The notes beneath the pieces are model-generated. The model was not told the DNA's origin. It searched no databases and worked only from the letters and a program-made list of their open reading frames with translations. 64,000 nt of DNA from Rhodothermales bacterium (lineage in GTDB: Bacteria; Bacteroidota; Rhodothermia; Rhodothermales; VXPQ01). A program made the position numbers and the translations under genes. Location: assembly GCA_951812345.1 (NCBI GenBank), contig OX638295.1, positions 1,770,965-1,834,964 on the forward strand, read 5' to 3'. Below, piece by piece: positions 1 through 64,000 of this stretch (position 1 is its first letter; every line of letters begins with the position of its first letter).

Positions 1-685
1 TGAACTTCGCCCACGCCTCGTCTTTGGCGGCCATGTTCTCGAAAACGAGCATGTATGTCAGGTTCGGAAGCTGCTCCCCAACGAGCGCCTCTCCAAAAAA
101 GACGGGGTGCAAACCCACTTCGCGGAAAATCGGAATCTCGCCGTTGTTGAACATCTCGATCTTGCGAATGCCCGCCTCGTCGCTTTGGCTTTCGTAGACG
201 CGCAGTTCGAACACCCGCCCGCCTGAAGAAATCGGCGTCTCCATCACCGGCATATCATCGAACGCCTTGAAAAGCGAACTCTCGTACCGGGCATAGGACG
301 GATCGGCCATGGAACGCTTCAGAAAGCCCTCGCCGGCCTGCATGTACGCCTCGTCCTCCGCCAGACGCCGGCGTACGCTCGTTGCCGATTCAAGGTCCGC
401 ATGGGGCAGCAGCACATAGACCGAAGGACCATTCGGGCCGTGCATGACCGTGAATGCGCCTACCGGCTCGACTCCAAGACGGTTCAGCGCGGGTGTGGCC
501 ACATCTCCCCAGAAAGTATGGAAAGCGCGCTGCTGGGACACGTTGCGCAAGCGGTACCGGCGCAGTTCGTAGTACTGCGATGCAGGAGCGGCGCCACGCG
601 TTATGGCGCCCAGAGCGGTCTGCGGCGCCACCAAAGGCGCAAGAGCCGCCGGAACGGCAGAGGCAAGTAAAGTACGTCTGTTCAT
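1..685 (-). CDS. NIPSNAP family protein, Tat-type signal, 3' end outside window
   Basis: The minus-strand frame opens at an ATG at 683-685 with an N-terminus of the type MNRRTLLASA, a twin-arginine-like signal followed by an Ala/Leu-rich stretch. The mature part begins with a YYELRRYRLRN segment and, near the window edge, a LTYMLVFENMAAKDEAWAKF-like segment; both are typical of the two ferredoxin-like repeats of NIPSNAP proteins. The C-terminus lies beyond base 1, so about 228 residues are visible. NIPSNAP proteins have no well-defined bacterial activity. It is the last visible member of a minus-strand run of exported catabolic proteins, 115 bp after the SMP-30-like gene. Family assignment is by recognised sequence pattern; export by Tat is inferred from the RR motif only. 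Confidence 0.75.
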   Translation of the reverse strand, partial: MNRRTLLASAVPAALAPLVAPQTALGAITRGAAPASQYYELRRYRLRNVSQQRAFHTFWGDVATPALNRLGVEPVGAFTVMHGPNGPSVYVLLPHADLESATSVRRRLAEDEAYMQAGEGFLKRSMADPSYARYESSLFKAFDDMPVMETPISSGGRVFELRVYESQSDEAGIRKIEMFNNGEIPIFREVGLHPVFFGEALVGEQLPNLTYMLVFENMAAKDEAWAKF

Positions 686-800
686 CGTCTTGGGGAAGGT
701 TTCGGGTATTCTTATGGGGTATCCATATACAGGACGAACGACCCCGCGATCGGAACCGGCCGTCCGGCGGCGGCATAGCGCCGCAACAATCGCTCCACGG

Positions 801-1724
801 CTACATGGAGACTTTCAGGGCAAGAAGCTGGTCGGACATCATCACGGGCACATACAACATCTGCGTATCGGTCACGAATTCCACATCGGCGGTGCCCTGT
901 CCCGGAGTACGTAACAGGGTCAATCCTTCTCCGTCGCGGAAGTGCAGCAAGCGGCCGCCGCCCCAGTCCGACACGAACAGACCGCCCATGCCGTCCGGCT
1001 CGACCGCATCGAGCGCGCCCTCCGGCTCGGTTCCATGCAAGGCGCGCACACTCATATCCGCAAACGAGATTGCTTGCAGGTACCGGGCCTGACCCGGCTC
1101 TTCCGCCGTGGAATCGGCGGCGGCGATGTACAACTCGTCTCCTATCACATGCACCCCATTCGGCACCAGCACATTCCCGTGTTCGAGCCAGACGTCAAAA
1201 GAACCGTCCTGTAGCGCATACACCTTGCTGAAACGCGAATCGGATACGTAGACCGCGCCGTCCTCGCCCACGGTCACATCGTTCAGGTAGACCTCGTCCC
1301 CTTCCACGACATGCTCGGCCAAAATCTCTCCGGAATCGAGATCGATTTCAAGCAGCGTGTTTTCGTCCGCCACATACAGGATATCCCCGCCAAGCTCAAT
1401 GCCCTTCGGGGCGCTCAGATCGCTCACCCACATGGAATCTACCATCATCCCGTCCGTAGACACTTTGGCTATGGAGCCCGGTCCGTCGAAATTGATATTC
1501 GACACGTACAGCACGTCTCGGGCCGCATCGTAGACGGCCGATTCCGGCCGGTTAAGCCCCTCCTCAAGGACCCATACGTCCGTGAGGACGACCGGCGCCG
1601 GCGCTTCCTCGACAGGCATTTCCTCTTCGGCGGCCGGCTGGCACCCGATGGAGAACACGGCCAACAGCATAAAGGCAAGGGCGAAAGAAACGCCCCGTAA
1701 AGCAAGATTTCGATGCAATACCAT
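801..1724 (-). CDS. SMP-30/gluconolactonase-like beta-propeller lipoprotein
   Basis: A 307-residue protein. I place the start at the ATG at 1722-1724 because it gives a short basic N-terminus, a hydrophobic helix and a lipobox ending FSIGC; the open frame continues upstream to 1898 but that extension would overlap the sulfatase stop. After an acidic Pro/Glu-rich linker come repeated blade-like segments (VYVSDS, VPNGVH, GLFVSDWGGG) like those of SMP-30/gluconolactonase/LRE propellers, which are metal-dependent lactonases or related hydrolases. The lipid anchor suggests a periplasmic or outer-membrane location. It lies 170 bp after the sulfatase gene in the same direction. Whether it hydrolyses a sugar lactone made by the neighbouring oxidoreductase is inference; it could equally be a non-catalytic six-bladed propeller. 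Confidence 0.7.
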   Translation of the reverse strand: MVLHRNLALRGVSFALAFMLLAVFSIGCQPAAEEEMPVEEAPAPVVLTDVWVLEEGLNRPESAVYDAARDVLYVSNINFDGPGSIAKVSTDGMMVDSMWVSDLSAPKGIELGGDILYVADENTLLEIDLDSGEILAEHVVEGDEVYLNDVTVGEDGAVYVSDSRFSKVYALQDGSFDVWLEHGNVLVPNGVHVIGDELYIAAADSTAEEPGQARYLQAISFADMSVRALHGTEPEGALDAVEPDGMGGLFVSDWGGGRLLHFRDGEGLTLLRTPGQGTADVEFVTDTQMLYVPVMMSDQLLALKVSM

Positions 1725-1894
1725 GGAATTTGCCGCAAACGCGACGGTTTGGCGGGAATGGGAGTGTACGGACAGGAACGTGTTCAATAAGACGCGCGAC
1801 AACACGGTCACCGGAACTCCGGAAACGCGCCGGACGGAAAACCGCCCCCCAAAGATACGGCAAGGGCGGGAATACGACCGCATGCGCTCCGGAA

Positions 1895-3451
1895 TCACTC
1901 CGTGATGTCCTGCTGCGCTTCCAGATACCAGTCCGGCGTGCCGAACCAGTCGTGCATTTCCTGCTCGAACGGCGCCACGACGTACTCCGGCTCGGGATAG
2001 ATGCCCCGGTCGCCCGTATCGGCGATCCAGGCGTCCAGCGCGGCCCGCATGGCGGTGAGCGCCGCCCGGTCCTCCGGATTCCCGGAGTCCGCAAGGTTTT
2101 CGATTTCGTGCGGATCCGCCTGCGTGTCGTACAGTTCCTCGTAGGGTACCGGCTCCATCATCCGGGCCGGCGCGCCAGTGAGCAAGCCTTCCTCATACAA
2201 CTGGCGCATAAGAGGTTTCACCAGAAAACACTTCTCCTTGTACCGGTTGAGCGTCGGAAAGCCGTCGAGAGGGTAATAATTCCGGATATAGTGGTAGCGG
2301 GGGCCGCGCACGGACCGGAGGCGGGCTACCGTTTCGTCGATACGGTCCCGGGCGCTGAAAGCGTACGTGCGCGCCGGATCGGGCCGGTCTCCGAAAAAGT
2401 TCAGGCTTTGCATGCTCATGGGACGTTCCACGCCCGCCATCCAGAGCGTCGTGGCCGTCAGGTCGAGGAGGCTGACCACCCCATCGTATACGCCGCCGGG
2501 GCTGTACTGGGGCGGGGCCGGAAAACGCTCCGGCCAGTGGACGATCATGGGCACATGGATGCCCACGTCCCACACCCAGTGGATGCCCCGCGCCGTGAGC
2601 CGGCCATTGTCTCCGAAAAACACGATAATGGTATTCTCCGCCATCCCCTCTTCCCGCAACGCCTCGAGGATCCACCCTACCCGCACGTCCATTCCCGAAA
2701 TTGAATTGAGATACCGGGCCCATTCCTCGCGCACCACCGGATGATCCGGGTAATACGGGGGCGGGTTGACGTTTTCCGGCGTGGCGATCTGCGGGTGCCA
2801 CTCTTCTCCAACCCAGGGCACGCGCTCCTTTTCCGCGGATTTACGGTCGTAGATGTCGTACTCCGCCTCCGGCGTGTTGATCATCGCGAAGAACGGCTGG
2901 TTCGATTGCAGTTTGGACCAGTCGGAGGTGTCGTACAGCGGGCCTTCGTTCACGAAGTTCAGGTCGAGCTTGCCGGTGCCGACTTCGCGCTCCCCGATGT
3001 GCGTAATGTTGGCCGTGTAGTACCCCACGTCCGCGAGCCGGTGAGTCAGCGGGCGGACCCCGTCCGGCAAACGATAGTCGTCGTCCCGGTGCGACCGCAT
3101 ATGATGCATGTCGGTCGTCGTCTGGTACATGCCCGTCATAAACGCGGAACGGCTCGGCGCGCATACCGGCGAGGTCGAGTATACGTTCGTGAAGCGCAGC
3201 CCTTCGTGCGCCAGACCGTCCAGATTCGGGGTGGCCACATTCTCCATCCCGTAGACGCCCAGATCGAGCGCCATATTCTCGCCCACGATCCAGAGGATAT
3301 TCGGGCGATCCGGCTGCGCGGAGGCATGTTCCCCCCGGTCGATAGCTCCCGGCCCTCCTGTTCCGGCGGCAAAAACGCTCCCCGTGTACAGAATGCATGA
3401 AAGAATTGCTGTACAAGGAATTAGATATAATAACTTAAATAATAATCTCAT
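1895..3451 (-). CDS. Exported type I sulfatase
   Basis: A 518-residue protein with an N-terminal hydrophobic export signal (about residues 1-30). The sulfatase signature CAPSR is present with the Cys at about residue 97, the residue converted to formylglycine in active type I sulfatases. A second metal-site segment, FFGDNG, lies near residue 280. The usual N-terminal Asp-Asp metal pair after the first strand is replaced by Glu58-Asn59 (GENM). The C-terminal half has the YDTQADPHEIENLA segment common to sulfatases of this clan. Closest in feel to N-sulfoglucosamine sulfohydrolase-like enzymes, but the substrate cannot be told from sequence. It follows an esterase by 48 bp and precedes an SMP-30-like lipoprotein, consistent with breakdown of a sulfated, acylated glycan. 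Confidence 0.88.
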   Translation of the reverse strand: MRLLFKLLYLIPCTAILSCILYTGSVFAAGTGGPGAIDRGEHASAQPDRPNILWIVGENMALDLGVYGMENVATPNLDGLAHEGLRFTNVYSTSPVCAPSRSAFMTGMYQTTTDMHHMRSHRDDDYRLPDGVRPLTHRLADVGYYTANITHIGEREVGTGKLDLNFVNEGPLYDTSDWSKLQSNQPFFAMINTPEAEYDIYDRKSAEKERVPWVGEEWHPQIATPENVNPPPYYPDHPVVREEWARYLNSISGMDVRVGWILEALREEGMAENTIIVFFGDNGRLTARGIHWVWDVGIHVPMIVHWPERFPAPPQYSPGGVYDGVVSLLDLTATTLWMAGVERPMSMQSLNFFGDRPDPARTYAFSARDRIDETVARLRSVRGPRYHYIRNYYPLDGFPTLNRYKEKCFLVKPLMRQLYEEGLLTGAPARMMEPVPYEELYDTQADPHEIENLADSGNPEDRAALTAMRAALDAWIADTGDRGIYPEPEYVVAPFEQEMHDWFGTPDWYLEAQQDITE

Positions 3452-3499
3452 GATCGAATACCTCGGTGTACAAATGGAAACGGCGATGTTCGGGAGCAG

Positions 3500-4399
3500 C
3501 TACCGGTGGAAGACCTCGGACACGAAACCCAACACGTCCGGAAGCGATTCCCGCCAATACGACCAGGAATGGGCCCCGTCCCGGATCCGAAATTCGTGCG
3601 GAATCTCCCGGCGGCGCATCTCGATGTGTACCAGCGAATTCCCCTCGTAGAGAAAATCGTCGTCCCCACAGTCGATGTACCAGCGCACGGCCTTGAGATC
3701 GTCTTCCGGAAGCGCCTTCACCAGTTCGACGGCATTGTGCCGGGCTATCCAGGCCATGATCTCCTCGTCGGAAAATGTCCCGTCCTGCTCCCGCCACCGG
3801 TTGAAATCCTCCACGGTGGTCGGCCCCACGTACGCGCTGAGCGGCGCAGACGAGGAGAACAGGTCGGGCCGGTGCAGCGCGTACATGAAACTCCCCCCGC
3901 CGCCCATCGACAGGCCCGCCACGGCGCGGAACTGCTTCTCGCCCTTGATCCGGTATGTCGATTCCACGTGCGGCAGGAACTCCTCGAAGAAGAAATCTTC
4001 GTACCGCCAGTCCCCGCCGGCGGTATTGAAATAGCCCCGGCGCCCGGTATTGGCATCCGGCATGACGATGACCATAGGAGTCGCCTTCCCCTTCGCAATC
4101 GTGTGGTCGGCGATATGCCGCACCTCGCCGAACTGTATCCAGCCGGTCTGGTCGTCTCCGGCGCCGTGCAGCAGATACAGCACGGGGTAGCTTCGTTCGG
4201 AAATATGGTAATCCGGCGGCAGGTACACGGCGTACTTCCGCTCGCCGTCGAGAATATCGCTGTGCATGGACAGGTTGTCGTGGACCGTGCCGCGTTCGAC
4301 GCTCTGGGCGGAAGCACCCTGGAAAAAGACAACCGGCAAAAGCGCCGCCGCGCAGCATAACACTGCGTATGCGCTGTATCGTTTTACAGAAAAAAGCAT
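3500..4399 (-). CDS. Exported alpha/beta-hydrolase esterase (esterase D/feruloyl-esterase-like)
   Basis: A 299-residue protein starting at the ATG at 4397-4399, which gives a basic N-terminus, a hydrophobic signal segment and an Ala-Gln cleavage-like site near residue 32. The fold signature is clear: LYLLHGAGDD (oxyanion region, about 75-83), nucleophile elbow GLSMGG with Ser164, an acidic residue in IDCGDDDF near 247, and His277 in DGAHSW. This is the putative esterase family (PF00756-type), which includes acetyl-xylan and feruloyl esterases. The gene is 13 bp from the upstream TIM-barrel gene and 48 bp from the downstream sulfatase, so co-transcription is likely. Substrate is not determinable; deacylation of a glycan is an inference from context. 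Confidence 0.85.
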   Translation of the reverse strand: MLFSVKRYSAYAVLCCAAALLPVVFFQGASAQSVERGTVHDNLSMHSDILDGERKYAVYLPPDYHISERSYPVLYLLHGAGDDQTGWIQFGEVRHIADHTIAKGKATPMVIVMPDANTGRRGYFNTAGGDWRYEDFFFEEFLPHVESTYRIKGEKQFRAVAGLSMGGGGSFMYALHRPDLFSSSAPLSAYVGPTTVEDFNRWREQDGTFSDEEIMAWIARHNAVELVKALPEDDLKAVRWYIDCGDDDFLYEGNSLVHIEMRRREIPHEFRIRDGAHSWSYWRESLPDVLGFVSEVFHR

Positions 4400-4412
4400 G
4401 GCAAAAGAGGGT

Positions 4413-5390
4413 TCATCCTTTGAGTGACGCCAGATAGTCGTAGCTTGTTTGCAACATGTCCATGGGATCGGGGGCCAGATCCCGCTCGACATAGAAGTGT
4501 TCGACGCCGGTAGCGCTCGCCTCGGCGATAATGCCGGCAATGTCCAGCACGCCCGCGCCTACCGAAGCCATATACGGAAAGAGTTCCATCCACTCGTTGG
4601 GATTGTCCCCGTTGCCCTCGAAGCGCACGAGTTCGGTCATGTCCTTGATATGCATGAGACGGTAATGGTCGGGCCAGTTTTGCAAGTACTCGAGAGGATC
4701 CGCCCCACCGGCCACGGTCCAGTAGATGTCCATTTCAAGAGACACCAAGGACGGGTCGACGCGCTCCAGCATGACATTCAGCGGAATAGAGCCTTCCATC
4801 TCCGTCAGTCCGTAGCCGTGGTTGTGGTACAGGAACCGGAATCCGCGTTCGCCGGCGCGCCGTCCGATTTCGTTGAATTCGTCTGCAAGGCGGCGGTAAT
4901 CGTCCAGCGTGGTACGCTCCTCTTCCGGGATGGCCGCAATCCCTGCATAGCCGGCGCCGAGCATCCGGACGGCTTCGCCCGTTTCGTCGATGCGCTCGCG
5001 CAGCGTATCCAGATCGATATGCAGCGACGGGACGGAAAGGCCTACCTCGTCAAGCAGACTTCGCAGGGCTTCCGGCTCCATGCCGTAATAGCCGCTGGTG
5101 CTGAAACCCAGTTGCGGAGTGATTGCCGCCCACATTTCATGCGCAGCAGGCACACTGAAGGGATACGGCCCGTAGATTTCTATCTCCTTGTAGCCTATGT
5201 CGGCCAAAAGGCGCATCGTTCCCTCAAAATCCTCTTCGAGAAGATGAGGAATGGAGAACAGGCCAAGGCCCACGCGCTCTATGAGTGTCGTTTCCGGAGG
5301 AGCTTCTTCAGGAGTGGGAGCACATCCCGTAACGTACAGGCCAGCGGCGCCGGCGCCCAGCAGGCTAAAAAAAGAACGACGATCGATCAT
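4413..5390 (-). CDS. Tat-exported lipoprotein, sugar phosphate isomerase/epimerase-like TIM barrel
   Basis: A 325-residue protein. The chosen ATG at 5388-5390 gives MIDRRSFFSLLGAGAAG and a VTGC lipobox near residue 22, so it looks like a Tat-exported lipoprotein; the frame extends 12 codons further upstream without a better start. The body matches the xylose isomerase-like TIM barrel family (AP endonuclease family 2 fold): GYKEIEIYG strand, LHIDLDTL, FLYHNHGYGL and LMHIKDMTE segments that normally contribute metal-binding Glu/His/Asp. Members found outside the cytoplasm act with Gfo/Idh oxidoreductases on keto-sugars or glycosides in Bacteroidota. It sits between a DM13 gene (57 bp) and an esterase (13 bp). 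Substrate unknown. Confidence 0.8.
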   Translation of the reverse strand: MIDRRSFFSLLGAGAAGLYVTGCAPTPEEAPPETTLIERVGLGLFSIPHLLEEDFEGTMRLLADIGYKEIEIYGPYPFSVPAAHEMWAAITPQLGFSTSGYYGMEPEALRSLLDEVGLSVPSLHIDLDTLRERIDETGEAVRMLGAGYAGIAAIPEEERTTLDDYRRLADEFNEIGRRAGERGFRFLYHNHGYGLTEMEGSIPLNVMLERVDPSLVSLEMDIYWTVAGGADPLEYLQNWPDHYRLMHIKDMTELVRFEGNGDNPNEWMELFPYMASVGAGVLDIAGIIAEASATGVEHFYVERDLAPDPMDMLQTSYDYLASLKG

Positions 5391-5447
5391 GGTTCGGGGG
5401 ATCAGGTTGGGGGTAAAGCAGCGCACGGGAGCTCATCCGGAACGTCG

Positions 5448-5948
5448 TCAGCTCTCGTCCAGCGCAAGAGGCGCCGCGCCATACAAGTGGGTAAACCGGA
5501 TACAATGAATAATCACGGATTGAAAAGTGCTGAGATCGAGGTCCGCCTTCAGTTCATAGGTCTGGGCGCCTGATCTCGACTCCAATTCATCCACGACATG
5601 GGCGCCCGTCACCATCACATTGTCGTTGTCGGCTTCGGCCGTGCCGGTCGGCGTAAGCACCACATGCAGATCCGGGCCCCAGTCCGTCCGGAACGTTTCC
5701 GACAGCACGAGGCGGAGCCCCTCGCCGGTGTCCTCGATCCGGTACGCACCGCTTGTCTCCTGACCGCCCTTATCGACGAACGACCCGGAGGCAACGATAT
5801 CCGCTGACTCCGCAACAACAGAAGCAGCCCGTTCCATATTCATAGCATCGCCGCGAAGAAACCAGACGGCAATGGAGATCATGACCAAAGCATTGGCCAT
5901 ACAGATCCAAAACAGCGTACCGGGGCGCTTCCTGAATATATGCCGCAT
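5448..5948 (-). CDS. Membrane-anchored DM13 domain protein
   Basis: A 166-residue protein from the ATG at 5946-5948. A basic start (MRHIFRKRPG) leads into a single transmembrane segment at about residues 10-30, then a soluble domain of about 120 residues with the DM13 pattern: a GSF strand, SGAYRI, LRLVLSETFRTDWGPDLHVVL, and the terminal QSVIIHC...F..LYGAAPL segment with its conserved Cys. DM13 domains are thought to take part in redox or electron-transfer partnerships at membranes; no enzymatic role is established. It lies between the Gfo/Idh gene (206 bp upstream) and the TIM-barrel lipoprotein, so a role as an electron acceptor for periplasmic sugar oxidation is tempting but purely inferential. 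Confidence 0.75.
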   Translation of the reverse strand: MRHIFRKRPGTLFWICMANALVMISIAVWFLRGDAMNMERAASVVAESADIVASGSFVDKGGQETSGAYRIEDTGEGLRLVLSETFRTDWGPDLHVVLTPTGTAEADNDNVMVTGAHVVDELESRSGAQTYELKADLDLSTFQSVIIHCIRFTHLYGAAPLALDES

Positions 5949-6154
5949 AGCGAGTGCTCTTGTTTCGTTTATCGCGTAGCGAACGCCTAAGCGGCGAGTG
6001 CAAAACAGGCCCGGCACAGAAGCGTTGAAAGAAAAAATCCGGACGAACGGCGTTTCATGACGGCTGTACGCTGAACAAAGTACGGCACTTCACGCAGCCC
6101 ATCGGTGGATGGTTCCGGGCGGGAAGACGACAGAAGCAGGGATACGGACCATGA

Positions 6155-7468
6155 CTACAATGTCCACCCTTCCCGATACGTCCGATCCAGCAGGATATTC
6201 GCTTCCTTGTCGTTCGTAATCCGCATCTGCGCAGCATCCCAGCGCAGCGTCTTGCCGGGAGACAGGATGGCGATGTTGCCGAGCAGCACAGCTTCCGTGA
6301 TGGGACCGCCGTAGTCGAAATGGGCGCCTGCCTGTTGGCCGCCCTTACAGGCTTCGATCCATTCCTGGTAATGGCCGATCGAACGCGGGAGCGCAGGCTC
6401 GGGCATTTCGTACTCGACGTCGGTCATACCGGAAACGGAAAGGAGCCGCGGATTGTGTCCCACCCCATCGGTCAGGAGAACCCCCTTATCCCCGACGAAA
6501 TAGGCGCCGCCGGGATCGGGCACGCCCATCGGTTCGTTGTCGGCAAGGCCATCCGGACGCGCAGGTTTGAGCCCTCCGTCGTACCAGACAAGGCGTACGG
6601 GAGGCATATCCCCCCGCGCAGGAAACTGGTAATGCACAATGGAGGCATGCGGCCAGGTTTCCCCGTTCACGTCCGTAGAACTGGCATGGACCGTCTCCGG
6701 GCCCGTAAGATGCAGAGCGCGAAATACCGGGTCGAAGTGGTGGCACCCCATATCCCCGAGGGCGCCCGTCCCGAAGTCCTGCCAGCCACGCCAGGTGAAC
6801 GGCACATACGCTGGATTATAGGGCCGCATGGGAGCCGGTCCCAGCCACAGGTCCCAGTCCAGTGTATCCGGAACCGGCGGCGTATCGGCGGGCCGATCCA
6901 CTCCTTGCGGCCAGATCGGGCGGTTATCCCAGATATGCACTTCGCGGACCGAGCCGATGGCGCCGCCCCATATCATCTCCGCAATCGTACGATGATCGTC
7001 GTGCGCATTCTGCTGCGTGCTCATTTGGGTGGCTACGCCCGCCTTGCGGGCGGCTTTTGTCATGAGCCGCACTTCGCGAATGGTTCTCGCCAGGGGTTTT
7101 GCGCAGTATACATGCTTGCCCAGAGCAAACGCGGGAAGGGCAATGACGGCATGCGTATGATCCGGCGTGCCGATGACTACCCCGTCGATGTGGTTCGCTT
7201 CCTTGTCGAGCAGGCGGCGGAAATCCCTGTAGCGGCGGGCATCCGGAAAACGCTCGTAGGTCTGCGCCGCGCGCTTATCGTCCACATCGGCCAGGGCTAC
7301 GATATTTTCACTGCTCAGATTTTCTAAATAATTACCGCCCATACCGCCCGCGCCGATGCCGACAAGGTTGAGCTTGTCGCTGGGGGGAATAATGCCCGGC
7401 CCACCAAGCACATGCCGGGGAAGAATGGCAATGGTCGATGCAGCCGCCAGAAAATGCCGCCTGTCCAT
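6155..7468 (-). CDS. Tat-exported Gfo/Idh/MocA family oxidoreductase
   Basis: A 437-residue protein beginning MDRRHFLAAAS, a twin-arginine signal of the kind used by periplasmic Gfo/Idh enzymes. After it comes the Rossmann glycine motif GIGAGGMGGNYL (about residues 37-48), the strand end ALADVDD, GTPDHTHA and the HVYCAKPLART segment that corresponds to the EKP motif but with Ala-Lys-Pro. The C-terminal half carries the family's DMGCHHFDPVF segment. These enzymes oxidise sugars or glycosides with tightly bound NAD(P). It heads the minus-strand run 1-7468 and is preceded by a 388-bp intergenic region with an inverted repeat 28 bp from its start codon. Substrate unknown. Confidence 0.85.
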   Translation of the reverse strand: MDRRHFLAAASTIAILPRHVLGGPGIIPPSDKLNLVGIGAGGMGGNYLENLSSENIVALADVDDKRAAQTYERFPDARRYRDFRRLLDKEANHIDGVVIGTPDHTHAVIALPAFALGKHVYCAKPLARTIREVRLMTKAARKAGVATQMSTQQNAHDDHRTIAEMIWGGAIGSVREVHIWDNRPIWPQGVDRPADTPPVPDTLDWDLWLGPAPMRPYNPAYVPFTWRGWQDFGTGALGDMGCHHFDPVFRALHLTGPETVHASSTDVNGETWPHASIVHYQFPARGDMPPVRLVWYDGGLKPARPDGLADNEPMGVPDPGGAYFVGDKGVLLTDGVGHNPRLLSVSGMTDVEYEMPEPALPRSIGHYQEWIEACKGGQQAGAHFDYGGPITEAVLLGNIAILSPGKTLRWDAAQMRITNDKEANILLDRTYREGWTL

Positions 7469-7496
7469 AGTGGTCGCGTGATTGTGGATGTAGTGT

Positions 7497-7539
7497 GAAA
7501 TCGTAAAATTTCCCGAAGTGATTTCGATAATACGATTTC
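7497..7539. promoter_or_regulatory. Perfect 9-bp inverted repeat upstream of Gfo/Idh gene
   Basis: GAAATCGTA at 7497-7505 and TACGATTTC at 7531-7539 are exact reverse complements separated by 25 bp. The site is 28 bp upstream of the minus-strand oxidoreductase start, a position suitable for an operator or for a 5' UTR hairpin. It is AT-rich relative to the surrounding sequence. No binding protein can be named. Confidence 0.45.
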
Positions 7540-7699
7540 ATGCGATAACAAGCGAACGGATCGCCAGCCCGTGTGCCGGAGAGGCGCCCCGGCGCCCCCG
7601 ACACCGCGAGCGGCAGCGTGTATAGCCCCGGACCCCGCTGATATAGAGCATGCCAGGCGAACAGAACCTGATCGGTTGCAGGAGGGAGCATTTTCTCGT

Positions 7700-7735
7700 C
7701 CCGGTCGTACGTAGGCACCTACCTCCCCGGTCGTA
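7700..7735. repeat. Direct repeat pair around a short palindrome
   Basis: CCCGGTCGTA occurs at 7700-7709 and again at 7726-7735, 26 bp apart start to start. Between the copies lies GTAGGCACCTAC (7711-7722), whose 5-bp arms are perfect inverted repeats. Seen directly; function unknown. The rest of the 388-bp region (7540-7699) holds nothing I recognise. Confidence 0.4.
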
Positions 7736-7747
7736 TGCAGACACTGC

Positions 7748-7823
7748 TTCCCCGTATTTTTATTATTTCCCCGTTATTTTCTGTTTTCCCTGTAATTTTT
7801 GAATTTCCCCGTGCCTCCCCGCA
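7748..7823 (+). promoter_or_regulatory. Four TTCCCCGT repeats at exact 19-bp period
   Basis: TTCCCCGT starts at 7748, 7767 and 7805, and TTCCCTGT at 7786, so the period is exactly 19 bp. The first three units also share an ATTTTT-like spacer; the fourth is only a core. The array ends 34 bp before the FAH-fold start codon at 7857, where a TATAAA-like stretch (about 7838-7845) may be the -10 region. This is not a CRISPR (units too short, spacers similar). Tandem operator sites are the likeliest reading. Confidence 0.5.
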
Positions 7824-7856
7824 TATCGTCCATACCTTATAAAAAACTTTAGCAAA

Positions 7857-8720
7857 ATGACTGAATCTGTTGTTCAGGAAGGCATTACCCGGTTGTATCT
7901 GTGTACGGATGGCCCGCTTGTTGAAACGGACGGGCGCTTTTTCGCCATCCGGGACGCCGACTGGAACGATCTCTTCAACGATCCCGCGCTGGGCGAGCGG
8001 CTTGCGCACTATGCCCGAAACGCCCCGGAAACCGAACCGCCTCGCCCACAGGATTTGCTTGCTCCCATCGGGCGTCAGGAAGTCTGGGCCGCCGGGGTGA
8101 CCTACTGGCGCAGCAGAACGGCCCGCATGGCGGAATCCGAAGAGACCGCCGACGCCTACGACCGGGTGTATACCGCGGCCCGCCCCGAGATTTTCTTCAA
8201 GGCAACGCCGAACCGGGTGGCGGGCCCCGGTCAGGCCGTGCGGATTCGCCGGGATACCCGCTGGAGCGTACCGGAGCCGGAACTGGCTGTGGCTGTCAAC
8301 GCAGCCGGCAAAGCGTTCGGATACGCCATCGGCAACGACATGAGCGCGCGGGACATCGAGGGGGAGAATCCGCTGTACCTGCCGCAGGCCAAAGTATACG
8401 ACCAGTGCTGCGGGCTGGGGCCGTGCATCCTCGTTTCAGAGGAGCCGCCGGGGCCGGATACGTCGATCCGGCTGATCGTGGAACGCGATGCAGCCGTCGC
8501 CTTCGAAGGCGCAACAACGCTCAGCGAACTGCGGCGATCCATCGAGGAACTGGTTTCCTGGCTCGTTCTCGACAACTCCTTCCCGGACGGTTGTTTCCTG
8601 CTCACCGGCACCGGCATCGTGCCTCCTGACGACTTCACGCTGGCGCCGGGGGATCGCATCCGCATCGCTATCGACGCCATCGGGGTGCTGGAGAACTACG
8701 TCGTACAGGACACCGCATAA
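7857..8720 (+). CDS. Fumarylacetoacetate hydrolase-fold enzyme, 2-keto-3-deoxy-pentonate dehydratase-like
   Basis: A 287-residue protein with the complete FAH catalytic domain in its C-terminal two thirds: WAAGVTYWRSRTARM near residue 80, FFKATPNRVAGPGQAV near 112, the metal-binding WSVPEPELAV segment near 140, and GNDMSARDIEGENPLYLPQ near 163. From memory the combination of GVTYWRS, an EIFFK strand and ARDIEGENPLYLPQ is closest to 2-dehydro-3-deoxy-D-arabinonate dehydratases (KdaD-like) rather than to fumarylacetoacetases. Such enzymes work in oxidative pentose or deoxy-sugar catabolism, which would fit the divergent cluster of sugar oxidoreductase and lactonase-like genes. There is no signal peptide, so it is cytoplasmic. 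Annotation to the FAH superfamily is firm; the exact substrate is not. Confidence 0.85.
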   Translation: MTESVVQEGITRLYLCTDGPLVETDGRFFAIRDADWNDLFNDPALGERLAHYARNAPETEPPRPQDLLAPIGRQEVWAAGVTYWRSRTARMAESEETADAYDRVYTAARPEIFFKATPNRVAGPGQAVRIRRDTRWSVPEPELAVAVNAAGKAFGYAIGNDMSARDIEGENPLYLPQAKVYDQCCGLGPCILVSEEPPGPDTSIRLIVERDAAVAFEGATTLSELRRSIEELVSWLVLDNSFPDGCFLLTGTGIVPPDDFTLAPGDRIRIAIDAIGVLENYVVQDTA

Positions 8721-8735
8721 GCCGCGCTCCGATCA

Positions 8736-8990
8736 GGATACGCTGATTAAATCCGCAAAGATTCAGAGGCTGAAAGGGGTGCGCTGGCAAGGAATGACGA
8801 AGCAATGTGGCAGGCCCCACATAATGAGGAATGACGCAGCCAGCGTGTCCCTCTCTGCCTCCCGAAGGGCGCTTCACGTTCGCGACACCCCGAATTCGCA
8901 GTGTTTCCCGCTGATTCCGATGATGAAATCATGATATCCTGTACTTACGAGCGTGAAGCGCTGAACGAAGTGGACTTGATCAGAGTATCC
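8736..8990. mobile_element. 255-bp MITE-like element, full copy 1
   Basis: The element starts with GGATACGCTGATTAAATCC and ends with GGACTTGATCAGAGTATCC; read from the right end this is GGATACTCTGATCAAGTCC, so the termini are inverted repeats of about 19 bp with few mismatches. The whole 255 bp is also present at 28849-29103 with about 90 percent identity by eye. Internally there is an ATGTGG/CCACAT inverted repeat and two GGAATGAC words. It codes for nothing convincing and occupies the convergent gap between the FAH-fold gene and parE; its right end abuts the parE stop codon at 8991. Confidence 0.8.
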
Positions 8991-10931
8991 TCATACATCC
9001 AGCGCGTCCGCGTCCGCAGCGTGGTCCATGATGAAGCGGAACCGCGCGGAGGCATCCTTCCCCATGAGGTCCGAGATCGTACGCTCGGTGCCCAAGCGCT
9101 CCTCGTCGTCGATGCACACCTGCAACAGCATGCGTTTCTCGGGGTCCAAGGTCGTTTCCCGGAGCGTTGCGGGCATCATTTCCCCAAGGCCCTTGAAGCG
9201 CTGCACCATGACGTTGCGCCGCCCTTTCGCGGCCCGCTCGATCTTGCGCAGAATGCGGTCCTTATCGGCCTCGTCAAGCGCCCACCAGGTGTCCTTGCCC
9301 GCATCCAGCCTGTACAGCGGCGGCTGCGCAATGTACGCGAACCCCTCCGTGATGAGCGGCCGCATGTACCGGTAGAAGAACGTCAGGAGTAGCGTAGCGA
9401 TGTGGTGCCCATCCGAATCCGCGTCCATGAGCAGGATGACCTTGTGGTAGCGGAGGCGGGCCAAGTCGATCTCGTCGCCCATACCGCAGCCCAGCGCCTT
9501 GACCACGTTCGACAGTTCCTTGTTCTCCCGCACCTTGCTCGCTGCGTGCTGCTCCGCGTTGAGGACCTTCCCGCGCAGCGGCAGCACGGCCTGAAAGGCG
9601 CGATCCCTCCCCTGCTTGGCCGATCCCCCGGCGGAATCTCCTTCCACAATAAACAGTTCGCTCCTGGCCGGATCCGTCGAGGAACAGTCCGCCAGTTTGC
9701 CGGGCAGATTGAGCCGGTGGCTGATGCTTGTCTTGCGGCGGACATCGCGGGCGGCGGTGCGCGAGGCGCGGCGGGCTTTCGCGGACTGTATGACCCGCGC
9801 AGCGATGGCCTCCCCCGTCGTGGGATGCGCATTCAGAAACCGCTCCAGTTCGAGGCGCATGGCGCCGGCAACGACCGAGCGGGCGCTCGGGTTGTTCAGT
9901 TTTTCCTTGGTCTGCCCCTGAAACTGCGGTTCGATCATGAACAAATTCAGGATAGCGACAAGCCCCTCCCGAATATCGTCCGCCGAAATGTCGAGGTTCT
10001 TCGGCAGCATATCGTGCGTTTCCATGTAGGCGCGCACGGCGCTGCGCACCGCATCGCGGAATCCCTGTTCATGGGTGCCTCCTTCCTCGGTGGGAATGCC
10101 GTTAACGAAGGAGCGGACATGCTCGCGGGGCGCCTCCGTCCACTGCAGCGCCACCTCCACGCGCGCGCCGTCCGTCATGCCTTGCTGGCGCACCAGAAAC
10201 TGTTCCTCGTGCACGGACCGCTCGGCAAGTCCCTTCACCCGTTCGGTCAGAAACTCGGAAATCCCTCCCTCATGGCGGTATTCGCGGCGGGCGCCGGTGA
10301 TTCCGTTCCGGAATACGATGCACAGCGCGGCGTTCAGGTACGTCTTTATTTCAAGGCTTTGGCCGATGGCCTCGGCGTCGAACGCCACGGACTCGAAAAT
10401 GTCCGGGTCGGGCCGGAAATGGATCGATGTGCCGGTCCCGCGGCCGTTTTCGCGCACCTTGCGCACCGTGGAAAGCGGGACGCCCCGTGCGTAGCGCTGC
10501 TCCCAGACGGCGCCGTCGCGGCGAACCGTTACCGTCAGCTCCTCCGACAGGGCGTTCACGACCGATGCGCCCACGCCATGGAGCCCCCCTGATGCGATGT
10601 AGTTCGTCTGATCGAACTTGCCGCCCGCGTGCAGGGTCGTCATGATGAGCTCGAGGGCGGAGATATTTTTCGAGGGATGTGTGTCTACCGGGATGCCTCG
10701 CCCGTTGTCCGACACGGTGACGCTTTGCCCGTCCTCGTGGAGCGTCACCTCGATTTGGGACGCGTAGCCGTTGGTGGCCTCGTCCACCGCATTGTCGACG
10801 ATTTCCCAAAGCAGGTGATGCAGGCCCGCCTTGCCCGTCCCGCCCACGTACATCCCCGGACGTTTGCGTACCGGGTCCAGCCCTTCCAGGACCTGGATAT
10901 CGGCGCCCGTATATGTTCGGACCTCGCTCAT
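8991..10931 (-). CDS. parE: Type IIA DNA topoisomerase subunit B (topoisomerase IV ParE or second GyrB)
   Basis: A 646-residue protein with GHKL ATPase motifs ([10 protein letters not shown] near residue 43, DNGRGIPVD near 75, [15 protein letters not shown] near 113), the transducer domain, and the TOPRIM region with [11 protein letters not shown] near 420 and MDADSDGHH near 495. Length and the absence of the large proteobacterial GyrB insert fit either GyrB or ParE. It overlaps the subunit A gene by 4 bp (ATGA), implying translational coupling. I prefer ParE because the partner lacks a canonical GyrA box; a second gyrase pair is the alternative. The B subunit hydrolyses ATP and gates the DNA for decatenation. 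The stop codon directly touches a mobile-element end. Confidence 0.85.
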
Positions 10932-13246
10932 ACCCGTATCTCCACCGGTTCGGGAACGATGCGGGCCACATGACCCCGCCTGATGATGGCTTTGCCCTTG
11001 TTGCCGCGCCGGGAAACCTCGAACTTGGTGGTCCGCACCGTCTCGATGCGCCCCCGGCTTGTTTCGATCTTGAGACCGTCGCGGGCCGCGCTGGAAAGCG
11101 TACAGCCGAGCACATGGTCGTCCGCGCCGAGACGCATGGCGATGACCCCTTTCGCTGCGCTCTTGAACACCGAAATCTGGGAAACGGGGAAAATGAGCAC
11201 ATACCCGGCCCTGGACGCCATGCAGACGTTTTCGTCTCCGGCCGCCGGTTCGGCGCCGACGACTTCGTCCCCGTTTTCCAGTTTGACGCAGGTCCGGCCT
11301 TTTCGGGTCGAGGGCTCCGCAAAACCGTCTATCGGAAGACGCACGGCCTGCCCCCCGGAAGTGATTGCCACGAGGAGCGGCTCCCTTTTGGCGGGGGCAT
11401 GCCCGTTCTTCGGAAACAGTTCCGGGTCGGGGTCCGGCGCAACAATCGGTTTGGGAAGTGCTCGCTCATCGAAGGAAATGACCCCGACGACATGCTCCTT
11501 ATCCGAAAAATCGAAGAATTTCTGGACAGGATCCCCGTAGCCTGTTGTGTTTGGCAGCGTGTCTGCACGGAGCGAGTAGCACCGCCCGAAGTTGGTGAAG
11601 AACCCCACCGAGCCGCGGGTGGAGGCGGGCAATATCCACCCCACGCCGTCGCCCTCCCGGACGCGGATGCTGTCAATGTCCGTGTAGGTACGCTGCCGCT
11701 TGATCCATCCGTCGCGCGTTACGATCGCATAGCAGTCCTCGGCGACGATATAATCCTCGGCAGCGTATTCGATAACCTTGTCCGGGCCGGCTATGTGCGT
11801 CTTGCGATCCGTGCCGAATGCAGCGGCCGTCGTCTGGATTTCAGCGCGCACAAGCCCCCACTGCTTGTCCTCGGATTCAAGGATGGCGCGCACGTCCGCG
11901 GCGCGCGCCAGTTTGTCTTCCAGTTCGAGGCGGATTTCCTCGATTTCCATCCGGGCCAGTCTGTAAAGTTTGATTTCGAGGATGGCGTCGGCCTGTTCCT
12001 CATCGAGATCGAACCGGTGCATGAGCCGCCCGGCCGCATCTTTCCGGTCCGCGGACGCACGAATAAGCCGGATGGCCTCATCGAGGGCGTCGAACAGTTT
12101 CTCGAAGCCGCGCAGGATGTGAATGCGCCGTTCGAGTTTTTCGAGCGCGTAGCGGAGGCGGCGCACCACGACCTCCAGGCGGAAAGTCAGAAAGGCGCGC
12201 AGCGCTTCAGCGAGATGTACCTTCTTCGGAGCGGGGATCAGCGGATTCTCCGTGGGCACGAGACACGTCATATCGACGTGGTAGCGCTTTTGCAGGTCGG
12301 TGTGGCGGAGCAGGTACGCAATGGCCGCTTCCGGATCGGCGCCCCGCCGAAGCTCCAGCACCACGCGGATGTCTTCCGTCGATTCGTCGCGTACGTCGGA
12401 GAGCTGCGGCACCCGCTCGTTGACGATGTGCTCGGCGATCTTCTCCACAAGCGCCGCCTTGTTGACCATGTAGGGAACGGAGGTAATCACGATCCGGCTT
12501 TTCCCTTCCATGCCGTAGTCGCCGCGCAATTCCACGGCCCCCTCTCCGGTCCGGTGTATCCCCAGCAACTCGGCGGGCGTATTCAGAATGCGGCCTGCGG
12601 TGGGAAAATCCGGTCCCGGCACATGCTGCGCCAGTTCCTCGACGGGCGCTTCCGGGTGGTCGATCAGGTGGACCAGCGCATCCGACACTTCCCGCAGGTT
12701 ATGCGGGGGGATTTTCGTGGCCATGCCGACCGCGATCCCGTCCGCCCCGTTGACGAGAAGATTGGGGATGCGCGACGGGAGCACCACAGGCTCGTCGTAG
12801 CTGCCGTCGAAATTGGGCCGGAAATCCACGGTGTCCTGCCGGATTTCCTCCAGCATTTCCACCGCCAGCGCGCGCAGTTTGACCTCGGTATAGCGCATGG
12901 CGGCGGGATTGTCCCCGTCGATCGAGCCGAAGTTACCGTGCCCGTCCACCAGCGGATCGCGCAGGGAGAAATCCTGGGCCATCCGCACCATCGCGTCGTA
13001 GATGGCCGTGTCGCCGTGGGGGTGGTACTTCCCCATCACTTCGCCCACCACCGCAGCGCTCTTGCGGTACCGGGCGTCGGGGGTCAGCCGCAGGTTTGCG
13101 TACATGGCGTACAGGATGCGCCGCTGCACGGGCTTGAGACCGTCGCGTATATCCGGCAGGGCGCGGCTCATGATAACGGACAGCGCGTAGCTCAGATAGC
13201 GCTCCCGGGTCGTTTCCTGCAGGGATATGGTTTCGACGATGGGCAT
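10928..13246 (-). CDS. parC: Type IIA DNA topoisomerase subunit A (topoisomerase IV ParC-like)
   Basis: A 772-residue subunit A. The breakage-reunion domain carries [12 protein letters not shown] near residues 73-84 (the quinolone-resistance region, with Thr80 where Ser is usual) and the catalytic Tyr119 in AAMRYTE. A winged-helix/tower/coiled-coil region follows, then a C-terminal beta-pinwheel. At the first pinwheel blade ([14 protein letters not shown] near residue 520) the QRRGGKG-type GyrA box needed for DNA wrapping is missing; only a loose SRRGNKGK occurs near the C-terminus. This favours topoisomerase IV. It is the first gene of a two-gene operon with parE and overlaps it by 4 bp. Its start at 13246 is followed downstream by no competing start. 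Confidence 0.85.
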
Positions 13247-13660
13247 TGAGGGATGCTTTACAGGACGCTGGAGGGGTTCGGGGCGGGGTTTAGACCAATA
13301 ACGGATATAATATTATGAAATATTGCCGGCATTCGTTGGATTGGCTACCTTGCATCATAGCGGCGTTCCTCTACCATCACATGCCTGTATCAGACGGCAG
13401 TCCCGGCAATAACGGCCCCATACGTTGGAAGGTACGAATTGGAGATGGGAAATTCCAGTGCGGGAAGGGGATTTGTCGCTGCCGTTTTTTGCGCCGTCGC
13501 CCCGGAGTTCCAGGCATCGCCTGGCGCCGAAATGGGCGGAAACAGGAACATCGGATTTCCTCGCTTATTCGACATGAAATGCCGTACAAGTCGGACGGTA
13601 GTCAGAATGTCCCTTATATGATTATAGTCGTACGTCAAACGGATCAAAACGGAGCCCCCC
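13247..13660. other. Divergent intergenic region, parC / TonB receptor
   Basis: This 414-bp stretch contains no convincing gene; its short ORFs have neither family features nor plausible starts. A perfect hairpin CCAGGC-ATC-GCCTGG lies at 13510-13524 without a T-run. AT-rich TATAAT-like sequence at about 13302-13310 could serve either direction. A GGAG ribosome-binding-like word precedes the receptor start by a few bases. Confidence 0.4.
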
Positions 13661-16468
13661 ATGCTGCGCCATCTTCTCACTACCTCCCTGTTTTGTTTTT
13701 TCGCATTCGGTGCGTTCGGGCCCCGATCAACGCAGGCGCAAGCCGGCGTATCGGTTAGCGGCATCGTTACGGAAGCGTCGTCGGCATCTCCGCTGCAGGA
13801 CGCCAATGTGGTGTTGCTGGTGGATGGCATCGTGATTGCCGGCGCCGCCTCGGGCGCCGACGGGTCGTACAGAATTTCCGGGGTTCCTCAGGGCGATTAC
13901 GTGCTTTCGGTGCGTTTTGTGGGATACGAGGAATACCAGATGGAGATATCCGTGCAGCCCGGAGAATCGCTCACAGCAGACGTATCCTTGCGCCCGACAG
14001 GTTTCGATCTCAATGCCGTGGTCGTGAGCGCATCGCGCGCCTCCGAGAAAGTGCTGGACGCCCCGGCTTCGATTTCCGTCCTGAATATAAGAGAAATCGA
14101 GAGCGTCGCCCTGCCGTCTTCCGCCATGTTGCTCAGGAATGTAACCGGGGTGGATATGGCGCAAACAGGCGTCAACCGGTATGAGATCGTACTGCGGGGA
14201 TTCAATAACGTCTTCACCGGCGCCACGCATGTCATGACGGATTACCGACGGGCGGCCGTGACCTCTCTGGGCCTGAACTCTTATAGCCTGATGCCGATCA
14301 GCCAGATCGACCTGGAGCGCGTCGAAGTGGTCCGGGGTCCGGGATCGGCGCTCTTCGGCGCCGGGGTCGATGCAGGAGTGATCCACTTCATCAGTAAGGA
14401 TCCGTTTACCCATCCGGGTACGACGGTACGTGTGGGGGGAGGTCTGCGTAATGCATTGACGGCCTCCCTGCGTCATGCAGGGGTTGCGGGCGGCAAGGTG
14501 GGATACAAGGTCGTCGCCGATTTTCAGCGCGCCAACGACTTCGCCTTCGATCCGGAGGATGAATTAGACGCTGTGCAACTCGCCAACTTCCGGGAGGAGG
14601 CGCTCCCCGTCGATTACAATAACCACAACTATACGCTGTCGGGTCAGCTTTCCTGGCGGCCTCGCCCGGACGTCACGCTGACGGCCAATGGCGGATTTTC
14701 CGCAACCAAGGGCATTGTGCTTTCGGGTATCGGTACGACGCAGGCCGAAGGGTTCGGATATAAATACGGGCAGCTTCGCCTCGACGCCGGAGGGTTTTTC
14801 GCCCAGGCCTATGTAAATATGAACGACGCGGGCGATTCCTTTGTCTATCGGCAGGGATCGGTCCCGGATGTGGTGGACAATTCGACCCTGGTCAATGTAC
14901 AGGGGCAGTACGACTTCGATGTTCTGGAGGAGCGCTTCCGTTTTATAGTTGGCGCGGAATACGAATTTACCAATCCGGTTACCGAGTCCACGATCTTCGG
15001 CCGGAACGACGATGATGACCGGTTCGCCGAGGCAGGCGCTTATCTCCAGAGTGTCGTTCGGCTCGGTCCGGCATTGAATGCGACCCTCGCCGTGCGCGCG
15101 GACAGGCACGATCTGTTCGACGGGATACAGATTTCTCCCCGGGCCGCGCTCGTTTTCAAACCCGATCCCGCGCACAGCCTTCGCGCCACGTTCAACCGGG
15201 CATTCGCTTCGCCAGGCACGAATAATCTTTTTCTGGACATCAATGCGGGCGCGGCCGGGCCGCTTACGATCCAGGGGCGAGGGTCGCTGGACGGATTTCA
15301 TTTCCAGCGCGATGCGCAAGGCGGCCTGATCGCCTCCAGCATAGTACCGGATATTTTCGGGGCGCCCGTGCCCGTAGGCGTCCCGCTCGGTTTGCTCTAT
15401 GATCAGATATACGGATTGCTTTCGAGCATTCCGGCGTCTCAGTTGCAAACGTTGCTTGCGGGGCAGGGCTTAAACCTTCCGGAGCCGGTCATTACCCAGT
15501 TTATCGGCTTGCTCAGTCCGGACGAGGGTATCACCGTAACGGGCCTGACGCCCTCCTACCTTGGCTATCTGGACCCGAGCACGGGCCTTGTGAATCCGAA
15601 TAGCATAACCCGGGATGTAGTGGATGTCCCTCCCCTCGAATACACGGCCAGCGAGATATTCGAAGTGGGATACAAGGGGCTGTTAGGAGAACGGTTGCTG
15701 CTCGCCGTAGACGGGTATTACACCCGTCGGCGGAATTTCGTCAGCCCGTTGCGGGTAGAGACGCCCTTTGTGCTCGTGCCCGATCACGATTTGTTGTTCG
15801 GCGACCTGCAAGCGGCGCTCGCCGCCGGCATTGCGGACAATGAGACCCTGAATGCGGCCTTGCAGGCAGTGGGACTCTCGCCAGGCGCCGTATCGGATCT
15901 TATCGTAGGGCTTGCCGGGCCGAGCGTTGCAGAATTTCTTCCGGAGGGTTCGCCGATCGGTATCGTGCAGCCTGTGGAAAACACGACGCCCGGTCAGATT
16001 CTGATGACCTATCGGAGCATGGGGGAGATCGACTACTACGGTCTGGATGTGTCCGCCGAACTGCTGATCGGCGATCAGCTGCGCGTTTTCGGAAATCTGT
16101 CCCGGGTCAGCGACAACTTTTTCGACGCCAGCGAGCTTGGCGAAGAGGAAGAGACGCTGGAGCTGTCCATGAATGCCCCCAAGACGAAGATCAAGGGCGG
16201 ATTCGCCTACGAATCTTCCGGCAACTGGAGCGTCCACGCATCCGTGCGGCATACCGGCGGCTTCGAGGTTCGATCGGGTTTGTACGTAGGATTCGTGCCA
16301 GAGCATACGCTGCTGGACGTCGGCGCCGGATACGATCTCGGCGACTATGTGTCCGGATTGCGTATGAATCTGTCCCTGTTCAATGTGCTGGATGAACGGC
16401 ACCGCGAGTTCGTCGGCTCGCCGCAGATAGGCCGCATGGGGCTGGTGCAGATGACGCTGGATTTATAA
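13661..16468 (+). CDS. TonB-dependent outer membrane receptor with carboxypeptidase-regulatory domain
   Basis: A 935-residue protein with a signal peptide (about 1-27, ending in Ala-Gln-Ala), then a carboxypeptidase D regulatory-like beta-sandwich (VSGIVTEASSASPLQDANVVL through the GDYVLSVRFVGYEEY segment, about 30-115), a plug domain beginning VVVSASRASEKVLDAPASISVL with the typical ERVEVVRGPGSALFG motif near 225, and a long beta-barrel ending in a Leu-terminal strand. This architecture is common for Bacteroidota-group uptake receptors. No SusD-like partner lies next to it, and its neighbours (topoisomerase, gpsA) do not reveal the ligand. A stretch with several Leu/Ala-rich inserts (about residues 560-630 and 700-770) is unusual for a barrel and may be extracellular loops. 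It converges on gpsA with only 2 bp between stop codons. Confidence 0.9.
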   Translation: MLRHLLTTSLFCFFAFGAFGPRSTQAQAGVSVSGIVTEASSASPLQDANVVLLVDGIVIAGAASGADGSYRISGVPQGDYVLSVRFVGYEEYQMEISVQPGESLTADVSLRPTGFDLNAVVVSASRASEKVLDAPASISVLNIREIESVALPSSAMLLRNVTGVDMAQTGVNRYEIVLRGFNNVFTGATHVMTDYRRAAVTSLGLNSYSLMPISQIDLERVEVVRGPGSALFGAGVDAGVIHFISKDPFTHPGTTVRVGGGLRNALTASLRHAGVAGGKVGYKVVADFQRANDFAFDPEDELDAVQLANFREEALPVDYNNHNYTLSGQLSWRPRPDVTLTANGGFSATKGIVLSGIGTTQAEGFGYKYGQLRLDAGGFFAQAYVNMNDAGDSFVYRQGSVPDVVDNSTLVNVQGQYDFDVLEERFRFIVGAEYEFTNPVTESTIFGRNDDDDRFAEAGAYLQSVVRLGPALNATLAVRADRHDLFDGIQISPRAALVFKPDPAHSLRATFNRAFASPGTNNLFLDINAGAAGPLTIQGRGSLDGFHFQRDAQGGLIASSIVPDIFGAPVPVGVPLGLLYDQIYGLLSSIPASQLQTLLAGQGLNLPEPVITQFIGLLSPDEGITVTGLTPSYLGYLDPSTGLVNPNSITRDVVDVPPLEYTASEIFEVGYKGLLGERLLLAVDGYYTRRRNFVSPLRVETPFVLVPDHDLLFGDLQAALAAGIADNETLNAALQAVGLSPGAVSDLIVGLAGPSVAEFLPEGSPIGIVQPVENTTPGQILMTYRSMGEIDYYGLDVSAELLIGDQLRVFGNLSRVSDNFFDASELGEEEETLELSMNAPKTKIKGGFAYESSGNWSVHASVRHTGGFEVRSGLYVGFVPEHTLLDVGAGYDLGDYVSGLRMNLSLFNVLDERHREFVGSPQIGRMGLVQMTLDL

Positions 16469-16470
16469 CC

Positions 16471-17475
16471 CTACCCCTCCTGCTTCAACCCCCTTGCCAT
16501 GAGTCCCTCAACGGCGTCCCGTGGCGCCATCCCCTCGAAAAGGATGTGGTAGACCGCCTCGGTAATGGGCATCTCGACGTTGTATTGGCCCGCAAGCCGG
16601 TACACCGAATCGGCCGTACTCATGCCTTCCGCCACCATGTTCATTTCCTGCTGAATGGCTTCCGGGCTGGCGCCCTGACCGATACGCTCCCCGACATACC
16701 GGTTGCGGCTATACCGGCTCATGCAGGTAACCACAAGGTCTCCGAGTCCGGCAAGCCCTGCAAAGGTGCTCTCTCTGGCCCCCATCGCAAGACCCAGGCG
16801 CTGGATTTCCGCCAGCCCGCGCGTCACGATGGCTGACTTGGTGTTGTCGCCATACCCGAGCCCATCCCCGATCCCGGCCGCCAACGCCATGACATTCTTT
16901 ACGGAACCGGCGATCTCGACGCCCAACAGATCGGAGTTGCGGTACACCCGAAAGCGCGGCGCGGCGAATACGGACTGTATCTCCCCGACCGTATCCTCGG
17001 AACGGGCAGCAGCCACCACCGTGGTGGGCTTCTCCTCCGCAACTTCCTCGGCATGACTGGGGCCCGACAGCACCCCCAACCGCTCCGGCGGCACAGACTG
17101 CAGCACATCGGCAAGCACACTTGTCGTCGTATACAGCGAACCGATTTCAATGCCCTTGGCCACCGATACGTAGACCACATCGTTCCTGGTCTCTCCCCTC
17201 ACCTGCATGGCGCAGGCGCGCATAGCCTGTGCAGGCATGGCGAAAACCCACATGTCGCAATCCTGGACGGCTTCTCGGATATCCGACGTAATGGAAATGC
17301 TGTCCGGAAGCAGGGCGCTCGACAGATAGGTAGGATTCCGCCGCGTACGGCGCATGGCGTCGGCAGCTTCCGGACGCCGGGCCCAGAGCACGACATCGTG
17401 GTCCGATTTTGCAAGCAGGATAGCAAGCGCGGTCCCCCAGCTCCCCGCTCCCAGCATGGCGATGCGTCTGGTCAC
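16471..17475 (-). CDS. gpsA: NAD(P)-dependent glycerol-3-phosphate dehydrogenase
   Basis: A 334-residue protein. The open frame runs far upstream through plsY, but the family N-terminus (VTRRIAMLGAGSWGTALA) fixes the start at a GTG at 17473-17475, with an adjacent alternative GTG three bases upstream. Motifs: nucleotide-binding GAGSWGTALA, the YVSVAKGIE strand, LSGPSHAEEVA, and the catalytic-Lys segment GSVKNVMALAAG near residue 190, followed by the C-terminal helical domain with GLGDLVVTC. It makes sn-glycerol 3-phosphate from dihydroxyacetone phosphate for phospholipid synthesis. It begins 14 bp after the plsY stop, so plsY-gpsA form a lipid-precursor operon. Length matches E. coli GpsA closely. 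Confidence 0.93.
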   Translation of the reverse strand: MTRRIAMLGAGSWGTALAILLAKSDHDVVLWARRPEAADAMRRTRRNPTYLSSALLPDSISITSDIREAVQDCDMWVFAMPAQAMRACAMQVRGETRNDVVYVSVAKGIEIGSLYTTTSVLADVLQSVPPERLGVLSGPSHAEEVAEEKPTTVVAAARSEDTVGEIQSVFAAPRFRVYRNSDLLGVEIAGSVKNVMALAAGIGDGLGYGDNTKSAIVTRGLAEIQRLGLAMGARESTFAGLAGLGDLVVTCMSRYSRNRYVGERIGQGASPEAIQQEMNMVAEGMSTADSVYRLAGQYNVEMPITEAVYHILFEGMAPRDAVEGLMARGLKQEG

Positions 17476-17489
17476 CACGAGGCCCCTCG

Positions 17490-18173
17490 CTACAACTCGC
17501 CGCGGCCTTTCATGCCCTGCGCCGGACGGAAGGAACGAATCCGATTCTCCGTTCCGCTGAACAATCGGCGTATGTTGGTCCGGTGCGCAAGAACAATGCT
17601 CACCGTGATCGCAATCCCGAAAACGAGCAGGCTCGGATCGACCCGTTCGATGTCGAATACATAGCGCCGAATGGCCACCACGGACGGGAAGGCCGCCGCC
17701 GCCGAAAGCGAGGCTACCGAAACGTACCGTGAAGAAAGAAGCACGATCAGGAAGATGGCCAGCGTAATCCCCATGGTGGCCGGCGTCAGGGCAAACAGTA
17801 CCCCGGCAGCGGTGTTTACGCCCTTGCCTCCCCGGAAACCCGCCCACACCGGATACATATGTCCGATAATCGCCGCCACGCCAGCCAGAAGCCGTACGAC
17901 TACTTCCATTTGCCAGACGGCGAACCCCGCAGGAAGCGCATCCAGCCGGAGCGATGCAATAACGCCGGCGGCCAGCAGCCCCTTGCCCAGATCCACGAAC
18001 GAGGCAAGCACGCCCGCTTTCCATCCGAGCACCCGGAAAACGTTCGTCGCTCCGGCGTTACGGCTTCCGTGCAAACGGATATCCACGCCGTGCATCCACT
18101 GGCCTACCCAGACACTGCCGGGTATGGAGCCCGCCAGATAACTCAGGATCAGAATAACGGCAAGAGACAGCAT
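17490..18173 (-). CDS. plsY: Glycerol-3-phosphate acyltransferase (acyl-phosphate dependent)
   Basis: A 227-residue polytopic membrane protein; the ATG at 18171-18173 gives MLSLAVILILSYLAGSIPGSV, the expected PlsY N-terminus. The three family motifs are recognisable: SIPGSVWVG, HGSRNAGATNVFRVLG and GHMYPVWAGFRGGKGVNTAAG. There are about five hydrophobic segments. PlsY transfers an acyl group from acyl-phosphate to glycerol 3-phosphate at the inner membrane; its downstream neighbour gpsA makes the acceptor. The C-terminal tail after the last helix is longer and more basic than in many homologues. The 186-bp region upstream (18174-18359) holds no gene and no clear terminator. Confidence 0.93.
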   Translation of the reverse strand: MLSLAVILILSYLAGSIPGSVWVGQWMHGVDIRLHGSRNAGATNVFRVLGWKAGVLASFVDLGKGLLAAGVIASLRLDALPAGFAVWQMEVVVRLLAGVAAIIGHMYPVWAGFRGGKGVNTAAGVLFALTPATMGITLAIFLIVLLSSRYVSVASLSAAAAFPSVVAIRRYVFDIERVDPSLLVFGIAITVSIVLAHRTNIRRLFSGTENRIRSFRPAQGMKGRGEL

Positions 18174-18359
18174 GACACGAAGAAGGTAGGAATTGCTTCG
18201 GGTATATGTGAACACGCCGGCCGACCCGACAGGTTTCCGGGAGCGCCGTCCGGAGGCAACAAGTACACGTGCCTGACAACGACAGCACAGTCCTCCGGAA
18301 GGGTATACGGAAAAAACCGGCGAGAGATTCGTTCTTCTATCGCTCCGGGGTGTTTCCCT

Positions 18360-19559
18360 TCACACCCGCTCCAGCGCCTGCACGAGATCCGCCGCAATAT
18401 CCTCCGGGTCTTCGATGCCCACCGAAATCCGCACCAGGTTGTCGCCGATACCCAACTGCGCCCGCCGCTTGGGGCCGATATTCTTGTGCGTCGTGGTGGC
18501 CGGATGCGTCATCAGCGAGTGTACATCCCCGAGACTCGTCGCCCGGACCACCAGTTGCAACGCATTGGCGAACCGGAAAACAGCCGCTTCGTCGGCGTCG
18601 CGTATATCGAAACTCACCATGCCGCCGTACAAGGTGTCGCCGTCGGGACCGCGGGCGAACAACCTGTCCGCAACCGCCTTGTCGGGATGGCTGTCGAGCC
18701 CGGGATAATGCACCATCTCCACCCGGGGATGCGCTTCGAGCACCCGCGCCACACGCAAGGCATTCCGGGAATGTTCTTCCATGCGCAGCGGCAGCGTCTT
18801 GATGCCCCGCATGGTCAGGAACGAGTGAAAAGGACCGAGATTCGGGCCCAGATGGCGACCCAACTCCTGCATCCAGTCCGCATGGGCTTCGCGACAGACC
18901 GTTACCCCACCCAGCACGTCCGCATGACCGGCAAGGTACTTGGTGGCGCTGTGCATGAGGATATCGGCCCCAACATCGAACGGGCGGCTCAGAACGGGCG
19001 TGGTGAACGTCGCGTCCACCACCACAGGCACGCCATGTCGTTTAGCCATAGTGCAGATGGAATCCAGGGGCGTTACCCTGACAAGCGGATTCGAAGCGGT
19101 CTCCACGAGGATGCACCCCGTGTCGCTTTGCGCAAGCGCCGCTTCGAACGCCTCTATATCGCAAGGATCCGCATAGCGAGTCATCACTTCCTGCTGTTCC
19201 ATGAGTTGCAGAAGCTGGAAGGTTTCCCCAAAAAGCACTTCCGCCGTCAGAATGGAAGCAGGACGATCCCTGAGCGCCGTAAGCAGGGCGATGTGCAAGG
19301 CCGCCATGCCCGAACTGCACGCCAGTGCGCTGTCGCCGCCCTCCAGCAAAGCCACCTGACGTTGCAGGGCGGCCGCAGTCGGGTTGCCGTAGCGCTGGTA
19401 AACGAAGCCCTCCATTTCCGCGTTGGCGACCGCTGTCATGTCGGCCGCCCGCTCGTAATGGAAACTGGCCGCCAATTCGATGGCAGGGGCCGAGGGAGAA
19501 TACGGCGCATCTCCGCGCTCCGGCATACACCCGTGAATGGCAAGCGTGCTCTGTTTCAT
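18360..19559 (-). CDS. PLP-dependent Cys/Met metabolism enzyme (cystathionine synthase/lyase family), second copy
   Basis: A 399-residue fold-type I PLP enzyme. Features: the QRYGNPTAAALQ segment near residue 56, SSGMAALHIALL near 82, DATFTTPVLSRP near 182, and the Schiff-base Lys in HSATKYLAGHADV near 208; it ends LVRISVGIEDPEDI. These define the cystathionine gamma-synthase/lyase, methionine gamma-lyase and O-acyl-homoserine sulfhydrylase family; the members cannot be separated safely by eye. It overlaps the upstream paralogue by 4 bp (ATGA), so the pair is translated together. The N-terminal extension with MPERGDAPYSPSA is slightly different from that of its partner. Role in methionine synthesis or degradation is possible. 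Confidence 0.85.
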   Translation of the reverse strand: MKQSTLAIHGCMPERGDAPYSPSAPAIELAASFHYERAADMTAVANAEMEGFVYQRYGNPTAAALQRQVALLEGGDSALACSSGMAALHIALLTALRDRPASILTAEVLFGETFQLLQLMEQQEVMTRYADPCDIEAFEAALAQSDTGCILVETASNPLVRVTPLDSICTMAKRHGVPVVVDATFTTPVLSRPFDVGADILMHSATKYLAGHADVLGGVTVCREAHADWMQELGRHLGPNLGPFHSFLTMRGIKTLPLRMEEHSRNALRVARVLEAHPRVEMVHYPGLDSHPDKAVADRLFARGPDGDTLYGGMVSFDIRDADEAAVFRFANALQLVVRATSLGDVHSLMTHPATTTHKNIGPKRRAQLGIGDNLVRISVGIEDPEDIAADLVQALERV

Positions 19560-20734
19560 ACGGCTTCCAGCGCCTGTTCAAGGTCCGCAAGAATATCGTC
19601 GATGTCTTCCGCGCCGATGGACAGGCGAACCAGCCCGTCCGTGATACCCAGTTGCGCCCGGCGTTCGGGAGAGAGCATCCGGTGCGTGGCGCTGGCCGGG
19701 TGCAGCCCCAGCGTGGTCAGATCCCCGATGCTGGCCGAGGTAGCGGCAAGGCGCAGGCGGTCCAGAAATGCGTAGGCGCCATCCTGCCCGCCACGCACAT
19801 CGACCCCCACCGTGCCGCCTGCCTGTCCCGCAGGAAACAGTTTCGCCACGACTTCAGCGTCCGGATGATCCGGATTCCCCGGATACAGGATACGTTCGAT
19901 GGCCGGATGCCCGGTCAGCTCCTCAGCCACTAGCCGGGCGTTTTCGCAGTGCCGTCTCATGCGCAGCGATAGCGTCTTGATCCCCCGCATGACCAAAAAC
20001 GCCTCGAACGGCCCCGGATTGGGGCCGAGGCGCCGGTACACTTGTCCGAGCGCTTCGCGATGCTCTTCCTGGGCAACCACCGCGCCCGCCAGCACATCCC
20101 CGTGACCTGCAAGGTACTTGGTAGCGCTGTGGATGACCATGTCGGCGCCATGCTCCATGGGTTTCAGGAGCAGGGGCGTGAACGTGTTGTCCACGAGAAA
20201 AAGCGCGCCGGCGTCGTGGGCAATCTCTGCGAGACGGTCCAGATCCGCGACACGCAGACACGGGTTGGACAATGTCTCCATGATGAGCAGGGCGGGGCGG
20301 GTTTCGCGCACGGCTTCGTGCACCGCCTCCAGGTCGCAAAAGTCGCAGAACCGAACATCGATCCCCGACGGCCTCAGTACGCTTGAGAGCAGTTCGAGAC
20401 TACCCCCATAGAGCACATCGGCGGCCACAATCGACCGACGGCGATCCAGGAGCGCTGTCATGATAGCGAGGTGCACCGCCCCCATACCAGAAGCTGTGGC
20501 GAACGCTCCGTCCATGCCTTCGAGCATGGCGATCTGCTCTTCGAGCGCTCCTGCACTGGGGTTGCTTATCCGCGAGTACACCTCTCCGGTGCGTTCCTCT
20601 GCGAACACCTCGGCAAGGTCCTCTATGCGTTCGTAGAAGAAACTCGACGAAGAATAGACAGGGGTCGCCACAGGGATATAGTCGCCGAGCCGCTTGCGGT
20701 CACCGGCGTGCACCAGCGAGGTCTGGAGCTTCAT
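19556..20734 (-). CDS. PLP-dependent Cys/Met metabolism enzyme (cystathionine synthase/lyase family), first copy
   Basis: A 392-residue paralogue of the gene that follows it. It has the N-terminal LVHAGDRKRLGDY segment, YSRISNPSAGALEEQIAMLEG near residue 53, ASGMGAVHLAIM near 82, METLSNPCLRVADL, DNTFTPLLLKP near 181 and the PLP Lys in HSATKYLAGHGDV near 205. Family as for its partner: cystathionine gamma-synthase/lyase or related. The conserved YSR and NP..AL features fit an enzyme acting on gamma-substituted amino acids. It begins only 5 bp after the stop of the T9SS cargo gene at 20740, so it may share that transcript. Two different but overlapping family members suggest consecutive steps or different substrates. 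Confidence 0.85.
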   Translation of the reverse strand: MKLQTSLVHAGDRKRLGDYIPVATPVYSSSSFFYERIEDLAEVFAEERTGEVYSRISNPSAGALEEQIAMLEGMDGAFATASGMGAVHLAIMTALLDRRRSIVAADVLYGGSLELLSSVLRPSGIDVRFCDFCDLEAVHEAVRETRPALLIMETLSNPCLRVADLDRLAEIAHDAGALFLVDNTFTPLLLKPMEHGADMVIHSATKYLAGHGDVLAGAVVAQEEHREALGQVYRRLGPNPGPFEAFLVMRGIKTLSLRMRRHCENARLVAEELTGHPAIERILYPGNPDHPDAEVVAKLFPAGQAGGTVGVDVRGGQDGAYAFLDRLRLAATSASIGDLTTLGLHPASATHRMLSPERRAQLGITDGLVRLSIGAEDIDDILADLEQALEAV

Positions 20735-20739
20735 CCGCC

Positions 20740-21615
20740 CTATCTGACAAGCGTCATGGTTTTTGTCAGTGCCTTTGCGCCGCGGCCGATCGTCAGGCGG
20801 TAGAGGTAGTTCCCGGTCGGCAATCCCCCGGCGTCGAACCTGGCCCTGTGCTCCCCTTGCGGCAGTACGGAATCCACGAGGATTGCGACAAGTCTGCCGG
20901 CCATATCGTACACTTCAAGGCGCACGGGACCGGACTCGTCCAGATAATAGACAATCTCCGTGGACGGATTGAACGGGTTCGGATAGTTCTGGGCCAGCGT
21001 CGAGGTTTCGGGAAGCTCGTCCGCACGATCGACGGACGTGCTTTCCTTAACGTTATCTACATCTACACTTGGCGCCTTTGCGAAGGTAATGGAAACCGTA
21101 CCCTCATCCGGAGTTATTCGGTCAATTAACGGAGCAAAGGCGGCATATTTCGGCGGGAGCAGCGATGCAAGGGGTTTAATCGTGTCTATGAATGCATTTA
21201 TCGCACTGATCTCCATCACAAGAGTCATATCGGCATCGCCATCGAATGTATAATGAGAACGTAGTGGAGGAAGAGTCGCCAGAAGAGGTATTGTTAACGT
21301 AAGGATATCTGCCGCCTCGTCTACCTCAAAGGCAATCAATCTCTGAATCGATATGTCGTCTGCCCATATATCGTGCGTCAGTGAAAGATACACGTCGAGC
21401 GAATCGCCGCCAGGATATTCCCGGAATGTGATGAGGCCCGTATTCAGGTATGCTTCTATATTCCCGGATCTGTCCCCCGAATCGTCCCGTATCTCCGATA
21501 GTTCCCAGGTTCCCGCCAACCTTTCCTTATCGGACAGGGTCTGCGCAAATGCGGACCATGATACCGATAATATGACAGGCAGCGTTATCAAAAAAGCAAG
21601 CGATTTCCTGATCAT
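20740..21615 (-). CDS. Secreted protein with type IX secretion sorting domain, copy A
   Basis: A 291-residue protein with a signal peptide (MIRKSLAFLITLP... to FAQ, about 1-25), a middle region of about 165 residues beginning GTWELSEIRDDSGDRSG, and a C-terminal domain of about 90 residues from NYPNPFNPSTEI to LTKTMTLVR. The latter is the type A T9SS sorting domain common in Rhodothermota and related groups, so the protein should be exported and then moved across the outer membrane. The middle shows alternating beta-strand pattern, lipocalin-like at best; no function can be assigned. Its N- and C-termini match the gene at 22038-22838 almost exactly while the middle has diverged, and a purM fragment lies between the two. 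Confidence 0.85.
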   Translation of the reverse strand: MIRKSLAFLITLPVILSVSWSAFAQTLSDKERLAGTWELSEIRDDSGDRSGNIEAYLNTGLITFREYPGGDSLDVYLSLTHDIWADDISIQRLIAFEVDEAADILTLTIPLLATLPPLRSHYTFDGDADMTLVMEISAINAFIDTIKPLASLLPPKYAAFAPLIDRITPDEGTVSITFAKAPSVDVDNVKESTSVDRADELPETSTLAQNYPNPFNPSTEIVYYLDESGPVRLEVYDMAGRLVAILVDSVLPQGEHRARFDAGGLPTGNYLYRLTIGRGAKALTKTMTLVR

Positions 21616-21817
21616 GGCTTTTGGATCCTAATGTGTGATCGATCCGAACGGATGGGAATCCTTCGGCGTAACGCCCTGCCCGGACATAATGCCCAATGTT
21701 TTCCCCGCCCTGCATGGCAGTCCCTCAGGGAAAATACCACAGTGCAAGAAGGGTTGCAAAGCAAGTGCACAACTTTTCACGCCGCTTTACCGGGCTATCG
21801 GGTCGCACACCGTATGG

Positions 21818-21988
21818 CAACGAGCAAATATTCCCGATGTTCCGGAGTTGTTCGCGAAGGCTCTCAAGAATGCACGGCGCGATTCCGCCTCCCTTGCCGG
21901 CTTCGTCATTCCTTTCCGGCTCGACGGCAGCAGCCCCATTCCGGGATCGAACGTGCGACGCAAATCGTCTTCCCGGGAAGATATCCTG
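21818..21988 (-). pseudogene. Decayed duplicate of the 3' end of purM
   Basis: This non-coding stretch aligns with the end of purM (about 23057-23205): shared words include CAACGA..AAAT, TTCCGG.GTTG.TCGCG, CTCAAG.ATGC, ACGGCGCGAT, CTTGCCGGC and GCAAATCGTCTTCC. There are many substitutions, an insertion of about 18 bp near 21900 and a lost stop codon, so no frame survives. It lies between the two T9SS paralogues at the same distance upstream of copy A as purM is from copy B, which marks the left-over of a tandem duplication. The flanks 21616-21817 and 21989-22037 hold no gene. Confidence 0.75.
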
Positions 21989-22037
21989 AATCGATAAGAT
22001 AAAGAAACGGGGGCTCTTTTCTCATATCCATATACCC

Positions 22038-22838
22038 CTATCTGACAAGCGTCATGGTTTTTGTCAGTGTCTTCGCACCGCTGCCGATCGTCAGGCGGTA
22101 TACGTAAGCTCCGGTCGGTAACCCACCGGCGTCGAACCGGGCCCGGTGCTCCCCTTGCGGCAGTACGGCCTCCACAAGGGTTGCGATACGTTTGCCAGCC
22201 ATATCGAACACTTCAAGGCGTACGGGACCGGATTCGTCCAGATAATAGACGATCTCCGTGGACGGATTGAACGGATTCGGGTAGTTCTGGGCCAGCGTCG
22301 AGGTTTCAGGAAGCTCGTCCGCGCGATCGACGGACGTTACGTCCTCCACGACACGTGTGAAGGTATAAACCAGGGTGCCGGTATAGGAATCAGGTTTGAC
22401 GAAGCCTGGAACAAAGAGTGGTATCAGGTCCATAGCGCTATTCATTACATCGCTATCCAAAGCAAGCGTCATCGTAGTGTCGCTTTCGAACATATATGCG
22501 GCAGGTATATTGAAAACGCCCAGGAGGCTTATCGAAAGGCTATCCACATCCTCGGCCATTTCATACGTGCCTGAAGAAGGCTCGCTGTCCTGCGCATCGT
22601 CGCCTGCCGTTGCAATCAGGAAATCGACTTTCAGCGTATCGTCTTCCTCTGCATAAAACGTAATGTTAAACACATACAAATCGAGATCCCCGGATCGGTC
22701 CCCCGAATCGTCCTGGATATCCGACAGTTCCCAGGCTCCAAGTATCATTTCCGCATCGGTCATTTGCGCCAATGCAGACCACGGCGACAGGAGCATAACG
22801 GATAGTATGATCAAAAAAGCAAGCGATTTCCTGGTCAT
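22038..22838 (-). CDS. Secreted protein with type IX secretion sorting domain, copy B
   Basis: A 266-residue paralogue of copy A. The ATG at 22836-22838 gives MTRKSLAFLII and a signal peptide ending in Ala-Gln near residue 25; the frame extends 13 codons upstream but without export features. The region after the signal (GAWELSDIQDDSGDRSGD) and the C-terminal T9SS type A domain (NYPNPFNPSTEI ... TLTKTMTLVR) are nearly identical to copy A, but the 130-residue middle is not readily alignable. It follows purM by 215 bp. Strong conservation of the sorting domain with a divergent cargo part suggests relaxed or diversifying selection on the secreted portion. Function unknown. Confidence 0.85.
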   Translation of the reverse strand: MTRKSLAFLIILSVMLLSPWSALAQMTDAEMILGAWELSDIQDDSGDRSGDLDLYVFNITFYAEEDDTLKVDFLIATAGDDAQDSEPSSGTYEMAEDVDSLSISLLGVFNIPAAYMFESDTTMTLALDSDVMNSAMDLIPLFVPGFVKPDSYTGTLVYTFTRVVEDVTSVDRADELPETSTLAQNYPNPFNPSTEIVYYLDESGPVRLEVFDMAGKRIATLVEAVLPQGEHRARFDAGGLPTGAYVYRLTIGSGAKTLTKTMTLVR

Positions 22839-23053
22839 GGTTCTCCGTCTCAATGTATTGCCAAACAGGGGAAGCACACGGAGTCCTGCGCCGCTACGCG
22901 CTGCTCCGGAAAGTGTTTGTCATTCACTGTGTGGTCCATGGTTGGACAGTTGCGCCAATATAGCGCATCGAAACAGAATTGCAAAGAAGAGGCGCCCGCC
23001 GGGCAAGGAACAACAAGCGCCCCTTAAACAAGGACTCCGCGCCGCCAATCCGG

Positions 23054-24052
23054 TTACAACGAACGAATCTCCCCGATCTTCCGGGGTTGCTCGCGGAGGT
23101 TCTCAAGGATGCGTACGGCGCGATCCGCCTCGCTTGCCGGCGCCACGGCAAGCAGTCCCATGCCAAGATTGAACGTACGGCGCAAATCGTCTTCCGGGAC
23201 GTCGCCGAGTTCCTTAATCAACCGGAAAAGAGGCGGGCGCTCCCAGGCATCGTAGTCGATGTCGAAAGTGAGGCCGTCCGGTATGATGCGCGGCGTATTG
23301 CCGGGAATGCCGCCTCCCGTAACGTGCACGAAACCCCGCTCCACCCCTTGTTCGAGCAGGGCGCGGATCGGCCTGAGGTAGGACCGGTGTACGGCAAGCA
23401 GCGCCTCGCCGACGCTCGCCCCGCCCAGTTCCTCCGGGCGATCCCCCGGATCGAAGTGGGAAAACAACACGGTGCGTGCCAGCGAATAGCCGTTCGTATG
23501 CAAGCCGGTCGAGGGAAGGCCCAGCAGCACATCCCCCGCCTCGATGGCCGATCCGTCGACGATCTGCGCCTTTTCGACCACGCCCACGATGGCGCCGGCA
23601 AGATCGTACTCGCCCTCGCCGTAGAGACCCGGCATCTCCGCTGTCTCTCCTCCGATCAGCGCACACTCGTTCTCCTTGCATGCGATCGCCATGCCCCGAA
23701 CCACGTCTTCGGCCACATCCGGATCGAGCTTCCCCGTCGAGAAATAATCCAGAAAGAACAGCGGCCGGGCCCCGCACACGGCGATATCGTTTACGCAGTG
23801 GTTGACCAGGTCCTGGCCCACGGTGTCGTGGCGGCCCGTACGGAACGCCACCTTGAGTTTCGTGCCGACCCCATCCACCGAGGAGACAAGCAGCGGGCGA
23901 TCGTACCCGTCGCCCAGTTCGAAGAAAGCGCCGAAAGCGCCGATGTCCGCAGCTACCCCCCTCGTGAAGGTCTCCCGCACAAGCGGCTTGATGCGGCGCA
24001 AGGTTTCTTCCCCTGCATCGATGTCTACCCCGGCGTCGCGATACGTAGTCAT
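23054..24052 (-). CDS. purM: Phosphoribosylformylglycinamidine cyclo-ligase (AIR synthetase)
   Basis: A 332-residue protein with the PurM signature elements: TYRDAGVDIDAGEE at the N-terminus, SSVDGVGTKLKVAF near residue 57, GQDLVNHCVNDIAVCGA near 78, GGETAEMPGLY near 133, and GGGIPGNTPRI near 250. It converts FGAM to AIR with ATP in purine synthesis, in the cytoplasm. Length is normal (E. coli 345). It starts 15 bp after the stop of the phytoene-synthase-like gene. Its last 150-170 bp are duplicated in decayed form at 21818-21988. Other purine genes are not adjacent; purD lies about 32 kb away. Confidence 0.95.
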   Translation of the reverse strand: MTTYRDAGVDIDAGEETLRRIKPLVRETFTRGVAADIGAFGAFFELGDGYDRPLLVSSVDGVGTKLKVAFRTGRHDTVGQDLVNHCVNDIAVCGARPLFFLDYFSTGKLDPDVAEDVVRGMAIACKENECALIGGETAEMPGLYGEGEYDLAGAIVGVVEKAQIVDGSAIEAGDVLLGLPSTGLHTNGYSLARTVLFSHFDPGDRPEELGGASVGEALLAVHRSYLRPIRALLEQGVERGFVHVTGGGIPGNTPRIIPDGLTFDIDYDAWERPPLFRLIKELGDVPEDDLRRTFNLGMGLLAVAPASEADRAVRILENLREQPRKIGEIRSL

Positions 24053-24067
24053 TACCTTTTTCTGAAG

Positions 24068-24892
24068 TTATCCGCGTGAACGGAAGGTGGTGCGCCCGAA
24101 TCTCGCCTGAATGCGGACCTGTATCCGGCTTCGTACAGAGAGCGTGATCGGCCTGGTCCATACATCGTACTCGCGCCGCCGGATTTCGTGCAGAACTTCC
24201 AGCGCACCCAGCCACCACCGCTTGAACGCACCGGCCTTGCGGCGCGGTAATTCGAGGGCAAGAGGCTCGGCCAGTGCAAAGGCGTTCTTGGCGCGAATGG
24301 TTTGTTTCCACAAAAGCCGTTTCATGGACTCGTCTACTCGTCCCTCGAGGAGCTGGTTGTGCGAAACGCTGTGCTGGACAAGATCCGTCTCGGGAATGAA
24401 AAAACGCCCTTCGGCTACATCGCGTTTCAGGGCCATAAGACGACCTGTCCAGAAAAATCCGTGGGCCAATTCGTCAATGTAATTACGTTGCCACGACCCG
24501 GAAATACCTGCAAGATGGGCAAGCAGGCGGGCATGCGGACAAACCCATTGTTCCATGAAATCGTTGACCGCGCGGTCGTCCGGAAAGCGCGCAGGCCCTG
24601 CCCATACCCGGGCCGCCGACACCTGCTCGACCAGCAATGCACGGGGCAATTCTTCCGCCTCGCAAGCAGCAAGGGCCTGCTTCGACACAGCCTCCGGAAT
24701 AATCCGGAGCGGCTTGCCAGCTATAAGGCGATCACATTCCTCGTCGAAAAAGGTGTCGGCAGGAGACCTGGACGTTGAAGCGGAGGGCAAGGCAAGTAAC
24801 AGGGCGGGCCGGGCAAGCGCCTCGTGAAAATCCCACAGCGCCTGGGCATGCGGGAGTTGCCTCCGGTTCCACCCATCGAGGTAGAATGGCAT
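24068..24892 (-). CDS. Divergent squalene/phytoene synthase-family protein
   Basis: A 274-residue mostly helical protein. I start it at the ATG at 24890-24892 (MPFYLDGWNRRQLPHAQAL); the frame continues upstream into the repeat fragment at 24977-25025, which is not credible coding sequence. The order of segments matches head-to-head prenyl synthases: an N-terminal helix pair, VCPHARLLAHLAG, then GRLMALKRDVAEGRFFIPETDL, the equivalent of the second Asp-rich motif and the GR.Y.P segment. The first DxxxD motif is not visible and the second is shortened (RDVAEG instead of RDVGED...). It may therefore be a non-catalytic or altered family member, as in NDUFAF6-like proteins. It lies between thrC and purM with 15 bp to purM. 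Confidence 0.6.
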   Translation of the reverse strand: MPFYLDGWNRRQLPHAQALWDFHEALARPALLLALPSASTSRSPADTFFDEECDRLIAGKPLRIIPEAVSKQALAACEAEELPRALLVEQVSAARVWAGPARFPDDRAVNDFMEQWVCPHARLLAHLAGISGSWQRNYIDELAHGFFWTGRLMALKRDVAEGRFFIPETDLVQHSVSHNQLLEGRVDESMKRLLWKQTIRAKNAFALAEPLALELPRRKAGAFKRWWLGALEVLHEIRRREYDVWTRPITLSVRSRIQVRIQARFGRTTFRSRG

Positions 24893-24976
24893 GGGCAGGG
24901 AATCCGGGATATCGGGTGAAGAAACCGGCAAGGAAAAGGATGTATTGTTTTCGGTGCGGTTGCCGATCTTACTATA

Positions 24977-25025
24977 GGATACTCTGATTAAGTCCGCAAG
25001 GCTCAGAGGCTGAGAGGGGTGCGCT
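24977..25025. repeat. 49-bp left-end fragment of the MITE-like element
   Basis: The sequence from GGATACTCTGATTAAGTCC to GAGAGGGGTGCGCT matches the first 49 bp of the full copies at 8736 and 28849, with a terminal repeat closest to the consensus. The homology ends exactly where the thrC stop codon (25026-25028) begins, so the rest of the element has been lost or was never present. Nothing else is seen in 24893-24976. Confidence 0.8.
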
Positions 25026-26336
25026 CTATCCCACAAGATACGGACGCAGGGCCTCCACAGAAGGGATTACTTCCTCGACCGCCGTACCCTGTGCCCCGAT
25101 CGCGGCCAGCCGGTCGGGCGCATCCGGTTCGAAGCCGAGCGCAGCATGCACCGTTTCGGGAAACTTGGCCGGATGCGCCGTAGCGAGCACCACAACCGGC
25201 CCCTGCAGCGCCCCGAGGGCACGCTGACGGCGTACCGCCTCGAGGCCCACCGCCGTGTGCGGATCGGCTACATAGCCGGTGGCCTCGTAGACCCGCCGCA
25301 TGGATGCAACCGTATCTTCGTCAAGAACACGCTCCGCACGTATAAGCCGCTGCATAGTTGGACGATCCAGCAAGGCCTGGAGCCTTTCGAAATTGCTGGG
25401 CGCACCGACATCCATCGCATTGGAAAGGGTTCGAATCGTGGGTGCGAAACCGGCGTCTTCTCCGGATAGAAAGCGGGGGAAAAAGTCGTTGGCGTTGTGC
25501 GCAGCAAGAAAGCCCGCCACCGGCAACCCGGACAAGTGCGCAAGCACACCCCCCGTCAGGTTGCCGAGATTGCCGCTCGGTACGCAAAACCACGGATTTT
25601 CTGCAGGAAGCCGGCTCGCTGCAAGCACATAATACATCATCTGCGGCAGCAAACGACCGATGTTGATCGAATTGGCTGAAGAAAGACCTGCCCCGGCGAA
25701 CGCCGGATGGACAAACGCTTCTTTCGCCATGCGCTGGCAATCGTCGAAATCTCCGGCTACGCACAGCGCCTGTACGCCCGGCCTTTCCGCAATCAACTGC
25801 TGTTCCTGTACCCGGCTTACCTTGTCCTTGGGATAGAGCAGTACGACTCGGATCCGGTCCTGTCCGGCGAATCCGTCGGCCACGGCGCTACCCGTATCGC
25901 CCGATGTAGCTACAAGAATCGTCGCTCTTTCGCTACGCCGCTCCAGAAAATAGCCCATCCAGCGAGCCATGGTCCGCGCTCCGAAATCCTTGAAGGAGAG
26001 CGTGGGGCCGTGAAACAGTTCCAGCACGAAGGTATTGCTCCATGGTCCGCCCCCTTTCGAGGCGAGCGGCACAAGAGGTACCGGGAAATCGAGCGCATCC
26101 CGAACAATGCGTTCCTGGTCGGAAGCGGAAATTTCGTCGCCGATCCAGGCTGCAAACACGCTGCAAGCCATATCCGGGAGCGTATCCCCCCTGGATATGT
26201 GGACAAAAGATGTGCGAGGTGGATTTTCGGGCACATACAAGCCCCCGTCGGGCGCCAGACCGCGCAACAGCGCTTCCGCGAAGGATATGCTTCCCGTATC
26301 CGGCGTACTGCGCGTGCTGCGGTAGGGAATCGCCAT
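25026..26336 (-). CDS. thrC: Threonine synthase
   Basis: A 436-residue PLP enzyme; the ATG at 26334-26336 gives MAIPYRSTRSTPDTGSISF, matching the family start, while the longer frame would run into thrB. Motifs: GLAPDGGLYVPE near residue 27, HGPTLSFKDFGAR near 110 with the PLP-binding Lys, the phosphate-binding ATSGDTGSA near 143, SANSINIGRLLPQ near 223 and PSGNLGNLTGG near 255. It converts O-phosphohomoserine to threonine. It lies 7 bp after thrB. The large ThrC type (with the N-terminal threonine-synthase domain) is indicated. No thrA or asd is nearby. The stop codon touches a mobile-element fragment. Confidence 0.95.
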   Translation of the reverse strand: MAIPYRSTRSTPDTGSISFAEALLRGLAPDGGLYVPENPPRTSFVHISRGDTLPDMACSVFAAWIGDEISASDQERIVRDALDFPVPLVPLASKGGGPWSNTFVLELFHGPTLSFKDFGARTMARWMGYFLERRSERATILVATSGDTGSAVADGFAGQDRIRVVLLYPKDKVSRVQEQQLIAERPGVQALCVAGDFDDCQRMAKEAFVHPAFAGAGLSSANSINIGRLLPQMMYYVLAASRLPAENPWFCVPSGNLGNLTGGVLAHLSGLPVAGFLAAHNANDFFPRFLSGEDAGFAPTIRTLSNAMDVGAPSNFERLQALLDRPTMQRLIRAERVLDEDTVASMRRVYEATGYVADPHTAVGLEAVRRQRALGALQGPVVVLATAHPAKFPETVHAALGFEPDAPDRLAAIGAQGTAVEEVIPSVEALRPYLVG

Positions 26337-26343
26337 GAACTCG

Positions 26344-27315
26344 CTACGCGGGCTGTTGCACGCGCACGTTGTGCTCCACCATATCGACGACACCCGTATC
26401 GTTCACTTCGGCTACCACCCCCTCGGCCTTGACCCGCTCGGATACGCTTGCCGCCAGCATGGCGTCCCGTATCGGAACGGCTTGCTCCGCGGAAGGCGCA
26501 AGAGCAAACATGGCCGGTCCGGAACCGGTCAGCGCACACCCGAATGCACCGGCTTCGAGCGCTGCGCTCCGCACGGCATGGTAGCAGGGCACCAGGGAAG
26601 CACGCACCGGCTCCACGAGGCGATCCCGCATCATGCATTGCCCAACGGTTTCCCAATCGCCGCACCGGTACGCATCCACCAGAAACGCCAGTTCGGAAGC
26701 GTTGCCCGCAGCGTCCTTGAGCGGCACACGATCCGGCAACATTTCGCGGGCTTGCCTGGTGAGCACCTGCACCGCCGGAAGAATAAGGGCAATGTGAAGA
26801 GAACCGGGCAGTTCTATACGCCGGTAGCGAGAGGCATCGCTCGACGAAACCAGAATGAGCCCCCCCAACAAGGCGGGAAGCGCATTATCCCCATGCCGCC
26901 CGCCGGAAGCGATGTCTTCGGCCTCAAGTACAGCTTCGATAAGAGCTTCCTTGTCAAAAGGCCGCCCGAAGAGCATGTTCACGGCCCAGGCGCCGGCCAC
27001 GGCGCTGGCTGCAGAGCCGCCGATCCCGGATCCGAGCGGGATTCCTTTTGTGAGGGTAAGTTCGACCCCCTCGTCTGTACCGAGTAAATCCAACACCCCC
27101 TTTGCCGCAATGACCGCCGTGTTCTTTGCAGAATCCTCAAGTGCCTCCCAGAGTACGGCGCCCGGCTCATGCTTGAGCCGGATGCCCGGATATTCTGTAC
27201 GGTGCGCCCTAACCACATCACCGATTCCGGAAATGCACAAGCCAAGCGCATCGAACCCCGGTCCAAGATTGGACAAGGAAGCCGGGCCAAAAACATCTAT
27301 ATGACGAAACGGCAT
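26344..27315 (-). CDS. thrB: Homoserine kinase (GHMP family)
   Basis: A 323-residue GHMP kinase. The N-terminal SNLGPGFDALGLC segment (about 15-27), the ATP-binding PLGSGIGGSAASA motif (about 91-103) and a C-terminal ALTGSGPAMFAL segment (about 265) are all present and place it as homoserine kinase rather than mevalonate kinase. It phosphorylates homoserine for the adjacent threonine synthase. The start at 27315 is preceded on the coding strand by AAGGTAAAAATTTAC, giving a modest AAGG ribosome-binding site. It is 63 bp after gltD and forms the tail of the long amino-acid cluster. Confidence 0.95.
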   Translation of the reverse strand: MPFRHIDVFGPASLSNLGPGFDALGLCISGIGDVVRAHRTEYPGIRLKHEPGAVLWEALEDSAKNTAVIAAKGVLDLLGTDEGVELTLTKGIPLGSGIGGSAASAVAGAWAVNMLFGRPFDKEALIEAVLEAEDIASGGRHGDNALPALLGGLILVSSSDASRYRRIELPGSLHIALILPAVQVLTRQAREMLPDRVPLKDAAGNASELAFLVDAYRCGDWETVGQCMMRDRLVEPVRASLVPCYHAVRSAALEAGAFGCALTGSGPAMFALAPSAEQAVPIRDAMLAASVSERVKAEGVVAEVNDTGVVDMVEHNVRVQQPA

Positions 27316-27378
27316 GTAAATTTTTACCTTATACTAAAAGGCTTAATTCCTTGTTGCAGAAGGCATTAACGCAATAGA

Positions 27379-28848
27379 TCATCGTATCCTTGGGAGGTCG
27401 CCTGCCCCCTTTGCGGGTAGCTCTGTCGCTTCCTCGCGCAAGAAAACATCCACACCGCGAGCCGCCTCCCGTCCCTCGGCAATAGCCCATACCACAAGCG
27501 ACTGCCCCCGGCGCATATCTCCCGCCGCAAACACGCCAGGGCGCGACGACATGTAGTTTTCGTCCGTCCGGACATTGCCCCGTTCGTCCAACTCGATGCC
27601 AAGCTGGGCAATCACACCATCCGGCTCCGGCCCGACATAACCCACCGCAAGAAGCACCAGATCGGCCGGCCACAGGTGTTCGGAATTCGGCTGCTCCACA
27701 AAGCGCATGCGCCCGGAGGCGTCCTTTTTAGGCAGCACGTTCACCGTGCGCAGTTCCTGCACGCGCCCGTCGTCGCCGCTGAATTCCTTTGTCAGTACAC
27801 TCCAGTGACGATCCACCCCCTCTTCGTGAGATGTACTCGTCTGGAAAACCATGGGCATGAAAGGCCAGGGTTGATGGGGCGGCCGATCCTCAGGCGGCGT
27901 CGGAAGCAATTCGAACTGTGTGATGGATTTTGCTCCCTGCCTGTTGGCGGTACCCACACAATCGCTTCCCGTATCGCCACCGCCTATCACAATAATATCC
28001 TTGCCGGCAGCAGTGATCGGCTCAACATGATCCATGACGTCGCCCGCATTGATCTTGTTCTGCCTCCAGAGATAATCCCATGCGAAATGGATACCGGCCA
28101 ACTCCCGGCCCGGAACCGGCATGTCGCGCGGCTTCGTAGCTCCTCCGGTAAGTACCACGGCGCAAAAGTCGTCGAGAGCCGTCACAGGATAATTTTTGCC
28201 CACTTCGGCACTCGTTACGAACTCGACCCCTTCCTCGCACATCACATCGATCCGGCGATCCACAATCCATTTCTCGAGCTTGAAATCCGGGATACCGTAG
28301 CGAAGCAGCCCGCCGATGCGGTCATCCCTTTCAAATACGGTAACCGAATGACCCGCCTTGTTGAGCTGGTCCGCGGCGGCAAGCCCGGCGGGACCCGATC
28401 CTACCACAGCCACTTTCCTCCCCGTTCTTACTACTGGTGGATGCGGTGCATACCAGTTCTCTTTCCAGGCCCTGTCGGAGATGCTTTTTTCGATCTGCTC
28501 GATCGTGACCGGTGGCTCGTTGATGCCAAGCACACAGGCTGATTCGCACGGAGCGGGGCATATTCTGCCCGTGAACTCCGGAAAATTGTTCGTCGCGCGC
28601 AACCGCCCGAACGCCTCTTCCCATTCGCCCTGGTACACAAGGTCGTTCCAGTCCGGGATGATGTTGCCGAGCGGACATCCGGCCTGACAGAAAGGCACCC
28701 CGCAATCCATGCAACGGGCAGCCTGCTGTTTCACCTTCCGGACAGGAAGCTCCAGATACACATCGCGGTAGTCACGCTTGCGTTCCTCCACCGGACGCCG
28801 AGGGGCCAACTCCCGGCTGTATTCCATAAATCCCGTTATTTTACCCAT
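27379..28848 (-). CDS. gltD: Glutamate synthase small (beta) subunit
   Basis: A 489-residue protein, the normal size. I start at the ATG at 28846-28848 (MGKITGFMEYSREL), which matches GltD N-termini; the frame continues upstream for 47 codons only because the inserted repeat happens to be open. Motifs: Cys-rich CMDCGVPFC...CPLGN near residues 40-55 and CPAPCESAC near 90 for the two 4Fe-4S clusters, FAD site VVGSGPAGLAAA near 147, and NADPH site VIGGGDTGSD near 285, ending with the GVFAAGDMRRGQSLVVWAI flavin segment. It passes electrons from NADPH to GltB. The 5' side is directly abutted by a 255-bp element that separates it from gltB, so expression signals may now come from the element. Confidence 0.95.
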   Translation of the reverse strand: MGKITGFMEYSRELAPRRPVEERKRDYRDVYLELPVRKVKQQAARCMDCGVPFCQAGCPLGNIIPDWNDLVYQGEWEEAFGRLRATNNFPEFTGRICPAPCESACVLGINEPPVTIEQIEKSISDRAWKENWYAPHPPVVRTGRKVAVVGSGPAGLAAADQLNKAGHSVTVFERDDRIGGLLRYGIPDFKLEKWIVDRRIDVMCEEGVEFVTSAEVGKNYPVTALDDFCAVVLTGGATKPRDMPVPGRELAGIHFAWDYLWRQNKINAGDVMDHVEPITAAGKDIIVIGGGDTGSDCVGTANRQGAKSITQFELLPTPPEDRPPHQPWPFMPMVFQTSTSHEEGVDRHWSVLTKEFSGDDGRVQELRTVNVLPKKDASGRMRFVEQPNSEHLWPADLVLLAVGYVGPEPDGVIAQLGIELDERGNVRTDENYMSSRPGVFAAGDMRRGQSLVVWAIAEGREAARGVDVFLREEATELPAKGAGDLPRIR

Positions 28849-29103
28849 GGATGCTCTGATTAAATCCGCAAAGCTCAGAGGCTGAGAGGGGTGCGCTGGC
28901 AAGGAATGACGAAGCAATGTGGCAGGCCCCACATAATGAGGAATGACACGGCCAGCGTGCCCCTCTCTGCCTCCCGAAGGGCGCTTCACGTCCGCGACGC
29001 CCCGAATTCGCAGTGTTTCCCGCTGATTTCAACGATGGAATCATGATGTCCTGTACACGCGAAAGTGAAAGTGCTGAGCAAAGTGGTTTTGATCAGAGTA
29101 TCC
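28849..29103. mobile_element. 255-bp MITE-like element, full copy 2
   Basis: The same 255-bp sequence as at 8736-8990, starting GGATGCTCTGATTAAATCC and ending TTGATCAGAGTATCC. The left end touches the gltD start codon (28846-28848), so the entire immediate 5' leader of gltD is element sequence (…AGCATCC then ATG). The right end lies 32 bp past the gltB stop (29136 being the last base of gltB on the plus scale). No clear target-site duplication is seen at either side. It interrupts what would otherwise be a compact gltB-gltD junction. Confidence 0.8.
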
Positions 29104-29135
29104 ACCTATACTTCTGATCCCTTGAAAACGCCCGT

Positions 29136-32100
29136 CTATACGACGGCATGTTCCGGCATAATCGCCTGCCCCGCTTCTTCCTCCAGCCGGAGAAGGGCAT
29201 TCCGATATTCGACCGGCATGATCTTGATGAATTCCTCCAGCGAGGCTTCCCAGTTTTCAAGAACCCATTCCGCCACGGAGCTGCCCGTAAGGCGATAGTG
29301 TTTCTCCACCATCGCATGTAGTTCCTCCATATCGGCAGGGTCTTCCACCCTTTCTATATCCACCATCTTACCATTACAACGCAATGTCCTGAACTCCAGG
29401 GTGCCGTCGAGCACGTACGCCACGCCCCCGCTCATGCCCGCTGCAAAGTTGCGCCCGGTGGGACCAAGCACCACCACACGCCCGCCGGTCATATACTCGC
29501 ACCCATGATCGCCGAGGCCTTCGACCACAGCATGCACGCCGCTGTTGCGCACGCCAAAACGTTCGCCGGCGCGTCCGCGCACGAACACCTCCCCGCTCGT
29601 TGCGCCGTACAGCGCCACATTGCCGATAATGATGTTGCTATGCGCGTCGTACCCGGCATTTTCCGGCGGCTGTACGATCAGGCGGGAACCGGAAAGCCCC
29701 TTGCCGAAATAATCGTTTGCATCGCCCCTCAGGTGGACAGTGATGCCTGGGGCCCCAAAGGCGAAGAAACTCTGCCCACCAGAGCCTGCCATATTGATCC
29801 GGATCGTATCGTCAGGAAGGCGCCCGCCCGGATACCGCTTGCTCACTTCGGCGGAGAGTAGCGTTCCGACCGTCCGGTTGATATTCCGGATAGCGATGTC
29901 GAATTCAACCGGGGTCTTCATTTCAAGCGCCGTTCGAGCCATTTCGATCAGGCGATGATCCAGCGCCTCGTCGATGCCGTGATCCTGCTCCGTTGCATGG
30001 AATTTGCGCAGCGCTTCGGGAACCTCCGGTTTCACGAGAACCGGGGAAAGGTCCAGATGCCTGGCCTTCCAATGATCGACGTCCGGGCGGACTTTCAGCC
30101 GCTGAACCTGTCCGGTCATTTCCTTCACCGTGCGAAAACCAAGACGGGCCATGATCTGGCGCAACTCTTCCGCGACGAAGTGGAAATAATTGATCACATC
30201 TTCCGGTTGCCCCTCGAATTTCTTCCGAAGTTCCGGGTCCTGTGTGGCAATACCGACGGGACACGTATTCAGATGGCATTTGCGCATCATAATGCAGCCT
30301 ATCGCCACCAGGGGCGCCGTCGAGAAGCCGAATTCGTCCGCACCCAGCAGACAAGCGACCGCCACGTCGAGCCCGGTCTTGAGTTGTCCGTCGCATTCCA
30401 CCCGAATGCGGCTCCGGAGCCCGTTCCGGACCAGCACCTGATGCGTTTCGGACAGGCCCAACTCCCAGGGTAGCCCTGCGTGCATGATGGAGGTTTGCGG
30501 GGAAGCGCCGGTCCCCCCGTCGTGGCCGGAAATCAGCACGACATCGGCCTTGCCTTTCGCCACGCCGGCAGCGACCGTACCCACGCCCACCTCGGAGACG
30601 AGCTTGACCGTAACCCGCGCGTCCGGATTCGAATTTTTGAGATCGTGGATCAACTGCGCCAGATCCTCGATCGAATAAATGTCGTGATGCGGAGGCGGGG
30701 AAATAAGGCCTACGTAGGGGGTCGAATGGCGCGTCTTCGCAATCCACGGATACACCTTTTCGCCCGGCAATTGTCCGCCTTCCCCCGGCTTGGCCCCCTG
30801 GGCCATTTTAATCTGAATCTCGTCGGCGCTCGTCAGATAGTCGATGGTCACGCCAAAACGCCCCGACGCTACCTGCTTGATTGCGCTCCGCTTTTCGCTG
30901 CGGCGATCGTACCGTTCCGGGTCCTCGCCGCCTTCGCCCGTGTTGCTCTTGCCCCCGATACGATTCATGGCAATGGCAAGCGTCTCATGGGTTTCCTTCG
31001 AAATGGACCCGTACGACATGGCGCCTGTCTTGAACCGCTTGACGATCTCCGTCCACGGTTCCACTTCATCGAGCGGAACAGGCTTTGTCCCCGCTTCGTC
31101 GAGCACAAGCAACCCGCGCAACGTGCCGAGCTGCCGGGTCTGATCGTTGACCTGCCTGGAATACTCCTCGTAGGTAGAAGTCTCTCCGGAGCGCACCGCT
31201 TGCTGCAAGCGCGCGATCGTCATAGGGTTGAACAGATGGTGTTCCCCGTTGCGCCGCCAGAGGTAACGCCCGCCCGGGTCCAGACCCTTCGAAAAAACAA
31301 GGGAGACATCCGGCCAGGCCTGACGATGACGCATCATCGTCTCCTCGGCGATCGTATCGAGATCGATGCCGCCTATACGACTTGCCGTACCTGTGAAGTA
31401 CCGGTCGACGAGATCCTGGGCCAAGCCGACTGCCTCAAAAATTTGGGCGCCCCGGTAACTCTGCACCGTGGAAATGCCCATCTTCGACATCACCTTCAGA
31501 ATCCCCTTCCCGACCGATTCCATGTAACCGACCCTTGCCTCTGTGTTGGAAATTTCTTCTCCTTCCAGCAAGCGTTCGATCACCTGCAAGGCCAACCAGG
31601 GATTCACCGCATCGGCGCCGTACCCGATAAGCGTGCAGAAATGATGTACCTCCCGGGGTTCCCCGCTTTCAATCACGATGGAGGCGCGGGTGCGAAGGCC
31701 TTCGCGAATCAGACGATGATGTACGGCAGCGGTAGCGAGTAGCGCCGGAATGGGCGCCAGATCCGGGCCGGCCGCCCGATCCGACAATACCAGCACGGAC
31801 CGGCCTTCGCGCACCAGCCGCTCCGCCTCTTCGCACAGATGGGCGAGCGCCTTGCGAAGCCCCTCTCCCCCGCTGTCTCCATCGAATACGATGTCGATCT
31901 TCTGCGTCTTCAATTCCTCGATTCCCGAATTCGGGATGCGCGCAAGGTCCCTGTCCGAAAGAATGGGCTGCTTCAGAATCAGTTTGCGGCAATGCTGCGG
32001 CGTTTCCTTGAAAAGGTCCCGCTCGGCTCCCAGTTGCGTAAAGAGGGAGGTCACCATCTCTTCGCGGATAGCGTCGAGCGGAGGGTTCGTCACCTGGGCA

Positions 32101-33668
32101 AAAAGCTGGCGGAAATAGTCGTACAGTAGACGCGGCTTATCCGACAACACGGCTAGGGGCGTATCGTCTCCCATCGAACCGAGGGCTTCCTTGCCATGCA
32201 GCCCCATAGGCTTCATAAGGAGACGCTCGTCTTCGAGCGTGTAGCCGAACATTTTCTCCCGGGCATGGAGTTCTTCGGGGGCATACCGTGCCGGTCTGCC
32301 GTAATCCGGCAAATCCTGCAGGCGCACAGCGTGATCCCGGAGCCACTCGATATAGGGACGGCGGGTGGCCAGCGTTTGCTTGATTTCCTCGTCTTCAATA
32401 ACCCGGTGCTCTTCCAGATCGACCAGGAACATCTTGCCGGGCTGCAGGCGCCCCTTCGACACCACATCGGCCGGATCCGTATTGAGGACGCCCGTCTCGG
32501 AGGCCAGAATGACCAGACCGTCTTTCGTGACCGTATACCGGGAGGGGCGCAACCCATTCCGATCGAGAATAGCGCCGATGTACCGGCCGTCCGTAAAGGG
32601 CAGCACGGCGGGGCCGTCCCACGGCTCCATCAAACAGGAATGGTACTCGTAAAAGGCGCGCTTCTCCTCGCTCATCTCCCGGGTGTACTCCCAGGCTTCC
32701 GGCACCAGCATCATCATAGCGTGCGGAAGCGAACGGCCCGTAAAGTAGAGCAACTCGAGAGCATTGTCCAGAATGGCCGAGTCGCTGGCGCCCTCGGTCA
32801 GTATGGGCAAAAGCTTCTGCATATCGTTGCCGAAGAGTTCCGACTCGAATAGCGACTGCCGGGCATTCATCCAGTTGAAATTGCCCCGGAGCGTATTGAT
32901 CTCACCGTTGTGACACAAAAAGCGGAATGGCTGCGCCAACATCCACTGCGGTAGTGTATTCGTCGAAAATCGCGCATGCACCATCGCAAGCGCGCTCTTC
33001 ATGCGAGGATCGACCAGATCGGTGTAAAATCGGGGCAAGTCCTCAGCCAATAACATCCCCTTATACACGATCGTGCGCGAGGACAGCGAGGGGATATAAA
33101 ACTCGTCCATCCCCGGCATATCCGCCCCTGCTATGGTATGTTCTACCACCTTGCGGATAACATACAGTTTGCGTTCAAACGCATCCTGATCCGCGGTTTG
33201 CTTCCCGCGCCCTGCAAGCACCTGCCAGAGTTCGGGCTGCATTGCTGCAGCGGCTTCCCCCACAGCATCCGGAGAAACCGGTACGCGGCGCCACCCGATA
33301 AATTCCTGCCCTTCCGCCCGAATCGTTTCCTCGAAGGTATTCCTGCAAAATGTCTGCGCGCGGGCGTCCCGGGGCAGAAAAACCATGCCGGCCGCATATT
33401 CCCCCGGGGCGCGTACGCCGGCGCCGAGTTCTTTCAGCACCGGCGCCAGAAATTCATGCGGCGCCTGAAGAAGAATACCCGTTCCGTCGCTTGTCCGGTC
33501 ATCGCATCCGCATGCCGAGCGATGTCCCAGGTTGTTCAGCATTTCGAGCCCCTTCTGCACAATATCGTGGACGGGTTCGTTCTGCACATTGCAAACGAAA
33601 CCGACGCCGCACGCGTCGTGCTCGTAAAACGAGTCGTAAAGACCTTCTCGGATACGTGGTAACTGCAT
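29136..33668 (-). CDS. gltB: Glutamate synthase large (alpha) subunit
   Basis: A 1510-residue protein, full length for GltB. The class II glutaminase domain opens with ACGVGF, where Cys20 becomes the N-terminal nucleophile after removal of a 19-residue propeptide. A central domain follows, then the FMN-binding synthase domain (GGKSNTGEGGEDPERY near residue 900, GAKPGEGGQLPG near 960, ISGHDGGTGASP near 1055), the 3Fe-4S cysteines in CIMMRKCHLNTCPVG near 1130, and the C-terminal GXGXG beta-helix domain (GATSGEVFVRGRAGERFGVRN-type repeats near 1370). It makes two glutamates from glutamine and 2-oxoglutarate with GltD. It begins 24 bp after cimA, within the branched-chain cluster. Confidence 0.96.
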   Translation of the reverse strand: MQLPRIREGLYDSFYEHDACGVGFVCNVQNEPVHDIVQKGLEMLNNLGHRSACGCDDRTSDGTGILLQAPHEFLAPVLKELGAGVRAPGEYAAGMVFLPRDARAQTFCRNTFEETIRAEGQEFIGWRRVPVSPDAVGEAAAAMQPELWQVLAGRGKQTADQDAFERKLYVIRKVVEHTIAGADMPGMDEFYIPSLSSRTIVYKGMLLAEDLPRFYTDLVDPRMKSALAMVHARFSTNTLPQWMLAQPFRFLCHNGEINTLRGNFNWMNARQSLFESELFGNDMQKLLPILTEGASDSAILDNALELLYFTGRSLPHAMMMLVPEAWEYTREMSEEKRAFYEYHSCLMEPWDGPAVLPFTDGRYIGAILDRNGLRPSRYTVTKDGLVILASETGVLNTDPADVVSKGRLQPGKMFLVDLEEHRVIEDEEIKQTLATRRPYIEWLRDHAVRLQDLPDYGRPARYAPEELHAREKMFGYTLEDERLLMKPMGLHGKEALGSMGDDTPLAVLSDKPRLLYDYFRQLFAQVTNPPLDAIREEMVTSLFTQLGAERDLFKETPQHCRKLILKQPILSDRDLARIPNSGIEELKTQKIDIVFDGDSGGEGLRKALAHLCEEAERLVREGRSVLVLSDRAAGPDLAPIPALLATAAVHHRLIREGLRTRASIVIESGEPREVHHFCTLIGYGADAVNPWLALQVIERLLEGEEISNTEARVGYMESVGKGILKVMSKMGISTVQSYRGAQIFEAVGLAQDLVDRYFTGTASRIGGIDLDTIAEETMMRHRQAWPDVSLVFSKGLDPGGRYLWRRNGEHHLFNPMTIARLQQAVRSGETSTYEEYSRQVNDQTRQLGTLRGLLVLDEAGTKPVPLDEVEPWTEIVKRFKTGAMSYGSISKETHETLAIAMNRIGGKSNTGEGGEDPERYDRRSEKRSAIKQVASGRFGVTIDYLTSADEIQIKMAQGAKPGEGGQLPGEKVYPWIAKTRHSTPYVGLISPPPHHDIYSIEDLAQLIHDLKNSNPDARVTVKLVSEVGVGTVAAGVAKGKADVVLISGHDGGTGASPQTSIMHAGLPWELGLSETHQVLVRNGLRSRIRVECDGQLKTGLDVAVACLLGADEFGFSTAPLVAIGCIMMRKCHLNTCPVGIATQDPELRKKFEGQPEDVINYFHFVAEELRQIMARLGFRTVKEMTGQVQRLKVRPDVDHWKARHLDLSPVLVKPEVPEALRKFHATEQDHGIDEALDHRLIEMARTALEMKTPVEFDIAIRNINRTVGTLLSAEVSKRYPGGRLPDDTIRINMAGSGGQSFFAFGAPGITVHLRGDANDYFGKGLSGSRLIVQPPENAGYDAHSNIIIGNVALYGATSGEVFVRGRAGERFGVRNSGVHAVVEGLGDHGCEYMTGGRVVVLGPTGRNFAAGMSGGVAYVLDGTLEFRTLRCNGKMVDIERVEDPADMEELHAMVEKHYRLTGSSVAEWVLENWEASLEEFIKIMPVEYRNALLRLEEEAGQAIMPEHAVV

Positions 33669-33692
33669 AATGCCTGGAGACTGCCTCTTTCT

Positions 33693-35318
33693 TCAATCCT
33701 GCTGAACGAGGGCTTCCTTCATGGAGTTGGCCGGCTTGGCGCCTTCTCGCATCAATGCATACCGGATGCCGTCTGCGATAGCCTGCCAGCTTGCTTCCAG
33801 AATGTTGGTGGAGACGCCCACCGTATTCCATGTCTCATTCCTGTTCTTATGTTCAACGAGCACGCGGACATACGCCGCCGTGCCGTCCTCGGGGCTTACC
33901 ACGCGCACCTTGTAATCGGCGAGATGCACCTGTTCGAGACCCGGATAAAAGGCGATCAACACACCGCGCAACGCATTCGACAGAGCATCTACCGGCCCCA
34001 CGCCTTCGGCCACAAGCAATTCCCTGCGGCCATCAACGCGAAGCGCTACCGTCGCCTGGGTGGCATCTGCGCTCTCGTCGCTAAGCTCACTCTGAACCCG
34101 GAGTCGCTCCAGGGAAAAGAACTCTGTTTCCTCACCCTGAATCTGCCGCAGAAGCAATTCGAAGGAAGCTTCTGCCCCCTCGAATTCATAACCGAGATGC
34201 TCAAGGTCCTTGATGCGCTTTACAGCACGCACCGCCTCGTCTGCTTCGCCCAGGTCAAGGCCCAGTTCCTGCGCCTTGTAGCGTACGTTGCTGCGGCCGG
34301 ATAAATCAGACACGAGCACCCGGCGCTTGTTACCGACCTGTTCGGGCATGAGATGCTCGTACGCCGCCGGTTCCTTCATCACCGCCGATACATGGATGCC
34401 GCCTTTGTGAGCGAATGCACTCCGGCCCACATACGCCGACCGCCCCACCGGATCGAGGTTCGCCACCTCGTATACAAAATGTGAGATATCCGTGAGTTCA
34501 CGCATTCTATCCGGCGAAACGCACGCGTATCCGAGCTTGAGTTGGAGTCCCGGGACAATCGCAGTCAGATCCGCGTTGCCGCAGCGTTCTCCGATACCAT
34601 TGATCGTCCCTTGCACATGCCGGGCGCCAGCCTGCACCGCTATAATCGAATTGGCCGCAGCACATCCGGAGTCGTTGTGCGCATGAATACCAAGCCCCAC
34701 TTCGAACCGACCCGCTACATCGCCAACGATCCGACCCAGCGTGCCGGGCAGCGTGCCTCCATTCGTATCGCACAGGGCCAACACATCCGCGCCCGCCGAA
34801 GCAGCAGCCTCCAGGGTTTCCAGCGCATAAACGCGGTCGTTCATATACCCGTCGAAAAAATGCTCTGCATCGTACACCACATGCTTTCCGTGCGCCTTCA
34901 GGTACGCTACGGATGAGCGGATCAGATCAAGGTTTTCCTCCCTGGTTACGCCCAGGGCCACTTCCACGTGGAGCGTCCAGCTTTTGCCGAAGAGGGAAAC
35001 CACCGGGGTATCCGCTTCCAGTATGGCCCGCAGATTGGGATCGTCCTCCGGAGCGTACTGTACGCGGCGCGTGGAGCCAAAAGCACAGATGCGCGCCTGC
35101 TCCCATTCCACATCCCGCGCCAATTCGAAAAATTCCTGGTCTTTGGGATTTGAACCAGGCCATCCCCCCTCGATAATGCCAATGCCAAAGTGGTCAAGAC
35201 GTTTTGCGATCCGCAACTTGTCGCGAGCCGTCAGCGAAACGTGCTCGCCTTGCGTACCGTCGCGGAGCGTCGTATCGAAAAGCTCCACAAAGACCGGTTC
35301 GTCGGCTTGTTCTGACAT
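33693..35318 (-). CDS. cimA: (R)-citramalate synthase
   Basis: A 541-residue member of the alpha-isopropylmalate synthase family. The HMGL-like TIM barrel opens with ELFDTTLRDGTQGEHVSLT and has GWPGSNPKDQEFF near residue 52, LGIHAHNDSGCAAANS near 210 and NGIGERCGNADL near 238; the C-terminal half carries the regulatory LeuA-dimer domain. The GWPGSNPKD and LFGKSW segments distinguish citramalate synthase from LeuA, and a separate LeuA is present at 37253. It condenses pyruvate with acetyl-CoA, giving a threonine-independent path to isoleucine, processed by LeuCD and LeuB from the same cluster. I use the ATG at 35316-35318; one four codons upstream is also possible. 85 bp separate it from leuD. 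Confidence 0.92.
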   Translation of the reverse strand: MSEQADEPVFVELFDTTLRDGTQGEHVSLTARDKLRIAKRLDHFGIGIIEGGWPGSNPKDQEFFELARDVEWEQARICAFGSTRRVQYAPEDDPNLRAILEADTPVVSLFGKSWTLHVEVALGVTREENLDLIRSSVAYLKAHGKHVVYDAEHFFDGYMNDRVYALETLEAAASAGADVLALCDTNGGTLPGTLGRIVGDVAGRFEVGLGIHAHNDSGCAAANSIIAVQAGARHVQGTINGIGERCGNADLTAIVPGLQLKLGYACVSPDRMRELTDISHFVYEVANLDPVGRSAYVGRSAFAHKGGIHVSAVMKEPAAYEHLMPEQVGNKRRVLVSDLSGRSNVRYKAQELGLDLGEADEAVRAVKRIKDLEHLGYEFEGAEASFELLLRQIQGEETEFFSLERLRVQSELSDESADATQATVALRVDGRRELLVAEGVGPVDALSNALRGVLIAFYPGLEQVHLADYKVRVVSPEDGTAAYVRVLVEHKNRNETWNTVGVSTNILEASWQAIADGIRYALMREGAKPANSMKEALVQQD

Positions 35319-35403
35319 GAAGGTGTCCATTTTGTCTTCCGATTGCCCGTTGTGGCGTCACCCATGGCAACAGCTTATAGCGGGCCACGCGCTATTCAGT
35401 ACA

Positions 35404-35967
35404 TCAGGTTGGCATAAATCCGGCTTGTCTTGCGAATTCGAAAACATTGCCTGCTTTCAGTATCTCGGCCACGTCCCCAAGCGGTTTGAGCAAAAATTCC
35501 TCTCCTGTCGTGTGGTTTGCAAGTTTACCCAACGTCGTATCGATTTCGAGGAGATCGCCCGTACGCACGCGCTCGACCAACCGCTCGATCGATTCGAACG
35601 GAACGATAAACCCTCCGTCCACCGCGTTGCGATAGAAGATGCGGGCGTAACTCTCAGCCACGACGGCAGTGCATCCGGCTTCCTGCAACGCAAACGGGGC
35701 ATGCTCCCGCGAAGACCCGCACCCGAAATTCGAACCGCCCACCACGATCGTGTAGGCGCTTTCGAACGCATCCTCCTCTGTAAACAGGCGGTTGCCGTAC
35801 GGAAGTCCTTGCTGATCTTTCGGCACGCCGCTAAGCGCATAACGCCCGTAATACTTGCGCTCTTCCGGATCGGACAGGCTGTATACCAGGTGCTCGGCCG
35901 GGATAATCTGGTCCGTATCGATGGCGTCGCCCACAACGTAGGCCGCCCCTGTGATCGTCTTTTTCAT
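35404..35967 (-). CDS. leuD: 3-isopropylmalate dehydratase small subunit
   Basis: A 187-residue aconitase swivel domain. The ATG at 35965-35967 overlaps the leuC stop by 4 bp and gives MKKTITGAAYVVGDAIDTDQIIP, the canonical LeuD start with the DTDQI motif. Later segments: VVGGSNFGCGSSREHAPFAL near residue 75 and AESYARIFYRNAVDGG near 105. It forms the heterodimeric isomerase with LeuC, acting on 2-isopropylmalate and, given cimA next door, probably citramalate. Length is slightly longer than archaeal-type LeuD and similar to plant small subunits. Confidence 0.95.
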   Translation of the reverse strand: MKKTITGAAYVVGDAIDTDQIIPAEHLVYSLSDPEERKYYGRYALSGVPKDQQGLPYGNRLFTEEDAFESAYTIVVGGSNFGCGSSREHAPFALQEAGCTAVVAESYARIFYRNAVDGGFIVPFESIERLVERVRTGDLLEIDTTLGKLANHTTGEEFLLKPLGDVAEILKAGNVFEFARQAGFMPT

Positions 35968-37256
35968 ACCAGTACCTCGCGAGGATCCGTAATGACTCCG
36001 GAAAGCGCCGAGGCCGCCACCGTGTAGGGAGACGCCAGATACACGGAAGCTTCCTTGCTGCCCATGCGTCCGGGGAAATTCCGGTTCGTGGTGGAGATCA
36101 CGATTTCCGTGCCGTGTGTCCTGCCAAACGTATCCGACGGTCCGCCAAGGCACGCTGCGCAGGAAGCCTGGCCCAGTTTGCAACCGGATCGTTCGAATAT
36201 ATCGTACAACGTGTCCCCTTCGATGTACGTCGTGTGTAACTGTTTGCCGATCCAGGTCGTCGCCGGCACGATGTAGGTATCGATGACCACCTCTTGACCC
36301 CGCAGGATAGTCGCCGCCGCCACAAAATCCTCCAGCTTGCCGCCGGTGCAGCTGCCGACGTACGCGCGATCCAGTCTCGTCCCGGCCACTTCAGACACCG
36401 TCGCCCGGTTGTCCGGGCTGTGCGGCTTCGCCACAAGCGGTTCGATGTCCTCGACCCGGTACGTCTTGAGCGTATGATACCGGGCGTCGAGATCGCCGTA
36501 GACAGGCTCGAACTCCGTATCGGTGCGCGCCCGCACATACTCGAAGGTTTTTTCGTCGGGGGGAATGATCCCGTTCTTTCCTCCCGCCTCGATCGCCATG
36601 TTCGTCAACGTCATGCGCTCGTGGACCGGCAGGTCGTAGACCGCTTCGCCGTCGAATTCGAGCGCGCGGTAGGTACCCCCATCCGTCCCGATGTCGCCGA
36701 TGACCTGCAGGATAAGATCCTTCGCCATCAGATAAGGCGGAAGAGACCCCTCGAACACAAATCGCATCGTTTCGGGGACCTTGAGCCAGAGCTTGCCGGT
36801 GCCCATGATCAGCGCAGCGTCCGTGTTGCCCACTCCGGTCGAAAACATGCCGAATGCACCGGAGGTACACGTGTGGCTGTCCGTACCGATCAGCAGCGAA
36901 CCCGGCACGTTGAACCCTTCTTCGGCAAGCGCCATGTGGCATACGCCCTTGTAGCTCGGCGTACCCGGATCGTAGTAATACGGAAGATCGTGCTCGGCGG
37001 CAAAGGCCCGAAGCAAATCCACATTCCGGTTCGCATGGTGGTTCTTCGTGAAGATGTAGTGATCGGGAATGATCACCAGTTTCTCCTTGTCCCACGGTAC
37101 CGCATCGGCGCCGAATTCGCGACGGAAAATATCGATGGTCGGGGGACCGCACACATCGTGCGTCATGAGGATGTCCACGTCCACCCAGATGTTATCCCCG
37201 GGCGCCACCCGATCCCGACCTGCGTGCCGCGCCAGTATTTTCTCCGTAATCGTCAT
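35964..37256 (-). CDS. leuC: 3-isopropylmalate dehydratase large subunit
   Basis: A 430-residue aconitase-family protein with GTDSHTCTSGAFGMFSTGVG near residue 122 and cluster-binding cysteines at about 303 (GSCTGG), 366 and 369 (SCAACLGG). The 420-430 residue size and segments such as KVPETMRF and LPPYLMAKDLILQVIGDIG are closer to the plant/homoaconitase-like type than to the longer E. coli LeuC. It overlaps leuA upstream and leuD downstream by 4 bp each, so leuACD are translationally coupled. The C-terminal part GRTHGTEIVISTTNRNFPGRMGS holds the conserved Arg residues for substrate binding. Confidence 0.95.
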   Translation of the reverse strand: MTITEKILARHAGRDRVAPGDNIWVDVDILMTHDVCGPPTIDIFRREFGADAVPWDKEKLVIIPDHYIFTKNHHANRNVDLLRAFAAEHDLPYYYDPGTPSYKGVCHMALAEEGFNVPGSLLIGTDSHTCTSGAFGMFSTGVGNTDAALIMGTGKLWLKVPETMRFVFEGSLPPYLMAKDLILQVIGDIGTDGGTYRALEFDGEAVYDLPVHERMTLTNMAIEAGGKNGIIPPDEKTFEYVRARTDTEFEPVYGDLDARYHTLKTYRVEDIEPLVAKPHSPDNRATVSEVAGTRLDRAYVGSCTGGKLEDFVAAATILRGQEVVIDTYIVPATTWIGKQLHTTYIEGDTLYDIFERSGCKLGQASCAACLGGPSDTFGRTHGTEIVISTTNRNFPGRMGSKEASVYLASPYTVAASALSGVITDPREVLV

Positions 37257-38863
37257 GTTGGGCCTCCCTCGAACGAACTCATAATGCCATTACCCACAAA
37301 GGTCATGTTCTCCTCTTCGGATCGCCAGGTTTCCAGATTATTGAGCGCATCGATATAGGCGTCCGCAGATGCGCGGATCACATCCGTGTTTTGCGCCTGT
37401 CCTCTGAAAAAGGCTCCGCTTTCCCGGATGAGCACCGTCACTTCGCCAATGGCGCCAGCCCCCTCGGAAACGGATCGAATAGAGTAGCTTTCCAGCTTGT
37501 GCGAACTGCCGAGCGCATGATTGATGGCGCGATACACGGCGTCCACAGGGCCATCGCCTGTCCCCTCCGCGGCCAACCGCTCCTCAGCAGTAACATTGAA
37601 CACCTCCACCTCTGCCTTCGGATGCTTTCCGGTAGCAACCGTAACGGACAGATTGTCGAGCCGGTAGTGCTGCAAAACCGCGTGCTCCGCAGTCCCCTGA
37701 ACAAGGTGAATCAGATCCGCATCGTGGATTTCTTTCTTGCGATCCGCAAGGCGAACGAATAACTGGTAGAGCGCGTCCTTGCGGGAATCCTCGACATGCA
37801 TACCCATCCGCTTCAGACGGCTGAAAAAGCCGTGGCGTCCGGAGTGCCGGCCCAAACGTATTTGTTCGCTCGTCTGGCCCACATCCTCCGCCTGCATGAT
37901 TTCGTAGGTATCCCGGCGCTTCAGCACGCCATGCTGGTGAATACCAGCCTCGTGGCTAAAGGCGTTACGCCCCACAATAGCCTTGTTCGGCGGCACCGGA
38001 AATCCCGTCGCCACCGACACCATGCGGCTTGTTTCCGCAAGGTGCGTGGCCTCTATGTCCGTGTCGACGCCGAATTGCTCGTGCCGGACACGCAGCGCCA
38101 TCACCACTTCTTCCAGCGAGGCATTACCGGCCCGCTCGCCAATGCCGTTGATCGTACATTCGATCTGGCGGGCGCCCGCACACACGGCGGCAATGGAATT
38201 GGCCACGGCCAAGCCGAGATCGTCGTGACAGTGCGTCGAGAGCACCACATTCTTCGTCGATCGCACACCCTGGCGAACCGCCTCGAACATGCGTGCATAT
38301 TCGGTGGGCGTGCAATAGCCGGTCGTATCCGGAATGTTGATGGTCGTGGCTCCCTCCTCGATCGCTGCAGCAATCACCTCGCACAAAAAATTGTGCTCCG
38401 TGCGGCCCGCATCCTCTGTGCTGAACTCTATATCATCGGTATACGTCCGCGCCAGTTGTACGGCTTCGCGAGCCATCCGCACGACGTTCCGGCGCTTCTC
38501 CGGAAGCGTTTTGCCGTACTTGTCGCTGCCGAACTTGGCGTCTATGTGAATGTCGCTGGTGGCGATAAACGTATGAATCCGCGTCCGTTGGCCCCCGGAC
38601 AGTGACTTTCCGGCGGCATGTACATCGTCTTCGAGTGCGCGGGCAAGCGCGCAGATCACAGGACCCTGTACGTCGCGCACGATGCTCGCCACAGCCTCGA
38701 ACTGGGCCGGGGACGAAATTGGAAAGCCGGCCTCGATCACATCCACGTTCAGCTTCACGAGTTGCCGGGCGATGCGGAGCTTCTCATTGATCGTCATGGA
38801 TGCGCCCGGCGCCTGCTCGCCGTCGCGCAACGTCGTATCGAATATGGTTACTTTGTCTTTCAT
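37253..38863 (-). CDS. leuA: 2-isopropylmalate synthase
   Basis: A 536-residue protein with the HMGL-like TIM barrel: FDTTLRDGEQAPGASM near residue 8, EAGFPISSPAQFEAV near 44, LSTHCHDDLGLAVANS near 208 and NGIGERAGNASLEEV near 238, followed by the LeuA-dimer regulatory domain that normally binds leucine. It condenses 2-ketoisovalerate with acetyl-CoA. Upstream, a palindrome GAGGAATTCCTC lies just before the ATG and includes a GAGGAA word that may be the ribosome-binding site. The gap to leuB is 149 bp, much longer than the other junctions in this cluster, and contains a possible small ORF and a hairpin (GACGAC/GTCGTC, 38934-38950). Confidence 0.95.
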   Translation of the reverse strand: MKDKVTIFDTTLRDGEQAPGASMTINEKLRIARQLVKLNVDVIEAGFPISSPAQFEAVASIVRDVQGPVICALARALEDDVHAAGKSLSGGQRTRIHTFIATSDIHIDAKFGSDKYGKTLPEKRRNVVRMAREAVQLARTYTDDIEFSTEDAGRTEHNFLCEVIAAAIEEGATTINIPDTTGYCTPTEYARMFEAVRQGVRSTKNVVLSTHCHDDLGLAVANSIAAVCAGARQIECTINGIGERAGNASLEEVVMALRVRHEQFGVDTDIEATHLAETSRMVSVATGFPVPPNKAIVGRNAFSHEAGIHQHGVLKRRDTYEIMQAEDVGQTSEQIRLGRHSGRHGFFSRLKRMGMHVEDSRKDALYQLFVRLADRKKEIHDADLIHLVQGTAEHAVLQHYRLDNLSVTVATGKHPKAEVEVFNVTAEERLAAEGTGDGPVDAVYRAINHALGSSHKLESYSIRSVSEGAGAIGEVTVLIRESGAFFRGQAQNTDVIRASADAYIDALNNLETWRSEEENMTFVGNGIMSSFEGGPT

Positions 38864-38887
38864 TGGAGGAATTCCTCGACGGTTTCT

Positions 38888-39016
38888 TTACAAGTAGTAG
38901 TGCGTAGGGGCTATCGCACGCGCCCGATGCGTCGACGACAGAAAGTCGTCCCGCCCATGCTGCGCCGGGCGCCTTGTAAGTCGAAGAAAATCAATATGTA
39001 CAATATAACGTGTCAT
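38888..39016 (-). CDS. Possible 42-residue small ORF between leuB and leuA
   Basis: An ATG at 39014-39016 overlaps the leuB stop as ATGA and opens a 42-codon frame ending at TAA 38888-38890, 24 bp before leuA. The peptide begins MTRYIVHIDFLRL, is Arg/His-rich and has no run of leucine or other control codons, so it is not a typical attenuation leader. It includes the sequence of a perfect 6-bp hairpin. It may simply be open by chance; the case for it is the start-stop overlap and placement. Confidence 0.25.
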   Translation of the reverse strand: MTRYIVHIDFLRLTRRPAQHGRDDFLSSTHRARAIAPTHYYL

Positions 39017-40134
39017 GCGGCCGCCCCCACCTTATGCTCCTTGCTCGCCGCCTGCCGCACATGGTCGGCAATACACGCACCCATCTCCTCGGTGGATACG
39101 AGCCTGCAACCCTCTTCCCGCATATCCGCCGTGCGCACGCCCCCCGAGAGCGTCTCGCTCACGGCCTCGCGAATTGCCGCCGCCGCGTCTGTCTCGCCCA
39201 GTTCCTCAAGCATCATGGCGGCACTGAGCACAGCAGCGACGGGATTAGCCTTCCCTTCGCCCGCAATGTCGGGAGCGCTCCCGTGCACCGGCTCGAACAA
39301 TCCTGTGGAGCCGCCTACCGAAGCCGACGGCAGTACGCCGAGCGAGCCCGGCAACGTCGCTGCCAGATCGGAAAGGATATCGCCGAACAGATTCGCTGTA
39401 ACCACCACATCGAAGTCCGATGGACGCCGCACGATCTGCATGGCGGCGTTGTCGATATACAAATGCTCCAGTTCTACGTCAGAATAGCCGGCGCTATGCA
39501 CCTGTGTCACGACATCGTTCCACAGTTGCGATACTTCCAGCACGTTGGCTTTATCCACGGACGTAACCCGGCAGCGACGACGACGCGCCCAGGTAAACGC
39601 CACATGCGCGATACGCTCTATTTCCGCTTCCGAGTAACGCATCGTGTTGAGCGCTTCCGCGCCCTGCGTGCCCTCGACAGGCCCCTTCGGCTCTGCGAAA
39701 TAAATTCCGCCGGTCAATTCGCGCACGATCATCATATCCGTGCCTGCGACAACCTCCCGCCTGAGCGGCGACGCACCCGCCAGAAAATCCGGCACGGTCA
39801 CCGGACGCAGATTCGCATACACGCCGAGCGTCCTGCGCAGGCCCAGCAGACCGGCTTCCGGACGCAAATCCCCATGAAGATCGTCCCAGGCAGGTCCTCC
39901 AACGGCCCCAAGCAACACGGCGTCGGATTCGAGGCAGGCTATTGCCGTAGCTTCCGGCAAGGGCGTGCCGAACGCATCGATGGCGCTCCCCCCTATGAGA
40001 AACTCTTCGGACGCCACAGCAAAACCAAACCGCTGCCCCGCTTCCGCAAGGATGCGGAGCGCTTCACGGGTAACTTCCGGCCCGACGCCGTCGCCCGGCA
40101 AACAGGCAATGCGGTATGTTTTCCGATCAGGCAA
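39013..40134 (-). CDS. leuB: 3-isopropylmalate dehydrogenase
   Basis: About 373 residues. Family motifs: ACLPGDGVGPEV at the N-terminus, the LRRTLGVYANLRPV segment near 100, VRELTGGIYFAEPKG near 130, the SVDKANVLEVSQLW segment near 190, the metal-site VTANLFGDILSDLAA near 240 and LFEPVHGSAPDIAG near 290. There is no ATG between the ilvC stop and the first motif; I propose a TTG at 40132-40134 (giving MPDRKTYRIACLPGDG), 2 bp past the ilvC stop. The alternative is an ATG at 40177-40179 that would overlap ilvC by 43 bp. It oxidises and decarboxylates 3-isopropylmalate, and probably the methylmalate-type analogue of the citramalate route. Confidence 0.92.
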   Translation of the reverse strand: MPDRKTYRIACLPGDGVGPEVTREALRILAEAGQRFGFAVASEEFLIGGSAIDAFGTPLPEATAIACLESDAVLLGAVGGPAWDDLHGDLRPEAGLLGLRRTLGVYANLRPVTVPDFLAGASPLRREVVAGTDMMIVRELTGGIYFAEPKGPVEGTQGAEALNTMRYSEAEIERIAHVAFTWARRRRCRVTSVDKANVLEVSQLWNDVVTQVHSAGYSDVELEHLYIDNAAMQIVRRPSDFDVVVTANLFGDILSDLAATLPGSLGVLPSASVGGSTGLFEPVHGSAPDIAGEGKANPVAAVLSAAMMLEELGETDAAAAIREAVSETLSGGVRTADMREEGCRLVSTEEMGACIADHVRQAASKEHKVGAAA

Positions 40135-40136
40135 AT

Positions 40137-41153
40137 CTATACAGCTTGCGCTTCTTCTTTTTGTTCGCCGCGCAGCCAACTCATCATGCCGCGCAGGCGC
40201 TTGCCGATCTTTTCGATCGGATGCTCTCTGGACCTGCCGCGTAAGGCGAGCAGTTGCTTGCCCCCGGCTTCATTCTCCGCAATCCATTCTTCGGCAAACG
40301 TTCCGTCCTGTATTTCGGCGAGAATCCGCCGCATACGCTCGCGAGCCGAGGCGTCGATGACCCGCGGGCCGCGCGTGTAATTCCCGTACTCGGCCGTATC
40401 GCTGATCGAATAGTTCATGTATTCCAGCCCGCCGTCGTAAATCAGATCGACAATGAGCTTGAGTTCGTGCAGACACTCGAAATACGCCAGCTCGGGAGGA
40501 TACCCGGCTTCGGTCAGCGTCTCGAATCCGGCCTTGATGAGCTCTTCGGCGCCGCCGCAGAGCACGGCCTGTTCCCCGAAGAGGTCGGTTTCCGTTTCAT
40601 CCTTGAAGGTGGTTTCGATAACCCCTGCCCGGATGCCGCCTATGCCTTCCGCATAACTCAGCGCCATATCCAGTGCAGCGCCCGATGCGTCCTGTGCGAC
40701 AGCCACCAGACAAGGCACTCCTTTCCCCTCCTCGAATACGCGGCGCGCCAGGTGGCCCGGCGATTTGGGAGCCACCATGAACACATCGACCCCTTCCGGC
40801 GGCGTGATCTGACCATAGTGAATGTTGAAACCGTGGCCGAAAACCAGGGACTTGCCCGGCGTCATATACTCGGCCATGTGGGCCTCGTACACCTGCTTCT
40901 GATGCTGGTCCGGCACCAGCATCACAACAAGATCGCCCCACGCGGTCGCGTCGGAAATACTCATGACGCGCAGGCCCCTGGCGGCGGCTTCCGCGCGCGA
41001 CGAGGAACCCTCGCGCAGCCCGACCGCCACGTCGACGCCGCTGTCATGCAGGTTCAGGGCATGAGCATGCCCCTGGCTTCCGTATCCTATGACGGCTACG
41101 CGCCGCGACCGGACGAGATCGGGATTGGCCCGATAGTGAACGTTAACTCCCAT
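40137..41153 (-). CDS. ilvC: Ketol-acid reductoisomerase (class I)
   Basis: A 338-residue class I KARI. The Rossmann motif [19 protein letters not shown] lies at about residues 21-39, with a Leu-Arg-Glu-Gly-Ser-Ser stretch after strand 2 of the type seen in NADPH-using enzymes. [10 protein letters not shown] near 105, [21 protein letters not shown] near 126, and the knotted metal-binding region with [22 protein letters not shown] near 185 are intact. It converts acetolactate or acetohydroxybutyrate to dihydroxy acids with NADPH and Mg. The 64-bp gap after ilvN shows no hairpin that stands out. An acidic/Gln-rich C-terminal tail is slightly unusual. Confidence 0.96.
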
Positions 41154-41217
41154 CTGTGTGATATTCTCGTTTGCAGGTGTATGTGCGGGCCGTTTGCGGC
41201 CCGTGCGAAAAACCGGT

Positions 41218-41796
41218 TCAATCGCCGAAAAGCAGCGCTCGTTTCATGGCCACGCGGCCACTCCGCGCAATTTCCTCAATCCCGTAACGGTTCATCATCC
41301 CGATGAAGGCATTGATCTTCTTGGTGGGACCGGCAAGTTCGAAGGTCATCGTATCTGTCGTGATATCCACGACCTTGCCATTGAAAATCTTGAGCGTATC
41401 AAGCAATTCGACACGGTTGTCGGAGGTATACGAAACCTTCAGCAGGCACAACTCGCGCTCGACGTACTCCTCTGACGTCAGGTCCTCTACTTCCAGGACA
41501 TCGACCAACCGGTTCAGTTGACGACTCACCTGGGCAATGATGCGGTCTTCGCCCGTCGTGACAATGGTCATCCGGGAAACCGAGGTTTCGTCCGTTTCCC
41601 CGACCGTCACGCTTTCGAGATTGAAGCCGCGGGCAGAGAACAAATTGATAACGCGGTTCAGCGCCCCGATCGAATTCTCGAGCAAAACGGCAATGATATG
41701 CCGGTGGCTGTGCGCTTTCTCGCCCGGCCCTATGGGTTCTCCCTGGGCCTTCTTCCGCAGAATCTGTTGCGGGGTTAGTGTATCGTGCTCACTCAT
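41218..41796 (-). CDS. ilvN: Acetolactate synthase small (regulatory) subunit
   Basis: A 192-residue protein with an N-terminal ACT domain ([27 protein letters not shown] from about residue 26, then [13 protein letters not shown]) that binds valine in homologues, followed by the ALS_ss C-terminal domain ([24 protein letters not shown]). The first 25 residues are a hydrophilic extension not needed for the fold. Start ATG at 41794-41796 lies 24 bp after ilvB. It regulates and activates IlvB. Annotation is straightforward; symbol ilvN (also called ilvH) is used for adjacency to an ilvB-type large subunit. Confidence 0.94.
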
Positions 41797-41820
41797 GGCG
41801 ACTTCCTTATGGAATGTTCG

Positions 41821-43581
41821 TCATACGAAGGCGTCGGGCGTCAGACGCTTCGTGATCATTTCGTTGGTGGAGGCGCCCGCAGGCACCATCGGAAATACCA
41901 TTTCCTCCTTGATGACACGAAATTCCATCACGGCGGGGCGATCGGTGACGGCCCATGCCTTCCGGATAACCTCGTCGACCTGGTCCGGAGTCTCCGCTCG
42001 CAGACCTACGCAGTGATGCGCCTCGGCAAGCTTGACGAAATCCGGGTTGGTATCGGACAGATCGGTATGGCTGAAACGCTCTTCGTGGAACAATTCCTGC
42101 CATTGCCGCACCATGCCCAGAAAATTATTGTTTATGATGACCACCTTGATCGGCAGCCCGTGCGCGGCGGCGACGCATAGTTCCTGTGCATTCATAATGA
42201 AGCCCCCGTCGCCGCTCACCGAAACAACCGTCTTGTCCGGCATGCCGAACGCGGCGCCCATTGCCGCGGGAAAGCAAAAACCCATCGTGCCGAGACCGCC
42301 CGACGTAATGTGCGTGCGCGCATGCAAAAACTGAAAATACTGGGCCGCCCACATCTGGTGCTGGCCCACATCCGTCACCACGATCGCTTCTCCCTTCGTA
42401 TGGCGTCGAAGGCGCTCGAGTACATACTGCGCGCGGAGGCGCCCGTCCTCATGATCGTACATAAGCGGGCATTCCTCTTTCCATGCTTGCACCTGTTCAA
42501 GCCATTCCCCGGTATTACACGGCTCCACGAGAGGTTCAAGGCGCGTGAGCGCATCGAGTACATCCCCCACAATGGCGCAATCCACGTAGACATTCTTGGA
42601 GATCGAGGACGGATCGATGTCGATATGTATGATCTTCGCATGCGGCGCCCAGGATTCGAGCTTACCCGTCACCCGGTCGTCAAACCGCGCTCCGACAGCA
42701 ATCAACAGATCGGCGTTCTGCACCGCCATGTTGGCGTACCATGTGCCATGCATACCAAGCATGCCCACCGAAAGCTCGTCGTTCTCGGGAAACGCTCCGA
42801 GTCCGTGCAGGGTGGTTGTGACCGGAATGCGCGCCTTCCGGGCAATCCGGGTCAACACGTCCGCTCCATTCGAATTCACGGCCCCGCCCCCCACATAAAA
42901 CAGGGGCTTCTCCGCCTCGGCAATCATGGCTGCGGCGCGCTGGATCTTGGCTTCATCGCCCTTGTCTTTGAAGCGATAACCACGCAGATTGACCTCCTTC
43001 GGGTATTCGAATTCGGTTTCGGCCAGAAGCACGTCCTTGGGCAAATCCACGACAACGGGGCCGGGCCGCCCCGTCCGGGCAATGTGATACGCCTTTTTCA
43101 CAGCCGAGGCCAGATCCCGCACATCGCGCACCAGGTAGCTATGCTTCGTGATACTGCGGGTGATGCCTATCGTATCGCATTCCTGGAAAGCGTCGTTCCC
43201 GATGAGCTGGGTCGGTACTTGCCCGGTGAAAACGACAATAGGCACGGAATCCATATACGCATCCGCAATACCCGTAACCGTGTTGGTAGCGCCGGGTCCG
43301 CTGGTCACAAGCACCGTACCCACCTTGCCTGTCGCCTTGGCGTATCCTTCGGCAGCGTGAGCGCCGCCCTGCTCATGCCGCACCAGGACATGCTTGAAGT
43401 TCGGCTTGATGCGAGCCATTTCATCATAGATTTTGATGACGGCCCCTCCAGGGTGACCGAACACCACTTCCACGCCCTCTGCATCCAGCGAACGCAGAAA
43501 AATCTCCGCGCCGCTCATACGTTGCGCACCGTTAACCGATGGCGCATGTTTCGGTATGCTGCTTCCTTCCATATCAGGCAT
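41821..43581 (-). CDS. ilvB: Acetolactate synthase large (catalytic) subunit
   Basis: About 586 residues. The thiamine-diphosphate enzyme architecture is complete: N-terminal PYR domain with VFGHPGGAVIKIYD and the catalytic Glu in VRHEQGGAHAAEGYA (near residue 65), FAD/central domain with VGARFDDRVTGK near 280, and the C-terminal PP domain with GDGGFIMNAQELCVAAAHGLP near 430. Start options are ATG 43579-43581 (used) or 43570-43572; a longer frame to 43623 adds nothing conserved. It makes acetolactate (valine, leucine) and acetohydroxybutyrate (isoleucine). It is the first structural gene after the leader peptide and attenuator-like hairpin described upstream. Confidence 0.95.
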   Translation of the reverse strand: MPDMEGSSIPKHAPSVNGAQRMSGAEIFLRSLDAEGVEVVFGHPGGAVIKIYDEMARIKPNFKHVLVRHEQGGAHAAEGYAKATGKVGTVLVTSGPGATNTVTGIADAYMDSVPIVVFTGQVPTQLIGNDAFQECDTIGITRSITKHSYLVRDVRDLASAVKKAYHIARTGRPGPVVVDLPKDVLLAETEFEYPKEVNLRGYRFKDKGDEAKIQRAAAMIAEAEKPLFYVGGGAVNSNGADVLTRIARKARIPVTTTLHGLGAFPENDELSVGMLGMHGTWYANMAVQNADLLIAVGARFDDRVTGKLESWAPHAKIIHIDIDPSSISKNVYVDCAIVGDVLDALTRLEPLVEPCNTGEWLEQVQAWKEECPLMYDHEDGRLRAQYVLERLRRHTKGEAIVVTDVGQHQMWAAQYFQFLHARTHITSGGLGTMGFCFPAAMGAAFGMPDKTVVSVSGDGGFIMNAQELCVAAAHGLPIKVVIINNNFLGMVRQWQELFHEERFSHTDLSDTNPDFVKLAEAHHCVGLRAETPDQVDEVIRKAWAVTDRPAVMEFRVIKEEMVFPMVPAGASTNEMITKRLTPDAFV

Positions 43582-43683
43582 TGATCCCGACCGGTTGTTT
43601 CCCTTCGTTATTTGGTGACCCAACGAGTGGTTCGCATACTGTGCAAGTCAAACACACGCAACGAACCATCCGGGTAGACTTGT

Positions 43684-43712
43684 TAAAATACGAACCGCTG
43701 GCTTCAGCGTTC
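43684..43712 (-). terminator. Attenuator-like intrinsic terminator upstream of ilvB
   Basis: On the minus strand GAACGCTG-AAGC-CAGCGGTTC forms an eight-pair stem with one bulged G and a 4-nt loop, followed immediately by GTATTTT. It lies about 100 bp before the ilvB start and about 125 bp after the leader-peptide stop codon, where an attenuator terminator is expected. A second hairpin, GTGAAGG/CCTTCAC at 43761-43779, lies between it and the leader. No energy was computed. Confidence 0.6.
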
Positions 43713-43836
43713 AGATACGTTTCTTCGAGAGCGTGCATGGGCATCTTGTTATCGTGCGGCGTGAAGGCCAATCCTTCACTGTCCGATTGATGCCATCATG
43801 CATACTGGAGAGGTGCGAAGGATCGGCCGGTCCCGG

Positions 43837-43995
43837 CTAAACCGTAATAATAATGAGACCGGGAAGGAGAAGAACAACCGACGCCAGTCGCCCGTCGGCA
43901 ACGCATACCGCTCGCAGCAAGACACGAGAAATGTCCTTGCCTGCGCGCCGAAGCGCTATCCGTTTGCGGGAGTATTGCGTCATGGTCCGAGCCAT
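43837..43995 (-). CDS. Branched-chain amino-acid leader peptide (ilv attenuation leader)
   Basis: A 52-codon ORF on the minus strand, ATG at 43993-43995 (a second in-frame ATG is at 43981-43983), TAG at 43837-43839. The peptide is basic at its start (MARTMTQYSRKR) and ends SVVLLLPGLIIITV, where ten of the last fourteen residues are Val, Leu or Ile, including runs of VV, LLL and III. This is the design of ilv leader peptides such as E. coli IlvL, where ribosome stalling at uncharged Val/Leu/Ile codons decides between antitermination and termination. The last codons lie in the loop of a possible CCGGTC/GACCGG stem (43827-43832 with 43857-43862). Downstream come two more hairpins, the second with a T-run, then ilvB. 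Sequence reading is direct; the mechanism is inferred by analogy. Confidence 0.7.
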   Translation of the reverse strand: MARTMTQYSRKRIALRRAGKDISRVLLRAVCVADGRLASVVLLLPGLIIITV

Positions 43996-44125
43996 AGTTG
44001 GTCTGCCCTTATGCCTTATGTATTCGTAACGTAATACGCCCTATGCTCGCCGAACGATCCGTAACGGGAGCGACACCGAACGAAACAGTACCGAATACAG
44101 CAGGGCAACTAACGCTACAGACTAT

Positions 44126-44156
44126 ATAATAACGCGATTTTGGACGAACCTATCAA
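44126..44156 (-). promoter_or_regulatory. Candidate promoter for the ilv-leu-cim-glt-thr cluster
   Basis: On the minus strand TTGATA (44156-44151) and TATTAT (44131-44126) are separated by 19 bp, a slightly long spacer; shifting the -10 to TTATTA gives 18. A start near 44118 would leave about 120 nt before the leader-peptide ATG. This is the best match in the 44000-44540 region, but the group's sigma factors may prefer other -10 sequences. Between 44157 and 44540 there is no gene and no strong hairpin. Confidence 0.3.
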
Positions 44157-44540
44157 GTGAAAAACCGGATGCTTTGCAAGTTCTTCATTGCGAAAATACC
44201 CGCCCCCGTTGCTTCACAAACACTTCATGCCCCGTAACGGGCTAAAAAAGCGCTTTTTTTGAAACAAGGCATCCGGGAAAGCGGTTTTACCTGGATCATC
44301 TATTGAAGTATTGGGAGTTTATTCCCTAATTTAATAAGGTGTTTAGGTAAAAAATCCTCGCTTATCGGCGAAAAACAACGTTGCTTGACAAGAACTGAAC
44401 TCGTTCCGAAAATGTGGCATGGCGTTGCTCCTTGCGGCCTGTCCTTTTTCAACGGGGGCCGCGAACGCGATCCGTTCGACCCCTCGCCGAACAACCCTGT
44501 ATCCAGACAGCATCACAAACAACCACACCGGTTATCCGTC

Positions 44541-45278
44541 ATGAAGAAACTTCTTACCATCCTCGCCCTGGCGTTCGCCCTTTCCTGGTCCCTGCCGGCT
44601 TCCGCGCAGGAATTCAGTTTCGGCGCCGATATCGTAAGCCGTTATGTATGGAGAGGCGTCGATTTTGGTGAATCCGCCAGCGTCCAGCCCGCACTCACCT
44701 TCAGTTCCGGCGGATTGGAGATAGGAACCTGGGCGTCGTACGCCACGAATCCCGGTTCGGCCGGCGCGAACGAGCACGACCTGTGGATCGGGTATTCGGC
44801 CGGGGCCTTTTCCGTAGGGATTACCGACTATTACTTCCCCAATGCCGAAGCTGCACACGATGAACACGACCACGACCACGATGAAGATGAAGAACCCGAG
44901 ATCATCGGCTTCTTCGACTTTAGCGGCGACGGCGAGGGGGGGCACTGGATCGAGCCGTATGTCTCGTTCAATGGCACGGATTCTTTTCCGGTGACGCTCT
45001 ATGCCGCATACATGGCCCACAACGATGTGGATAATTCGCTGTATCTCAATGCATCGGTACCCTTCGCCGTCGGCGGGATAGATATGTCGTTCGGAATCGG
45101 CGCTTCCGCCGGAGAGAGCGGGTTCTATGGAACCGAAGGGTTCGGTATCGTTGACATGGCGCTGGGCGCCTCGAAGAGCATCCCGATCACAGACAAATTC
45201 GAGCTGCCCGTAAGCGTCTCGTACATACTGAATCCCACGGACGAAAAGAGCTTCCTCGTTTTTGGAATTTCCTTGTAG
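44541..45278 (+). CDS. TorF-family putative porin with His/Asp/Glu-rich loop
   Basis: A 245-residue protein; the ATG at 44541 gives MKKLLTILALAFALSWSLPASAQ, a clear signal peptide, whereas the longer frame to 44385 lacks one. The mature N-terminus FSFGADIVSRYVWRGVDFGESASVQPAL followed by GLEIGTWAS is the hallmark of the TorF/Gcw_chp family of small outer-membrane beta-barrels. Alternating strands continue to a terminal LVFGISL. Between strands at about residues 110-130 lies a loop rich in His, Asp and Glu (AHDEHDHDHDEDEEPE), which could bind divalent metals. Family members are often found near ammonium-transport or nitrogen-control genes; here it is divergent from a nitrogen/amino-acid cluster. 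Substrate not determined. Confidence 0.85.
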   Translation: MKKLLTILALAFALSWSLPASAQEFSFGADIVSRYVWRGVDFGESASVQPALTFSSGGLEIGTWASYATNPGSAGANEHDLWIGYSAGAFSVGITDYYFPNAEAAHDEHDHDHDEDEEPEIIGFFDFSGDGEGGHWIEPYVSFNGTDSFPVTLYAAYMAHNDVDNSLYLNASVPFAVGGIDMSFGIGASAGESGFYGTEGFGIVDMALGASKSIPITDKFELPVSVSYILNPTDEKSFLVFGISL

Positions 45279-45329
45279 TCCGTGCGGAAGTCCTCGCTGT
45301 CCAGGCAGGTTATCGCGAGGAATACACAG

Positions 45330-45364
45330 AAGGGCCCCGGTACCGTACAGGCGCCGGGGCCTTT
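45330..45364. terminator. Bidirectional intrinsic terminator
   Basis: AAGGGCCCCGG at 45330-45340 pairs with CCGGGGCCTTT at 45354-45364, an 11-bp stem (one G-T pair) with a 13-nt loop; the A/T ends provide short T-runs in both directions. It sits between the converging TorF gene (stop 45278) and the DUF2064 gene (stop 45367), 3 bp from the latter. Confidence 0.75.
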
Positions 45365-45366
45365 CG

Positions 45367-46119
45367 TCATGTATCGGGGCGGGAGAATCGCTGCCCGCTG
45401 CCCATGCCCCTGCCTCCGCTCCCTTGCGCCAGCCCTTCGTATCGTTCGGAAAGGCGCCGGAGCATGGCGCGGGTCCGCATCGCACCGACGCTTTCCTGCA
45501 TATCGGTAACAAGGCGTTCCAGATCGTCGAACGTATCCACATCGTACCATTCCGGAAGCGTGTGCAACGAAGCGCCGCATGAGGCAACGCGGGCGGCGGT
45601 CTGTTCGAAAACAGCTTCGTGGCTGTAGGTCATCCCTTCGAAAACCTGCGAAAACGATCCGTTCATCCCGATCAGGTAAAACCCTCCGTCTCCGGTGGGA
45701 CCAAGCACGACGGCGTCCTGCCTTTCAAGAATCGAAAAACCCTCCTGTATCCATGCGGAAGGCAGCATGGGATGATCTGTTCCGATCAGGATAACGCGGC
45801 GGCGCCCTGCGGCAAACGTTTCCTCGAAAGCCTGCTGCATACGCTCCCCGAGGCCCGCACCCCTTTGGCGAAATACGTTCTCCCCGACCCACTGGGCGTA
45901 CATATTCCCCTGTCGGGCTGGCATGCCCCTCCCCGGCGACTCGTCAAGCGCCAGGTACAGGCGAAGCGTCACGCCGAGGCCATGGTACTGATCCAGCGCA
46001 TCCTGCAGAAAAGCTCCATAGAGACGGGCGGCGTCTTCCGGAAACAGCGGCGGCGTCAGGCGGGTTTTGACCCGGCCGGGAACCGGAGGTTTTGCAAACA
46101 CGATGAGGGCGGCGCTCAT
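45367..46119 (-). CDS. DUF2064/TIGR04282-type glycosyltransferase-like protein
   Basis: A 250-residue protein. The ATG at 46117-46119 overlaps the stop of the cysteine desulfurase by 4 bp and gives MSAALIVFAKPPVPGRVKTRL, the family N-terminus with its nucleotide-binding-like KPPVPGRVKTR motif; the longer frame reads through that gene and is not real. LIGTDHPMLP near residue 120 and LGPTGDGGFYLIG near 150 are the other family motifs (nucleotidyl-diphospho-sugar transferase fold, compare MobA/CofC-like enzymes). In some genomes such genes go with arsenosugar synthesis, but nothing here supports that. The C-terminus is Gly/Ser/Arg-rich. Function otherwise unknown. Confidence 0.8.
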   Translation of the reverse strand: MSAALIVFAKPPVPGRVKTRLTPPLFPEDAARLYGAFLQDALDQYHGLGVTLRLYLALDESPGRGMPARQGNMYAQWVGENVFRQRGAGLGERMQQAFEETFAAGRRRVILIGTDHPMLPSAWIQEGFSILERQDAVVLGPTGDGGFYLIGMNGSFSQVFEGMTYSHEAVFEQTAARVASCGASLHTLPEWYDVDTFDDLERLVTDMQESVGAMRTRAMLRRLSERYEGLAQGSGGRGMGSGQRFSRPDT

Positions 46120-47273
46120 GAGCTTTCGGGCATGCGGACCATCCGGCGCAACACGCGATCGAGCGCTTCGACAGCTCGGTCCACGTCTTCGTCCGTCGTG
46201 TTCCTGCCCACCGAAAAACGCAGGAAGGCCGCCGCGGTATCGCGATTCATTCCCATGGCCATCAATACATGGCTGGGTTCGAGGGCGCCGCTGGTACATG
46301 CGGAGCCGGCGGATACGCAGATATTTTCCATATCCATGTTCAGGAGCAGCATCTCCCCGTCTATGGGGTGGCCGTTTACAGGCGGAACGACCACGCCAAG
46401 AATGTGCGGCGCCGCCTCGTCGGTATCGGAAGGGGTAACGATATGCATCCTTGCCCCGGCCACGGCTTGTATGCCGGTTCGGAGCCGGTCCCGCATCGCC
46501 CGGGCATGCCGCTTGCGGGATTCCCCTTCGTCAAAGGCAAGTTCCAGCGCTTTGGCAAAGCCGGCAATGGCCGCCACATTTTCCGTACCCGCCCTACGCC
46601 CGCGTTCCTGCTTGCCCCCCCGGAGCACAGGCCCCACATCGATCCCGCCGCGTACGAACAAGGCGCCAATGCCCTTCGGGCCATAAAACTTGTGTCCCGA
46701 GAGTGTCGTCAGATCCGCTGCGGGGAACATGGCGTAGCCCACCGTCTGCACCGCATCGCAGTGGAATATCAGGCCCTTCGCATGGCATATCTCGGCGATT
46801 CCGCGAACCGGCGACAGGGCGCCCGTCTCGTTGTTCGCATGCATGATGGAAACAAGCGTCACCCCGGCGCAGGCCTCGCTGTCAAGCGCCCGGGCGATGT
46901 CCTCAGCCGAGACGGCGCCGAACCTGCCGGGCTTCAACATATGCACGGTCCTGCCGAAAGATTGCAAGGCTTCCCCGGAACGAAGCACCGATTCGTGCTC
47001 GGCGGCACAGGTCAGCACACCGCCGGATGCGGCCCCAAGCGCCATGTTGTTGGACTCCGTGCCCCCGCTCGTAAAAATAATTTCTCCCGGTTCGGCGCCC
47101 AGAAGAGCCGCCACCTTCTCGCGGCATTCCTCGACCGCGAATCGCGCCTGCCTGCCCAGGGCATGCACCGAAGAGGCATTGCCGAACTGCTCCCCGAAGA
47201 AAGGCTGCATGGCCTCGAGCACGCGCGCGTCAAGCGGCGTCGTGGCGGCATGATCGAGGTAGACGGGATGCAT
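46116..47273 (-). CDS. Cysteine desulfurase (NifS/IscS family)
   Basis: A 385-residue PLP enzyme starting MHPVYLDHAATTPLD, the classical family N-terminus. It has TSGGTESNNMAL near residue 69, HANNETG near 145, HCDAVQTVG near 171, the Schiff-base Lys195 in LSGHKFYGPKG, and the persulfide-carrying Cys326 in SAGSACTSG. It supplies sulfur for iron-sulfur clusters or tRNA thiolation. No iscU, sufE or mnmA is adjacent; the downstream gene overlaps by 4 bp but is of the DUF2064 type. It is divergent from murA across 128 bp (47274-47401), which must hold both promoters; I see no clear element there. Confidence 0.92.
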   Translation of the reverse strand: MHPVYLDHAATTPLDARVLEAMQPFFGEQFGNASSVHALGRQARFAVEECREKVAALLGAEPGEIIFTSGGTESNNMALGAASGGVLTCAAEHESVLRSGEALQSFGRTVHMLKPGRFGAVSAEDIARALDSEACAGVTLVSIMHANNETGALSPVRGIAEICHAKGLIFHCDAVQTVGYAMFPAADLTTLSGHKFYGPKGIGALFVRGGIDVGPVLRGGKQERGRRAGTENVAAIAGFAKALELAFDEGESRKRHARAMRDRLRTGIQAVAGARMHIVTPSDTDEAAPHILGVVVPPVNGHPIDGEMLLLNMDMENICVSAGSACTSGALEPSHVLMAMGMNRDTAAAFLRFSVGRNTTDEDVDRAVEALDRVLRRMVRMPESS

Positions 47274-47401
47274 AATGCGGGTGGTTCGTGGGCGCCAGGG
47301 TGGAACATGTCAAAATACCCTTTTACCGAATCGGATTCATAGCCTGTTTCCATATTGTCCGACGCATGGAATCCCGGACGGTGTGCGGTATATTACGAGC
47401 T

Positions 47402-48721
47402 ATGGACAAACTTATCATAGAAGGCGGACATGCGCTCTCCGGCTCCCTGTCTGTGAGCGGCTCCAAGAATACGGCGCTGCCGCTGATGGCGGCTGCGCTC
47501 CTTACAGACGGCACGTCCGTGCTGTCCCGTATTCCCAACCTGCGAGACGTCAAGACCTTTGCGCACGTTTTGCGTATCTCCGGGGCCGCTGTCCAATTCG
47601 ACGCAGCCCGGAACGAAATGACGGTGGACGCAAGCGGGGTAAACTACCCGGAAGCCCCCTACGAACTGGTGAAGAAGATGCGTGCCTCCTTCTACATGCT
47701 TGGCGCGCTGCTGGGGCGCTGCGGCCATGCCCGCGTGTCGCTTCCGGGAGGATGCGCCTGGGGGCCGCGCCCCGTGGATCTGCACCTCAAGGGTATGGAA
47801 GCTTTGGGTGCGGACATTCGCCTCGATCACGGATATGTCGTAGCGGAAGCAAAAGGAGGACGCCTGAACGGAGGAACATTCCGCATGAATCCGTCCAGTG
47901 TGGGAGCAACGATCAATCTCTTGTTGGCCTCTGTCACGGCGCGAGGCGCATCCCGAATCGAGCATGCCGCTCGCGAACCGGATGTCGTGGTATTCGGGGA
48001 AATGCTCCAAAAAATGGGCGCCAGTATTAAGGGACTCGGAACGGATACGATCGACATCGAAGGCGTGCATACACTGTCTCCAGTGAATTTTCATAATGCG
48101 CCGGACCGTATCGAACTGGGCACCTTTATGATCGCCGCGGCCATTGCGGGAAAGCCGGGCCAGCCCGTTCGTATCACGAACGCGGCTCCCGAACACCTTG
48201 GAGACGCCTTCGTCGATGCGTTTACGCAAACAGGCGCAGGCTACGAGCCGGGGGACGACTACATAGATGTTACCGCCCCGGACAAACTCCTGCCCGTATC
48301 CATAGAAACCGGCGTATATCCAGGTTTCCCTACTGATTTACAGGCCCAATGGACCGTCCTGCTGGCCCAGGCGTCCGGCAATGCACGGGTCCGTGACACC
48401 GTATATTTCGACCGATTCAAACATATTCCCGAGTTGCACCGGATGGGAGCAAACGCTATCGTCGTGCAGAACGAAGTCTTTATCGCCGGAGGGAATCACT
48501 TGCAGGGAGCAACGGTGATGAGCACCGACCTGCGGGCCGGAGTGTCCCTGGTATTGGCCGGCATGGTTGCCGAAGGTGAAACGCATGTGCTGCGCGTCTA
48601 TCACCTTGATCGGGGATATGAAAACCTGGATGGTAAATTGGCCAATGCAGGCATCGCAATCCGGCGCGTGCAATACGATGAGTTTGCCGATCCGTCCATT
48701 AAAGAGCCTATCGCCGGGTAA
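47402..48721 (+). CDS. murA: UDP-N-acetylglucosamine 1-carboxyvinyltransferase
   Basis: A 439-residue EPSP-synthase-fold enzyme. The ATG at 47402 gives MDKLIIEGGHALSGSLSVSGSKN with the conserved Lys22; the catalytic loop carries Cys118 in LPGGCAWGPRPVD, the residue attacked by fosfomycin, so sensitivity is expected on that count. PSSVGATINLLLAS near residue 165, EHLGDAFVDAF near 265 and DLRAGVSLVLAG near 395 complete the family pattern. It carries out the first committed step of peptidoglycan synthesis in the cytoplasm. It stands alone on the plus strand with minus-strand genes on both sides; the 69-bp gap downstream has only a small GGTTT/AAACC palindrome near 48740. Confidence 0.95.
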   Translation: MDKLIIEGGHALSGSLSVSGSKNTALPLMAAALLTDGTSVLSRIPNLRDVKTFAHVLRISGAAVQFDAARNEMTVDASGVNYPEAPYELVKKMRASFYMLGALLGRCGHARVSLPGGCAWGPRPVDLHLKGMEALGADIRLDHGYVVAEAKGGRLNGGTFRMNPSSVGATINLLLASVTARGASRIEHAAREPDVVVFGEMLQKMGASIKGLGTDTIDIEGVHTLSPVNFHNAPDRIELGTFMIAAAIAGKPGQPVRITNAAPEHLGDAFVDAFTQTGAGYEPGDDYIDVTAPDKLLPVSIETGVYPGFPTDLQAQWTVLLAQASGNARVRDTVYFDRFKHIPELHRMGANAIVVQNEVFIAGGNHLQGATVMSTDLRAGVSLVLAGMVAEGETHVLRVYHLDRGYENLDGKLANAGIAIRRVQYDEFADPSIKEPIAG

Positions 48722-48790
48722 GCACAGGCCCTCTTACTGGTTTGTAAACCGTGTTCCGTTCGTCCCCGCCTGTTTGCAGGATGCGGAGCG

Positions 48791-49729
48791 TCACGAAGAA
48801 GAAAGCACTTGGTCCATTCGGCGAGCGATTTCTTCGAGCCGCTCACGCCCCCCTCCCGGAATTTCTGCGGTGGCCCAGCCGGTAAAACCAATGTCCGCCA
48901 AGTGCTTGCGAACGGCGGACCAGTTGACATCTCCTTCGCCGAGCGGAACGCGGAAACCGGCGTACATCCCTTCCTCATTGCGCTTCTGACGGCTGAACTC
49001 CTTCACATCCAGCTTGAGAATGCGGTCGCCGAGAATGCGAATCCAGTGCTCCGGCCAGCCGAACGTGACCACGTTGCCGATATCGAAATACGCCCCGATC
49101 CAACCGCTTTCGAATTCGTCGATGTACCGGACAAATTCGAGCGGGCTCATCAGGAAATTATTCCAGACGTTCTCGATAGCAATACGGACGCCCAATGAAC
49201 GGGCTTCCGGCAGGGCCTTGCGAATTTCGGCCTGCGAACGCCGCCATGCATCGTCGTAGGAAACGTTTTCCTGGACGACAGCGGGTACGAGCAATACCGT
49301 GGAGGCGCCGTAGGCCGCTGCATCGTTAAGAGCAATGCGGAGCCCCTCCAACCCTTCTTCCCGGATAGCGGGGTCCGGATCCGAGAGCGTCTTGTTCCAG
49401 TGCACCATGTCCACTACCCCGTGAATCGGCAAGCCAACTGCATGGGAAGCCGCAACCACTTCTTCCTGCACCAGATCGTTCGGACTGCCCATTTCCACCC
49501 CGTCGAATCCCAGCTCCGAAAGCAACATGAATTTGTCCCGGACGGAGCCCTCCGCATGCACCATATCGTACTTCACGGCTTTGGAGATCCCCGGCATGGA
49601 TGTACGGGAAGGCGAACGCGTCGTGACACGGGAGGATGCACCCATCGTGAAGCCGGGAACAGTACCTGCAAAGCCTGCGACGCCGCCCGAAGCGGCTCCC
49701 AGCATACCCAGAAAATGTCGTCTGTCCAT
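48791..49729 (-). CDS. Tat-exported sugar phosphate isomerase/epimerase-like TIM barrel
   Basis: A 312-residue protein starting MDRRHFLGMLGAASGG, a twin-arginine signal. The TIM-barrel family (xylose isomerase-like) is shown by LGFDGVEMGSPND near residue 72, STVLLVPAVV near 142, RIAIENVWNNFL near 182, GAYFDIGNVVTFG near 214 and ILKLDVKEF near 240, which carry the Glu/Asp/His metal ligands. It lies 24 bp downstream of an exported Gfo/Idh oxidoreductase, the same pairing as at 4.4-7.5 kb. Likely acts in the periplasm on an oxidised sugar or glycoside; substrate not known. Confidence 0.82.
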   Translation of the reverse strand: MDRRHFLGMLGAASGGVAGFAGTVPGFTMGASSRVTTRSPSRTSMPGISKAVKYDMVHAEGSVRDKFMLLSELGFDGVEMGSPNDLVQEEVVAASHAVGLPIHGVVDMVHWNKTLSDPDPAIREEGLEGLRIALNDAAAYGASTVLLVPAVVQENVSYDDAWRRSQAEIRKALPEARSLGVRIAIENVWNNFLMSPLEFVRYIDEFESGWIGAYFDIGNVVTFGWPEHWIRILGDRILKLDVKEFSRQKRNEEGMYAGFRVPLGEGDVNWSAVRKHLADIGFTGWATAEIPGGGRERLEEIARRMDQVLSSS

Positions 49730-49753
49730 AGTGTGTAGCGAGTTGCTATGGTG

Positions 49754-51076
49754 TTACTCGCCTGCACTGGCGAGGAACGATCGATTGAGACGGGTACGCC
49801 CTGGCGCCGGCACCGGCGCGGGAGGCATATCTCCAAAAGACAGCGTGTTCGGTACCAGATCCATATCGGCGGTCAGCATATCCTCCCAGGTCAGTTGCTG
49901 CCCCGTGTAGGCGCTCTCGCGTCCAAGCACGGCAATCATGGTGCTGTCCGCTATCTGGCGCGTCTCGTTGACAGGCTGTCCCGCCCGAATGGCTGCAATA
50001 AGGTCCGTATGCTCGACCACATAGGCATTGTTGCCCTTTTCGGAGCGGCGGAAAAGCACGCCCCCGTCGTGCGAGCGTATGATCGAACTGTCAGGATGCA
50101 GATCGGCTACCCCTTTTGTGCCGACGATGCGGTTCGTAACGCGCCCGGTAGCCCCCTCGAACTGGCGGCACTTCGCCTCTACGCGGACATCGCCGGAAAA
50201 AGCATATTCCACCGAAAAGTGGTCGTAAATGTGTCCGTAGGAAGGATCGACGCGCGAAAGGCGCCCGCCCATACCGATGGCGCGCTCGGGTACCTGCCCC
50301 ATAACCCACTGGATGACGTCGAGGTTATGCACGAACTGCTCCACGATGTGGTCCCCTGAAAGCCAGGTGAAGTAATACCAGTTCCGGCATTGCCATTCCA
50401 TATCCGACATACCGGGAAGACGCGGGCGCAGCCAGATGGGACCCGTCATGTAATAGGCATAGGCGCCCGTGATCTCGCCGATCAGTCCCCCGTGAATCTC
50501 GGCCACGGCGTCCATGAAGCTGGGCTGGCGGCGGTAGAGCGTACCCGCCACCACGGAAAGCCCCTTCTCGTCGGCTAATTCGCCCGCCTCAATGATCGAC
50601 CGGTATCCGGCCACATCGACCTGCGTGGGCTTTTCCATGAACACATGCTTGCCGGATTCGACCGCGTAGCGGAACTGCACAGGACGAAATCCCGGCGGCG
50701 TGGCGAGAATTACATATTCCACATCGCTGTCGATCACGTGCCGGTAGTTGTCGAACCCGGTGAACGTGCGTTCGTCCGTCACATTGAGTCGGTCGCCGAT
50801 ATGCTCCTGCAGGCGCCGCCGGGAATCTTCCAGCCGGTCTTCGAAGAGATCGCCCATGGCGTACACCTCGATTCCCTCTGCCGCCTCGACGGCATTCACT
50901 GCAGCGCCCGTGCCGCGTCCGCCGCACCCGACCAGACCGACCCGCATGGCGTCCGACCCCGCCCCATAGGCGAAATTCCCGGAACGCATGAGCGCAGAGG
51001 CGCCCGCTGCTGCTGCCGATGACTGGATGAACCTGCGCCGGGTCAACCCGGTGTTTCGTACGTTCGTGTCCTCCAT
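49754..51076 (-). CDS. Tat-exported Gfo/Idh/MocA family oxidoreductase
   Basis: A 440-residue protein. TRRRFIQSSAAAAGASAL (about residues 12-29) is a strong Tat signal. The Rossmann domain has VGLVGCGGRGTGAAVNAVE near 46, and the EKP motif is intact (HVFMEKPTQVD near 145), unlike in the paralogue at 6155. WLSGDHIVEQFVHNLDVIQW near 240 matches the family's catalytic-region segment with the His residues. It precedes the exported TIM-barrel gene by 24 bp. The pair resembles periplasmic keto-glycoside modules in Bacteroidota, but no DUF1080-type hydrolase is next to it. A 127-bp gap upstream (51077-51203) holds nothing recognised. Confidence 0.85.
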   Translation of the reverse strand: MEDTNVRNTGLTRRRFIQSSAAAAGASALMRSGNFAYGAGSDAMRVGLVGCGGRGTGAAVNAVEAAEGIEVYAMGDLFEDRLEDSRRRLQEHIGDRLNVTDERTFTGFDNYRHVIDSDVEYVILATPPGFRPVQFRYAVESGKHVFMEKPTQVDVAGYRSIIEAGELADEKGLSVVAGTLYRRQPSFMDAVAEIHGGLIGEITGAYAYYMTGPIWLRPRLPGMSDMEWQCRNWYYFTWLSGDHIVEQFVHNLDVIQWVMGQVPERAIGMGGRLSRVDPSYGHIYDHFSVEYAFSGDVRVEAKCRQFEGATGRVTNRIVGTKGVADLHPDSSIIRSHDGGVLFRRSEKGNNAYVVEHTDLIAAIRAGQPVNETRQIADSTMIAVLGRESAYTGQQLTWEDMLTADMDLVPNTLSFGDMPPAPVPAPGRTRLNRSFLASAGE

Positions 51077-51203
51077 TGCTTTTTCCCGGTTGGTATATGG
51101 TTGCGCACATCGCCACGCTCATGCCGCAATATAACCGGGCGGAAGCATTGTTGCCGGAACAAAAGGCGACCGAAGGCCGAGTCGGCGGCAGGGCATGAAA
51201 CCA

Positions 51204-54200
51204 TCAGAACAATGCGCTCATCTGGATTTGCATCGTGTGGATGACCGGCGCGGCGGCAGGCGCGCGCCCATCGTACGAAAAAGTCGCCCGAAGGTATTGG
51301 TTCACGGTGTAGCGGGCACGGAAAGACCACAAACTCGACCAGCCGGGGCCCCTGCCGTCCGTCAATTCAAACCGGGCCAGACCGAGAGCCTCGCCATCGA
51401 GCCGCACGCGGGCGACTTCTGCGCGCAAGGTGGTCTGCAGTTTCCGGGGAATCGTATACCGAAGTTCCGCCGGGGCTTTCAGAATTTGTGCGCTACGCGC
51501 GCCGAAATCATCCTTTTTTCGCCCGTACGAGGCAGAGGTTATCACCTGCACACGGTCCGAAACAGCATAGGAAACCTCCGGCTCCAGGCGAAATCCGGAC
51601 ACGTCATAGCGGCGCGAAGCAAAGGCGTCGCTCGCAAGACGATCCTGCTCGCCGGCAACCACGGCCCGCAGCCCCCAGTTCGGCCCCGGACGCCAGCGCC
51701 CTTCCATGCGCCAGCTGTCCACAAACCGTTCTTCCTGACCGGCAGCAAGCTCGCTCAGACTGCGAAGCCGGTTTAAGGAAAGGTCCAATCCGTAGTCCGG
51801 ACTGGATCGAAACAGGAAAACATCCTGTCCCAACCGCAATCGCCCGTTCATCGTGTGTTCGGCATTCCGGAATCGACTCAGGTCCAGCAGGTATATGGAT
51901 GCGGTGTTCGGATCTCTCGTTTTTTCCTGCACTTCGATCACGGTCCGCGCCGCGACATGCGACAATTTTCGTTTCCAGCGGCTGTCCGAACGACCCCATA
52001 CCCGCTGCGGATCCAGTTCCAGCCGGATACGGCTCCGGACGTTCACTACGGATACAAGCGTATCCGAGGGAATGTAGGTTCGCACGTAGGACCCCTCGTT
52101 CGGCAACCGTTCCGGAAGCATTTCGTCGATCTGAACAAGACCGTCCTCGTTTCCGTCCTCCCAAACGAATTGCCCGATTTCGGGGCCGGTTCGTATGTAT
52201 ATCTCCTGCAAGACAGGCGAACGTTCCGTCATTCCATCGTACAACACATTCGCCTGGATAGACCGGGACAACGGGCGCCACACCCCGCTGAGTTTCAACA
52301 AGATAGACTCGGCGTCCTTTCTGTTCTGTTCTATACGGAAGCGCTCGGTGAACCGCCGCGTGCGAAAACCGACACTGCCTTCCGCGTCCAGCACGGAAGA
52401 AGGCCGCCACTCGAACGTCGTGCGTCCGGTCCATGAAGCAGCGGCTGGCTTCACGCTGCCCGCAATCCAGTCGTCCTCCACGCGGCGTTCGACAAAAGTC
52501 GCCACCCCGAAGGCGCCGTCTTTCCAGGCCAGACCCGGACGCACCTCCAGAAACCGAAACGACGGACGCAGCAGACTGTCCGCTCCGACCGCCTCCTGCA
52601 TCCGATCTTCGTGCTCGAATTCAATACGCGGCGACAGTCGCCCGCCGCCCAACGGATACTCCATGGAACCCGATTGCCGGAACCACCGGCCTCGTTCGTC
52701 CGCTACCGAATCGTTGGCGGTAATCGCCTCGGCCCGGTAATCGAGCCGGGGCAGCCTGCCTTCATGCACCGCCACATAGGCTGCGCGGCGATCCGCCTCA
52801 AAGCCATCCCCCAACGCGATCCGCCCCAATTCACCCCGCACATTCGAATCCTCAAGAAAATCAAATCGCAGATTACCTTCATCGATCGTCTCGTCCACGG
52901 AAAGACTGCCAACGCCGAGGTTGCGCCGGGATGTTATATTCCACCGGCGCTCGAATTCGACCGGGCGGATGCGATCGAACGCGGCGAAAGAAGATGCCAC
53001 ATGCCTGCGGCGCATTTCTCCAGACAACCGGATGCCGCCCAGAGAAGACGGCTTCAGGCGCACACCGGCAAGCACGGCGTCCCCGATGTCATCAGAGGCA
53101 TCCAGCATGGACAGACGATTCCTGTCATTCAGGCTGCGGCCCCACTCGCCGAACACTTCGAAAGCGGGTACGGGCGAGAAAGCGCCCCGCATATCAATCA
53201 TGCGGTGCATTTCCGGCTTGGGAAGAAGACGCACCGGAAGGTAACTCCCCATGCCGGGCCCTCGATACTCGTACAGAATACCGTTGACGGCACGGCCTGT
53301 GCGCTCGTAGCTGCCGAGTCCTTCGCCCACATGCGTGAATCGCACCCGAAATACAGCTTCGGAAGGCAGAGGCGCCCGGTCAAGCGCCACATATACCGTA
53401 TCGGCGCCAGGCCGGATTTTCCTGCGGTACTGAACGTACGGCGCCTCCGGATCGAACTCGACACGCTGGGCTGCTCCGGCAATAGCCACCCCATCACCTG
53501 CACGCGCAAGCGCCAGAGAATCCTCCGAGCCGAATCCGAATTCCTCGCTGAAATCGCGGCTGTCCGCCTCCCGGATCACTGAAATCCCGAATCGTCCGGA
53601 CATGCCCCGCTCCGCCGTTTCGGGATGCCGCAGGAAATGCATCTCCATTTCAACCCCCGCAAGCGTCCGCGTGAACCGGCTCGTCGAATACTGAAATTCG
53701 ACCTTGATGCGCATGTCCGCCGTCACAATGAGATTCGACGTAAAGGAAATCTCTGCGGTGGCGTAGTCTATGACGTAATCGTTCGTTTCGCCCCGCATGA
53801 GGCGCTGCCCATCCACAAACACGGTTTCGGAGTTGGGTACGACAAGCACAAATCGCTCTCCCTCGGCCCCTTCAAGCCGGTAGGGGCCCTGCACGCCATC
53901 AAGCGGTTCTATCTCCTGCGACCGGAAGAGGCCCCGGGACACCGCCCCCGCCGCCTTGACTCGACCCCCGATCCTGTTCCCGTCGGGTAATGAAGTCATC
54001 ACCGAGGCGCCCTGTAATCTTCTTGCAAACGCGCTGAACTCGCCGGAAGCGAACCGGAGATCGAAGTCCCCTAATTCAGCCCGCGCATGGGGCACGTCCA
54101 GGCCGATAAACACGCGGTCGAATTCCTCGATGCGCTGCGTGGTGCCCTCCGGTAGAATGGGCGTGTTCTCGTCGGTAAGCACAGCCTGCACATGAACCTG

Positions 54201-54719
54201 GTCGGAAAGAGGACCGGAAAGCCGCATGCGAAGCCCGGACTCGAGCGTTACGTCCCGGTTATTTCCGACAAGCATGCCCCGGGTGATCGAGCCGTTGTGC
54301 TGCAACGCGGATGTGGCGGGAAGCAGCCGGAGGGGATCTTCGTCGGACCCGGATAGGACACGTTCCGCTCGCTCGTCGGCCTGTTCTTCCGCCAAATCAT
54401 GGCGACGATACCAATCCCGAAAACGAAACGGCAACGTGCGATATTCGACCACCAACTCCTCTATCCCGGATACATCGTCCACCCAAAGACGGGCATAGCG
54501 ATAGTCGAGGCGGTAGTGCGTCGTATCGAGCGCAGCGCCATCGGCCAGCACCCGCTCCGATCCGGGAAGCGCGATAGGAACCAACTGAAAAGGCTGAGGC
54601 GCCGACACATCCAGCGTGTCGCGTCGGAATATCTCCGGCACAGGCGCTGCTTCCTGAGCACGCCCCTGCGCCGCAAAAAATGTCAGCGCTATACCCGTCG
54701 CAACGAGTCGAGCAATCAT
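51204..54719 (-). CDS. Large outer-membrane beta-barrel protein of unknown function
   Basis: A 1171-residue protein with a signal peptide (about 1-21, ending GRAQ). The N-terminal 350 residues contain soluble segments, notably SITRGMLVGNNRDVTLES and DENTPILPEGTTQRIEEFD, followed by GLDVPHARAELGDFDLRF. From memory similar words occur in large surface proteins of Bacteroidota and Ignavibacteria, including relatives of SprA, but I cannot confirm homology. The last 700 residues alternate polar and aromatic residues in the style of a long beta-barrel and end in ...MQIQMSALF with a terminal Phe. It overlaps the propeller gene upstream by 4 bp. A role in the cell envelope is supported; a specific function is not. 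Confidence 0.7.
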   Translation of the reverse strand: MIARLVATGIALTFFAAQGRAQEAAPVPEIFRRDTLDVSAPQPFQLVPIALPGSERVLADGAALDTTHYRLDYRYARLWVDDVSGIEELVVEYRTLPFRFRDWYRRHDLAEEQADERAERVLSGSDEDPLRLLPATSALQHNGSITRGMLVGNNRDVTLESGLRMRLSGPLSDQVHVQAVLTDENTPILPEGTTQRIEEFDRVFIGLDVPHARAELGDFDLRFASGEFSAFARRLQGASVMTSLPDGNRIGGRVKAAGAVSRGLFRSQEIEPLDGVQGPYRLEGAEGERFVLVVPNSETVFVDGQRLMRGETNDYVIDYATAEISFTSNLIVTADMRIKVEFQYSTSRFTRTLAGVEMEMHFLRHPETAERGMSGRFGISVIREADSRDFSEEFGFGSEDSLALARAGDGVAIAGAAQRVEFDPEAPYVQYRRKIRPGADTVYVALDRAPLPSEAVFRVRFTHVGEGLGSYERTGRAVNGILYEYRGPGMGSYLPVRLLPKPEMHRMIDMRGAFSPVPAFEVFGEWGRSLNDRNRLSMLDASDDIGDAVLAGVRLKPSSLGGIRLSGEMRRRHVASSFAAFDRIRPVEFERRWNITSRRNLGVGSLSVDETIDEGNLRFDFLEDSNVRGELGRIALGDGFEADRRAAYVAVHEGRLPRLDYRAEAITANDSVADERGRWFRQSGSMEYPLGGGRLSPRIEFEHEDRMQEAVGADSLLRPSFRFLEVRPGLAWKDGAFGVATFVERRVEDDWIAGSVKPAAASWTGRTTFEWRPSSVLDAEGSVGFRTRRFTERFRIEQNRKDAESILLKLSGVWRPLSRSIQANVLYDGMTERSPVLQEIYIRTGPEIGQFVWEDGNEDGLVQIDEMLPERLPNEGSYVRTYIPSDTLVSVVNVRSRIRLELDPQRVWGRSDSRWKRKLSHVAARTVIEVQEKTRDPNTASIYLLDLSRFRNAEHTMNGRLRLGQDVFLFRSSPDYGLDLSLNRLRSLSELAAGQEERFVDSWRMEGRWRPGPNWGLRAVVAGEQDRLASDAFASRRYDVSGFRLEPEVSYAVSDRVQVITSASYGRKKDDFGARSAQILKAPAELRYTIPRKLQTTLRAEVARVRLDGEALGLARFELTDGRGPGWSSLWSFRARYTVNQYLRATFSYDGRAPAAAPVIHTMQIQMSALF

Positions 54720-55648
54720 TCCGAAAGCGCAAGCAGATACAAGCGCTGCGCTCCCAGAACGTACAGGGTTCCATCCGTTCCCGCAGCGGCGTCCACGATG
54801 TGCGTATCCATATCCATCTCAAGACGGCGCTCAAAGCGCCCGGTCTCATCATATACCATTAGGCTCTGCGCAAGCACCGCATACACCCTCCCGCCATCCA
54901 CAACTACAGCGCGAAGCCCCGCAAGCCCGGCACCGATCGTACGCACAAACGTACCGTACTGGTCATAGACCATCAGGGATTCCGCCCTGCGATCGGCCAC
55001 GTACAGCAACCTGTCTGCACCGATGGCGATATCTATTGGTTCGACAAGCACACCCGGCCCGGCGCCTATGTCCCCAATGACTCCTGCGGGACGGCGATCC
55101 TGATCCCACTTGCGGACCACCCCCCGATCCATGTCCACCGCAAAAATTTCGTTCGCCGAAGAAGTAGCCACGGCTGCGGGAATACCGGAGGAATAATCGG
55201 CAGCTGCTTCGTCCTGCCTCCGATAGGTTACGCGGGCTGAAACGTCCTCGCCGGTTCGCATCAGCGGGACTGCGCCGAGATATGCCCCGGAGCGGGAGAA
55301 TATTTGAATCCGCCGGTTGCCGGCGTCGGCCACATACAGTACCAGGCCATTGGTCGGATCGACATCCACGGGATCGTCGAATGCTCCTTCCTCCGATCCA
55401 GGCCCGCCAAGCACTGCAAGGCGCTCCCCCTGTTCGTTCATCGTATATACGACATCGCGGCCTGCGTCAGCCACATAGACGATCCCGAAAGGATCCATGG
55501 CGACAGCGCGGGCATCCACAAAATCCGGCCCGGCAAGGGGTGTTGCCCGGAGCGTATCCACCGGCTGGGCAATAGCCTGTCCGGCGCCTGAAACAAGCAC
55601 GCCGAACATGCCCAGCGCCCCAAACGCCATGGCGAGCGGACGCATCAT
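54716..55648 (-). CDS. Exported NHL-type six-bladed beta-propeller protein
   Basis: A 310-residue protein with a signal peptide (about 1-28, ending AIAQ). Repeats of the type FGIVYVADAGRDVVYTMNEQG, LVLYVADAGNRRIQIFSRSG and RLLYVADRRAESLMVYDQYG are NHL-like blades. Such propellers usually bind protein or glycan partners. It overlaps purD by 4 bp upstream and the 1171-residue outer-membrane gene by 4 bp downstream, so it is probably translated with that protein and may be its periplasmic partner. No catalytic motif is seen. Confidence 0.75.
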   Translation of the reverse strand: MMRPLAMAFGALGMFGVLVSGAGQAIAQPVDTLRATPLAGPDFVDARAVAMDPFGIVYVADAGRDVVYTMNEQGERLAVLGGPGSEEGAFDDPVDVDPTNGLVLYVADAGNRRIQIFSRSGAYLGAVPLMRTGEDVSARVTYRRQDEAAADYSSGIPAAVATSSANEIFAVDMDRGVVRKWDQDRRPAGVIGDIGAGPGVLVEPIDIAIGADRLLYVADRRAESLMVYDQYGTFVRTIGAGLAGLRAVVVDGGRVYAVLAQSLMVYDETGRFERRLEMDMDTHIVDAAAGTDGTLYVLGAQRLYLLALSE

Positions 55649-56940
55649 GACGGACGCAGCCCCTTTTTTCCGATGTCCCGCCGAAACTGCATGTGTTCGA
55701 AAGAAATGTGTCCTACCGCTTCGTAGGCGCGATCCAACGCTTCCCGGAGGTCCCGGCCCAGCCCGGTAACGCCGAGCACGCGCCCGCCGGATGTAACGGT
55801 CTCGCTTCGACCGCTATCCTGCTGCCCCGGCGCCGTGCCTGCATGAAACACCATGACGTCCCTGTGCGCTGCCGCCTGTTCCAACCCCTCGATCGGGAAT
55901 CCCGTTTCGTAGCGTCCCGGATACCCGCCGGATGCCAGAACAACGCATGCCGCTGCACCACTCCTCATAGACAGCACCGAACCACTGAGCGCCCCCCGGG
56001 CCGTCGCCTCAAACAGATCCGGGACATCGTCGGCAAGAAGAGGAAGCACCGCCTGGGCCTCGGGGTCCCCAAAGCGGCAATTGTACTCGACCACTTTGGG
56101 CCCTTCTTCCGTAATCATCAGCCCGCAATACAGTACGCCCCGGTACGGATATCCTTCCGCTGCCATGCCGTGCAATGTCGGGGCAACAACCCGGTTGCAC
56201 ACGACGTCCAGCATATCGTCCGTTACGATGGGAACCGGCGCATAGGCCCCCATCCCGCCGGTATTCGGCCCCACATCCCCTTCACCAATTCGCTTGTGAT
56301 CCTGCGCCGGCGCAAACAACACGTATTCCTTCCCGTCCGACAGGGCGAATACGCTGGCTTCCTCCCCGGTCATATATTCCTCGATCACGACTTCTTGCCC
56401 CGCTGCGCCGAACGCCCGCTCGCGTAGCATAAACGCAAGCGTTTCGAGCGCTTCCTCCACGGTAGCGCATACAACCGCCCCCTTGCCGGCCGCCAGACCG
56501 CTTGCTTTTACCACAATCGGAGCGCCGCATGCCCTGACATGGGCCACCGCCTCATCGTAATCGCCTGCTCCGAATGTCCGGTGACGCGCCGTGGGAATAT
56601 CGTGCCGCTGCATAAACGCCTTGGCGAATGCCTTCGACCCTTCAAGACGAGCTGCCGCCGCACTCGGCCCCATAATCGCCAGTCCCTCTTGCTCGAAACG
56701 ATCCGCAATGCCCAGCACCAACGGCTGTTCGGGCCCCACGATCGTCAGATCGATCTGCTCAGTGCGCGCAAAACGGACAAGATTTTCGATGTCATCCGCG
56801 CGAACGGGTACGATGGAGGCCGTCTCGCGAATACCCGCATTTCCCGGAGCTACAAATATTTTATGAACCCCTCCCGATCGGGACAGGCTGTGAACGATAG
56901 CGTGTTCGCGGCCCCCGCCGCCGACAACCAGTATGCGCAT
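55645..56940 (-). CDS. purD: Phosphoribosylamine-glycine ligase
   Basis: A 431-residue ATP-grasp ligase; the ATG at 56938-56940 gives MRILVVGGGGREHAI, the family start, while the longer frame would overlap mutS. FVAPGNAG near residue 31, VGPEQPLVLGI near 72, VVKASGLAAGKGAVV near 140, the metal-binding VEYNCRFGDPEAQAVLP near 285 and a C-terminal FHAGT segment are all present. It joins phosphoribosylamine and glycine in purine synthesis. It begins 88 bp after mutS and overlaps the next gene by 4 bp, an odd partnership of a purine enzyme with envelope proteins. Confidence 0.95.
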   Translation of the reverse strand: MRILVVGGGGREHAIVHSLSRSGGVHKIFVAPGNAGIRETASIVPVRADDIENLVRFARTEQIDLTIVGPEQPLVLGIADRFEQEGLAIMGPSAAAARLEGSKAFAKAFMQRHDIPTARHRTFGAGDYDEAVAHVRACGAPIVVKASGLAAGKGAVVCATVEEALETLAFMLRERAFGAAGQEVVIEEYMTGEEASVFALSDGKEYVLFAPAQDHKRIGEGDVGPNTGGMGAYAPVPIVTDDMLDVVCNRVVAPTLHGMAAEGYPYRGVLYCGLMITEEGPKVVEYNCRFGDPEAQAVLPLLADDVPDLFEATARGALSGSVLSMRSGAAACVVLASGGYPGRYETGFPIEGLEQAAAHRDVMVFHAGTAPGQQDSGRSETVTSGGRVLGVTGLGRDLREALDRAYEAVGHISFEHMQFRRDIGKKGLRPS

Positions 56941-57028
56941 GAGAGCGTTTTTTCCTGTGGTAAAACTCTTCTGTGAAGGGGCAAACGGGAGGCGCCGTAC
57001 CCATACCCTGGCGCTCCTCCCTATCCGG

Positions 57029-59689
57029 TCAATCCAGCAACCGCCGCAGCGCATCGAGTTGCTGCAAAGCCTCGATCGGCGTCATCCGATCCGTATCCAG
57101 CGCTCCCAGACACTCCTTGAGCGCTTCCCTTACGGGGTCCGTTTTCCTGTCAAAAAGAGACATTTGAAACTGCTCGGCGGAAGCCATCGGCATATCCTGT
57201 GGAGAAGGTTTGAACGCGTGAATATCGTCTTCCTGCATCGTATCGACGCCCGTATGCCGGCTTTCCAGTCGCTCGAGAATCTGGCGCGCGCGGGCAATGA
57301 CCGGTTCGGGAAGCCCTGCCATGCGCGCTACTTCGATACCAAACGAGTGGTCGGCGCCCTCCGGGGCCAGCTTGCGCAAGAAAATCACGCGGCCTTCATG
57401 CTCTTCCGCCCGTATACATGCCGCGCGCACGCGATCGTATCGGTTCGCCAGTTCGTTCAGTTCGTGATAGTGCGTGGCGAACAAGGTGCGGGCAGCCACG
57501 TCTTCGCGCTCATGCAGGTACTCCACCAGCGCCCATGCGATGGACAAGCCGTCGAATGTGCTGGTGCCGCGTCCCACCTCATCCAGTAAAATGAGCGAGC
57601 GCGGCGTTGCATTGTTCAGAATGTTTGCGGTTTCGTTCATCTCGACCAGGAACGTGCTTTCCCCCTCGGCAAGGTTGTCGGAAGCCCCGACCCTCGTGAA
57701 TATCCGATCCACAATACCGATACGAGCAGATTCCGCCGGCACGAATGAACCGGCCTGGGCAAGGAGCACAATCAGCCCCGTTTGCCGCAACACAACGCTT
57801 TTTCCGGCCATGTTCGGGCCGGTAATGAGAATAATCTGGGCGTCGTCCGGGTCCAGGTAGATGGAATTCGGAATGAAAGGTTCGCCAGCAGGCAAGGCTT
57901 GCTCCACAACCGGATGCCGCCCCCCTTCGATCTCAAGTGCTCGCCCCTCGTGTACTTCGGGCCGGACATAGCCGAAACGCACGGCTGCATCGGCCAGCGC
58001 CAGGTAGCAATCCACCATGCCCAGCAACGTGGCATTGCGTTGCAAGGCTTCGGTATACTCGGCGACAGCCACCCGCAATTCGGCAAAAAGGTTCGCCTCG
58101 ATCGTATCGATCCGTTCCTCGGCGGTCAGGATTTTTTCCTCGTATTCCTTCAATTCCGGTACGATGTAGCGTTCCGCATTCACCAGGGTCTGTTTGCGGA
58201 TATAATCGTCCGGCACCTTGTCCTTGTGCGTGTTGGTAACCTCGAGGTAGTACCCGAATACCTTGTTGAAACCGACCTTGAGCGAGGAAATGCCCGTTCG
58301 TTCGATCTCTTTCTTCTGCATCTCGACCAGCCAGTCCTTGCCTGAGCGGGCAATCCGGCGTAAGGTATCGAGTTCCTCGTCGTAGCCGTCCCGGATCAGC
58401 CCGCCTCCCCCTATCCCGGCAGGCGGATCGTCCACAATAGCCCGATCGATCAGATCGACCAGATCGGCGTGCACGGTAAGTTGCGCACCCGCTTCCCGAA
58501 GCGCAGTGCACGTACAATCTTCCCTTGAAGAAAGGAGCTGCTTGATTGCAGGAAGCTGCCGAAGCGTCAGTTTGACGGCCACCATATCCCGCGGCGAAGC
58601 CCGGCCTGTAGCAATACGGACGGCAAGACGTTCCAGGTCGCCCATGTGCTCCAGTTCCTCGCCCAGCTTCGTACGAAGCGTACGGGACCGGAAAAAATCC
58701 TCGACGGCGTCGAGTCGACGCTCGATGGCTGCAACCTCGCGCAAGGGCCGCACCAGCCATCGCCTGAGCTGCCGGCCTCCCATAGGCGTTCGGGTCCGGT
58801 CAAGAATGCTTACAAGCGTATCCTTCCGGCCCTGCTCGTGGAGGGGAGCAACCAATTCCATATTCCGCTTGGTTTGCGGATCCAGCGTCATATGGCTCGC
58901 GCTGTCGTACGGAACGATCTTGCGAACATGCAAGAGCCGGCCCTTCTGCGTTTCGCCGAGATAATGCAGCACGGCGCCGGCGGCGATCGTCCCAAGCCGC
59001 AAGGCATCGACTCCAAAGCCCTTCAGCGAATGCGTACCGAAATGGTTCAACAGGGTCTGACGGGCAAAATCGTGTCCGAAGACCCAGTCCTCAACCGGCG
59101 TCACCACGAACGAACCGCGAGGCGCATCGTCCCGACGGTTCCGGGCCACAAGCACCTCGGCAGGCTGGATGGTCTGCACAAGACCGGATAATTCCTCTAT
59201 ATCCCCCTCGCTGGCGAAAAATTCGCCGGTGGATGCATCAAGAAAGGCAATCCCGACGCGCCCGCTTTCCAGCCAAATCGCCGCGAGATAATTGGATTGC
59301 TTCGGATCGAGCAGGTTGTCGTCGAAATAGACGCCAGGGGTGACCACCTCTACGACATCGCGCTTTACGATCGTTTTGGCCTGCCCGGGGTCTTCCGTTT
59401 GCTCGCAAACGGCTACCCGAAAACCGGCTTCGACGAGTTTCGGCAGGTACGTATTCAGCGCGTGATGGGGAAAGCCCGCCAGAGGAACATCGTAGGCCTT
59501 CCCGTTGGAGCGTTTGGTCAGGGCGATACCCAGCGTTTTGCTGAGTTGCTTTGCATCTTCATCGAACGTCTCGAAGAAATCCCCCATCCTGAAGAGAAGG
59601 AGCGCTTGCGGATGCTGCGCCTTGATGGCGTAATATTGCCGCATGAGCGGCGTTCGCCCCTTGTTCTCCTCGCTACGCATCTCCGTCAC
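57029..59689 (-). CDS. mutS: DNA mismatch repair protein MutS
   Basis: An 886-residue MutS1. The mismatch-recognition domain starts TPLMRQYYAIKAQHPQALLL and has the Phe-X-Glu wedge in GDFFETF (about residues 36-42). Connector, core and clamp domains follow, then the ATPase: Walker A GPNMAGKS near residue 630, Walker B LILLDEVGRGTSTFDG near 705 and the dimer-interface THYHELNELA near 742. A C-terminal tail of about 60 residues with the HUH-like tetramer region is short. The start is 3 bp after the S46 peptidase stop. It binds mismatches and recruits MutL, which is not in the window. Confidence 0.95.
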   Translation of the reverse strand: MTEMRSEENKGRTPLMRQYYAIKAQHPQALLLFRMGDFFETFDEDAKQLSKTLGIALTKRSNGKAYDVPLAGFPHHALNTYLPKLVEAGFRVAVCEQTEDPGQAKTIVKRDVVEVVTPGVYFDDNLLDPKQSNYLAAIWLESGRVGIAFLDASTGEFFASEGDIEELSGLVQTIQPAEVLVARNRRDDAPRGSFVVTPVEDWVFGHDFARQTLLNHFGTHSLKGFGVDALRLGTIAAGAVLHYLGETQKGRLLHVRKIVPYDSASHMTLDPQTKRNMELVAPLHEQGRKDTLVSILDRTRTPMGGRQLRRWLVRPLREVAAIERRLDAVEDFFRSRTLRTKLGEELEHMGDLERLAVRIATGRASPRDMVAVKLTLRQLPAIKQLLSSREDCTCTALREAGAQLTVHADLVDLIDRAIVDDPPAGIGGGGLIRDGYDEELDTLRRIARSGKDWLVEMQKKEIERTGISSLKVGFNKVFGYYLEVTNTHKDKVPDDYIRKQTLVNAERYIVPELKEYEEKILTAEERIDTIEANLFAELRVAVAEYTEALQRNATLLGMVDCYLALADAAVRFGYVRPEVHEGRALEIEGGRHPVVEQALPAGEPFIPNSIYLDPDDAQIILITGPNMAGKSVVLRQTGLIVLLAQAGSFVPAESARIGIVDRIFTRVGASDNLAEGESTFLVEMNETANILNNATPRSLILLDEVGRGTSTFDGLSIAWALVEYLHEREDVAARTLFATHYHELNELANRYDRVRAACIRAEEHEGRVIFLRKLAPEGADHSFGIEVARMAGLPEPVIARARQILERLESRHTGVDTMQEDDIHAFKPSPQDMPMASAEQFQMSLFDRKTDPVREALKECLGALDTDRMTPIEALQQLDALRRLLD

Positions 59690-59692
59690 GAG

Positions 59693-62029
59693 TTATTCAT
59701 ATCCTTTCATTTTATCGACTTCCGGCATGCTTCGTGCCGAAATATCGTCCCCTCCCTGCAGATCGGCGCCGGACAAGAGTTCGGAGACAATGCGATCCGC
59801 GCCGTACATATGCTCCAGCACCTCGATGATGCCCCGGGCGTCGACAGACACTGCGCGACCCTGTTCGTCCAGATACACATAGGTATTGGGAAGAGCGTCG
59901 ATATTACTGTCAAACACCACGCCCACGATGCGCAGTTCCTTGTCGAGAAGCGGCGAACCGGAATTTCCGCCCGTGATGTCGTTGGTCGTGACCAGATTGA
60001 CGGCCGTGGACCGGTCCAAGGAATCCGGCGGGTGAAGCCACTGGTCCGGCAAATCCCAATCGGTATCTTCCCCGCCGTACGAATAATAATGGTCGTACAT
60101 CCCGAACAAGGTGGTATGAGGCGGCGCGGTGGTGCCATTATAGGGATATCCCGCCACGACGCCATCGGCGATGCGGAGCGAAAACGTCGCGTCCGGAGGT
60201 ATTTGCGCACCGTACAGGGCAAAACGAGCAAGGGACAGCAAGGCATTCAGTTCCTGTTCCCTCCTGTCGAGCCCGGATATCTGTTGCTGGATCGACAAAA
60301 ACAGCGGCGTTACAGCCTGCGCCATCGCTTCCGCAGGATCGCCGCTGCCCAGGAAGCCTTCTTCCAGCAGCACGGCGAATTTCGCGGAATCGCGCAAAGC
60401 CGTGCCGGAAATAATCCGATCGGCGGCCTCTTCGGGCGTCTGCCCCTGCAACAAACGATTCACCGTCGGATCGTTTTCGCCAAGGTGGCGCAAAAATTCG
60501 TGCAGGCGCACCGCCAGCATGCGCTTCTCCAGTTCCGGGGGCCAGTCTTCTATGTCCAGCGCATCCTCCAGCACATCTTCGATTTCGTCCGCCGGCATAC
60601 CCCGCTGTCTCATCAGGCTGATAATGTACCCGTAAGCGGACCGCACAAGCACATGCGAATCGAAGGCCGGCGCGCCAAAAAACAGGAATGCCCTGTTCTG
60701 ATCCGCCATCGCCTCTTTCGAACGCTGCAAACGCGCGATTTCGCCGATCGCGTGGCCGTATTTCTCCTGTAAAGAATCCACGGCGGCGATCTCTGCGACC
60801 AGCTTCCTTTCCGCCGTCACCCGGCGCGCTATCAGCAGCGAATCGCGTAATCCGGTCAGTTCTCCTTCATTCTTTTTGAACTGATTCGATATCTGATGCG
60901 AGGCGTTGCGCAGGTCGTTTTCCTGGGTTAATTCCTGTTCCTCGGCAATGTACTCCTCCAGAATCCGCATCCGATCTTTCAGCGCATCAAGCGCCGCAGG
61001 CAACATATAATCCCGCTCGAACTCCAGTTGCCCGACCGTTTCGAGGCGGCTGGTCGTGCCCGGATTGCCTACCACAAAGACCGCTTCTCCTTCCTGCGCT
61101 CCGTCCTTGTCCCACGCAAAATAATGCGGCGTGCTCAGGGGCTCGCCCTCCGAATCATAGGCGCGGAAAAAACTGAAATCGAAACTGTACCGGGGGTACG
61201 TGAAGTTGTCCGGATCCCCCCCGAAGGCGCCAACAGGCAATTCCGGTGCAAACACCAGCCGGATATCGTCATAGCGGCGGAACGTATAGGCCGAATACCG
61301 CCCGCCGTGATACAATTCGACCACCTGCACCGTCAAAAGCGAATCCCTCCCCTGGGCCTCCGCATTCATACGCGTCTCGATGCGCTCCAGCCTCCTTCCG
61401 CGCGCAGCCGCCGAACGATCGTCGCTGTTCATAGCCCGCTCGCCCCGGCCTTGCCTCCTGCGGGACCCAGCGTTTTCATCGTCCGGATACCGAACGAGAC
61501 CGTAAACCTGCTCCGTAACGTCCTCGATAGCCACCAACTGATCCACATACAGATCCTCAACCTTACGCTCTGCACCGGTCGAATCCGCATAAAATCCGTT
61601 ATCGAGTAATGTCTCCCCCTCGCGCGTCACGTCCGCAATGCTTTCCCGCGCACAATGGTGATTCGTAAGAATGAGCCCTTGAGGAGATACGAAAGACGCC
61701 GAACAATTCGGGAGCCGGAGCGCTCCGAGACGCGCCCGGGCGAACCAGGCGGAATCCGGCTTGAATCCATAGGCCTCCTCGAAATAACCGACCGGCGGAT
61801 CCTCGAACGTCCACATCTTTCCCGTATCGAATCGTCCGATCTCGACATCGGCCGGTGCAGAAACCGGGCTTGCCTCTTCTTCCTCCGGAGAAAAAGAATC
61901 CACGACCGCAATCGGTTCCGTCGTACCGGGGCGCTCCACGACAGAAACGACCTGGCTGCTTCCGCTGCACCCCGTCCACAACAGAAGGCACAGTATCGCC
62001 GCTCCCGACCGCTTCCTGCAAATATTCAT
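59693..62029 (-). CDS. S46 family dipeptidyl-peptidase, lipoprotein, Ser at the S1 selectivity position
   Basis: About 778 residues. The ATG at 62027-62029 gives MNICRKRSGAAILCLLLWTGC, a lipoprotein signal with LWTGC lipobox near residue 21; ATG codons 2 and 7 codons upstream are alternatives. Catalytic parts of the DPP7/DPP11 family are intact: His in TNHHCAR near residue 125, Asp in GGDPDNFTYPR near 290, and Ser in GGNSGSP near 690. The position that is Gly in DPP7 and Arg in DPP11 appears as Ser here (VVFDSNIDAL). An Arg/Ala-rich insert (residues about 195-225, RRRQGRGERAMN region) is absent from the neighbour. It removes dipeptides in the periplasm; it lies 35 bp after the other S46 gene. 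Confidence 0.88.
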   Translation of the reverse strand: MNICRKRSGAAILCLLLWTGCSGSSQVVSVVERPGTTEPIAVVDSFSPEEEEASPVSAPADVEIGRFDTGKMWTFEDPPVGYFEEAYGFKPDSAWFARARLGALRLPNCSASFVSPQGLILTNHHCARESIADVTREGETLLDNGFYADSTGAERKVEDLYVDQLVAIEDVTEQVYGLVRYPDDENAGSRRRQGRGERAMNSDDRSAAARGRRLERIETRMNAEAQGRDSLLTVQVVELYHGGRYSAYTFRRYDDIRLVFAPELPVGAFGGDPDNFTYPRYSFDFSFFRAYDSEGEPLSTPHYFAWDKDGAQEGEAVFVVGNPGTTSRLETVGQLEFERDYMLPAALDALKDRMRILEEYIAEEQELTQENDLRNASHQISNQFKKNEGELTGLRDSLLIARRVTAERKLVAEIAAVDSLQEKYGHAIGEIARLQRSKEAMADQNRAFLFFGAPAFDSHVLVRSAYGYIISLMRQRGMPADEIEDVLEDALDIEDWPPELEKRMLAVRLHEFLRHLGENDPTVNRLLQGQTPEEAADRIISGTALRDSAKFAVLLEEGFLGSGDPAEAMAQAVTPLFLSIQQQISGLDRREQELNALLSLARFALYGAQIPPDATFSLRIADGVVAGYPYNGTTAPPHTTLFGMYDHYYSYGGEDTDWDLPDQWLHPPDSLDRSTAVNLVTTNDITGGNSGSPLLDKELRIVGVVFDSNIDALPNTYVYLDEQGRAVSVDARGIIEVLEHMYGADRIVSELLSGADLQGGDDISARSMPEVDKMKGYE

Positions 62030-62064
62030 GAACATGGCGAAAAAGGGCATATTACTAAGGCATA

Positions 62065-64000
62065 CTATTCGGACAGGATGGCGTCGGCTTCTTCCTCGGA
62101 TTCGGCGAAACGCCCCGACGTCGTCTCCATAACAAGGCGATCCGCATCGTACATGTCGTCGAGCGCCTCAAGAATACCGCGGGCATCGACCGAAATGCTT
62201 CGCGCCCGGTCCGTCAAGTAGATAAAATCCCCGGAGAGGCTCTCGATATTGCCATCGAACAGAAGACCTGCAAGACGCAAATCCGGATCGATCACGGGAG
62301 ATCCCGAATTGCCCCCGATCGTATCGTTGGTGGAAACGAAATTCAGAGGCGTACGCATTTCGAAGTTTCCCGGCGGAGTCAACCAGCGCGCGGGCATGTC
62401 CCACGGCGTATCCGGACCGTACGAATAATAGTGGTCGTACAACCCGTAATACGTCGTATACGGAGGCGCCACCGTACCGTTATACGGATACCCCTGTACG
62501 ACCCCGTCGGCTATGCGCAGCGAGAAGGTGGCGTCGGGAGGCGTCTCCACGCCGTACACCGCATACCGGGCACGCCCGATCTGCTGCGCAAGAGATTGTT
62601 CTTCGACGGCAAGCGCCGCCATAGCGCTACGATACGCCGTCAACTTCTCAACAATGGCGTCAACGACCTGTATGGCGGGATCGGCCTCCGTGATGGAACC
62701 GGCTTGCAGCGCCTCTATGACTCCAGCCGCTTCCGTCAGCAGCGAATGCTCGACCACATGCTGCGCCGCCTCTTCAGGGGAACGCTCGCCAAGTATATCG
62801 ACGACAAGCGCGCTTTCCGGACCGAAACGATCCGACCACGTTTGGAACCGCGCGGCAAGAAACGCAGCCTGCATCGCCGCCGGTTGATCGGCAATCAGTG
62901 CAAGTTCCTCATGCACATTGTCCGGGATATTCCGCAGCGTATCGACCGGTCCGACATATTCATGCACGACAAGCGCGCGACGAAGCGCCGCAGCCCCGAG
63001 AGAAGAGGCCGGGTTCAATGCAAGAAATGCCCTGAACGCATCTCCGTACGTCCGCTTCTCTTCCTGTACTTCACGCATCCGTCCGATGAGATCGCCATAC
63101 TGCTCGCCAAGCGCCGGTGTCTGCCCGATCGCTTGCATGAACTGCTCTTCGGCGTCCATGCGGCGGGCTGTCACCACGGGATCGTTCAACGCCTTCACGC
63201 GACCCGTGTACAATTTACGGGCATTCTGTAACGAAAAAATCCGGTTGACGAGCGCATCCTGGCCTTCCGCAGGCGTCTCGGCCTGCAATGCCTCCAATGC
63301 CGCAAGGCGCGTCTCGATCAGGTCGAGAAGAGCGGGTTCCTGCACATCGCGCCGGAACGTCAACTCCGCGACGGTGGACAGCCGGAACGTGGATCCTGGA
63401 TTACCAATCACAAACACGGGGTCTCCTGCCTTTATCCCCTTGCTGCTCATAGGAAAATAATGGGTGACTTCAAGTGGTTTATCGTTGTCGTATACACGAA
63501 ACAGAGCAATATCCAGCGTATGGCGAGGATAGGTAAAATTGTCGGGATCGCCCCCGAAAAACCCGATCTTCAACTCAGGAATAAGCACAAGCCGGAGGTC
63601 GGTATAGCGACGAAAAACGTACGCGGATAAAAGGGCCCCGTTGTAGATGGAAATAATCTCCACATGATGCCCCGGACCCGCTTCCGCTTCAATGCGCTCC
63701 TGCACTCCATTGATTGCCTCCTGCCGCATCTGCTCACGTCCGGCGTCATCTTCCGAAACGCCGGCAATAGCGGCTTCCACCTCAGGCGTAATATCCCGGA
63801 TGTCAACCAACTGGTCGGCCCACATGCCATCCACCATACGTTCCTCGCCTAACGACCGGGCATAAAATCCATCGTCAAGAATAGGCTCCCCCTCAAGCGC
63901 AACGCTGACCGCATGGCCCCGGGCGCAGTGATGATTCGTTAATACAAGCCCGGTCGGCGACACAAACGAGGCCGTACAGCCGGGAATCCGCAACGTGCCG
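62065..64000 (-). CDS. S46 family dipeptidyl-peptidase, 5' end outside window, Gly at the S1 position
   Basis: At least 645 residues are visible; the frame is open to base 64000, and by comparison with the paralogue the missing N-terminus is about 100 residues with its signal. Visible motifs: RIPGCTASFVSPTGLVLTNHHCARG with the catalytic His, GGDPDNFTYPRHTLD with Asp, and TNDTIGGNSGSPVIDP with Ser. The selectivity position appears as Gly (LLFDGNIES), as in DPP7-type enzymes that prefer hydrophobic P1 residues. Identity with the next gene is highest around these motifs and over FSLRIADGVV.GYPYNGT. The two are tandem paralogues, probably with different peptide preferences. Confidence 0.88.
   Translation of the reverse strand, partial: GTLRIPGCTASFVSPTGLVLTNHHCARGHAVSVALEGEPILDDGFYARSLGEERMVDGMWADQLVDIRDITPEVEAAIAGVSEDDAGREQMRQEAINGVQERIEAEAGPGHHVEIISIYNGALLSAYVFRRYTDLRLVLIPELKIGFFGGDPDNFTYPRHTLDIALFRVYDNDKPLEVTHYFPMSSKGIKAGDPVFVIGNPGSTFRLSTVAELTFRRDVQEPALLDLIETRLAALEALQAETPAEGQDALVNRIFSLQNARKLYTGRVKALNDPVVTARRMDAEEQFMQAIGQTPALGEQYGDLIGRMREVQEEKRTYGDAFRAFLALNPASSLGAAALRRALVVHEYVGPVDTLRNIPDNVHEELALIADQPAAMQAAFLAARFQTWSDRFGPESALVVDILGERSPEEAAQHVVEHSLLTEAAGVIEALQAGSITEADPAIQVVDAIVEKLTAYRSAMAALAVEEQSLAQQIGRARYAVYGVETPPDATFSLRIADGVVQGYPYNGTVAPPYTTYYGLYDHYYSYGPDTPWDMPARWLTPPGNFEMRTPLNFVSTNDTIGGNSGSPVIDPDLRLAGLLFDGNIESLSGDFIYLTDRARSISVDARGILEALDDMYDADRLVMETTSGRFAESEEEADAILSE

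Follow-up and report, generated by a model that had tools for sequence, protein, structure and literature searches.

Most descriptions of gene control by amino-acid leader peptides come from Proteobacteria, Actinobacteria and Firmicutes, and almost all of them concern transcription termination. Described arrangements that resemble the locus studied here include the actinobacterial LEU element ahead of leuA, in which a leader containing Leu codons is predicted to be linked to a structure in which the Shine-Dalgarno box takes part (PMC1262725), and leader peptides rich in branched-chain amino acids, followed by terminators, that precede ilvB in Actinobacteria (PMC1262725, PMC10272879) and other groups. 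A preliminary description of the window, the whole 64,000-nucleotide stretch of Rhodothermales DNA that we analysed, had proposed an attenuator of the E. coli ilv type ahead of ilvB and knew of no account of ilv attenuation in Rhodothermota. The literature that we searched, which included few subscription papers, agrees with this statement and yielded no description of the element in Rhodothermota or neighbouring groups. No family in Rfam, which may lack models for some of the LEU element, ilvB-II and ilvB-OMG, matched it. Here, we present evidence, entirely computational, that the locus carries a leader-peptide attenuator. Membership of this class is well supported, a response to tRNA charging is predicted, and we consider it likely that the leader peptide controls translation of the genes that follow. 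The features discussed below are collected in Table 1.

Table 1 Features of the putative ilv leader, the operon downstream and a stretch found in relatives.
Feature	Position	Strand	Remarks
Leader ORF	43837-43983, extendable to 43995	-	ATG 43983; 52 codons from 43995
Leader control codons			GTT GTT CTT CTC CTT .. CTC ATT ATT ATT .. GTT; stop TAG 43839-43837
Candidate 1:2-like hairpin	43827-43862	-	CCGGTC 43862-43857 and GACCGG 43832-43827; spans Ile codons and stop
Segment 2, GGCCGATCCTTC	43817-43828	-	begins 8 nt past leader stop
Anti-start segment, GCATGATGGCATC	43789-43801	-	in 2:3 loop; complement of 43745-43735 (GATGCCCATGC, ORF2 start)
Segment 3, GAAGGATTGGCC	43766-43777	-	partner is segment 2 or, in part, segment 4
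3:4 hairpin, GTGAAGG-attgg-CCTTCAC	43761-43779	-	7 bp; followed by GCCGCACG, without U-tract
ORF2	43574-43744	-	ATG 43744 or 43738; stop overlaps ilvB ATG; holds GTATTTT hairpin
ilvB (acetolactate synthase large subunit)	41821-43581	-	first enzyme gene of operon
ilvH, ilvC, leuB, leuA, leuC, leuD, cimA, gltB, gltD, GHMP kinase (thrB-like), threonine synthase	25026-41796	-	
GTATATC(TG)-like stretch	L269 (1205-1300), L272, L273, L115 (1653-1800), L116 (1674-1800), L209-L220		

The 52-codon ORF that had been noticed upstream of ilvB was found at 43837-43995 on the minus strand. Its tail reads SVVLLLPGLIIITV before TAG and, as claimed, 10 of the last 14 residues are Val, Leu or Ile. Such tails are rare: among 4,100 ORFs of 15-90 aa on both strands of 364 kb of the same genome, two had at least 10 of 14 Val/Leu/Ile residues, the leader ORF being one of them. 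The second ATG, at 43983, is kept as the start in the genus (MTQ[YH]S, 6/6 genomes). Across families, substitutions in the tail fell mostly within I, L, V and F, and the alignment of related genomes that the preliminary description had suggested as a check showed that its Val/Leu/Ile richness is retained. Val/Leu/Ile codons of the tail end in A or T in 58% of cases compared to 22% in ilvB of the same genomes, an enrichment expected for slow control codons; the AT-ending codons of the leader are probably slow. The CCGGTC/GACCGG stem reported over the last codons is present in the sequence and confined to the genus. In five other families (f2, f3, f6, f8 and f12), the final control codons and the stop lie within hairpins such as TTAGCC-ttatt-GGCTAA. 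These are possibly pause or 1:2-like hairpins, which would account for the recurrent S and G residues at the leader ends.

All six genomes of the genus, which belongs to the Rhodothermales, and most Rhodothermales families examined have a leader rich in Val, Leu and Ile upstream of their first ilv gene. It precedes ilvB in f1 (6/6), f3, which is Rhodothermus (7/7), f9 (3/3), f14 (4/4) and f8 (1/1), and ilvD in the families whose operons begin with that gene (f2, f5, f6 and f12). In f13 it stands upstream of a leuB-like gene (L111, 1175), the copy in one f15 genome (L103) is degenerate, and no leader was found in the upstream regions examined from f4 or from genus g15 of f15. The placement in f13 and the degenerate copy in f15 indicate that the element moved or decayed with changes in the operon. 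A covariance model, R1, matched 44 of 114 Rhodothermales genomes, with a single match in almost every case, and the matches that were checked lay at the ilv locus. Extra matches in f14 (G055:C24 and G084:C91) and f13 (G070), which lie in coding-like sequence and have no leader, were disregarded. Within 1.5 kb upstream of hisG and trpE in the window's own genome, a search that was not exhaustive revealed no leader. Leaders of like build were present in Balneolaceae, and before ilvD or ilvB in Ignavibacteria-like and Chlorobium-like genomes, placed as outgroups by ilvB similarity and kinship labels only, and in one Caldithrix MAG.

On balance, we lean towards a single old ilv attenuator, acting on translation, that is shared by Rhodothermota, Balneolota, Ignavibacteria, Chlorobia and Calditrichota. 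In this ancestral arrangement the initiation region of the first ilv gene would be masked by segment 3 or the 2:3 loop and relieved by segment 2, and the element would have been kept with the operon through exchanges of ilvB and ilvD at its head. Two further observations concern the same relatives. A GTATATC(TG)-like stretch occurs downstream of segment 3 and ahead of the start codon in the Ignavibacteria-like, Caldithrix and Balneolaceae leaders; the hairpins do not account for its role. One outgroup genome (L270, 1250-1366, plus strand) has a SAM riboswitch (RF00162, 82 bits) on the other strand from the ilv leader.

Past the leader stop, two helices share one segment. In the 10-bp 2:3 helix, 94.6% of cells were paired in an alignment of 30 sequences, and six pairs were doubly changed. 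None of 500 shuffles reached its covariation score, and sliding the partner by 1-3 columns abolished the signal. Segment 2 begins 3-13 nt after the stop across sequences, and segment 3 follows a further 18-47 nt on. The GTGAAGG/CCTTCAC hairpin described earlier is present at 43779-43761. Segment 4 pairs as GTGAAGG/CCTTCAC in the window, CCGGGG/CCCCGG in Rhodothermus and GAGGGG/CCCCTC in f14. Compared to shuffled downstream sequence, 3:4 was stronger (p = 7e-4, combined over families); taken alone, the 3:4 hairpins of f2, f8 and f12 were not above chance. In L053 and L054 the 3:4 hairpin was set by hand before alignment. The mutually exclusive structures for which the preliminary description had recommended a search were thus recovered: 2:3 covaries, 3:4 uses the same segment 3, and segment 2 lies close enough to the leader stop for a ribosome there to decide between the two. 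Comparison among relatives supports the leader and helix 2:3, the competition of this helix with 3:4, the lack of a U-tract and the geometry of the element. A separate observation concerns the arms themselves: the primary sequence of GGTCAATCCC and GGGATTGACC (window 43817-43828 and 43766-43777; alignment A1) is conserved between distant families beyond the need for pairing, and the model leaves this unexplained.

A segment of the 2:3 loop has its complement in the start region of the ORF that follows. These matches were first spotted by eye and tested afterwards, with the test restricted to the start region; unrestricted duplex energies over whole leaders were noisy. Over 11 families, the complementarity exceeded that of shuffled loops (p = 5e-5) and shuffled start regions (p = 1.5e-7), as well as that of two controls, downstream windows (p = 0.005) and loops of other families (p = 0.02). 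It was weaker per single sequence, with p = 0.045 (loop shuffle) and p = 0.010 (start-region shuffle) for the window, where the anti-start pairing is part of the minimum-energy fold. The case for predicted start sequestration is modest for the window sequence alone and strongest in Rhodothermus, with CACTTCACAGGC pairing with GCCTGTGAGGTAGCCATG, and in Balneolaceae. In Balneolaceae, segment 4 contains or adjoins the Shine-Dalgarno sequence, for example in CCTCtgGCGG..CCGCGAGG-caacATG, and other species retain the hairpin with altered pairs (CTGGTAG..CTACCAG). Collectively, the competing helices and the anti-start element indicate translation initiation as the output. This is probably correct, and is the best but as yet unproven reading.

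We propose that when branched-chain aminoacyl-tRNA is ample, the ribosome would reach the leader stop and its leading edge would cover the onset of segment 2. The 3:4 hairpin would then form, and the freed anti-start segment would pair around it with the start of the next ORF, blocking initiation (OFF). When Val, Leu or Ile is scarce, the ribosome would stall upstream, and 2:3, the first helix to form on the emerging RNA, would sequester segment 3 together with the anti-start segment, so that the start stays free (ON). In the genus, the gated start is apparently that of ORF2, which would hand ribosomes to ilvB by way of the overlap. Ribosome stalling, kinetic trapping of the ON state, the relay by way of ORF2 and the consequences for expression are inferred. 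Folding calculations bear on several of these steps. When the transcript stops after segment 3, 2:3 was fully formed in 27 of 28 sequences; in the truncated transcript of the window, a ribosome edge at +12 to +14 left 2:3 formation unprevented. At equilibrium, the OFF fold was dominant in most Rhodothermales at any ribosome position, with P(2:3) in the window of at most 0.36; the ON state could thus arise only by kinetic trapping, the situation in classic attenuators. At equilibrium, ribosome position had little or no effect on start access in most Rhodothermales sequences, whereas in most Balneolaceae sequences predicted start accessibility dropped as the ribosome edge moved from +8 to +16-20. 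Equilibrium folding as proof of switching holds for most Balneolaceae, fails for most Rhodothermales, and was abandoned as a general argument.

ORF2 is open in 6/6 genomes of the genus, with its stop within -8 to +3 nt of the ilvB ATG, and comparable bridging ORFs are found in f14 and f8. A conserved protein is not supported: dN/dS ranged from 0.36 to 1.4, giving no sign of selection at the amino-acid level, and any role of ORF2 would therefore be that of a translated relay. Downstream, the twelve genes that the attenuator had been said to control agree in number with our count, and ilvB through threonine synthase are co-directional. Among them, gltB, a 1,510-aa ORF, was assigned by position and size only.

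An E. coli ilv-type transcription attenuator, in which 2:3 would be the antiterminator and either 3:4 or the GAACGCTG hairpin would terminate when amino acids are ample, is in our view unlikely. Leader, stop codon and alternative helices follow one another as in such a system, and this part of the original proposal, a leader with mutually exclusive structures, stood. The terminal intrinsic terminator did not, since no U-tract follows 3:4: in 33/33 Rhodothermales sequences there are 0-2 T in the 8 nt after the hairpin, and in most of them the start codon lies 4-30 nt from its end, Rhodothermus being the exception with up to about 66 nt. T-runs do occur near 3:4 in one or two outgroup sequences (L276, L279). 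The second hairpin claimed before ilvB, GAACGCTG/CAGCGgTTC with a T-run, was upheld as a stem; its T-run amounts to GTATTTT and, although this follows the hairpin in 6/6 genomes of the genus, it is absent outside the genus and lies inside ORF2. The GAACGCTG/CAGCGGTTC hairpin was therefore rejected as a terminator. Termination by either hairpin would also leave the complementarity to the start region unexplained.

At 68 convergent 3' ends in 364 kb of the window's own genome (the window and L193-L207, with simple gene calls), hairpins with U-tracts were not enriched, which suggests that the usual intrinsic terminators are few in the genus. The absence of a U-tract after 3:4 is thereby weakened as decisive evidence: because convergent gene ends likewise do without U-tract hairpins, it speaks against a terminator of the E. 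coli kind and not against every mode of termination. The same finding favours a Rho-dependent or mixed mechanism, in which translation of the leader would gate Rho, or blocked ilv initiation would expose the RNA, and transcription would stop without a U-tract. An initiation block on a long operon would favour polarity. Rho alone would, however, leave both the covarying 2:3/3:4 switch and the anti-start complementarity unaccounted for, and we regard such a mechanism as improbable.

The inverted repeat GGTCAATCCC..GGGATTGACC could instead be a DNA operator or a protein-binding RNA site next to an incidental leader, as the conservation of its arms beyond the pairing requirement might suggest. We consider this very improbable: the distance between the arms ranges from 18 to 47 nt, the pairs covary, Balneolaceae retain the fold with unrelated arms, and the repeat always begins 3-13 nt past a leader stop. 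Chance, that is, a functionless hydrophobic tail followed by hairpins, can be dismissed almost entirely, for although single hairpins of this size are common at such GC and the fold z-score of the region is just -1.8, many families have the leader and helix in the same position despite sequence change and the Val/Leu/Ile tail is rare in the genome.

A translational attenuator at this locus would bring leader-peptide control to a large branch for which knowledge of attenuation is scant, with translation initiation as its probable output, and predicts that one leader gates a 12-gene ilv-leu-cimA-glt-thr operon. The covariance model can be used to annotate many genomes, and the choice between transcription and translation is directly testable in cultivable Rhodothermus. 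With the E. coli ilvGMEDA, ilvBN and trp-type attenuators, the element shares a leader with control codons, a segment 2 just past the stop and mutually exclusive 2:3 and 3:4 helices. It differs from them in that 3:4 has no U-tract and adjoins a start codon, the anti-start segment lies in the 2:3 loop, and the putative output is translational. The LEU element likewise joins a leader peptide to a Shine-Dalgarno-linked structure at a branched-chain amino-acid gene, but in that element the Shine-Dalgarno box forms a pseudoknot with the codon run itself (PMC1262725), whereas here a 2:3/3:4 switch past the stop would act as the gate. An upstream ORF rich in branched-chain residues before ilvB is also common to the Corynebacterium ilvB-II, ilvB-OMG and Leptospira ilvB motifs (PMC10272879). 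Unlike the present element, the ilvB-II motif has an intrinsic terminator (PMC10272879); the comparison with ilvB-OMG is by description and not by alignment. Finally, the translational attenuators of the erm type, which govern macrolide resistance, resemble the proposed mechanism in that stalling on a leader frees the next start through a hairpin switch. They sense an antibiotic and control resistance genes, whereas the signal proposed here is aminoacyl-tRNA.
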